Below, piece by piece: positions 1 to 32,004 of a stretch of 32,004 bases of DNA. This stretch comes from a virus: positions 1 through 32,004 of the IMG/VR virus record IMGVR_UViG_3300021519_001029. One strand, given 5' to 3'. Position numbers and translations under genes: made by a program. The notes under the pieces were generated by a model that was given only the letters and a program-made list of their open reading frames with translations, had not been told where the DNA came from and did no database searches. Numbering within the stretch: position 1 is the stretch's first letter; each line of letters begins with the position of its first letter.

Positions 1-314
1 GCCCCCCCCCATGGGCAGGCTGGCAAGTCAGGCTGGCAAGGCTCCCCTTTTAGCAGGGTAAAGCCTGATGCATTGGACGGGTTTCCCTAGGGGTCAGCAG
101 GCAGGCTGGCAGGCTCTCTGGCAGGCTCTGATGGGCTGGCTGTGGGAATGGGCTGGCGGGCTGGCTTGGAGGCTCTGGAAGGCAGGCTAGGGCTCTCCGA
201 ATCTGGCAGGCCAGCAGGCTGGCTGGCAGGGGGTGGGGAGGGGGTAGGCTGGCAAGATATCGCCTAGGGATTCAGGCAGGCTCTGGCAGGCTGGCAGGCT
301 AGGCAAACAGGCAC
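1..314. repeat. GC-rich gene-free region with GGCAGGCT short repeats
   Basis: No credible reading frame is present. The stretch is visibly richer in G and C than the rest of the window and is packed with variants of CAGGCTGGCA. The exact octamer GGCAGGCT occurs eight times, starting at 14, 100, 108, 120, 181, 275, 285 and 293, always in the same orientation. Spacing is irregular, so this is a cluster of dispersed short repeats and not a clean tandem array. Related CAGGCTG words also occur in the leaders of the cassettes at 1528 and 2221. It could be a packaging or terminal region, a recombination substrate, or slippage-derived sequence; the window does not decide. Confidence 0.7.
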
Positions 315-340
315 AAAAAAGGGGAGCCTTTCGGCTCCCC
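315..340 (-). terminator. Rho-independent terminator after the 165-aa cassette gene
   Basis: On the minus strand the stem GGGGAGCC/GGCTCCCC (arms 333-340 and 321-328, GAAA tetraloop) is followed by six U. It sits 14 nt after the stop codon of the gene starting at 851. It is the last member of a family of eight near-identical terminators. Confidence 0.93.
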
Positions 341-353
341 TGATTCAGTCAGG

Positions 354-851
354 CTATCCCCACAGTTTGCCCAGTTGCTTACTCAGGCTCTGGATATGCT
401 TTGGCTGTTTCTTCATCCGCTTGACCTCAGCATTCCATTCCTTCCTCCGTTGCTCCGCTTCCTTCTGGCTGTGGGCTAGTGCATCAGTCTCAGTCAGTCC
501 GACAACCTTTCCATCAGCGATGAATACCAGCGGTGTGCTCTGAAGCATTGCTCTGGCTCCAGCCTTGGCTTGCTCAGCCTTTTCCAGTTTCCACAGTTCC
601 GTTGTGGCTGTGTCCAGCATGCTCTTCAGGTTTCTGCGATAGTCTCGCAGACATTCCCAATGCTTAATCATTCCGTTCCTGATGCTGTCAGGATTCATGT
701 CGGGCATTTTGTTCAGCAGGCACTCTGCGGTGTGCTCTGCCAGCATTGCTTTGTGCCAGTTGATTTCCAGCAGGTTGATGTTTTTCTGCAATTCAGTTGC
801 AGGCTGTGAGAGTGCGTTGCTCTCGGATTCGCTATGGGCGGGTTGCGTCAT
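354..851 (-). CDS. hypothetical cassette protein, helical, 165 aa
   Basis: I do not recognise this protein. It is mostly polar and charged and looks helical: a Ser/Glu-rich N-terminus (about residues 6-17) followed by amphipathic, coiled-coil-like stretches around residues 20-90 and 125-160. No signal peptide, membrane segment or metal-binding motif is visible. The start at 851 is chosen because a TTGCGT-N18-TAGCGT promoter ends 9 nt upstream, giving an almost leaderless mRNA, and because the MTQ N-terminus matches the related cassette gene starting at 2000. It is monocistronic, with a terminator directly behind it and the terminator of the upstream gene directly before its promoter. Probably an early accessory protein; function unknown. 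Confidence 0.75.
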   Translation of the reverse strand: MTQPAHSESESNALSQPATELQKNINLLEINWHKAMLAEHTAECLLNKMPDMNPDSIRNGMIKHWECLRDYRRNLKSMLDTATTELWKLEKAEQAKAGARAMLQSTPLVFIADGKVVGLTETDALAHSQKEAEQRRKEWNAEVKRMKKQPKHIQSLSKQLGKLWG

Positions 852-860
852 GGCACAGCC

Positions 861-890
861 ACGCTAGTGGCTCATGCGATTCAGACGCAA
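861..890 (-). promoter_or_regulatory. promoter, near-leaderless, type A leader
   Basis: Minus strand: TTGCGT (890-885), 18-nt spacer, TAGCGT (866-861), then exactly 9 nt to the ATG at 851. The transcript would begin one to three bases before the start codon. The element is almost identical to that at 2010-2039. Confidence 0.6.
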
Positions 891-893
891 CGC

Positions 894-922
894 AAAAAAA
901 GAGGGAGCCTTACGGCTCCCTC
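894..922 (-). terminator. Rho-independent terminator after the 193-aa cassette gene
   Basis: Minus-strand stem GAGGGAGCC/GGCTCCCTC (arms 914-922 and 901-909, loop GTAA) followed by seven U. It ends four nucleotides before the -35 box of the next cassette, so terminator and promoter are fused back to back. Confidence 0.95.
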
Positions 923-929
923 AGTTTCG

Positions 930-1511
930 CTATTCGTAGTGGGGTGTCCTTAGCGTCTCATGCTCATAAGGGAATCTCTCATGGTAGACTCCAGCATTCA
1001 CTTCAGCCACTACGCTGGACAGGCTCCGCAGTTTCCTTCCGTTGTGATTCATGTCTCCCTCGAATTTCATTCCCCATGTGTCTCGGGCATACATCTTCGC
1101 TGAATCCATATCAGCAAATCTGCTGAAGGGGAATGAAGCCTTAGCCTGATGGCGGTCATAGAAACATCCTCCCTCTGCTGGACTGAATTCCAATCGCTCA
1201 ACCCAGTAGAATGTCCAGAATCCTTCATGGTGTTTTCTGTCCCTCAGTTTCTCAGCCTGCCATTTACAGAGGTTTTCCCATTCAGCCTGTTCCGCTAGGA
1301 ATTCGTTTCGCTTCCATTCCTTTAGGGCGGATTCATTCTGGAACCATTTGGAAACCATTTCTGCGATACCCTCAGGGGTCATGGTTGCGTTTCGAGCCTT
1401 CATGAATTCAGCAAACATGTTTGCTCGTTCAGTTTCGGATTTATGCTGTGCCTCAGCATGAGGGAGGAATGGTGTTAGTTCCTCGGATTCACCTTGAGCG
1501 TTGTGCGTCAT
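930..1511 (-). CDS. hypothetical cassette protein, 193 aa
   Basis: Not recognised. It is charged and aromatic, with a Trp-rich centre (roughly residues 59-103: KWFQNE, KEWKR, FWTFYW). Residues around 44-50 read MTPEGIA; the same motif, with 17 identical DNA bases, occurs in the unrelated 101-aa protein starting at 5432. A C-terminal AGVY segment (near residue 172) is encoded by 16 bases identical to bases in the neighbouring 134-aa gene. No membrane segment or signal peptide is visible. The start at 1511 sits 9 nt behind a TTGCAG-N18-TAGACT promoter, and a terminator follows the stop, so it is its own transcription unit. The shared fragments suggest assembly by duplication or shuffling. Confidence 0.75.
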   Translation of the reverse strand: MTHNAQGESEELTPFLPHAEAQHKSETERANMFAEFMKARNATMTPEGIAEMVSKWFQNESALKEWKRNEFLAEQAEWENLCKWQAEKLRDRKHHEGFWTFYWVERLEFSPAEGGCFYDRHQAKASFPFSRFADMDSAKMYARDTWGMKFEGDMNHNGRKLRSLSSVVAEVNAGVYHERFPYEHETLRTPHYE

Positions 1512-1520
1512 GGCAACGCC

Positions 1521-1550
1521 AGTCTAAAGGACAGGCTGAAAATCCTGCAA
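1521..1550 (-). promoter_or_regulatory. promoter, near-leaderless, type B leader
   Basis: Minus strand: TTGCAG (1550-1545), 18-nt spacer, TAGACT (1526-1521), 9 nt, ATG at 1511. The spacer resembles that of the element at 2215-2244 and differs from type A. Confidence 0.6.
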
Positions 1551-1553
1551 CGC

Positions 1554-1580
1554 AAAAAGAGGGAGCCTTTCGGCTCCCTC
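1554..1580 (-). terminator. Rho-independent terminator after the 134-aa cassette gene
   Basis: Minus-strand stem GAGGGAGCC/GGCTCCCTC with a GAAA loop (arms 1572-1580 and 1559-1567) and five U, directly followed by the next promoter. Confidence 0.95.
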
Positions 1581-1595
1581 TGGTTTCGCTATTGG

Positions 1596-2000
1596 TTAGC
1601 AGTCATCTTCATCTTCCTCTTCCTCCTCTTCCTTATCTTCCTCTTCCTCTGAGCAGTCAGGACACACATCAGTCAGGACACCTAGCAGGAGATAATAACC
1701 ATCAACCCCTTTGCTGACTTCTTCCTCCATCTTGGCTGTGATTGCTGGCTGGCCTCCCAGCGTTCCAGTCATTGCTAGGCTACTGAGCGTTTGAATCCGC
1801 TGGTAGACTCCAGCATCAACCTTACGCCATGCTCTGCTGGCTGTGGGAATCAGGCTGAAGATGTTTCCATCAACCCTGAGCCATTCAACCTTAGGGAATC
1901 GACTGCGAGAAATCGTGCAGTCACCGATTAGATACTGAGCCAGCATCTGTGAGGCTGAGAGCGTAGACTGGCTCTCATTCAGTTTGTTTGTTTGCGTCAT
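1596..2000 (-). CDS. hypothetical cassette protein with extreme acidic tail, 134 aa
   Basis: Not recognised. The N-terminus (MTQTNKLNESQS) resembles that of the 165-aa protein starting at 851. The middle holds the AGVY segment shared with the 193-aa neighbour. The last about 20 residues are almost only Glu and Asp, framed by cysteines (CPDC before, final C). Such tails occur in proteins that bind basic partners or mimic DNA, but nothing else here supports a specific role. The start at 2000 is fixed by a TTGCGT-N18-TAGCCT promoter ending 9 nt upstream. The gene stands alone between two terminators. Confidence 0.72.
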   Translation of the reverse strand: MTQTNKLNESQSTLSASQMLAQYLIGDCTISRSRFPKVEWLRVDGNIFSLIPTASRAWRKVDAGVYQRIQTLSSLAMTGTLGGQPAITAKMEEEVSKGVDGYYLLLGVLTDVCPDCSEEEEDKEEEEEEDEDDC

Positions 2001-2009
2001 GGCACAGTC

Positions 2010-2039
2010 AGGCTAGTGGCTCATGCGATTCAGACGCAA
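2010..2039 (-). promoter_or_regulatory. promoter, near-leaderless, type A leader
   Basis: Minus strand: TTGCGT (2039-2034), 18-nt spacer identical to that at 867-884, TAGCCT (2015-2010), 9 nt, ATG at 2000. Confidence 0.6.
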
Positions 2040-2042
2040 CGC

Positions 2043-2069
2043 AAAAAGAGGGAGCCTTGCGGCTCCCTC
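2043..2069 (-). terminator. Rho-independent terminator after the 43-aa cassette gene
   Basis: Minus-strand stem GAGGGAGCC/GGCTCCCTC with loop GCAA (arms 2061-2069 and 2048-2056), then five U. Confidence 0.95.
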
Positions 2070-2073
2070 TGGG

Positions 2074-2205
2074 TTATTTGCTTTTAGGCTTAGCGGAACC
2101 GAAAGCACCTAGGGTGTTTCGTTTGCGTTTGGCCTGAGCCTTTTTCTCTGCCTTGGCTTGCTCTGGGGTCAGAGCAACCTCTGCAGGTTTTTCGGATTCA
2201 GTCAT
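2074..2205 (-). CDS. small basic hypothetical protein, 43 aa
   Basis: Reading from the ATG at 2205 gives a 43-residue protein starting MTESEKPAEVALTPEQ, then a Lys/Arg/Ala-rich helix (KAEKKAQAKRKR) and a short tail ending KPKSK. The gene is supported by context more than composition: it has the best -10 box of the array (TAAAAT) placed 9 nt before the ATG, and a family terminator 4 nt after its stop. The basic helix suggests nucleic-acid binding, but that is inference. No known family is recognised. Confidence 0.7.
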   Translation of the reverse strand: MTESEKPAEVALTPEQAKAEKKAQAKRKRNTLGAFGSAKPKSK

Positions 2206-2214
2206 GGCAGATTC

Positions 2215-2244
2215 ATTTTAACAGGCTGGCTGGAAATCCTGCAA
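2215..2244 (-). promoter_or_regulatory. promoter, near-leaderless, strongest -10 of the array
   Basis: Minus strand: TTGCAG (2244-2239), 18-nt spacer, TAAAAT (2220-2215), 9 nt, ATG at 2205. Type B leader, matching the element at 1521-1550. Confidence 0.68.
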
Positions 2245-2247
2245 CGC

Positions 2248-2274
2248 AAAAAGAGGGAGCCTTGCGGCTCCCTC
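2248..2274 (-). terminator. Rho-independent terminator after the 26-aa membrane peptide gene
   Basis: Minus-strand stem GAGGGAGCC/GGCTCCCTC with loop GCAA (arms 2266-2274 and 2253-2261), then five U. It lies 6 nt after the stop at 2281, which supports that small gene being real. Confidence 0.95.
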
Positions 2275-2280
2275 GGATTG

Positions 2281-2361
2281 CTACAGGCAGAGGAACAATA
2301 TGCAACTGAGCCAGAGGATTACAAACCAAACCACACCCCAGAGTAATGCTTCAATCTCCAT
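2281..2361 (-). CDS. 26-aa single-pass membrane peptide
   Basis: A 26-codon frame starts at the ATG at 2361, inside the end of the 149-aa gene (11-nt overlap), and stops just before a terminator. After MEIEALL the rest is almost purely hydrophobic (GVVWFVILWLSCILFLCL), so it should span the membrane once with a very short acidic N-terminus. Overlap suggests translation coupled to the upstream gene. The function cannot be told from sequence. The main doubt is its small size. Confidence 0.55.
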   Translation of the reverse strand: MEIEALLWGVVWFVILWLSCILFLCL

Positions 2362-2800
2362 GGTTATAGGATTCGGTTTCAATCTCTTCCATCCTGTCCC
2401 GATATTCCTGCAGGAATTGCCTAGCATCAAAACTGAAAGGCTCTGCCTGCTGATGGAGTTTGTCGGCCGTTTCACAGATTGAATCCTTTTCAATTTCCGA
2501 GTCTGAGCCTTGCTCGATTACAACCGAATCACCATTAGTGAGCCATCGTCTATCTTCCCATTTGTGGGTATAATTTCCAAAGGCAGGATGATAGAAATCT
2601 TCAGCCTTGTTCACGGCCGTTTTAAAATCCTTCAGAGCCTGACTAGCATCTTCCAGCAGGATTCGAGCGTTTGCCAATTCCTTTGTGAGACGATGGAATT
2701 CTGTATCCATCTTTCCCAGCAGAGTTTCCCTAGTGACGCTAGGTGCGGTGACAGCAGGGGAGATGCTATCGGGATTTTCCCCTTGGATGGTTGGTTCCAT
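2351..2800 (-). CDS. hypothetical coiled-coil cassette protein with duplicated N-terminus, 149 aa
   Basis: Not recognised. The first 18 residues (MEPTIQGENPDSISPAVT) are nearly repeated at the start of the 103-aa protein beginning at 3767, while the remainders differ, so only the 5' end was duplicated. Residues about 28-68 look like a coiled coil (heptad-like Leu/Ala with Lys/Glu); the C-terminal third is acidic. No membrane segment is visible. A family terminator precedes it, but unlike its neighbours no clear -10 box sits 9 nt before the ATG; the AT-rich stretch at 2822-2835 may serve instead. It is followed by an overlapping 26-codon membrane peptide gene. Confidence 0.72.
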   Translation of the reverse strand: MEPTIQGENPDSISPAVTAPSVTRETLLGKMDTEFHRLTKELANARILLEDASQALKDFKTAVNKAEDFYHPAFGNYTHKWEDRRWLTNGDSVVIEQGSDSEIEKDSICETADKLHQQAEPFSFDARQFLQEYRDRMEEIETESYNHGD

Positions 2801-2838
2801 GAATCGGAACCTGACAGGCTGAGGAAATAAAACAACGC

Positions 2839-2867
2839 AAAAAAAGAGGGAGCCTTTCGGCTCCCTC
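2839..2867 (-). terminator. Rho-independent terminator after the 162-aa cassette gene
   Basis: Minus-strand stem GAGGGAGCC/GGCTCCCTC with GAAA loop (arms 2859-2867 and 2846-2854), then seven U. Confidence 0.95.
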
Positions 2868-2875
2868 TGGTTTCG

Positions 2876-3364
2876 TTATCCGAATCGGATTTCTTTCAGG
2901 AAACAATACTGCATGAACGCATCAGAGGAAACAGCATCTTCCTTTGAAGGATTATCCCGAGTGATTAGCATTCCAGCATACATGACTCGCAACCATTCTG
3001 GAGTCTTGGGGTCATTAACAAACTCCACCATTTTACCATGGAGCCAGTAGCATGTGACTGGGGAGTAATCCGTAATCGGTTTACCATCTTCCTCCATCCT
3101 GACATTGATTAATAATTCAGCATACAGAATCCCCGTAGTTGCTCCATGACTATGCTCTCCAGCCTTATTGTAATCCTGCCAGCCTTTTTGCGTTGCGTCG
3201 TGCTGGGCATCAAAACCCCATGAGCCATTTCCGAATCCGCCACACTCTACAGCACCGCTGACGCTATTCCACAGAGCCGTAGCATATTCCTCAGTCATAG
3301 GCTGACCTACGCATGAGAGGTTGAATTTACTGATTTCTTTATCTGTCTTAGTTAGTTTGGGCAT
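2876..3364 (-). CDS. hypothetical cassette protein, 162 aa
   Basis: Not recognised. It is soluble-looking and of mixed composition, with a Gly/Trp-rich stretch around residues 41-65 (GGFGNGSWGFDAQHD) and a His-containing AGEHSHGATTG segment near residue 68. No convincing catalytic pattern can be assigned. The start at 3364 sits 9 nt behind TTGCTC-N16-TAGTTT, again nearly leaderless, and a family terminator follows the stop. It does not share the N-terminal sequence of its neighbours. Confidence 0.75.
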   Translation of the reverse strand: MPKLTKTDKEISKFNLSCVGQPMTEEYATALWNSVSGAVECGGFGNGSWGFDAQHDATQKGWQDYNKAGEHSHGATTGILYAELLINVRMEEDGKPITDYSPVTCYWLHGKMVEFVNDPKTPEWLRVMYAGMLITRDNPSKEDAVSSDAFMQYCFLKEIRFG

Positions 3365-3373
3365 AAGACATTC

Positions 3374-3401
3374 AAACTAGAGCAGAGGGGAATCAGAGCA
3401 A
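3374..3401 (-). promoter_or_regulatory. promoter, near-leaderless
   Basis: Minus strand: TTGCTC (3401-3396), 16-nt spacer, TAGTTT (3379-3374), 9 nt, ATG at 3364. The CTCTGCTCTA run around the -10 box recurs in the next upstream promoter at 3779-3806. Confidence 0.58.
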
Positions 3402-3403
3402 AC

Positions 3404-3432
3404 AAAAAAAGGGGGAGCCTTTTGGCTCCCCC
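3404..3432 (-). terminator. Rho-independent terminator after the 103-aa cassette gene
   Basis: Minus-strand stem GGGGGAGCC/GGCTCCCCC with an AAAA loop (arms 3424-3432 and 3411-3419), then seven U. The arms differ from the family consensus in compensating positions, so the pairing is conserved. Confidence 0.95.
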
Positions 3433-3455
3433 TTATTCCATGACTGGAAGGGTGG

Positions 3456-3767
3456 TTATTTAAGTTGCGTCAGAGCCTGACCCTTAAGGCAGAGCAGAGC
3501 GTTAACCATGTAGACCTCAGCCGTCACATCATTACCCTTGCAGATTTTCTCATGAGCAACCTGAGCAACCTTGTCAGCATCAGCCAGCAATCGGTCGAGC
3601 CGTTCAACATTCCATTGATGTAGGTTTTTCTGTCCCCGCAAACGGCTCCTCTTCAGGTTGAATCGTTTGAGCAGTTTATGATATTTGCCAGTTTCGTTTT
3701 CAGTTTGGTTGTTAGTGACAGCAGGGGAGATGCTGTCTGAGTTTTCCCCGATGGTGGTTGGTTCCAT
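3456..3767 (-). CDS. hypothetical cassette protein sharing the MEPT N-terminus, 103 aa
   Basis: A longer frame is open upstream, but the start at 3767 is chosen because the resulting N-terminus (MEPTTIGENSDSISPAVT) matches that of the 149-aa protein beginning at 2800, with 20 identical DNA bases at 3715-3734 and 2748-2767. The rest is Lys/Arg/Leu-rich, probably helical and basic, and unlike the 149-aa protein. It ends with a helical Leu/Ala-rich stretch (MVNALLCLKGQALTQLK). No known family is recognised. It lies alone between terminators, behind a candidate TTGGTT-N16-TAACTT promoter. Confidence 0.7.
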   Translation of the reverse strand: MEPTTIGENSDSISPAVTNNQTENETGKYHKLLKRFNLKRSRLRGQKNLHQWNVERLDRLLADADKVAQVAHEKICKGNDVTAEVYMVNALLCLKGQALTQLK

Positions 3768-3778
3768 GTATGTGATAC

Positions 3779-3806
3779 AAGTTAGAGCAGAGCCTGATGC
3801 AACCAA
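3779..3806 (-). promoter_or_regulatory. candidate promoter
   Basis: Minus strand: TTGGTT (3806-3801, inside the upstream U-tract), 16-nt spacer, TAACTT (3784-3779), 11 nt, ATG at 3767. Weaker than its neighbours in this array. Confidence 0.4.
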
Positions 3807-3834
3807 AAAGAAGAGGGAGCCTTTCGGCTCCCCC
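3805..3834 (-). terminator. Rho-independent terminator after the 416-aa gene
   Basis: Minus-strand stem built on GGGAGCC/GGCTCCC with GAAA loop (arms 3826-3832 and 3815-3821), then an A-interrupted U-rich tract. First and least regular member of the terminator family. Confidence 0.85.
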
Positions 3835-3842
3835 TGTTTTGA

Positions 3843-5093
3843 TTACCATTCAAGTTTATCAGCCAGCCTTAGGATTTCGTTAGCCTCTATCTTGTGGCAA
3901 CCAATCTGCATAACTCCTTTTGCTGATGCTACCCAGTTGAATGAGCCGATAGCAATTGGCAGTCCTTCAACCTCTTCCTCCTTAGCAGAGGCCAGCACCT
4001 TTGCCTTAAACCTTTTGAAGAGAGCCTTGCAGAGCGTTACTGGAACTCTTGCCTGCCTGTTAGTTTCAATGTCCTTTCCATTTGAAGCCAGCCTCAATGC
4101 AGAGCCAATTCTGTCATTTCCGTAGAAACAATAGCCTGCCTGAATTTCAAACTGCTGTAACAGGTCATATGATAGGATTTTGTCTGGCTCTGCTTTGCCA
4201 AGATTGATTGGCATCAGGATTTTGTCCTTAATTTCAAAACTCAATCGGTTTCTAACTTTCTCTAATGTTCCTTCTTCTTCATGGTTTCTCCATGCTTCAA
4301 TATCTACCTGAATTGCTTCCTGCCATTGTGCTGACAATTCTTTTAACTGTGGCAGTAACTCAATGCATTTGGTTACTGTGAGAGCCAGTCTACGCTCAAC
4401 TTGATTTATTTGCTTCTGCCTTTTAATATCAATCTTCTGAATATAAGCAGAGATGGTTTTCTTAATTGGGTTTGGATATCGAAATGCTTTGCAATTCAGT
4501 TTGAATGTCTTTCGGAAATCCTCTGCCATTAAATGGTCTACAAAAACCTGCATGGCTTCATGCTTTGCATAGCGTTTGATTCTAGGATTTCTCAGGTCAT
4601 TTAACTTTGCCAAAACCTCATTGCACATTTGGTTATAGGTTTGAGTCTCTGAGCCAATTCCAGCAGGAACATAATAAACAACTGACAACTGTTTGTCCTT
4701 CCGTAGTTTCTTAAACTCTTCCTGAATCAGAGTGTATGCACACTCTTCTTTTTTATTAGTTTTGTATTTATCATTATCCAGAAGATGGAACGGGATATTT
4801 AATTCTAAGGGGATGCAGTTATCAATGCACCTTTTGTGCCTTGATGTAGTTATTGAATATTTTCTGGTAGTTACAATAAACACAGCCTGACTGTTAATGA
4901 CCTGACGGCTGGCAATAGGGGTGCTATAACTATACATCTTAACTTTAGCACCATACTCATTCCCTTCACAAACTGTGGACATATTGGCTCCACATGACAG
5001 GTCATTGCGATTGCCATTTGCCCATTCATGGGTCATAGCATGCTGGTTTTCAAAAACTCGTTTCACTCTTTTATTGGTTGGTTGGTTGTTCAT
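3843..5093 (-). CDS. conserved-type phage hypothetical protein, 416 aa
   Basis: This is the largest gene of the left block. Residues about 23-110 hold the pattern THEWANGNR, then MYSYSTPIAS, then ITTSRHKRC. I recall similar W-A-N plus Y-S-Y-G-x-x-x-x-I-A N-termini in other phage and plasmid hypothetical proteins, but with no known function. The centre and C-terminus are helical and basic (residues 120-330). The start at 5093 is supported by a genuine AGGAGG ribosome-binding site 11 nt upstream, rare in this window, and by the MNNQPTN start motif shared with other genes here. A TTGACA box lies at 5125-5130 but no clear -10 box is placed at the usual distance. A terminator follows. Likely made in quantity early; role unknown. 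Confidence 0.8.
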   Translation of the reverse strand: MNNQPTNKRVKRVFENQHAMTHEWANGNRNDLSCGANMSTVCEGNEYGAKVKMYSYSTPIASRQVINSQAVFIVTTRKYSITTSRHKRCIDNCIPLELNIPFHLLDNDKYKTNKKEECAYTLIQEEFKKLRKDKQLSVVYYVPAGIGSETQTYNQMCNEVLAKLNDLRNPRIKRYAKHEAMQVFVDHLMAEDFRKTFKLNCKAFRYPNPIKKTISAYIQKIDIKRQKQINQVERRLALTVTKCIELLPQLKELSAQWQEAIQVDIEAWRNHEEEGTLEKVRNRLSFEIKDKILMPINLGKAEPDKILSYDLLQQFEIQAGYCFYGNDRIGSALRLASNGKDIETNRQARVPVTLCKALFKRFKAKVLASAKEEEVEGLPIAIGSFNWVASAKGVMQIGCHKIEANEILRLADKLEW

Positions 5094-5126
5094 AGTGAGA
5101 TAATCCTCCTAGTTAGTATTACAATG

Positions 5127-5432
5127 TCAAGAGTCTAGATATTTTTCTTTTAGGCTCTCATCTTCATTCAGGGTGTCAGCCACAGCATCAGCCAGCCTGC
5201 AAATACCCTCAGGGGTCATTCCCTGCAAAGGCTCTGCTGGCTCCCCTTCCTGATGCCAGTCAGTTAGGCTGATATTCTCGAATACTGGGATTATATATGA
5301 ATCTTTTCCCTTGGCTCCCCAATACTCATAAGAGCCGATTCCGATATCTTCATATTCAACATCAGCAGAGCCAGAGCAGAGCCAAGTTTCGGAATCCAGT
5401 TTGACTGGGTAATCTTCAAATTCATGCAACAT
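5127..5432 (-). CDS. small acidic hypothetical protein, 101 aa
   Basis: Acidic protein, not recognised. The N-terminal half has a beta-like EFEDYPV / SADVEYEDIGIGSYEYWGAKG pattern; residues about 71-90 read MTPEGICRLADAVADTL and look helical. MTPEGI is also in the 193-aa cassette protein, encoded by 17 identical bases. The start at 5432 overlaps the end of the upstream gene by 11 nt and has an AAGGA-like ribosome-binding site about 8 nt upstream. It is the last gene of a small operon running from 6209. Confidence 0.72.
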   Translation of the reverse strand: MLHEFEDYPVKLDSETWLCSGSADVEYEDIGIGSYEYWGAKGKDSYIIPVFENISLTDWHQEGEPAEPLQGMTPEGICRLADAVADTLNEDESLKEKYLDS

Positions 5433-5739
5433 TTGCTTTTTCCTTTTCTGCTTTTAGGGTTAACTTTTCTAAATCAATTACTCGCATGCTGATAGTTTCA
5501 ATATTTGTGTAGCAAACGATTTCCAGAATTTTAGATGTGTGCCGAGTAGGGGTTTCTGCTTTTGAATCTATGTCATCTTGCCGAAATTTTATTGCCTGAT
5601 TTTCCCAGTCATTAAATGCGTTTAAGCAATCTGATGCTGAGCGAAATGAAGTTTGCTCACAGTAAACATTTATGCCACTAAACATATAGGCAAAAATGAT
5701 TTGATAACGAGTGAGAGGTTCCTTATTAATGTGTTCCAT
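5422..5739 (-). CDS. hypothetical protein, 105 aa
   Basis: The frame is open further upstream, but those codons overlap the end of the 73-aa gene; the start at 5739 (MEHINKEP) is preferred because it falls just after that gene's stop, behind an A-rich leader carrying three AACC units. The protein is polar, mixed alpha/beta in look, with a Lys/Glu-rich C-terminal helix (residues 85-103). No family is recognised. It is the third gene of the operon from 6209 and overlaps the next gene by 11 nt. Confidence 0.65.
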   Translation of the reverse strand: MEHINKEPLTRYQIIFAYMFSGINVYCEQTSFRSASDCLNAFNDWENQAIKFRQDDIDSKAETPTRHTSKILEIVCYTNIETISMRVIDLEKLTLKAEKEKANVA

Positions 5740-5759
5740 GGTTTTTGGTTGGTTGGTTA

Positions 5760-5981
5760 TTATTTGTTTTTTTGGTATCTGCAAAATCCTAATTCAGAGG
5801 GAGAGTGGGCATTAAGCCAGTTGCAATATTCAGCATAGTTATGCCTATACTGCACAGCAATTTGCCAATCAATTCCATCAACCTCAAGTTTGTCCATTTG
5901 TGCCTGCCAGTAATTAACTTTATCATATGCTTTTGAGTAAAGCAGATAGAAGTATTCGTTTTCTGGGGTGAGTTTACTCAT
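5760..5981 (-). CDS. hypothetical protein rich in Tyr/Trp/Asn, 73 aa
   Basis: Small soluble protein, not recognised. Aromatic residues are frequent (NEYFYLLYSKAYDKVNYW near residues 8-25) and it probably folds as a few helices. No ribosome-binding site is seen before the ATG. It lies 21 nt after the 68-aa gene and 20 nt before the next start, consistent with one operon from the promoter at 6220-6247. Confidence 0.65.
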   Translation of the reverse strand: MSKLTPENEYFYLLYSKAYDKVNYWQAQMDKLEVDGIDWQIAVQYRHNYAEYCNWLNAHSPSELGFCRYQKNK

Positions 5982-6002
5982 TTGGTTTTAATAGATTCGA
6001 TA

Positions 6003-6209
6003 TTAAAGAATCTCCTTAGTGATGCTGTTAATCATGTTACCATGTTCGTCATACTCCCAATCTGGGCTATCAACATGAGGCTGGTCAGCAGGAGTAATTA
6101 CCCCATCAGAATTAATGATGTATAAACCCTTTTTAAGTAAATCTATGATTTCTTGAGGGAGTGGTTTGAGAGCCTGTTTAATGGGCTTTTGTGTAGGTTG
6201 GTTAGGCAT
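6003..6209 (-). CDS. hypothetical protein, 68 aa
   Basis: Small protein starting MPNQPTQKPIKQALKPLP, then a helix (EIIDLLKKGLYII) and an acidic tail. Not recognised. The start at 6209 lies 10 nt behind a TTGACG-N16-TACAAC promoter and has the NQPT motif seen at other starts in this window. It heads a four-gene operon of 68, 73, 105 and 101 codons. Confidence 0.65.
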   Translation of the reverse strand: MPNQPTQKPIKQALKPLPQEIIDLLKKGLYIINSDGVITPADQPHVDSPDWEYDEHGNMINSITKEIL

Positions 6210-6219
6210 AAGGACTAAA

Positions 6220-6247
6220 GTTGTATTACAATTTGCTCCAGCGTCAA
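6220..6247 (-). promoter_or_regulatory. promoter of the four-gene minus-strand operon
   Basis: Minus strand: TTGACG (6247-6242), 16-nt spacer, TACAAC (6225-6220), 10 nt, ATG at 6209. The overlapping ATTGTAATAC sequence recurs before the 416-aa gene (5112-5121 region). No hairpin separates it from the upstream gene ending at 6263. Confidence 0.5.
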
Positions 6248-6262
6248 GGTCTGAATAGAGAT

Positions 6263-6520
6263 TTATTTAGACCCTAACACCCTGCACAAATGTTCGTTAT
6301 TGTTCAGGCTTGACATGAGGCTGGCTTGCATGGGGTCAAGAATTGCCCTGTCCGTAATCATGCCATGGAAACCAATGGCATCTTTAATATCGCATGATTC
6401 AAACACAGCCTCAGCCCCAATTTCTGCATCAGTTTCAATGATATAAGATGCCTTGCCATATATCAGGAATTCTTTGCCATCGTGCATGAGCCTGAAATTC
6501 TTTAAGGGATATTCAAACAT
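6263..6520 (-). CDS. hypothetical protein, 85 aa
   Basis: Not recognised. N-terminal beta-type pattern (EYPLKNFRLMHDGKEFLIYG, residues 3-22) followed by an acidic Ala/Glu/Ile region and a helical C-terminus (MQASLMSSLNNNEHLCRVLG). No membrane segment. It starts 8 nt after the stop of the HTH protein gene and has no ribosome-binding site of its own, so it is probably translated from the same short mRNA beginning near 7002. Confidence 0.62.
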   Translation of the reverse strand: MFEYPLKNFRLMHDGKEFLIYGKASYIIETDAEIGAEAVFESCDIKDAIGFHGMITDRAILDPMQASLMSSLNNNEHLCRVLGSK

Positions 6521-6528
6521 AGTTGTAT

Positions 6529-7002
6529 TTATTTGGGAGGTTCAGAAACATCAATAACCATAGGGTCTTTCTCACCCTTTAGCATTTTATTAATATCGTC
6601 ATGGCTGATACGCAAACGATGCTCCACAATGGTAGTGGGAGCATCTTGCAGTTGCATTACCTTGTCAGTCATGATGGCGATTGCTAGGGGTAATTGTCCT
6701 GCTGGAATGTTTTCTATCTCAGCCAAAAGTCGGGTAGAGCCTTTGGATACAATCTGGGAGAGCAGGCTGGCTGTCTGCTTTTTCCATGTTCCTAATTCAA
6801 ACTTACCAGAATCTTCCTCATCCTTTTTGATGGCAATAATGACTGGTCTACTGATGCCAGTTTCAGCATTGATGGCTCTAGTGCCTGCACCATCTTGAAG
6901 CATCTTTACAACCTCTTCTCTTTTTTGTTCAGGAATTTTTTTGCCTGATACTCTGATTAAAGGGTTTGTGCTTAGCCTGTCTGGTTGGGATTCATATTCC
7001 AT
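6529..7002 (-). CDS. HTH DNA-binding protein, 157 aa
   Basis: Residues about 20-56 (KKIPEQKREEVVKMLQDGA, then TRAINAETGISRPVIIAIKKD) read as a homeodomain-like helix-turn-helix. The rest is a helical domain with a PAGQLPLAIAIMTDKVMQLQ segment of a kind I associate with small phage DNA-binding proteins, including some small terminase-like proteins. A longer frame extends to 7173, but that extension is Cys-rich, overlaps the plus-strand gene at 7056 and lacks a promoter. The start at 7002 fits a TTGCAT-N16-TAATAT promoter 8 nt upstream. Its place at a divergent promoter makes a regulator the more likely role; small terminase remains possible. Confidence 0.68.
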   Translation of the reverse strand: MEYESQPDRLSTNPLIRVSGKKIPEQKREEVVKMLQDGAGTRAINAETGISRPVIIAIKKDEEDSGKFELGTWKKQTASLLSQIVSKGSTRLLAEIENIPAGQLPLAIAIMTDKVMQLQDAPTTIVEHRLRISHDDINKMLKGEKDPMVIDVSEPPK

Positions 7003-7010
7003 ATTTTTGC

Positions 7011-7038
7011 ATATTACATCTTGACAGCCATAATGCAA
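7011..7038 (-). promoter_or_regulatory. leftward promoter of the divergent pair
   Basis: Minus strand: TTGCAT (7038-7033), 16-nt spacer, TAATAT (7016-7011), 8 nt, ATG at 7002. It overlaps the rightward promoter at 7021-7048 almost completely, so the two should compete for polymerase. Confidence 0.6.
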
Positions 7039-7048
7039 GAGGTAATTC
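7021..7048 (+). promoter_or_regulatory. rightward promoter of the divergent pair
   Basis: TTGACA (7021-7026, consensus -35), 16-nt spacer, TAATTC (7043-7048, weak -10), 7 nt, ATG at 7056. It would drive the plus-strand replication and recombination block. Confidence 0.5.
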
Positions 7049-7055
7049 AAGCCCC

Positions 7056-7196
7056 ATGTATCCAGCCCTAATTGCCATAGCATTGACCTGCATGTGTGCT
7101 TTGTTTGTATGCTGGTGCATTGCTTTTGTGGCATATCTATTTGGGCTTGGTAGGTTCGCTGAACAAAGAGCAAGGGCTAAGCGTATCCGACTATGA
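7056..7196 (+). CDS. 46-aa single-pass membrane protein
   Basis: Starting at the ATG at 7056 gives 46 residues: a hydrophobic helix (residues 4-31, several Cys and Trp) followed by a strongly basic cytoplasmic-type tail (RFAEQRARAKRIRL). The stop overlaps the start of the endonuclease VII gene in an ATGA, showing translational coupling, and a promoter lies directly upstream; these support a gene despite its size. The layout resembles small phage membrane proteins of unknown function. A holin or superinfection-exclusion role is possible but unsupported. Confidence 0.6.
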   Translation: MYPALIAIALTCMCALFVCWCIAFVAYLFGLGRFAEQRARAKRIRL

Positions 7197-7558
7197 GGCT
7201 TAAGGCTAAGGACATTACACCCCTTAGAGAAAAGATAGCATTAGAGCAGGCAGGGCTATGCTGGCTATGTGCTGTGCCTCTGGAGTCTGTTATGGCATGC
7301 CTTGACCATGACCATGGCTCTGGACGCATTAGGGGTGTCCTGTGCCAAAATTGTAATGGCATTGAAGGTAAGATTTACAACCTAGCCAGAAGAGCCAAGC
7401 GTGGCTCTAGTGTCCCATTGTTTATAGCCAAGGTGCTGGACTACTGGGAGCATTTTTCGTTGAAGCCTAGGACTGAGTTACACCCTACCCACAAGACTCA
7501 AGATGAGAAGAGATTGAGACGAAATAAAAAAGCACGAAAAAGAAGGAAGAAGGCTTGA
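7193..7558 (+). CDS. endonuclease VII-like Holliday-junction resolvase
   Basis: Matches the phage T4 endonuclease VII type (recombination endonuclease VII family, a His-Me/HNH nuclease). Visible are zinc-binding pairs C23-x2-C26 and C51-x2-C54, with the catalytic-type DHDH at residues 38-41 and the typical GxxRGVLCQNCN segment. At 121 residues it is close to the usual length for the single-domain form. The C-terminal 20 residues are almost all Lys and Arg, fitting DNA binding. It would cut branched DNA made during recombination and replication before packaging. The start overlaps the 46-aa gene (ATGA). It heads the recombination group that includes the exonuclease and ERF protein. Confidence 0.93.
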   Translation: MRLKAKDITPLREKIALEQAGLCWLCAVPLESVMACLDHDHGSGRIRGVLCQNCNGIEGKIYNLARRAKRGSSVPLFIAKVLDYWEHFSLKPRTELHPTHKTQDEKRLRRNKKARKRRKKA

Positions 7559-7582
7559 CAGGCTGTGATACGCTAGTAAACA
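7555..7582 (+). promoter_or_regulatory. promoter of the exonuclease/replication operon, near-leaderless
   Basis: TTGACA (7555-7560, overlapping the stop codon of the endonuclease gene), 16-nt spacer, TAAACA (7577-7582), exactly 9 nt, ATG at 7592. Same geometry as the minus-strand cassette promoters. Confidence 0.6.
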
Positions 7583-7591
7583 TGCTGGTCT

Positions 7592-8398
7592 ATGCATAAC
7601 GCAACCAATCAGTCTAACCCAGTATCTTTTGCTGGAATGATAGACGCTGACTACCGCCAAGCCAAGGGTCTGAGCAAATCTATGCTCACCCATTTTATGA
7701 AGTCACCTGCTCACTACCAGCAGGCTCTCAAGACTCCCATGGAGCCAACCAAGGCAATGAATTTTGGCGTGGCATTCCACGCTGAGATGCTCATTGATAA
7801 CGCCAGTTCCTTATACGCTGTTCAGCCAGAAGCGGATGGTCGAACCAAAGAGGGTAAGGCTATCAAAGAGAAGTTTGCTTCTGAGAACCAAGGTAAAACT
7901 ATTATCAGCATGGAAGAAGGTGAGATGATTGTTGGCATGCGTGATTCCATCATGGAGCATCCGCTTGCATCTTCTATTATTGAGAATCGTGGTAACTCAG
8001 AGTTCTCTATGTTTGCTACGCTTGAAACCTCAACTCAGCCAATTCTTTTGAAGGGTCGATTTGATGCTTTTGATAAGTCTACTGGCATTCTGATGGATAT
8101 CAAAACCTGTGAAGATGCTTCACCTGATGGATTTAAAAAGGCTATCAGAAATTATGGATATGACATTCAGCAAGTGCATTATTCTTGGCTGGCAAGTCAG
8201 TTGTATACTGTAAATAACTTTTACTTTATCGCTGTTGAAAAAACTCCTCCATATGCTGTTGGCGTTTATGAGATTGGTAATAACATGCTTGAGTTTGCTA
8301 AGAATCGCTGGACTAAGTCTATGGAATCGTTTGCAGTTTGTCAGAGCAAAGATATTTGGCAGGGTTATAGCAACGACAGCGTAATCTTAGACGCATGA
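7592..8398 (+). CDS. RecE/exodeoxyribonuclease VIII-like PD-(D/E)XK exonuclease
   Basis: The 268 residues follow the phage RecE-type exonuclease layout: an N-terminal GLSKSMLTHFMKSPAHY motif (residues 26-42), conserved FGVAFH (58-63), then the PD-(D/E)XK core with GRFDAF (D158), ILMDIKT (D169, K171) and YDIQQVHYSWL (190-200). It should degrade one strand from DNA ends, producing single-stranded DNA for the ERF annealing protein encoded at 10064, a partnership well known from phage recombination systems. The C-terminus has the usual beta-strand-rich closing region. It ends in an ATGA overlap with the replication initiator gene. The start at 7592 sits 9 nt behind a promoter. Confidence 0.9.
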   Translation: MHNATNQSNPVSFAGMIDADYRQAKGLSKSMLTHFMKSPAHYQQALKTPMEPTKAMNFGVAFHAEMLIDNASSLYAVQPEADGRTKEGKAIKEKFASENQGKTIISMEEGEMIVGMRDSIMEHPLASSIIENRGNSEFSMFATLETSTQPILLKGRFDAFDKSTGILMDIKTCEDASPDGFKKAIRNYGYDIQQVHYSWLASQLYTVNNFYFIAVEKTPPYAVGVYEIGNNMLEFAKNRWTKSMESFAVCQSKDIWQGYSNDSVILDA

Positions 8399-9054
8399 GC
8401 GAGCCTAAGTTCACAGGTGTTTGGATTCCAAGACAAGTGTTCCAGCACACTAACCTCAGCATCACCGCAAAGGTGGTGTATGGGGTGCTGGAGGGCTTGG
8501 ATAATGAAGATGGGTGCTTTGCCTCTAACTCATACCTGTCTGCCCACCTTGGGCTACAGGAGCGTCAGATTCGTAATGTCCTGAAGGAGTTGGAGACAGA
8601 GCGTTTGATTGTCAGGGAGGAGATTGATGGAAAGCGAACCATTCGCACAGTAGTTTCCTCGGCTCTAGGGGAGGCAATAAATTGCCTAGGGGGGAGGCAA
8701 AAAATTGCCACGGGGGGAGGCAAAAAATTGCCTACATATAACAAAGTAGATAATAAAGTAGATAAAGATACAGGGACTAACGCACCTTGGGTATCTCCAT
8801 TACCATTTGAATCTGAGGCTTTTAGCAAAACTTGGAGTTCATGGATTGATTACCGAAAGCAATGCAAAAAGCCTATCAAGCCAGCAACTATCTCAGCACA
8901 ATGGGAAGAGTTTAAGAAGTGGGGAGAAGATAAATCTATCTATGCTATTCAGCAAAGCATTCTCAATGGATGGTTTGGAATCTTTGAACCAAAGAAGAAC
9001 ATTGGAGTTTATCGTGCAACTCCATTAACCGCACAAGACCACAATGAGTTCTGA
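8395..9054 (+). CDS. winged-helix replication initiator (lambda O-like)
   Basis: Residues about 10-75 form a winged helix-turn-helix (FQHTNLSITAKVVYGVLEG, LSAHLGLQERQIRNVLKELE, RLIVREEIDGKRT). A low-complexity linker (90-130) follows, then a C-terminal helical domain with FSKTWSSWIDYRK and SILNGWFGIFEPK, typical of phage replication initiators. The DNA encoding the linker holds three 19-bp repeats at 23-bp steps, the arrangement known from lambda O, whose origin lies inside its own gene. The next gene encodes a helicase loader and overlaps by 11 nt, completing an O/P-like pair. It would bind the repeats and recruit the loader and host helicase. Confidence 0.82.
   Translation: MSEPKFTGVWIPRQVFQHTNLSITAKVVYGVLEGLDNEDGCFASNSYLSAHLGLQERQIRNVLKELETERLIVREEIDGKRTIRTVVSSALGEAINCLGGRQKIATGGGKKLPTYNKVDNKVDKDTGTNAPWVSPLPFESEAFSKTWSSWIDYRKQCKKPIKPATISAQWEEFKKWGEDKSIYAIQQSILNGWFGIFEPKKNIGVYRATPLTAQDHNEF
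8668..8732. repeat. three 23-bp-spaced iterons inside the initiator gene (candidate origin)
   Basis: GGGGAGGCAATAAATTGCC at 8668-8686 and GGGGAGGCAAAAAATTGCC at 8691-8709 and 8714-8732. Each contains a dyad (GGCAA...TTGCC), and the period is exactly 23 bp. Because 23 is not a multiple of three, the copies are read in three different frames (EAINC, RQKIA, GGKKL), so the conservation is of DNA, not protein. Confidence 0.85.
8733..8775. other. AT-rich candidate unwinding element beside the iterons
   Basis: Directly after the third iteron comes an AT-rich stretch with two AAAGTAGATA copies. AT-rich DNA flanking iterons is where the duplex opens in lambda-type origins; that role here is inferred from position. 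Confidence 0.5.
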
Positions 9055-9742
9055 CCTAGCATGTCATTGCGGAAAGCGTGGAGCATTGTTTGCAAAAGAC
9101 GATGGAAGCAATAACCTTGTCAGATACCACCATTGCAGGGAGCATATGGATGCTGAGCGTGTTAAATCTTCTGGGTTAGTTGACCCTGTGTTTCCTCCTT
9201 CAATGCCAAAGGTATTTGTAGATACTGATATCAACAGGCTACATTCTAAAATCCTATCAATCATTGACTGGAAGCCAGAAGGAGATGTATGCGGTCTTTT
9301 GCTTCATGGCACAACTGGAGTTGGAAAGACAAGAGGAATCTGGGAGGTTATTAGACGCTTATGGGTTGATGAAGCAAAGAAGGATAAACAACTTCCATAT
9401 ATGTTTTTAACCATGCGTAAGTTTGAGGGAATGATTGAGCAATCGTTTGATGAACGCAACCATAGCAAAATGATTGACAGCGTGATTGAGGCTAAGGTTT
9501 TAGTTTTTGATGATTTCGGTAAAGAGCGTTTAACACAGCGTATGGCTTCAGACCTTTTCAGTATCATTGATGAGCGTAGTATTAACAAGCGTTGCACAAT
9601 TATCAGCACAAACTTTAATGGCTCTGCATTGCTTGAAAGGTTTGACCCTAGGGACAAAGAGACTGGGGTAGCCATTATCCGTAGGTTCAAAGATTATTAT
9701 AAAATAGTTGGTATGGGTCTTGACACCCATCCTAAAGCATGA
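9044..9742 (+). CDS. DnaC-like AAA+ helicase loader
   Basis: An AAA+ ATPase of the DnaC/IstB type: Walker A GTTGVGKT at residues 89-96, Walker B VLVFDDFG at 152-159, sensor-1 region TIISTNF near 185-191, and an arginine pair near 213-214. The N-terminal 35 residues carry CHC and HHC clusters (C7, H8, C9, H29, H30, C31, H34) that could bind zinc, as in several phage DnaC-like loaders. Length (232 aa) is normal. It would load the host replicative helicase at the origin defined by the preceding initiator gene, with which it overlaps by 11 nt. A hairpin terminator lies 39 nt after the stop. Confidence 0.9.
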   Translation: MSSDLACHCGKRGALFAKDDGSNNLVRYHHCREHMDAERVKSSGLVDPVFPPSMPKVFVDTDINRLHSKILSIIDWKPEGDVCGLLLHGTTGVGKTRGIWEVIRRLWVDEAKKDKQLPYMFLTMRKFEGMIEQSFDERNHSKMIDSVIEAKVLVFDDFGKERLTQRMASDLFSIIDERSINKRCTIISTNFNGSALLERFDPRDKETGVAIIRRFKDYYKIVGMGLDTHPKA

Positions 9743-9750
9743 ATGTTACC

Positions 9751-9776
9751 TGCGTCAGTCATGGTTGGTTGACGCA
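9751..9776. promoter_or_regulatory. inverted repeat TGCGTCA/TGACGCA, candidate operator
   Basis: Perfect 7-bp arms at 9751-9757 and 9770-9776 with a 12-bp spacer, between the loader gene and the terminator. It could be an operator for the ribbon-helix-helix protein encoded just downstream. Part of the same sequence read on the minus strand resembles the starts of the left cassette genes (CAACCAACC then ATGACTGACGCA), so it may instead be a relic of such a cassette. Confidence 0.4.
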
Positions 9777-9780
9777 TAAG

Positions 9781-9820
9781 AAAAGGGGGAGTGGCGTAAG
9801 AAACCACTCTCCCTCCTTTT
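9781..9820 (+). terminator. Rho-independent terminator after the helicase loader gene
   Basis: Long stem AAAAGG.GGGAGTGG / CCACTCTCCC.CCTTTT with one bulge and a CGTAAGAAA loop, ending in a T-run on the plus strand. The opposite strand also ends in a U-run, so it may work both ways. It differs in sequence from the left terminator family. Confidence 0.85.
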
Positions 9821-9864
9821 AGGTTGACTAGTATTACCCTTTTCTTTTTCCTTCAGTTTCCTCT

Positions 9865-10029
9865 ATGAAAACAAAACTAACCAAATTCCACAGTAACAAC
9901 GAATCAATGCTAACTGTCCGCATTCCTAAGACCATGATGACAAAGGCTACCAAGGTAGCAAAAGGCATGTCCCTGACACGCTCAGATTTTGTCCGAAAAA
10001 TTCTTACGAATGCCATTGACTCTCTGTAA
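9865..10029 (+). CDS. ribbon-helix-helix DNA-binding protein, 54 aa
   Basis: A 54-codon frame with a clear ribbon-helix-helix pattern: a beta strand (MLTVRIPKTM, residues 15-24), a helix (MTKATKVAKG) and a second helix after the LTRSDF turn (residues 37-50, FVRKILTNAI), as in Arc/CopG/MetJ-type dimeric regulators. The strand would insert in the major groove. Such small phage proteins usually repress early promoters. It lies between a terminator and the ERF gene, whose promoter begins within its last codons, so autoregulation or control of the ERF operon is plausible. No Shine-Dalgarno sequence is seen; the leader is pyrimidine-rich. Confidence 0.8.
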   Translation: MKTKLTKFHSNNESMLTVRIPKTMMTKATKVAKGMSLTRSDFVRKILTNAIDSL

Positions 10030-10043
10030 GACCTATGTATAAC
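10016..10043 (+). promoter_or_regulatory. promoter of the ERF operon
   Basis: TTGACT (10016-10021), 16-nt spacer, TATAAC (10038-10043), the closest match to a sigma-70 promoter in the window. It would start transcription roughly 13 nt before the ATG at 10064; no Shine-Dalgarno sequence follows. Confidence 0.65.
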
Positions 10044-10063
10044 TCTATCTATATCCAACCTGT

Positions 10064-10834
10064 ATGAACCCAAATCCAACCAATGAAAACAAGGTCGAAC
10101 TCTATGTCGCTCTTGTCAATGCAGTCTCAGAAACCAAGGACATCGTTGCTGATGCAACTAATCCTTTTCACAAAAATAAATACGCTACGCTGTCGGCTCA
10201 CCTGTCGGCTCTCAAGCCCATCTTTGCAAAGCATGGTCTGGCGATTATCCAGTTTCCTATCGGCTCTGCTGAAAGCGTTGGTGTTCGCACCACCATCATC
10301 CACACTAGCGGTCAAAGCCTCTCAGCAGATGCTTTGGTTCCTGCTGAAAAAGGTATGAGTGGACAAAATGCTGGAGCCTTGGTGTCCTACCTGCGTAGGT
10401 ATGCAATCGCTGGTGTCTGTGGAGTCGCTACTGACGATGACGATGCTGAGTCTGACCGAGTAGCCAAGACGCAATACAAGTCGGCTCCTGTAGCCAGCCA
10501 GACGGTTTCTCTTGGAACCACTAAGACCAGCAAGTTCATTCCTAACCCTAATGCTGAACAGGCTGTTCAAAGCAAGGGTTCCTCATCCGCTGTTGCACCA
10601 TTTGGTGATGCAAAAGGACAGCCTTTGTCTGCTTTGCCACGCACCTCTGATGACAGGAGCAAGAAGTGTGCTGACCTGAACTACTGGGCTAATGTCTGGG
10701 AGCCTCGTCCTTTTGGTGACAGCGGTAAAGTTTCTGCCAAGGATTCCGCTACCAAGTCTGAGGCTATTCGCCTATGGAATGAAGCAGAGGCTCCTGCTAG
10801 TTCTGACCCAACCATGGACGATGTTCCTTTCTAA
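10064..10834 (+). CDS. ERF-family single-strand annealing protein with SSB-like C-terminal tip
   Basis: The N-terminal half carries ERF family hallmarks: NPFHKNKYATL (residues 33-43), KHGLAIIQFP (56-65), VRTTIIHTSGQSLS (74-87) and QNAGALVSYLRRYAIAGV (101-118) followed by the acidic ATDDDDAE. ERF proteins (P22 Erf type) coat single strands and anneal them. Here the partner is the RecE-like exonuclease at 7592. Residues 130-230 are a polar linker, and the protein ends TMDDVPF, which closely resembles the acidic tip of bacterial SSB (DDIPF) used to recruit repair proteins. No separate SSB gene is seen in the window. The MNPNPTNEN start carries the AACC-rich start motif found at other genes here. 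Confidence 0.9.
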   Translation: MNPNPTNENKVELYVALVNAVSETKDIVADATNPFHKNKYATLSAHLSALKPIFAKHGLAIIQFPIGSAESVGVRTTIIHTSGQSLSADALVPAEKGMSGQNAGALVSYLRRYAIAGVCGVATDDDDAESDRVAKTQYKSAPVASQTVSLGTTKTSKFIPNPNAEQAVQSKGSSSAVAPFGDAKGQPLSALPRTSDDRSKKCADLNYWANVWEPRPFGDSGKVSAKDSATKSEAIRLWNEAEAPASSDPTMDDVPF

Positions 10835-10853
10835 TTCCAACCCATAAAATACC

Positions 10854-11054
10854 ATGAACGCAAACTACTATTGCTACCCTAACAGCCAGTATATCATTTT
10901 GAGCAACGGAACTGTTGCTCGAATTCTGAAGCCTACTGCTCTCAATAATCAGATTTATTATAACCTGATTCTTGATGGCAAGAACAAGCGAGTAAACAAG
11001 GAAGCACTTGTTAAGCCGTTTGAGCAAACTTCTGTTGATGGATTACCTTCCTAA
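10854..11054 (+). CDS. small hypothetical protein, 66 aa
   Basis: Not recognised. The sequence (CYPNSQYIILSNGTVARILKP, then QIYYNLILDGKNKRVNKEALV) looks like a small beta-rich fold. The SNGTVARILKP part is reminiscent of short segments in homing-endonuclease-associated domains, but the gene is too short to claim that. It starts 19 nt after the ERF stop, probably in the same operon. Confidence 0.6.
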   Translation: MNANYYCYPNSQYIILSNGTVARILKPTALNNQIYYNLILDGKNKRVNKEALVKPFEQTSVDGLPS

Positions 11055-11087
11055 GTCAACAGGAGTTACCTATCTACGACACGCCAT

Positions 11088-11118
11088 TAGACATAGAAGT
11101 AAGAAACTTAAATACATT
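11088..11118 (+). promoter_or_regulatory. promoter of the ATGA-coupled gene string, near-leaderless
   Basis: TAGACA (11088-11093), 19-nt spacer, TACATT (11113-11118), exactly 9 nt, ATG at 11128. The geometry matches the other near-leaderless promoters. Confidence 0.5.
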
Positions 11119-11127
11119 ATTATTCCT

Positions 11128-11409
11128 ATGGATAAAGCAAAAGAAATTGTAGAACAGGCTAAGCAGTTCACACCAAGCAATGGCAACTACACTCTTAAGT
11201 CTAACTCACTTAAGGGTGCGGCTGTCGTGCTTGCAATGGATGCAAAGGAACTTATGGAGCGTCTTAATGCACCACGACCAACTAAGTTGCTTAATGATTT
11301 GGCTGAGGCTAGAAACAGAATTAGGGCATTAACCATTGCTGGAAATAACCTAGCCTTAAACTCTACAGAATCATTAAGCAATGAATGGGTTAAGGCAACA
11401 CGACTATGA
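11128..11409 (+). CDS. hypothetical helical protein, 93 aa
   Basis: An in-frame ATG also exists at 11038, but the start at 11128 (MDKAKEIVEQAKQF) is preferred because it gives a clean helical protein and sits 9 nt behind a promoter-like element. The protein is Ala/Leu-rich and likely all-helical (GAAVVLAMDAKELMERLNAP; LLNDLAEARNRIRAL). No family is recognised. It is the first of six genes joined by ATGA overlaps (to 12794). Confidence 0.62.
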   Translation: MDKAKEIVEQAKQFTPSNGNYTLKSNSLKGAAVVLAMDAKELMERLNAPRPTKLLNDLAEARNRIRALTIAGNNLALNSTESLSNEWVKATRL

Positions 11410-11642
11410 GCGTTAAAACTGCTAAAATCTTAGACACCAGAACTGTCTGGAAGAATTTAAAGAAATGTAAAGGTGAAGCATTTGTGTTTAAATTATCTCC
11501 ACCTTGGAAAGAACATGAATACATTCTAGAGTCTACACTTCCTTCTGAACTAATGTATTTTGCATGTGATAAGTATGGCAAGGTAAAAGATTTTACTGAC
11601 CTTCCTATAGACCTTGAAAGAGAAGGATATGAAATTGTATGA
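11406..11642 (+). CDS. hypothetical protein, 78 aa
   Basis: Not recognised. Mixed composition with a beta-like segment (GEAFVFKLSPPW, residues 24-35) and an acidic C-terminus. Start and stop both overlap neighbouring genes in ATGA, supporting that it is translated. Confidence 0.65.
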   Translation: MSVKTAKILDTRTVWKNLKKCKGEAFVFKLSPPWKEHEYILESTLPSELMYFACDKYGKVKDFTDLPIDLEREGYEIV

Positions 11643-11827
11643 GTAACCGAAAGTCTACTGAAGGATATCTAAAGATTACAGGAGTTAAGTATCCTGTAAA
11701 TGTGTTTAAAGGATGGAGCAGAACCTATTGTAAAAATGTGCAAAAGCAGGCAATGAAACTTGCTGAACATAATGCTAAACGCTGGGCTGAACTTTTTGCA
11801 AAACCTCTTAACAAGTGGACTGCATGA
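11639..11827 (+). CDS. small basic hypothetical protein, 62 aa
   Basis: Not recognised. An N-terminal beta-like part (YLKITGVKYPVNVFKGW, residues 10-26) is followed by a basic amphipathic helix (KNVQKQAMKLAEHNAKRWAE). The net positive charge suggests nucleic-acid contact. Coupled at both ends by ATGA overlaps. Confidence 0.62.
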   Translation: MSNRKSTEGYLKITGVKYPVNVFKGWSRTYCKNVQKQAMKLAEHNAKRWAELFAKPLNKWTA

Positions 11828-12564
11828 GCAAATTAATTAAATTCTGTGCTGTAGGTGATAACCATGGTGACATGATAGACAAAGATGTTGCATCTGAATT
11901 CTATAAGTTTTTAAAAAAGTTCAATCCTGATGAAATAGTTCATCTTGGAGATAACTGGGACTTCCGTTCTATTAGGCGTAATGCTGGTGCAAAAGAAGAA
12001 AACGAATCTCTTGTATCTGATGTCAAGGCTGGCAAAGAATTTATTAGTCGTATAGAACCTACAATTTTTTTAAACGGAAACCATGATGACCGCCTAGACC
12101 AGATTATCAATGGAAGCACAAGCGGAATGATGCAGGACTATTGCATGGATTTAAAACAAGACATTCATAACCATCTTAAGAAACATGGTGCAAAGAAGAT
12201 TTACGATTACCATGCAGAAACAGGAGTTCACCGCATAGGCAAGGTAGCCTTTGTTCATGGATATACATGTGGCATTCGTGCTGTAGAGGAGCATGCAATT
12301 CATTATGCAGAACCTCAAGGTGCAGTCATTATGGGTCATCTTCATAGCATACAGCAAATAAATGCTAGAAGGCATCTAGGAGCCGTTGGATTTTCAGGTG
12401 GATGCCTATGCCAAAAAAAGGCAATGGACTACGCCAAGAACCGCCTAGCCACCTCAAAGTGGGGGTCAGGCTGGACTTATGGGTTTGTTCAAGGGTCAGA
12501 CTGGAAAGTGTGGCAAGCCCATAGGGTAGGAAAAGAATTCATCTATTCTATCAAAGGACTATGA
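11824..12564 (+). CDS. calcineurin-like metallophosphoesterase
   Basis: All metal-binding motifs of the calcineurin-like phosphoesterase superfamily are visible: GDNHGD (residues 11-16), LGDNWD (41-46), GNHDDR (85-90), FVHGYT (143-148, H145) and GHLHS (171-175). A start three codons upstream is open, but 11824 gives an ATGA overlap with the preceding gene and is preferred, for 246 residues. Phage members include the lambda NinI-type protein phosphatase and nucleases/phosphodiesterases of the Mre11 type; the substrate cannot be told here. The C-terminal domain (175-246) is not recognised. Its neighbours are small unknown and DNA-binding proteins, so a DNA or nucleotide substrate is plausible. 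Confidence 0.88.
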   Translation: MSKLIKFCAVGDNHGDMIDKDVASEFYKFLKKFNPDEIVHLGDNWDFRSIRRNAGAKEENESLVSDVKAGKEFISRIEPTIFLNGNHDDRLDQIINGSTSGMMQDYCMDLKQDIHNHLKKHGAKKIYDYHAETGVHRIGKVAFVHGYTCGIRAVEEHAIHYAEPQGAVIMGHLHSIQQINARRHLGAVGFSGGCLCQKKAMDYAKNRLATSKWGSGWTYGFVQGSDWKVWQAHRVGKEFIYSIKGL

Positions 12565-12797
12565 ACATTCCTAACTTAAATAAATTACAGTCTATGCTTT
12601 CTAAATGGAGCGTAGAAACTCCAGACAAAGGATTTTATACTTGCCGTCAGTTGGCAAAGAAATGGGATATAAATGAACGCACAGCATCAATTAGAATTAG
12701 AAACTTTATTGAGGCTGGCATTATGGAAACTGCTAAGTTTAAAGTTAAGACTGGCATGGTAACCAGACCCGTTCCTCACTACCGAATTAAACCATGA
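12561..12797 (+). CDS. winged-helix DNA-binding protein, 78 aa
   Basis: Residues about 26-70 form a helix-turn-helix of the winged type: FYTCRQLAKKWDINERTASIRIRNFIEAGIMETAKF followed by a beta-wing (TRPVPHYRIKP), given here as two abutting motifs around residues 25-60 and 66-78. This architecture is common in small phage regulators and in MarR/Rrf2-like folds. Target unknown. Coupled by ATGA on both sides. Confidence 0.72.
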   Translation: MNIPNLNKLQSMLSKWSVETPDKGFYTCRQLAKKWDINERTASIRIRNFIEAGIMETAKFKVKTGMVTRPVPHYRIKP

Positions 12798-12979
12798 AAA
12801 ACCATTTAGTTTGTTTAAAGTGTAATACCATTCTGGAAGCCCCAGAGCGTGAATCTGCAAAGACTTCATGCAAGTGTTCTAACCACGCTTGGATTCAGAA
12901 ACTGAAGAATCCAAAGTGCTGGTCATATGGGGCTTTAGACCTTCAATCAATACATCGGGTGCGGGAGAAAGCGGTCTGA
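12794..12979 (+). CDS. zinc-ribbon-like small protein, 61 aa
   Basis: Four cysteines in ribbon-like pairs, C7-x2-C10 and C26-x-C28, with C42 further on, suggest a small zinc-binding protein. The layout recalls short phage zinc-ribbon hypotheticals. It closes the plus-strand string, and its last 101 bases overlap the 3' end of the convergent minus-strand gene starting at 13661; no terminator hairpin was found between the two units. Confidence 0.6.
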   Translation: MKNHLVCLKCNTILEAPERESAKTSCKCSNHAWIQKLKNPKCWSYGALDLQSIHRVREKAV

Positions 12980-13661
12980 ACTTACTGACAGTTAATTTAA
13001 TTATCGTGAATACTATATCAATTACTATTACAAAAAGGATAACACAAACTGCCAATTCAAACCATTTGGTATCAAGAATCCATGCAGATGCTGTGGCTAT
13101 TGACCCTCCAGCAATGAGAACAAATCCTCTAATCTTCCAAGGCGTAAACGCAACTACCAGAAGCCCAGCCAATGCTATCCCTGCACCAATGCAGGACAGC
13201 ATCCAAAGAACTTTATCTTTTATTGCCCTTTGACTTTCTTCATTTGCTTTGTCTGCAATTGCTTGGGCGATAGCGATTGCACCATCCTTCTCTTCTATTA
13301 TAGCCCTCAAGTCGTTGGCTTCAAACTCAAACTTCAACGCTTCTTCTTGGTCTTTCTTGATTGATTTTGTGTCGTTAGTATCGACCATCTTTTTAAAGGC
13401 TTCAACCCTTTCAACGGAAGCCTTGGCAATTGCTGACAGTCTGGTGATTTGTCCTTTAATAATTTCTTTACTTGCTCCAGCAGGTATTGAAGGAAGGATT
13501 GCAGTAAGAGCAGAGTTGGCTTCAGAAACTTCTGCTTCAATGTTTTTAATGTAAATATCTTTTTCATTGTTAGTAATTATTATAGTCTCTGGTGTTGGCA
13601 TAGTAGAGCAACCAACTAAGTTTACAAAAACAAATAGTATTGCTAGTCTTTGTAAACTCAT
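12879..13661 (-). CDS. membrane-anchored lipoprotein, candidate spanin-like lysis protein
   Basis: The N-terminus is a lipoprotein signal (MSLQRLAILFVFVNLVGC, lipobox LVGC with lipidated C18). Residues about 30-145 are polar and helical, with coiled-coil character. Three hydrophobic segments follow: about 151-170, 179-195 and 200-222, then a polar tail. A lipoprotein signal at one end and membrane anchoring at the other is the hallmark of unimolecular spanins (T1 gp11 type), which fuse inner and outer membranes in lysis; those have a single C-terminal segment, so this is unusual. It shares an operon with the holin and is the last late gene, coupled by ATGA. Lysis function is inference. Confidence 0.6.
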   Translation of the reverse strand: MSLQRLAILFVFVNLVGCSTMPTPETIIITNNEKDIYIKNIEAEVSEANSALTAILPSIPAGASKEIIKGQITRLSAIAKASVERVEAFKKMVDTNDTKSIKKDQEEALKFEFEANDLRAIIEEKDGAIAIAQAIADKANEESQRAIKDKVLWMLSCIGAGIALAGLLVVAFTPWKIRGFVLIAGGSIATASAWILDTKWFELAVCVILFVIVIDIVFTIIKLTVSKFRPLSPAPDVLIEGLKPHMTSTLDSSVSESKRG

Positions 13662-15259
13662 TTGATTCCAAGCATATCTTTATAACCTTGAACGAATCCT
13701 TTAAGTGGCTGTGTGTTGCCATGCATTATATTATATACTGGTGCAGATATAGGATTCTGAAGTTGCCATTCAGGTTCGGCTACTAGTTTACCTTGTTGTT
13801 TCCATGCTTCTCCAGCACCTTGAGATTTTTCATCATCATATCCAAGACCACTAACTTTTCTTAAGTAATCAATAGCAGGACGCAAAGCCATAGGGTCTGA
13901 TGCACCATACTCTCTTTTGTATAAATCCTTTTCTCCTAATGCATTAATTTGCTGTGTAACTTGAATTAAAGTTCCAATAGCACCTAATGCTGGTGCTGAT
14001 TTTTGAAAAGAATTGCCAACAAATCTAGCAAGTTGTGTTACTTTATTTGTTGGTGCATATATAATAGTTCGTGTAGAGGGCATTGGTTCTACCCAAGGTT
14101 TACCATTTTTATCTACACCACTAAGAGTATCTCTTTGTATCTTTCCAACTCTTCTTGCTTCATCTATGTTTGCTTTTCTTAAAGCAATTGCTTCTGGCTC
14201 TTGTTGTGCTATGTCAAGTAATGGGCTTGTATATTCCTTAACATCACCACCAAGCGGTTTAAAATGAGGGTTGGCATCTCTAATTGCACTTTCATTTAAT
14301 CTATATGTGTCTCCAAGACCAAGCACTCTTTGAGAATTTCTTGTATCAATTGCTAATTCTGCTGACGGACTAGATGTAAACAATATATTGCTTTGCCAAT
14401 TTTTCCCACTTGAAGGAACTGAAAACCTTCCATTTCTTTCATACAATGAAAGTTCTGACGAAAGTCCAGCAAGATTTTCTGGAGTAGATGCGTTAACGCC
14501 ACGATAAACACCTTGTCCGCTACCATCCGTAAAGTATCTAAGCGTAGAATAAAGTTGTCTATCATCACGAACCATAGAGCCAGCGGTGTTTCTTAAGGCT
14601 AATGGTATAGAGTTATGGATTCCTTTTGCTTCTGAATAATTTCTTAAAAGTCTGTTGTATCCAGTTGTTTTAAGACCTGTCTTTGGGTCAATTTCTCCAC
14701 CTTGCATTGCACTTTTCCACCAGTTGTGTTCTTCATGCGTCAATTGAGGATATGTTCCTTGCATTGTAGCAGGTCTATATGGACTGTCTGGATGCCAGTC
14801 GTAATTCATGTTACTCCATCTATTTGGAGCATTTTCAACTCTCATATCCCAAGGGATTTCAACCTTTTGATTTCCTTGTAAATAATATCCTTCTTTATTA
14901 TAATATGTTCTGAAATCTATATTTCTTATTCCTTCTGGAGGAACAGGTCGTTGAGGAGGAGTTTGTGCTTTTGCATCAATATTATATTTACCATTGCTTG
15001 ACAAAGCAGTTACATTTCTGTCCCTTGTTGCAGAAGTAACTCTTACAGCGGAAATATTGTCAGTTTGATTTCCTCCTTTAGACCAAAAATTAGTAAATGA
15101 TGGAGATGTAATTAAATTTGCTGCTTGGTCTGCTTGTGAAGCACCAACAAATTCATATCTTTTATAAAAAGGAACATCAAGCCAATCAGGATTTATAGCA
15201 TTTATTCCTATTGCTTCATTAGTAAGAGATGAAATATATGAATCATTTTCTTCAGCCAT
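13658..15259 (-). CDS. late protein with ADP-ribosyltransferase-like segment, 533 aa
   Basis: No confident family. Residues about 246-320 resemble the core of R-S-E ADP-ribosyltransferases: GQGVYRGV (R253), then NILFTSSPSAELAI (FTSS at 294-297, in place of the STS motif), then a beta strand. A matching ExE loop could not be placed with confidence, so activity is uncertain. The N-terminal 130 residues are polar; residues about 130-240 are Trp/Asn/Tyr-rich; residues 410-440 are mildly hydrophobic. It lies between the holin and the lipoprotein in the late operon, so it may be a virion or late-acting effector. It overlaps the lipoprotein gene by an ATGA. Confidence 0.6.
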   Translation of the reverse strand: MAEENDSYISSLTNEAIGINAINPDWLDVPFYKRYEFVGASQADQAANLITSPSFTNFWSKGGNQTDNISAVRVTSATRDRNVTALSSNGKYNIDAKAQTPPQRPVPPEGIRNIDFRTYYNKEGYYLQGNQKVEIPWDMRVENAPNRWSNMNYDWHPDSPYRPATMQGTYPQLTHEEHNWWKSAMQGGEIDPKTGLKTTGYNRLLRNYSEAKGIHNSIPLALRNTAGSMVRDDRQLYSTLRYFTDGSGQGVYRGVNASTPENLAGLSSELSLYERNGRFSVPSSGKNWQSNILFTSSPSAELAIDTRNSQRVLGLGDTYRLNESAIRDANPHFKPLGGDVKEYTSPLLDIAQQEPEAIALRKANIDEARRVGKIQRDTLSGVDKNGKPWVEPMPSTRTIIYAPTNKVTQLARFVGNSFQKSAPALGAIGTLIQVTQQINALGEKDLYKREYGASDPMALRPAIDYLRKVSGLGYDDEKSQGAGEAWKQQGKLVAEPEWQLQNPISAPVYNIMHGNTQPLKGFVQGYKDMLGIK

Positions 15260-15260
15260 G

Positions 15261-15566
15261 TTATTTTGTGGTTCGTTTAAATTTCTTTACAATAGATTCA
15301 AAGATGTCTGGGGCTAAAGCACCAGCAGATGAATAAATAATACCTTTGTATAAAGCATCTATTGTTGAATGGTTAATAGCAAAGTAAACAAGAGTTCCTA
15401 CTATAGCACCAGCAATTCCTTTTCTTACCCATATGATTGCCTGCCATTTTTCATCTGTAATGATAAGCCTAGCAACAGCACCCAAGGCTCCAAGCACAGC
15501 AACTATCCAGCCACCCTTCTTGAAGTCCTCGGCTGTATCTATTAGGCTAGGGTCTACAGGACTCAT
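15261..15566 (-). CDS. putative holin (small multi-pass membrane protein)
   Basis: The 101 residues hold three hydrophobic segments (about 19-36, 50-66 and 72-88) separated by short charged loops, and a basic C-terminus (KKFKRTTK). The pattern (GGWIVAVLGALGAVARLI, then GIAGAIVGTLVYFAI, then GIIYSSAGALAPDIF) is that of class I-type phage holins such as the LydA/holin-3 groups, which make membrane holes at the time of lysis. It sits between the giant internal virion protein gene (ATGA overlap) and the 533-aa gene, in the late operon, as expected for lysis genes. No endolysin gene is recognised in the window. Confidence 0.75.
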   Translation of the reverse strand: MSPVDPSLIDTAEDFKKGGWIVAVLGALGAVARLIITDEKWQAIIWVRKGIAGAIVGTLVYFAINHSTIDALYKGIIYSSAGALAPDIFESIVKKFKRTTK

Positions 15567-18500
15567 CGTTGTTTAGGCTCCTCTTTAATAACTCTTCTTT
15601 TAGCCTCATCCTCAGTTTTATATACACCTATCACAGCCTTATAAGGATTATAAACCCTGAAAGTATTCTGCATGTTGATGATTGTATACCCCATGGCATT
15701 AGTAAATGACCTACCCTTTCCATATACTTCTGTAGTCCAAGACCTCCATATGCTTATATCTGCCTTAGTGAAATCACGCTTAGGCATAGGTGCAGGAGCA
15801 GGAGGAACTACTGGTGGAACTACATTAGGAGGAACTTTAGGAACAACCTTAGGAGGAACTACAGGAGGAACTACAGGAGGAACTACAGGAGGAATAACTA
15901 CAGGCTCTTTAGTTTCTGTATCAATAATTGGCTGTTTAGTTTCTGGGTCTATTTCTATCTTATTTCCATCTTCATCTATTATGTAAAGTTTCTTATCTTC
16001 TGTTTCAAAAATAGGTTTCTTATCCTCAGTTACTTCAGGAAGATTTGTTTCAGTATCAATAACAGGAACATGTGTTTCAGTAACAGGAACTTTGCTTGGG
16101 TCATTCTCATCAGTAATCTTTACATATTTTTGTAAATCTTCGTTCCACATTCCAACCCCAACATTTTTACTTTCATCAAATGGCTTTCTTATAATTCCTT
16201 CAAATCCTCCATAGCCTTGGACTGTTGATGTTTGCCAGTCTTTAGCATTAACCTTCCAAACAGCAGGTTCACGCATAGCCTCATCATGACCTAAGAATGG
16301 TTTTCCAGTTTTAGTTTTTTCCCAAATTTGCCAATCACTTAAACCATTAAGAGCATTAGGTTTTTTATTAGCCTTAGACCATGCTTCCATGTTGTTTCTC
16401 CAAGCATCAACATATTTCTTTTCACCTTCAGTAAGAAATCCTTCTGGTCTTGTTTGAAGATTATTTTGTTTAGTTCTTCCTCTTTCATTCATTAAATCAG
16501 TAACAGGTATATCCTTGTCATTGTTTCTTCTTCCCATATCTAGACCTCTTACCATTTCATGAACTATTTGATTCAATATACTTGTTTGAGGAACTCCTTG
16601 AATTTCAGTAAATTGAGAAATAGCCTCAGATGCTTGATAAGCCAAATCATCAACATTAGGTTTAAACCCAACTTCTACTTGAGGAGCATTTAGTCCTGCA
16701 AATATATCTTTTTGCATTGGCATCTTAGCCCATTGACCAATTAATTGAGGGTCATTAAATAAAGCAATTTGAAACTCTGGAGTGCTTATTAATCTATATA
16801 CACTTCTAGATTTTAATTCAGGAGATTGAAGATAATAACCACTTGGGTCTTTTTCTACATTATATCCTTTTTGCTCCCATGGAGAAACTAACACATATCC
16901 TTTTTCAAGTTGTCCTCTATTGCTAGCAGGCTTTCCTTTATCAGTATGTGTAGGCTTATTTAAAATTACTCCTTTTGAAGTCCATGCAGATTCTATTACT
17001 CCAGTTTTTTCATTAAGAACCCAAGTGTTTTTTAACAGATGTCTTTGAAGTGAAAGAATTCTTGCAAAATATATTTCACCATCAGGAAGAACTATTCCAT
17101 CGGCAATTCTTTTCTTTGTGTTTTCAATAAATTTATCAACTCCATCAGCCCAATGCTTTCCCATAAATCCAGACTTATCAGCAGGAGATGGTTCAATAAT
17201 CTTAGAAAGCAAAGGATTTGCATCTATTGCATCTCTTTCTATTTTAGAAAACAAAGTATGTCCAAGTTCTTCAAGTGCTGTTCCTTCAAAAGAATGACCA
17301 GTTAATGCTCTTACTCTTCTTGTATAAGGACTTCCAGAATAGTTTCCTGAATTGAATTGCCGTCTTGTTGCACTATATGCTTTGTCTACTAATTGCTCAA
17401 GGTTTAAATGAAGTTCAGAATGACTCTTTCCTTCAAAAACAACAATTATAGGATGTCTAAATTTTGCATCCTTTTTTTGTCCTGTTTCTTTTTCTTCATC
17501 TATATCTATTTCATCAGAACGATTTTTAAGGCGTTTTGATTCAGCATCTATATACTCTTTAAGTTTTTTTGCTTCTGCTTTTTCAACTGGGTCAACTGAT
17601 TTAGAAATAATAGCATATCTTTCTTTAGCCGTAGCCTCTCTTGTAATTCTTGATTCAAATCCACTTCCAACATTTGCACCTGTTACTCCTCCATTCCAAG
17701 TCTTTCCAGAATTTACATGAACAGGAAGGTCAAGTTGTGTAGGGTCTGCAAGAGCAAGCATCATCTTTGCCATCTTTGAATGATAGTCGTTTGCTACATT
17801 TGGATGAATGGAATCACCTGATTTAAGTATAAAATTAAGAGTATCTCTTACTGTTATTGCTATTTTCTTTTTATGATAATAATCAAAGAATTGCCAAAGA
17901 TTATGAAAGCCAGCAATAGGAAAAGCATCTGATGCTGATTTTCCTTCTTTACCATCTTCTCCTGCCATTTTTCTTCCAACTATTGATTCAAAATATGTTG
18001 GGTCAAAAACAGTTGAATGTCCTAATTCGGAAACTTCATATGGCTCCCATCTTTTAATTGAGTCTTTATATATTGCTGGCTCTTTTGGAAGTTCCCATTC
18101 TTTCCATCCTTCACCAACACCTTCATGTGGAGAAAGGTTAACAGTTCTGTTTGTGCGACCTTCACCACGGGGTAGAGGCTCATATGCCGCACCAGCCTGA
18201 GCCTTTTCACGGGTGCTACCAATCATACGCTGATGCTGATTAGCCTTGTTTGCAGGAACTATAAAAGTTACATCAAGATTACCGCCGTCTGATTGATTAA
18301 TATAAATGACACCATCGTGTCCTTGTTCAATTGCTTCACCAAGAATCTTCTCGGTGCGTTTCATCATATCTGTAAACTGTCCGTCTACAACAAGCGGATT
18401 GTCAAACCTTATTGCAGATTTAGCAATGTTAGGAGAATTGTCACCCCTATCATAACCTTGATACTCTGCACTAAGTGTTGTGTCATCTGAAGCGGAAAAG

Positions 18501-21500
18501 TACGCACCATCAATTTCTCCAGCCTCAAGTGTTTTGTTTCTGGAAGAATATTTTTTAGTCTTAAGAAATCCTTCAGATGTTCTTGTTCCGTGTACGCCTA
18601 CTGCAACAACAGGCTCTCCTGTCCTAAATTGCTTGGAGAAAACTGCGTGTTGATAATACTCACGCATAGGAACATTCTCGGCTAAGTATCCAGCAAAGTC
18701 ATTGTATGTAGAAGCCGCATTGTTTACCCATTTCTTTGCATCTTTTATTTTCTTTGCAAAGTCTCTAGCGTTTTCATTTGTAAAATAACTATGGCGTTGT
18801 TTTTCTAATGCTGGCTTGGCTAAATCTTTTTCAAGTTGTTTTACCTCTGCATAATCTCCTATTGTAAGGCTATGCTCAATTCTATAATCATTTATTTTTA
18901 TAGTGCCTTTAAGCATTGGGCGTTCTTTTTCTAAATTAGCCACCCCTTTTTCTTTTAACTCTTGAAGTCTAATTCTTTTAGTCTGTCTATCAAGTCCACC
19001 AAACATATCCTTAGACATTTCGTCAAGCATCATTAAGGCTGTTTCTTGGTTTATGTTTACTTCTTTAAAGTTTTTAATAAAGTCCGTGAATCCTTCATCG
19101 GCAGTCTGAGGTACAAGTTTTCTGTCTCCAACAAACTCCTTCATTTCACGGGTGTTAAATAGGTTTCCAATGCGTCTTGCTTCAGAATATTCATTACTTC
19201 CCATAATAGAAGCCTCTCCAATTCCTTCATGTGGAGAAAACGATGCTACTTCTCCGTTGTCTCTCATCAATGGAGTATTGAGAACTTCTGGAGGATTCTT
19301 TACTGCATACTTTCTTCCAGCCTCTGTTGCTTCTGCTGGAGTTGCATAAGACCCAATTCTCTTTCCTTGGTCATCATAAGCATCAGTAGCATGCTTAGTC
19401 TGAATGAACTTGAATCCAGATGGATGAGAAAATGTTCTACCATTAGGAGTTTCCTCACTATACATTTCAGATGGACTCCAGTTACGAACCAAGTCTCTAT
19501 AGGCATTTGCATGCTTATATGGAACGCTTTGATTGCGTAGTCTTAAGTTAGTCATTCTGTTCACATGGAATGAAAATACAGAACTAAGAGTATTCCGATT
19601 GATTTCACCAGACGGAGTATTTATAAATGTATCAGCCTCACCCTTAGCAAGCCCAAGAACTTGGTGCATTGCATTTCTTCTTTCATTGCCAAGTCCGTCT
19701 GTCCAAAGTTGTGCAGAAGGAACTCTATCAGGGTTAGGTGTTCCATCAGGTAGCAAAGCATCTTTAGATGCATTTTCAAGATACCTATAAAAATCCGTCA
19801 TGAACTCAGCATGATTACCACTCCAAAGTTTTTTAACAGATGGGTCAGACCAAGTGTTATTAGCACGAATTTCAATAACTTTATAATCAAGCATGTTAGC
19901 CTTAAACTCAAATGCACCATTCTTATCTATTCTAACATCAAGACCAAAAGGAATAACAGTTCTAGATTTAAACGGAACAGCACCACCACGAACTCTTGAA
20001 GGAGCATTTACATCTCCAGCCCTTTCAGCAGTTTTTCCAATTCCTCCAAAATCAACAACATTTCCTTTAAGTTCTCCAGAAATAACACGCTGGAACATTT
20101 GCATCTTGTTAGCAAATTCTCTAGTAATATGTCCTGTGTTTATAAGATTTTCCCAGATTGCTGGACTAAACTCACCTCTAATGCTTCCTTCAGCATCTAT
20201 TGTAAATGTCCTTTGAGACTCAGGAATAGCCATCAATGCTTTATATACAGCCTTACCTTTAACTCTATTTTCTCTAGCAATCTGTTCGTTAGTATTGTGT
20301 CTATAAGTTCCATCTATCTGTTTAGTAAACACGCCATCAAGACCATTTCCTTCAATAAATCTTTTACGGCTTGATGCAGAAAGTTTATTGATATCAAACT
20401 CTCCAGTTTCATTTACATTCTTTTCAATTCTAAGCATGTCTTTAAAGAACATGTCCATTGCTGGATTAAGAACTCTATTTCCTTTAAATGGCTTAAACAC
20501 TTCATCAATAGGAACAAGCCTGCTTGTCCCATTAGAATCTGTAAATGTTCTATTAAAATTAAACTCAGGATGACTTAGATTCATTCTGCTTCTCCAGTAA
20601 TTTCTCCATGACAAACCTGCATCTTCAATTACTCCACGAATTCCTGGCAAATCACCACCATGATATAGCCAATCAACTGGCTTATCCATAAGCATGTGAG
20701 AGAAATAATAAGCACCAAACTCTTCACTAAGATGTTCAAGAAGCGGTCTACCACCAAGAGTAGGGTCTGAAATAAGTTGTCCGTTTTCTTCAAAGTTTCT
20801 GGTAGCCATTTCAAGACGCTTAATTGCATCAGCATGAGCATTTTTATCTTTGCTAAATTCTGCATCAATATATCTCTTAAACATCTGCTTTACTTCAGCA
20901 GGCTCAACAACAGAATTATGAGTAAGGTCACCTTCATTGCTTCTTTCACCAATAACTCTAGAACGAAGTTCTTGAATATAGTAATCTTTCATTACACTTG
21001 TTCTCATAACAGAGTGCAAGATTTCATGTGGCAAAGTAGGTCTAGATGCATTGTCTGCATTTATAATTATCTTAACCATTCCGTTGGCTGTGTTCTCAAC
21101 TACATAACCATTGTTATGCTGAAACTGAGCCATACTGAGAGGCATATCACCATCAGGAAGAATGGTAGTCCCATCATGTTTAAGAGGGTCTAATCCTTTA
21201 TCTGTAAGGTATTCACCATATCCTTTGTTGCCATATAATTCAATGTGAGTTCTTGGATGAACTATGTCTTTAGCCGCAATTATTGAATCAAAAGAAAACC
21301 CTTTTTGGTTAGCCCAAATTTCTGCATTATGCCATTGTTCTGCTTGTTCTGGATGTGTTGCCTTAAGTCCATCAATAACCATTTTTGCTTCAATGTTAGT
21401 TCTCATTGCTCTGGTTGCACCAAATGCATCTGCAAGGACTCTACCACTTCCAGCACCTATAGAACCTAAAGCAATACCAGCACCTATGCCATGTCCTAGC

Positions 21501-22777
21501 CCTTCTTCTCCATCTGACCAAGCACCAAGAGCACCACCAATCATAGCACCATGGGTGCTACCTTTGATAATTTCAGCACCATAACTAAATAGAGGGTCAG
21601 CCGCATCAATAATCTTTAGCAAACTTTTTGCATGACCACTAAACTTAATGCCTTCTTTATTGGCATCAATCATAGCCTGTCTTGCATATGAGGCTAGACC
21701 TCTTTGACCATATGACATTTGTTCACCTATAATGCCTATGGCTTCACCAACACCAGCCATAGCCCTTCCAGCCGTCATTCCAGCCGTAAGGTATCCAGTT
21801 GCCTCAAGAGGGTTAACTACGCCTGCTACGCCAGCCCCAATGCTTCCAATGCCAGTCATTTTAAGGGTGTCCCTAAATTCATTTCTAGAAACTCCAGCAA
21901 GGCTTTCAAACCCAGCCCCAGCCTTTTCTACACCATAATCTATAGTTCCTCTAACAGCCTTACCCATGAACTCAATAGGCATGCCAACACCCCATCTAAT
22001 AGCATTGCCAAGAACTAAATTATTAAGATGAGAAACCCTAGCAGAAGCCATAGCAATCTTTTCTCCCATGCCCATAGCAAGACCAGCACCACTAAAAACT
22101 TTACCAAAAGGCACAAACCACATGGGGTCTGCAACATATGAAGCCGCCTGAACAACATCATTATTAAGATGGTCTGGGTCAATTATCATAGTCTTGCTAC
22201 CATCAGCAAAAGCATCGCTATCTCTTTTAAAGTTTCTAGCCTGAAGAAATTCACGATAAGCAGCATCTGAGTTTTCTTTATAGCCATGAATAGCATTAAA
22301 AAATCTAGCCTGAGGTGATGCAGAGTTTTCAGATTGAGCAAGCATGCCATACATGTTTCTTGTTCCCTGTGCAAATGCTTCTGCAACGCTTGGAACAAGA
22401 GTCTGCATTCCTTTTTCTTTATCATCTAAAATAGAGTTACCAGCCTTGATAAACTGGTCATAAATGCCACCAGCCGCAGTTGATAGATTTTCAAATAAAT
22501 CACTTTCACGATGTCTATAAAAATCATTTAACTTCATCCAGTCCTCTTTTGTTGGGTCATAGATACGCTTTTCTTTGTCAGCCTGTATCATGTCCGCATG
22601 AATTTCCTCACCATTCTTAGGTGCAGTTATTTTCTTAAATGCATCGTCACGCTCTTCAGCAGGTAAAGAATTAATATACTTATCAACCTCTTGATTTCCA
22701 GTATAGGTTTTTCCTCCAGCATTAGCATTCAAGGCAGGCATCGTAATGCCTTCCTGTGATTCATATAAATCAGCCAT
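15563..22777 (-). CDS. giant polyvalent internal virion protein (gp16-position) with zincin and ADP-ribosyltransferase-like domains
   Basis: A 2404-residue protein in the position of T7 gp16. Gly/Ala-rich hydrophobic stretches (about 307-350 and 409-455) could insert into membrane during DNA ejection. A zinc metallopeptidase signature LPHEILHSV follows (H584, E585, H588) with a candidate third ligand at EEFGAYY (E685/E686). An ADP-ribosyltransferase-like domain spans about 1390-1510: GVHGTR (1394-1399), GAYFSAS (1424-1430) and HDGVIY (1487-1492), the pattern of ART domains in phage 'polyvalent' proteins. Two SPHEGxGE motifs (1181 and 1549) flank it. The C-terminus has an acidic Thr/Glu region, a Pro-Val tract (about 2292-2326) and a 70-residue end domain. 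I saw no lytic transglycosylase motif. Probably injected with the DNA to act on host targets. Confidence 0.82.
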   Translation of the reverse strand: MADLYESQEGITMPALNANAGGKTYTGNQEVDKYINSLPAEERDDAFKKITAPKNGEEIHADMIQADKEKRIYDPTKEDWMKLNDFYRHRESDLFENLSTAAGGIYDQFIKAGNSILDDKEKGMQTLVPSVAEAFAQGTRNMYGMLAQSENSASPQARFFNAIHGYKENSDAAYREFLQARNFKRDSDAFADGSKTMIIDPDHLNNDVVQAASYVADPMWFVPFGKVFSGAGLAMGMGEKIAMASARVSHLNNLVLGNAIRWGVGMPIEFMGKAVRGTIDYGVEKAGAGFESLAGVSRNEFRDTLKMTGIGSIGAGVAGVVNPLEATGYLTAGMTAGRAMAGVGEAIGIIGEQMSYGQRGLASYARQAMIDANKEGIKFSGHAKSLLKIIDAADPLFSYGAEIIKGSTHGAMIGGALGAWSDGEEGLGHGIGAGIALGSIGAGSGRVLADAFGATRAMRTNIEAKMVIDGLKATHPEQAEQWHNAEIWANQKGFSFDSIIAAKDIVHPRTHIELYGNKGYGEYLTDKGLDPLKHDGTTILPDGDMPLSMAQFQHNNGYVVENTANGMVKIIINADNASRPTLPHEILHSVMRTSVMKDYYIQELRSRVIGERSNEGDLTHNSVVEPAEVKQMFKRYIDAEFSKDKNAHADAIKRLEMATRNFEENGQLISDPTLGGRPLLEHLSEEFGAYYFSHMLMDKPVDWLYHGGDLPGIRGVIEDAGLSWRNYWRSRMNLSHPEFNFNRTFTDSNGTSRLVPIDEVFKPFKGNRVLNPAMDMFFKDMLRIEKNVNETGEFDINKLSASSRKRFIEGNGLDGVFTKQIDGTYRHNTNEQIARENRVKGKAVYKALMAIPESQRTFTIDAEGSIRGEFSPAIWENLINTGHITREFANKMQMFQRVISGELKGNVVDFGGIGKTAERAGDVNAPSRVRGGAVPFKSRTVIPFGLDVRIDKNGAFEFKANMLDYKVIEIRANNTWSDPSVKKLWSGNHAEFMTDFYRYLENASKDALLPDGTPNPDRVPSAQLWTDGLGNERRNAMHQVLGLAKGEADTFINTPSGEINRNTLSSVFSFHVNRMTNLRLRNQSVPYKHANAYRDLVRNWSPSEMYSEETPNGRTFSHPSGFKFIQTKHATDAYDDQGKRIGSYATPAEATEAGRKYAVKNPPEVLNTPLMRDNGEVASFSPHEGIGEASIMGSNEYSEARRIGNLFNTREMKEFVGDRKLVPQTADEGFTDFIKNFKEVNINQETALMMLDEMSKDMFGGLDRQTKRIRLQELKEKGVANLEKERPMLKGTIKINDYRIEHSLTIGDYAEVKQLEKDLAKPALEKQRHSYFTNENARDFAKKIKDAKKWVNNAASTYNDFAGYLAENVPMREYYQHAVFSKQFRTGEPVVAVGVHGTRTSEGFLKTKKYSSRNKTLEAGEIDGAYFSASDDTTLSAEYQGYDRGDNSPNIAKSAIRFDNPLVVDGQFTDMMKRTEKILGEAIEQGHDGVIYINQSDGGNLDVTFIVPANKANQHQRMIGSTREKAQAGAAYEPLPRGEGRTNRTVNLSPHEGVGEGWKEWELPKEPAIYKDSIKRWEPYEVSELGHSTVFDPTYFESIVGRKMAGEDGKEGKSASDAFPIAGFHNLWQFFDYYHKKKIAITVRDTLNFILKSGDSIHPNVANDYHSKMAKMMLALADPTQLDLPVHVNSGKTWNGGVTGANVGSGFESRITREATAKERYAIISKSVDPVEKAEAKKLKEYIDAESKRLKNRSDEIDIDEEKETGQKKDAKFRHPIIVVFEGKSHSELHLNLEQLVDKAYSATRRQFNSGNYSGSPYTRRVRALTGHSFEGTALEELGHTLFSKIERDAIDANPLLSKIIEPSPADKSGFMGKHWADGVDKFIENTKKRIADGIVLPDGEIYFARILSLQRHLLKNTWVLNEKTGVIESAWTSKGVILNKPTHTDKGKPASNRGQLEKGYVLVSPWEQKGYNVEKDPSGYYLQSPELKSRSVYRLISTPEFQIALFNDPQLIGQWAKMPMQKDIFAGLNAPQVEVGFKPNVDDLAYQASEAISQFTEIQGVPQTSILNQIVHEMVRGLDMGRRNNDKDIPVTDLMNERGRTKQNNLQTRPEGFLTEGEKKYVDAWRNNMEAWSKANKKPNALNGLSDWQIWEKTKTGKPFLGHDEAMREPAVWKVNAKDWQTSTVQGYGGFEGIIRKPFDESKNVGVGMWNEDLQKYVKITDENDPSKVPVTETHVPVIDTETNLPEVTEDKKPIFETEDKKLYIIDEDGNKIEIDPETKQPIIDTETKEPVVIPPVVPPVVPPVVPPKVVPKVPPNVVPPVVPPAPAPMPKRDFTKADISIWRSWTTEVYGKGRSFTNAMGYTIINMQNTFRVYNPYKAVIGVYKTEDEAKRRVIKEEPKQR
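15801..15902. repeat. 12-bp tandem repeats encoding a Pro-Val tract
   Basis: Units of GGAGGAACTACA (plus-strand view) repeat perfectly at 15852, 15864 and 15876, with degenerate copies on both sides. They encode PVVP repeats that link the acidic region to the C-terminal domain of the 2404-aa protein. The unit is a multiple of three, so copy number can change without frameshift. Confidence 0.85.
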
Positions 22778-25700
22778 TATTTTGTATTTTTAAGATAGTG
22801 AGAACGAACTGTGTCAATCTCTTTCTTTTTGTCAGCAGGCATTTCAACTGTAAGTCCATACTGCTGAGGCATTTCTACAATTTGAGATGCGATATAATCT
22901 TTAAGTCTATTATATTTAGCACTAGTAGATGACCTGAATTGTAAAAAATCAGTAGGATTCTGAACGATATCGTTTAAGATTCCTTGTTCATAATCAGATA
23001 CATTACCAACACCAATAATTGCAGTTCTCAATTGAGAAATAAGCATCTTTGTGTCAGCATTTGCTTGACCTCTTTTTTCGAGAGAAATAGAACTAAATGC
23101 AACATTTAAGGCTTGAAGGTCTTTTATAATGCTCATGCCTTTTAACAATTTAGGATAGTCTGTTCTGAACTTGCCAGCCTGCTCAGGGCTTCCAAAAGAA
23201 CCCAAACCACCAATTTTAATTCCAGAACCTTTAATAAACTCTGTTGGTTTATAATCACCATTAGGCATTAAGTCTCCAAATTGAACAGCCTTATTAGCCG
23301 CAATTTGATGAGGCTGTAGCCCTTCCTTGCCAGTCTGCATTTGTTTCCATTCTTTTCCATCATTGAAAAGAACACCATAAGGAGTAACATTGAATCTAAG
23401 AGAATCTTCAGGGTTTTGTTTTCTATACATTTCATCAAAGTTAGAAGGAAGATAACCAAGTCTTTTAGTAAGAAACGCTTTCATGTTAGCCTTCTTTTCT
23501 TCATTAGATTCTTGAGTTACTCTGCTATATCCTCCAATAATAGAACCTCCAAGTTTAGTTTCATCATCAAGAACTTCATTGGCTTGAGATATTTGGTCTT
23601 GTTCTATCTTTTGTTTTTGAGACAAAGTGCTCATATCAGACTCAGCACTTCCATCAATAACTCTAGGATAATGTTCTAGTAATGCATTGGGGTCTGCAAG
23701 TTTATCTCTAAATGCCTTTCTAATTGGTTGAAGATTTTGCTTAGTATTTTCAAGTTCTCCAATGTGTTTATCAAGAACATCAAGAATTCTTCCTTGTTCT
23801 CCAGCAGTCATTGGTTTTCTTTGACCAAATTTATCAGCAAAAGGAACTCCACCAAACATTGTGTATCCAGTTCTTTGTCCTCTAACTTCAGTAAGTGCAG
23901 AATTAATCTGTTGCTTTATAGTAGTATCATAAACTGTTTCAGGAACAGGATTATCATTTTCTGGAGTTAAAATTGAATGTGCAATACCAGTCCAAAAACC
24001 TGCCTTCATTCCGCCTGCTAATATTTTAGCCTCCATATCTCTTGTTAAGAATTTAAGTTCAGCAGTTCCAATACCTTTCATTTGAGCAACAGCCTCTTTC
24101 ATTGCTTGTGCTTTTAGTTTATCATTAACAACTACATTAGTAACTTTGCCTCCAGATTCTTTTACAATTTTTGAGGCATAATTAGCAATTTTTGCTTTAT
24201 ATAAACTATATCCTTTAGATGCTATTGCTTCTGCTCTTGCAGTTGTATTTAAAGCATTAACTCCTTCAACTCCTGCACCTAGTGCTTTGTATGCACTATT
24301 TCCACCACCCATCCAAAGAGTTGCGGCTTCTATACCAACTTTAATTGCATGGGCTTCAGTTGGGTCAGTAAGTTGATATTGGCTTAAAGCAGTAAAATCT
24401 GCTCTATCAGAATTTCCTTTTGCAATGTCTTGTCTAAATCCTTTAAGGTAATCAATTGCAGGGCTAACGCTTTTTTCCATTGAATCAACCTGTGATAGAT
24501 GTTCATAGATATTATTCTTTGCAATATTAACCTGTTCTCTTTGCCTATCAGTAAGTTTAGCAAGTGTTTGTGCAACACTAGAAACCTCTCTTTGACCAAC
24601 ATCTACAGGTGTTTTTGTTGCACCAGTTACATTGGTATTATAGTTACCAACTGGAACTGTTTTAACAGGAGTAAATTCTGGCTGTGCTTCTCCTTGAGTT
24701 TCATCATCAACAACTTTTTTAGGTGCAATATTTGCATTAATTTCTCCAGAATATGTCATTCTGCCACTTGAATCAGTATCAAATTTATTTGGTGATGTAT
24801 CCTCTGCGTTGTCAGAAGGTGGAGTTCCTCCAGTTGCTTCTTCTTGAGATATATTAGCAGGAGGAACTTCTGGAGCCTCAATAGGCAAATAACTATTTGC
24901 TGGTCTATCTTGAGCCTTGTTTTGTTCTTGAGATGGAGGTATGCGTAGTTTCTGACCAGCCTTAATATCTACATTAAGAGGAATATTATTAGCCTTAGCA
25001 AGTGATGCTCTTGTTACACCAGCATTAGCCGCAATTTGAGCAAAACTATCTCCTTTAACTGCAGTATACCAAGAGTCTGGTTTTGGTTTAACAGCATTTG
25101 GATATACTTTACTAGGAGCAGGAGTTTGAATTTTGACAGAACCATCTGGGGTTTGAAGTCTTTTAAAACCACCAACAGGGAAGTCTCTTAATCTTTTATA
25201 ATATTCTTCTTTAGTTTCTCCTTCCTCTTGCATTTCTCCTAACTCTACTTTTGCAGGAGCAATTACTTGAGGCTCTACTGCATCAGCCGCATCTGTTTCT
25301 TTTTGAACATCTTCAAGACTTCTAAGTTTAATGGTATTTCTTGCAACATATTCTTCCTGTTGTTTTTGTCTTTGCTCTCTAAGCCATTGTTGTTCGCTTG
25401 TCTCTGGAGGAACAGTTCCAGACATAATAAATTTGTTTTGCTTAATTGCTTGCTCAATAGGTTCAGCAACTCTTTTCCAAGTATCTCTATCTGTTAAATT
25501 ATCATCACCCCAATTACGCAAACCTTTAGCCCATTGTTTATGTTGGTCACTTCTTCTTTGATATAACTCTGCAAGTTTTTTAGTAAGTTTTTGATTTTCT
25601 CTATCATAATAGAAATAATCTTCATCTTTAAGTGGCTTAGGAGTATCAGCAGTAGCACCAGCAACAGGAACTCCAACAGAGTTATCAACTGCAACTACAG

Positions 25701-26601
25701 GTGAAGGAACTGCACTTACTGGACTAGGAGGATTGCTAGGATTTGTTACACTATCTGCAGACACTTTATTAGGAACTCCATTAGAACCCATTACTCTATT
25801 ATTATATTCATCAATAGTATTGATATCACGACCAGCCGCATAATGAGTATCAAAATAGCCTAATGCTCCTGTATCTTCTCCTCTTGCTTCTGCTTCAGAT
25901 GCTTGTCTTGCTCTTGCAAGAACATCAAGAGTATGTGCTTTAACTCTTGGGTCTATTTTGTTATTTGCACCAATAGCAGAAGGAAGTCTGTTCAAGAAGT
26001 TTTTAATATAATCATCTTTAGATACAGCCTTAGAACCAGCAGGAAGCCTTGCAACTTGAGCATCATAATTTTCACCTGCTCTAGCAATGTTTTGGTCATA
26101 AGTTAAATCATTAGACCATCTTTCACCATCAATGTCATTAGTTCCAATAGGAACATTAGTTACCTGTGGGTTACCGCCATATTCAGACATAGCCCTATTT
26201 TGCTTAGCAGTTTTAATTAATTCAAATACACTTAAATCCTTACCAAGATTAGCCCAATTAGCCTTGGCTTCAGCAACAGTTCCAAGAGCCTTACCAAAAG
26301 ACATGTTGTGAATGTCTCCAAGAGACTTCATTGTTGGGTCTAAATGTGCCGCAAATGGTGCATACTCAGGGTCATCCAAAAGCATCTTTTGCATGGTAGC
26401 ATGCTGACTTAGCAAACCTTCTGCTTCACCAAGAGTTGCTTCCCAGAGTTGTTTATTTTTAGAATAAGTTTTTATTCCTTCTGCAATGTTCTCACCAAAA
26501 CTGCCAAGAGCATTGCTATACATTTCACCAATCCTAGCACCAGCCTCTGAAGTGCCAGTAACTGGAGTTATACCATTTTGATATTGTTGAAACATTGCCA
26601 T
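22777..26601 (-). CDS. large internal virion protein (gp15-position) with LysM domain, 1274 aa
   Basis: A single LysM peptidoglycan-binding module is visible at about residues 512-556 (YTAVKGDSFAQIAANAGVTR, then SLAKANNIPLNV and KAGQKLRIP). The rest is long, mostly helical and polar, with Pro/Ser/Thr-rich spacers around 290-330 and 560-650 and an Ala/Gly-rich moderately hydrophobic part around 760-900. Position and size match T7 gp15, an internal core protein ejected into the cell envelope, though T7 gp15 is shorter and has no LysM. The LysM could hold the ejected protein in the cell wall. The stop codon and the start of the 2404-aa gene share one base (TAATG), so the two are translationally coupled. 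Confidence 0.75.
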   Translation of the reverse strand: MAMFQQYQNGITPVTGTSEAGARIGEMYSNALGSFGENIAEGIKTYSKNKQLWEATLGEAEGLLSQHATMQKMLLDDPEYAPFAAHLDPTMKSLGDIHNMSFGKALGTVAEAKANWANLGKDLSVFELIKTAKQNRAMSEYGGNPQVTNVPIGTNDIDGERWSNDLTYDQNIARAGENYDAQVARLPAGSKAVSKDDYIKNFLNRLPSAIGANNKIDPRVKAHTLDVLARARQASEAEARGEDTGALGYFDTHYAAGRDINTIDEYNNRVMGSNGVPNKVSADSVTNPSNPPSPVSAVPSPVVAVDNSVGVPVAGATADTPKPLKDEDYFYYDRENQKLTKKLAELYQRRSDQHKQWAKGLRNWGDDNLTDRDTWKRVAEPIEQAIKQNKFIMSGTVPPETSEQQWLREQRQKQQEEYVARNTIKLRSLEDVQKETDAADAVEPQVIAPAKVELGEMQEEGETKEEYYKRLRDFPVGGFKRLQTPDGSVKIQTPAPSKVYPNAVKPKPDSWYTAVKGDSFAQIAANAGVTRASLAKANNIPLNVDIKAGQKLRIPPSQEQNKAQDRPANSYLPIEAPEVPPANISQEEATGGTPPSDNAEDTSPNKFDTDSSGRMTYSGEINANIAPKKVVDDETQGEAQPEFTPVKTVPVGNYNTNVTGATKTPVDVGQREVSSVAQTLAKLTDRQREQVNIAKNNIYEHLSQVDSMEKSVSPAIDYLKGFRQDIAKGNSDRADFTALSQYQLTDPTEAHAIKVGIEAATLWMGGGNSAYKALGAGVEGVNALNTTARAEAIASKGYSLYKAKIANYASKIVKESGGKVTNVVVNDKLKAQAMKEAVAQMKGIGTAELKFLTRDMEAKILAGGMKAGFWTGIAHSILTPENDNPVPETVYDTTIKQQINSALTEVRGQRTGYTMFGGVPFADKFGQRKPMTAGEQGRILDVLDKHIGELENTKQNLQPIRKAFRDKLADPNALLEHYPRVIDGSAESDMSTLSQKQKIEQDQISQANEVLDDETKLGGSIIGGYSRVTQESNEEKKANMKAFLTKRLGYLPSNFDEMYRKQNPEDSLRFNVTPYGVLFNDGKEWKQMQTGKEGLQPHQIAANKAVQFGDLMPNGDYKPTEFIKGSGIKIGGLGSFGSPEQAGKFRTDYPKLLKGMSIIKDLQALNVAFSSISLEKRGQANADTKMLISQLRTAIIGVGNVSDYEQGILNDIVQNPTDFLQFRSSTSAKYNRLKDYIASQIVEMPQQYGLTVEMPADKKKEIDTVRSHYLKNTK

Positions 26602-26612
26602 AAATTTATTTA

Positions 26613-27614
26613 TTAGCCTCCAATTTTATAACCATTAGGATTATAATTATAACTAGAAGCAAAGTTTCCAATACTTCCATTATTAACTGTTTGCAAACCG
26701 CTAGAGCCAGCAGTAAATGAAGGTTGATATCCCATTCCTGAATTTCCTTGAACCATACCACCAACCGCACTTCCAGCCATTGCTCCAAGCATAGGCATAC
26801 CAATCATAGCACCACCAATAGTTCCAGCCATTTTTAATACACCTCCAACAATTCCAGCACTATTTTGTGCATTAGCCTGCTGTGCAGACATTTGATTTTG
26901 TTGATTAGCAGAAATAAGTGAAGCGTTATATTGAGATTCAGGTTGAAAGATTTTTGCTCCAAGTCCATTTGTCATAGCACCAGCAGTTTGATAAAGATTT
27001 GCAGGAGAATATGCTTGCACCTGTTGCATGGTGTTGTTTCCAAAAGTTGCCATAGCATTTTGAAAATTACCTTGTCCTGTTGAATACATTGCACCAGCAA
27101 ATTGCCTGTTTCTATCTTGGCTTTGAATTCCAAGTTGATAATTATTTAGCACTTCCTGCATAATTCCTTGATTTCCATTAAGACCTCTTGCGGCTAAAGC
27201 AGACCTAGCAGATTGCTCTGAATACTTTTTCTGTTCTGGGGTAAGTCCTGTTCCAGCCTCAAGTCCAGTTTGAGCAGAACCCATCATTGAATCATAAAGA
27301 CCCATAGCCTGACCACCCATTCCCTGTCTATATGCATCTTGAGACTGCTGTCCAATTTGACCATATACAGGAGCCATTGTGCTGGCATACTGAGAAGCAA
27401 GTTGAGCAGACTTTGGCATTATCTTGCCATAAGAATCTAATTGATAATCCATCTGCCTATCCATCATCTGCTGTTGCAGTTGCTGGTATTGAGGCTGATA
27501 CTGTTGCTCAAGAGCAAGCAGTCTTGGCTGGATTGCTTCCTGCCCAGCAACAGAGTCCATCATTTCTTGTTTATAATCTCTAGGAGGAGGTGCTATTACT
27601 TTTTTTGTGCCCAT
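26613..27614 (-). CDS. Gln-rich internal virion protein (gp14-position), 333 aa
   Basis: Residues 30-95 are very Gln-rich (LEQQYQPQYQQLQQQ). A central LTPEQKKYSEQSARSALAAR segment, followed by GLNGNQGIMQEVLNN, is a pattern I associate with internal virion proteins of T7-like podoviruses. A Gly/Ala/Met-rich hydrophobic stretch (about 254-290: GIVGGVLKMAGTIGGAMIG, then MPMLGAMAGSAVGGMV) probably inserts in membrane; the C-terminus is Asn/Ser/Tyr/Gly-rich. T7 gp14 forms the outer-membrane part of the ejection channel, so a like role is inferred from gene order and composition. It overlaps the GNAT-like gene by 19 nt and has no Shine-Dalgarno sequence. Confidence 0.72.
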   Translation of the reverse strand: MGTKKVIAPPPRDYKQEMMDSVAGQEAIQPRLLALEQQYQPQYQQLQQQMMDRQMDYQLDSYGKIMPKSAQLASQYASTMAPVYGQIGQQSQDAYRQGMGGQAMGLYDSMMGSAQTGLEAGTGLTPEQKKYSEQSARSALAARGLNGNQGIMQEVLNNYQLGIQSQDRNRQFAGAMYSTGQGNFQNAMATFGNNTMQQVQAYSPANLYQTAGAMTNGLGAKIFQPESQYNASLISANQQNQMSAQQANAQNSAGIVGGVLKMAGTIGGAMIGMPMLGAMAGSAVGGMVQGNSGMGYQPSFTAGSSGLQTVNNGSIGNFASSYNYNPNGYKIGG

Positions 27615-28024
27615 TTTTGTATATATTTAGTTGTTATTTTTTTGATAGCATCAAACCTGCATGCGTATATGTTTTGATTTTCCCAGTTTGGATATCTGGT
27701 TTTAAATTTATTAAAAAGTTGTTTTCCAGAGTTTTCGTTAGTTGAAATAAAGTCCATTATGCATATATCTTTATCAGACTCTTCTTCACTTTTAACTGGA
27801 TTTCTAAAAGAGAACATCTGTTCTTTATCACCACAAAACTTGTTTTCAATAGGATAAGCAACACCTATACCTATAATACCATTTTCATCTGAAGCAACAA
27901 ATAAGTAGTTAAACTTAAAAGACCACACTAAATAGGCTTCAAGAGTGTCACCAAACCCAAAACACTCACCCCTGCCTTTAAATCGGTTGCTTTCTATAAA
28001 GGATATTAACTCGGTTAAAATCAC
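27596..28024 (-). CDS. GNAT-like small virion-module protein (gp13-position), 142 aa
   Basis: Length and pattern fit an acetyltransferase-like (GNAT) fold: helix, then strand and turn YLFVASDENGIIGIGVAYPI (residues 41-60), then KDICIMDFISTNE strand (87-98), helix, and a closing strand with a basic helix. The typical acetyl-CoA loop (Q/RxxGxG/A) is not evident, so it may be catalytically inactive. T7 gp13, in the same gene position and of similar size, has been related to this fold. The start codon is GTG, overlapping the stop of the upstream gene as GTGA. Confidence 0.6.
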   Translation of the reverse strand: MILTELISFIESNRFKGRGECFGFGDTLEAYLVWSFKFNYLFVASDENGIIGIGVAYPIENKFCGDKEQMFSFRNPVKSEEESDKDICIMDFISTNENSGKQLFNKFKTRYPNWENQNIYACRFDAIKKITTKYIQKWAQKK

Positions 28025-29271
28025 AAAGCCTTATATTTGAATATTCTAAATGTAGTATTCCAAGGAAGAACCATGTTGTTTAAACCAGTAGTTGTTGCAT
28101 CAGATTGCCAATAAGACTCATTGCTGGTTCCTCCAGCAGAGGTAGGACTAATAGTGGTAAATCCATCAAGTTGATTAGCATATCCAGTAGGAACACATTG
28201 TTTGGCTGAAATCCTAAATTTGCCATCAAATGCGGTTCCTTTATTTATAACTGTTTTCCAAGAAAATGCATCAAGAGAAATACAAGAACTTCCAGAAATA
28301 GATGCTACTGCATTTGATGGATATTCAACTCTTTGAACCCAAGTATTTGTAATTGCAATAGTTCCGCCAGTTGTAAGAACTGTCTCCATCTTCCATTTAG
28401 CAGGAAAAGTGTTAACAATAGATGTAGATGGAGAACTAGACATATTGATAACTTTCATATCAACTTCAATTATCCATATCTCTGAAACATCCTTTACATA
28501 TGTAGCAGAATTCCAAAGAGCATCCCATGTATTTGCAGCATTAGAATTACCATTTCCCCAAGATGCTTTAGGAACAGTAAGTTCAGTAATTTCATATAGT
28601 TGAGGAATTGGTGCTCCAAGCACAGTAGGAGCAACCTTAAAATTGCTGTTTCCAACTACTTCAAAATTGCCTCTTACTTCAACATCTCCAACAACATCTT
28701 GACCTCCATTTATAAAACTACTTCCAGTTACAACAACATTTCCAACAACTTTTTCAGTTGCACTTTTAACATATGTGCAAGAACCAGAGCCAATAGTTGC
28801 GGCTATAAGCATTACATAAGTAAAAGTAAGCGTAGTAACTGCTGTAATTTTAAATAAACCATTGTATCCAGCACTAGCACCAGAAATAGTAATAATTTGA
28901 TTAACAGCAAGACCATGTGCAACTAGTGTTGTAACAACAACAGTAAGTCCATTTGCACTTGTATATGTGTTTCCAACAACAGAACTTGAACTTTGAGGGG
29001 TTACAGTAATATCACTTCCAGTTCCACCAGTAATAGAAGAAGTTACTATAGGAATATTACTAGCAATTATATCACTAATTAATGCTTCTTTAATTACTCC
29101 TGCATGATTTATAATAGTAGAGTCAGAAGCAGTAACAGTTCCAGCATCAACTGGAGTTTGGTCTGTAATTATATTTACAGTAACTGTTGCGGAATCAACA
29201 AGTTGATTAAGTCTAGCCGCAGTAAGTTGTTGATTGTCGGCAAAAGTATCGCCTTTAAGAATTTGAGCCAT
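28021..29271 (-). CDS. tail/fibre-type structural protein, 416 aa
   Basis: The first 60 residues (MAQILKGDTFADNQQLTAAR, then LNQLVDSATV) match the opening of many phage tail or fibre proteins that hold an adapter helix. Residues 107-168 contain a beta-rich module with AHGL...IITISG...GYNGLF...TTLTF, also present twice in the tail tube/nozzle-like protein upstream. Residues 170-215 repeat VVGNVVV/VVGDVEV/VVGNSNF-type beta strands, as in fibre shafts. The C-terminal half is Ser/Thr/Trp-rich and beta-like, suited to a receptor-binding or head-fibre domain. Likely a fibre attached to the tail. It starts one base after the stop of the 745-aa gene. Confidence 0.65.
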   Translation of the reverse strand: MAQILKGDTFADNQQLTAARLNQLVDSATVTVNIITDQTPVDAGTVTASDSTIINHAGVIKEALISDIIASNIPIVTSSITGGTGSDITVTPQSSSSVVGNTYTSANGLTVVVTTLVAHGLAVNQIITISGASAGYNGLFKITAVTTLTFTYVMLIAATIGSGSCTYVKSATEKVVGNVVVTGSSFINGGQDVVGDVEVRGNFEVVGNSNFKVAPTVLGAPIPQLYEITELTVPKASWGNGNSNAANTWDALWNSATYVKDVSEIWIIEVDMKVINMSSSPSTSIVNTFPAKWKMETVLTTGGTIAITNTWVQRVEYPSNAVASISGSSCISLDAFSWKTVINKGTAFDGKFRISAKQCVPTGYANQLDGFTTISPTSAGGTSNESYWQSDATTTGLNNMVLPWNTTFRIFKYKAL

Positions 29272-29272
29272 G

Positions 29273-31510
29273 TTATTTTTTGTTTATGTTATTTCTAAGT
29301 TGTTTGTTAGCGTATACAAATACAGACCTAATTGAAGGTCTTTTAGCATATGATATAAATTTCATAATCATTCCAGTTGCATACTTTCTGATAGGATTAG
29401 CCCTTTTAAAATCTTCATATGAAGGAGAACCAAGAGAGTCTACTTTAATTGTTACATCTGGATTTGAAAGTTGTGCATAGGTTTCAATATAATCACCACC
29501 AACTGAAAGCATTTCTGCTTCATATGCATTAAATCTTTTATCTCCAACTCCATCAAATGAATATTTTCTTGTTTCAAGAATAGCCTTTATATCGTTTTTA
29601 ATAAATGACAAAGGGTTTAATGTTATTACATTTGCATTAGGGTTTCCAGCGTTATCAAAAAGTGCTACAAGTATTAAATTTCCATATTTTCCTATTGCAA
29701 TATCAGATACACTATCTGAAGTTAAAGGAGATGGAAGTATGGGATTTCCAAGAGAAGCACCAAACTCATCCCAATCAAGTTGTTCAGTTAAAAACAAACC
29801 TTGATTATTATCTACAAGATACATGCGTCTTTGGTTATCCTTTTTTACAACAACAAAGTCTTTCATTGAAACTGACTCTGCTTTTGAAAAAGTGCAACGA
29901 CCACTTGGATAATATCCATTAGGAATAGTATCATCCCATGGAAGTGTTATTGAAAAATACTGGTCTGAATATCCTGCAACATTAGTTACTACAAATGTTC
30001 CTGCATCATAATGACCATTAATTGGGGTTGAACCAGAATAACTTTGACCAAATGTTATATTAATATGGTCACCTAAAGCAAGACCATGAAAAGCACATGT
30101 TATAGAAATGACAAATCCAATTCCTGCACCATGTGAACCTTGAGTCCAAGTCTTATCTTCAAATGGAGTAGTAGTGCTTACTAGAGTTGGATAAGTATCT
30201 ACAGATTCCCAATTCTTTAAAATAAAATTATATACAAGAATAGTGTTATTAACAATAGAGTCATCAAGCGGAACGGAAAGGTAATAACGATTATTCCAAT
30301 AGGTAGCCACAGAACGATGGGCATAATTTCTGTTAATTCGCTGTATGATATCATCTATAGGTGCAGAAATAGGGTCTGCCATAGTAAGCAGTTTCATTGA
30401 CTCTGCTGAAGATGGCTGGGGCTGAAGATAGTAAACACCATTATCAGACAAAAAGAACACTCCGCCACCAGCCTGAACTACAGACTTTCTAGCAGAACAT
30501 CCTATATCTGTGGCTAATGTTTTGACATAAGAAGTGTCACTTAATGGAGCACCTGTAGCATATCTTTCGTTTCCTACAAATACATAGAAAATGCTGTTAC
30601 GCATAAACACCAAAAACTCATTAAGAGTCCAAGGTGATATACCCATTATTTGGTCATTGCCACCATTGTTTATAGTATATGCATCTGCAATATCCCAATG
30701 AGTCCAATCAAGATAATTGCCAATAGATACAGTATCATATTGTCTGTCTGTATTTGTTTCTGAATGATACATTCCTAACGAAACTATTCTATTTCCATAA
30801 TACATCAATGCTGAAGAATTAGGAAATTCGTGTCCGCTTGTGCTGCTAGATGGAAGTGCAATTATGCTTGTTGCAGTATCCCATTTAAGAGGTCTTTTAT
30901 TAAATCCACGACTAATAAATACGCTATCAACAGCGGCACATACATCACAGCCATCTGGAGTTATAATTAATTCTTCATGACTATAACCACAAGTTGTAGA
31001 TACAGCCCCAGCCAAAGCAGGAGCAAGTAAACTAAACTGAAATGTATTAGTAGTAACAGATGTTACTGTTTGAAGCCCAGAATAGCCACTTGCTGTAGTT
31101 TCTATATATACAGGGTCACCTACTTGCAATCCATGTGCAGTTGAAGTAACTGTGCAAAGAACACCATTGCTTGAAACAAGTGCTTTTCCTCCACTTACAA
31201 AACTTGGAAAATATATCTTAGATGACAGCGTTTCCGTTTGAGGATTATATGTATAAATACCATTAGCAACAACAAGAATTATTAGTTCTTGTCCGCTTGA
31301 TAGAACATAAGTTCCTGCTCCATAAATAACCTGTCCAACAAGAGCACCAATAGTTTTGCGTTGAAGTCCTTTTCTTGTGGTAGCAACACCTCGGTCTAAC
31401 CTAAAATTCTGAGAACGACTAACCATCCCTGCAGACAAAGCACTAGGATTGTCACGGCTATTAAGCCCAACAAACGCTATATCTCCATCCTTTAGGGCTT
31501 CATTAGGCAT
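29273..31510 (-). CDS. tail tube/nozzle-like protein (T7 gp12 position), 745 aa
   Basis: The N-terminus (VGLNSRDNPSALSAGMVSRS, then QNFRLDRGVATTRKGL) and the IGCSARKSVVQAGGGVFFLS segment with DNGVYYLQP (about 337-363) are typical of the beta-propeller tail proteins of podoviruses: tail tubular protein B/nozzle (T7 gp12, 794 aa) and stabilisation-type proteins (P22 gp10). Two AHGL-type beta modules interrupt it at about 117-175 and 462-543 and resemble the module in the following tail protein, suggesting domain insertion. It would form the tail tip through which DNA passes. Its start overlaps the stop of the 35-codon membrane peptide gene by one base (TAATG). Confidence 0.8.
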   Translation of the reverse strand: MPNEALKDGDIAFVGLNSRDNPSALSAGMVSRSQNFRLDRGVATTRKGLQRKTIGALVGQVIYGAGTYVLSSGQELIILVVANGIYTYNPQTETLSSKIYFPSFVSGGKALVSSNGVLCTVTSTAHGLQVGDPVYIETTASGYSGLQTVTSVTTNTFQFSLLAPALAGAVSTTCGYSHEELIITPDGCDVCAAVDSVFISRGFNKRPLKWDTATSIIALPSSSTSGHEFPNSSALMYYGNRIVSLGMYHSETNTDRQYDTVSIGNYLDWTHWDIADAYTINNGGNDQIMGISPWTLNEFLVFMRNSIFYVFVGNERYATGAPLSDTSYVKTLATDIGCSARKSVVQAGGGVFFLSDNGVYYLQPQPSSAESMKLLTMADPISAPIDDIIQRINRNYAHRSVATYWNNRYYLSVPLDDSIVNNTILVYNFILKNWESVDTYPTLVSTTTPFEDKTWTQGSHGAGIGFVISITCAFHGLALGDHINITFGQSYSGSTPINGHYDAGTFVVTNVAGYSDQYFSITLPWDDTIPNGYYPSGRCTFSKAESVSMKDFVVVKKDNQRRMYLVDNNQGLFLTEQLDWDEFGASLGNPILPSPLTSDSVSDIAIGKYGNLILVALFDNAGNPNANVITLNPLSFIKNDIKAILETRKYSFDGVGDKRFNAYEAEMLSVGGDYIETYAQLSNPDVTIKVDSLGSPSYEDFKRANPIRKYATGMIMKFISYAKRPSIRSVFVYANKQLRNNINKK

Positions 31511-31617
31511 TATTTAGAAATAATAGAATAATATATATCCTTAAGTTTATCAGCCCATCGAGTGCCAACATAAACACCACCAAGGAAAATAATTATAGTA
31601 AAAATAAAAGTAATCAT
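31510..31617 (-). CDS. 35-aa membrane peptide
   Basis: From the ATG at 31617 a 35-codon frame reads MITFIFTIIIFLGGVYVGTR and then a charged, aromatic tail. One membrane span with the polar part following is predicted. It is coupled to both neighbours: ATGA with the 60-aa gene and TAATG with the 745-aa gene, which makes a real gene likely despite its size. Function unknown. Confidence 0.62.
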   Translation of the reverse strand: MITFIFTIIIFLGGVYVGTRWADKLKDIYYSIISK

Positions 31618-31796
31618 ACAGGAAGAGAGATTTTAAGACGCTTAAGTTCAGTTTTTAGTTGAGACTCAGTAGGCTTGTCAATAAGCGTTAAACTGCCGTT
31701 GTATTTACCGCCAGACTTGAACTCTTGGTAGCCAAGGCATTTGTTATCTTTGACAAAGGCAACCCAGCCAGAAGGAATGATAGTTTCAGTAGCCAT
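31614..31796 (-). CDS. small hypothetical protein, 60 aa
   Basis: Not recognised. The N-terminal part (WVAFVKDNKCLGYQEFKSGG, residues 11-30) looks like a small beta hairpin, and the C-terminal third (TESQLKTELKRLKISLPV) a helix. It lies at the 5' end of the visible late operon, coupled to the membrane peptide gene by an ATGA overlap. Confidence 0.62.
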   Translation of the reverse strand: MATETIIPSGWVAFVKDNKCLGYQEFKSGGKYNGSLTLIDKPTESQLKTELKRLKISLPV

Positions 31797-31801
31797 AAAG
31801 T

Positions 31802-31999
31802 TTAGTAGTAATAGCCTCCGTTACCGTCCCAGTAATATTGATTCATTCCATCGTTATAGATGTATGTGCCATATGAATAATAAGAACCTTGGTTGTCATT
31901 TGCATAATAACTTTCAGCCCCACTTATGCTATAAAATGTAAATTTGCCGTTTGGAAAATAAGAACCTGCAACATAAACATTATAATAACCAGCACTCAT
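31802..31999 (-). CDS. Tyr/Gly/Asn-rich hypothetical protein, 65 aa, possibly extended beyond the window
   Basis: Seventeen of 65 residues are tyrosine, with Gly, Asn and Ser making up much of the rest (YYNVYVAGSYF, YYANDNQGSYYSYGTY, NGGYYY). No hydrophobic core, cysteine or charged pattern suggests a known fold; such composition occurs in adhesive or fibre-like proteins. The ATG at 31999 lies five bases from the window edge, so the true start may be upstream. It ends 5 nt before the 60-aa gene. Confidence 0.5.
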   Translation of the reverse strand: MSAGYYNVYVAGSYFPNGKFTFYSISGAESYYANDNQGSYYSYGTYIYNDGMNQYYWDGNGGYYY

Positions 32000-32004
32000 T
32001 CCGC

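Follow-up and report, generated by a model that had tools for sequence, protein, structure and literature searches.

Phage early regions are full of transient short genes of unknown function, and how such genes can be swapped without loss of expression is a general question. An array of minus-strand genes raises it in the window (the whole stretch of DNA analysed, a 32-kb contig of 32,004 nt), which belongs to a group of ~40–45 kb phages with ERF, O-like, DnaC-like and endonuclease VII genes. We consider it probable that the array is the hypervariable early region of an uncultured tailed phage, in which single-gene units are set on recombining joints of terminator, promoter, start and pseudoknot (Table 1).

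Table 1 Features of the array and the recombination genes in the window
Feature	Position	Strand	Basis
Gene A, 416 aa, first unit; SD-like AGGAGG upstream; phrog_7247	3843..5093	-	ORF, PHROG
Terminator of A; joint A/B	3812..3835	-	sequence, fold
Cassette B, 103 aa	3456..3767	-	orthologues in G006, G007, G022
Pseudoknot of B: GGGGA (3745-3749) with loop UCUCCCC; 7-bp hairpin 3717-3737	3717..3749	-	
Terminator of B	3409..3434	-	sequence, fold
Predicted promoter of C: TTGCTC-16-TAGTTT, ATG 9 nt on	3374..3401	-	box pattern
Cassette C, 162 aa; without start-proximal pseudoknot	2876..3364	-	relatives' arrays
Terminator of C	2845..2868	-	sequence, fold
Cassette D, 149 aa; lost in relative G022	2351..2800	-	relatives' arrays
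Pseudoknot of D: GGGGA with loop UCUCCCC	2750..2782	-	pairing, covariance model
26-aa hydrophobic ORF, overlaps end of D	2281..2361	-	sequence
Terminator of D unit	2253..2274	-	sequence, fold
Predicted promoter of E: TTGCAG-18-TAAAAT	2215..2244	-	box pattern
Cassette E, 43 aa; absent from G006	2074..2205	-	relatives' arrays
E: start-proximal 8-bp hairpin, no clear loop pairing	2158..2177	-	
Terminator of E	2047..2070	-	sequence, fold
Predicted promoter of F: TTGCGT-18-TAGCCT	2010..2039	-	box pattern
Cassette F, 134 aa	1596..2000	-	relatives' arrays
Pseudoknot of F: ACUG with loop CAGU	1956..1983	-	
Terminator of F	1558..1581	-	sequence, fold
Predicted promoter of G: TTGCAG-18-TAGACT	1521..1550	-	box pattern
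Cassette G, 193 aa; in G006 occupies position of window's E	930..1511	-	relatives' arrays
Pseudoknot of G: GGUG with loop CACC	1464..1493	-	
Terminator of G	901..922	-	sequence, fold
Predicted promoter of H: TTGCGT-18-TAGCGT	861..890	-	box pattern
Cassette H, 165 aa	354..851	-	relatives' arrays
H: start-proximal hairpin, weak (3 bp) loop pairing	808..831	-	
Terminator of H, last joint	320..341	-	sequence, fold
Exonuclease (exonuclease VIII PHROG; DUF3799 in Pfam)	7592..8398	+	
ERF-type single-strand annealing protein; may carry out recombination at the joints	10064..10834	+	

Eight hairpins of the form GGGAGCC-NNNN-GGCTCCC, built on GGAGCC/GGCTCC and carrying minus-strand U-tracts, separate the genes of the 315–3834 region, as a sequence-only reading of this DNA had claimed. 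None of the shuffled sequences equalled the stability of their predicted folds (−20 to −24 kcal/mol; z −3.9 to −5.9). That reading counted eight cassettes; the hairpins enclose seven single-gene units, together with the small overlapping membrane-peptide ORF, and the eighth is gene A, which lies upstream of the first hairpin and whose terminator is the first joint. A peptide similar to that of the small ORF also follows D in the related contig G006, and a C-rich repetitive stretch lies beyond the terminator of H. An exact search with the window's terminator matched no other viral contig. Terminator identity was 0.74–0.79 within genomes versus 0.67–0.73 between distant genomes; we do not claim concerted evolution of the terminators, because this excess is only slight.

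At five of the seven window joints the U-tract leads into TTGC(N2)-16/18-TANNNT-9-ATG, which bears out the earlier claim of at least five such cases. The looser pattern TTG-N3-16..19-TANNNT-5..10-start was likewise present at five of seven, where shuffles expect 0.09 and none of 2,000 reached five; joints B and D gave no clear TANNNT box. GTG-start joints have a −10-like NANNNT 6 nt upstream of the start codon and, by eye, an A2/T6 hexamer stands 6 nt before GTG at the tag-bearing ones, except that of H in G007 and G022. Termination, promoter use and mRNA 5′ ends at the joints are predicted from these patterns. A joint would be a module of ~75 bp in which the U-tract of the preceding gene's intrinsic terminator runs into the −35 box of the next promoter. 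With the −10 box placed 6–9 nt ahead of the start codon, transcripts are predicted to start at that codon or no more than ~3 nt from it, which for GTG-start joints would mean leaderless mRNAs. No Shine–Dalgarno sequence was found in 30 array starts; we rejected the idea that this sets the array apart, because most other genes of these phages also lack one (present in 29 of 98 by a lenient test).

Three related contigs (G006, G007 and G022) carry the same array, and comparison with them, which the sequence-only reading had proposed, revealed one cassette loss, one gain and one change of order at the joints; the full array occurs in four contigs only, and these events rest on metagenome assemblies. 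The window order A-B-C-D-E-F-G-H is identical in G007, while G022 has A-X-B-C-E-F-G-H and G006 has A-B-C-D-G-F-H. Between G022 and G007 (84% nucleotide identity over 28 kb), cassette D was lost from G022 and its promoter passed to the next gene, E: the G022 E joint matches the G007 D joint with an alignment score of 85 versus 43.5 for the G007 E joint, and the switch point lies at the common GTGGAACC start. The gained cassette X is preceded by a duplicate of the B joint. The G joint of G006 is closest to the window E joint (56.5 versus 46.5 for the window G joint). Constant joints and variable genes, as first proposed, are thus what the relatives display, and gene content of the closest pair, G007 and G022, also changes outside the array.

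The products give little guidance to function: Pfam, PHROGs and PADLOC yielded none for the cassettes, and AlphaFold models of A and G were of low confidence (pLDDT 60 and 66). Gene A matches phrog_7247 at E 1e-17 and is 34–37% identical to its orthologues in G006, G007 and G022. Nucleotide and protein searches found no relative among cultured phages for the array genes tested, nor was one found for a structural protein of the window; TerL of a more distant relative, G001, had one distant full-length match there, in phage C75C1 (31%). A Verrucomicrobiota bin provides the sole clue to the host.

As cassettes resemble one another in terminator, promoter, start and pseudoknot, recombination from joint to joint would remove, add or move whole genes while keeping them under phage control. 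The agent may be the phage's own annealase, as the sequence-only reading suggested, and an ERF-type annealase gene is indeed encoded, along with an exonuclease. That reading knew of no system of this form; one is provided by the PeSLs (promoter early stem-loops) of T4-like phages, which are described as composite promoter–terminator motifs that mediate modular shuffling (Arbiol 2010; Comeau 2014, via PMC4503421). As summarized there, PeSLs resemble the array in that a composite of promoter and terminator stem-loop recurs in a variable region, between small, functionally uncharacterized genes, and the array too shows gain, loss and shuffling between close relatives (G007/G022; window/G006). Repeated joints that mediate shuffling are therefore not new in kind, PeSLs being a close precedent on that account. 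By the same description, PeSLs belong to T4-type myoviruses, whereas the array is in an unrelated group, and the array may further be set apart by a terminator that precedes the promoter, with the U-tract entering the −35 box, by predicted leaderless starts and by a joint that enters the gene.

What is new here is that the joint runs past the start codon into a covarying start-proximal pseudoknot. The repeat extends ~50 nt into the coding sequence; this extension and the pseudoknot were both missed by the sequence-only reading. In most cassettes an RNA hairpin with a stem of 5–8 bp lies ~18 nt into the gene, and its loop pairs with 4–5 nt upstream. The element is absent from cassettes C and X, and the window's E and H and the F cassettes of G007 and G022 have weak forms of it; H orthologues in G006 and G007 have the loop pairing GGGG:CCCC. 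Stem covariation was 0.829 compared with 0.261 ± 0.039 in shuffles (0 of 500), with slid controls at most 0.13, and covariation over both helices was 0.517 versus 0.167. Loop–upstream pairing of at least 4 bp occurred at 19 of 22 starts versus 3.2 expected (none of 2,000 shuffles) and, with the GGGG:CCCC class left out, at 5 of 8 versus 1.0 expected (P 0.0005; swapped controls 4%), counts that are not independent because many copies are paralogous. A covariance model matched only array gene starts in 774 kb of the group, bar one weak match (E 0.33), and nothing in 23 further contigs. Rfam gave no gathering-level match in the window, and the sole match in 300–5200 was insignificant (E 0.83).

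Exchange between PeSL units excises small circles. Joints of the array could be PeSL-like regulatory cassettes and nothing more, similarity at the starts being the end of recombination homology that encodes an N-terminal peptide, MEPxxxGExxDSxSPA. Duplicated joints and N-termini common to the cassettes fit this account, which we nevertheless find unlikely: stem sequences vary yet stay paired through changes on both sides, and the loop pairing is compensated between orthologues at the same positions, ACUG:CAGU of F in the window becoming ACAG:CUGU in G006, and GGUG:CACC of G becoming GGGC:GCCC. Moreover, two hairpin copies in G037 have one extra linker nucleotide, so their peptide reads ERLPRS instead of SPA, yet the RNA structure is kept.

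More doubtful still is an ordinary early operon read from upstream of A, its hairpins leaky or overridden by an antiterminator. Antitermination is frequent in phages and the two window joints without a clear promoter box would suit it, but across 23 non-redundant joints of four genomes promoter-like boxes with fixed spacing occurred at 11 (expected 0.55; maximum 4 in 2,000 shuffles), and in the syntenic region of G001, which has no hairpins there, single genes have promoters of their own (TTGACA-17-GATACT). That the hairpins act as DNA, as phage recombinase sites or folded single strands like integron attC sites, is the least probable alternative: structure is kept with free sequence and turnover adjoins the hairpin sites, but six contigs of the group, possibly incomplete, gave no tyrosine recombinase (PF00589) match, the loss of D maps to start-codon homology and not to a hairpin, the element keeps a constant spacing to the start codon, and one of its base pairs counts as G-U only in the sense-RNA reading.

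Other systems share parts of the design of these recombining joints. In cluster K mycobacteriophages, the starts of many small genes from different families share one constant element, SAS/ESAS, with SAS (GGGATAGGAGCCC) located upstream of the start codon (PMC3203893). Its inverted-repeat consensus varies between subclusters, as the joints vary between genomes; SAS modules differ in having no terminator, and the sections of that paper on SAS/ESAS describe no covarying coding-region pseudoknot. We found no match to GGGATAGGAGCCC here, allowing up to two mismatches.

A phage moron sits among other phage genes and has a promoter and a terminator to itself, whereas the array is a whole row with mutually homologous joints. 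The SPO1 host-takeover module is likewise a cluster of small early genes, rich in strong promoters and terminators; it is not homologous to the array, and to our knowledge its joints are not near-identical recombination sites. Start-near pseudoknots control translation in T4 gene 32 mRNA and ribosomal-protein operators as the leader or operator of one gene; the array element, by contrast, recurs along a series of cassettes, within the coding region of most of them.

The pseudoknot may control translation initiation, setting its level or timing, possibly by binding a factor from phage or host. Whether it is a new class of start-proximal pseudoknot, in the coding sequence of leaderless phage mRNA and travelling with a recombining terminator–promoter joint, we judge evenly balanced; if it does travel so, any gene entering the array would gain a unit of transcription, termination and translation control. 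Joints, events and breakpoints are all directly visible in the four related genomes. The group is a clean test of module-boundary homology as the driver of phage mosaicism, and the RNA element common to most array genes may be a new kind of translation control for starts with little or no leader.

Genes on the minus strand of the virus record (32,004 bases, classed as linear) are separated between 315 and 3834 by eight hairpins of the form GGGAGCC-NNNN-GGCTCCC, each with a U-tract and a fold energy of −20 to −24 kcal/mol, far below that of its own shuffles. We list the genes as cassettes A–H in transcription order. The sequence-only reading had described this hairpin-separated array, with terminator–promoter modules (here ‘joints’, named after the downstream gene) between cassettes. 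Joints C, E, F, G and H carry TTGC(N2), 16–18 nt, a TANNNT box, 9 nt and then ATG; as shuffled joints gave a mean of 0.09 such cases and reached five in 0 of 2,000 trials, the description is correct except for B and D, which are without a clear box.

Features of the array, its surroundings and related contigs
Feature	Position or record	Strand	Remark
Gene A	3843–5093	−	
Gene B	3456–3767	−	
Gene C	2876–3364	−	
Gene D	2351–2800	−	overlapping 26-aa hydrophobic ORF next
Gene E	2074–2205	−	
Gene F	1596–2000	−	
Gene G	930–1511	−	
Gene H	354–851	−	
Joint F	1992–2050		
Joint H	843–901		
Hydrophobic peptide	2281–2361		out of frame, overlaps D end
Upstream region of A	5131–5095		
Upstream region of 6003–6209	6245–6215		
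Phosphoesterase gene	11815–12564		
2,404-aa protein	15563–22777		
C-rich stretch	window 1–315; G006 (L094) ~15,380–15,737; starts of G007 and G022		
G006	IMGVR_UViG_3300010158_000006		full array
G007	3300009158_002133		full array
G022	3300027649_000291		full array

Joints F and H share 95% identity across 59 nt, and GCGTTGCGTC is found again, inverted, around the start codon. The short hydrophobic peptide at the end of D, MEIEALLWGVVWFVILWLSCILFLCL, has a similar counterpart in the D cassette of G006. The upstream regions of gene A and of the gene at 6003–6209 are related (TTGACN..TTGTAATAC); similar sequences also lie ahead of A in G006 and G007.

Folding the first 66 nt of every cassette revealed, in many of them, a hairpin that spans roughly +31 to +51 and has UCUCCCC as its loop. 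Among 17 copies, stem pairing was 92.4% (60.5% shuffled) and the stem covariation score 0.829 (0.261 ± 0.039 shuffled), a signal that was lost once the register was slid. The loop is complementary to 4–5 nt near +18, forming a pseudoknot element: GGGGA pairs with UCCCC in most copies and GCAGA with UCUGC in E of G007 and G022, while between the window and G006 both sides are altered at the same positions in F (ACUG:CAGU versus ACAG:CUGU) and G (GGUG:CACC versus GGGC:GCCC). Loop pairing of at least 4 bp occurred in 19 of 22 non-redundant hairpin-bearing starts (3.2 expected) and, leaving aside the GGGG:CCCC class, in 5 of 8 (1.0 expected; P = 0.0005). Cassettes C and X (the latter an extra cassette in G022) are without the element. 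A covariance model made from 15 copies found array gene starts and no other significant match in 774 kb of the phage group; it had no match in 23 further contigs, and an Rfam search gave none for the element. In two copies from G037, one added linker nucleotide shifts the hairpin reading frame, altering the peptide but keeping the structure; the best explanation of the common N-terminus MEPxxxGExxDSxSPA is thus that it is a side effect of an RNA constraint.

In pseudoknot-bearing GTG-start cassettes, a hexamer read by eye from the joint sequences, whose second base is A and whose sixth is T (for example, TACACT, TACATT, CACATT or TAGTGT), ends 6 nt ahead of GTG, H in G007 and G022 being the exception. 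Given the usual sigma-70 spacing between −10 box and first transcribed base, transcripts from GTG joints are predicted to begin at the start codon itself, and the spacing of 9 in the window’s ATG joints would leave a leader about 3 nt long. No Shine–Dalgarno sequence was found in 30 array starts; because most other genes in these phages likewise have none, leaderless translation of the cassettes remains a prediction.

An IMG/VR search with the phosphoesterase gene gave 80 loci, the full array being present in three contigs and a related array in G037 and G038; searches with a set of the array genes found no cultured phage that carries them. A short contig binned as Verrucomicrobiota (L174, JAURFH010000162.1) has syntenic homologues of the replication genes, the dnaC-like one being 47% identical, a weak hint at a possible host. 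The 2,404-aa protein, which in the relative G001 reaches 3,691 aa, far exceeds the length normally seen in phages of such size. Beyond the last terminator lies a repetitive C-rich stretch that contains poly-C runs and, read on the minus strand, resembles GCCTGCCAGCC. Three of the four array contigs terminate inside it, so it probably breaks assembly; tRNA-Arg and tRNA-Met genes come next in G006.

Cassette gain, loss and reordering, to be expected if joints permit exchange as the earlier reading proposed, were all seen in these relatives. By protein comparison of inter-hairpin segments, the order is A-B-C-D-E-F-G-H in the window and G007 (E, 43 aa and 85–87 aa respectively, being equated by position and a short common motif rather than by a significant match), A-X-B-C-E-F-G-H in G022 and A-B-C-D-G-F-H in G006. 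G007 and G022 are 84% identical across 28 kb, so the events can be followed at single-base resolution. G022 has lost D, and its E sits behind a joint like that of G007’s D (score 85) rather than E (43.5), the switch point being GTGGAACC, common to both starts. X, found in G022 only, has a second copy of the B joint ahead of it. G takes E’s place in G006, behind a joint closer to the window’s E joint (56.5) than to its G joint (46.5), a modest difference. Bigger insertions and deletions between G007 and G022 also occur outside the array.

We propose that one joint would end the transcript of the gene behind it, start that of the next, and also bring a translation start and a pseudoknot lying just ahead of a ribosome placed on the start codon; joint-to-joint recombination would swap genes and leave control intact. 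The pseudoknot may aid or limit initiation, or bind a regulator. ERF-family annealase and exonuclease genes in the same genome are plausible exchange agents, as relaxed homologous recombination is a reported activity of Rad52-like recombinases from phages (PMC3945230). As described, the PeSLs of T4-like phages are nearest in kind and proposed role, and on that likeness we regard the array as a variant of an already known kind of system. Start-associated sequences of cluster K mycobacteriophages likewise place one constant element at numerous gene starts, and they vary from subcluster to subcluster (PMC3203893) as the joints here vary from genome to genome; their motif was searched for and is absent here. 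It is for the covarying start-proximal pseudoknot that we found no precedent.

Other repeated joints or constant start leaders stand at small early genes in further members of the group, namely L011, L041, G003, G012, G014, G016, G029, G001 and G024. The constant start module of G001 consists of TTGACA-17-GATACT and a CACCCAC leader (G024 has a similar repeat); elsewhere the module is CACCACGCATATG in G003 and G012, AAATCCTAACTACAAAAATCCTATG in G014 and G016, and TATAATTCTATAATAAAATG in G029. As these modules differ between members, the pattern of a constant, genome-specific start followed by variable genes is seen repeatedly across the phage group, and that of the window is the most elaborate among those seen.
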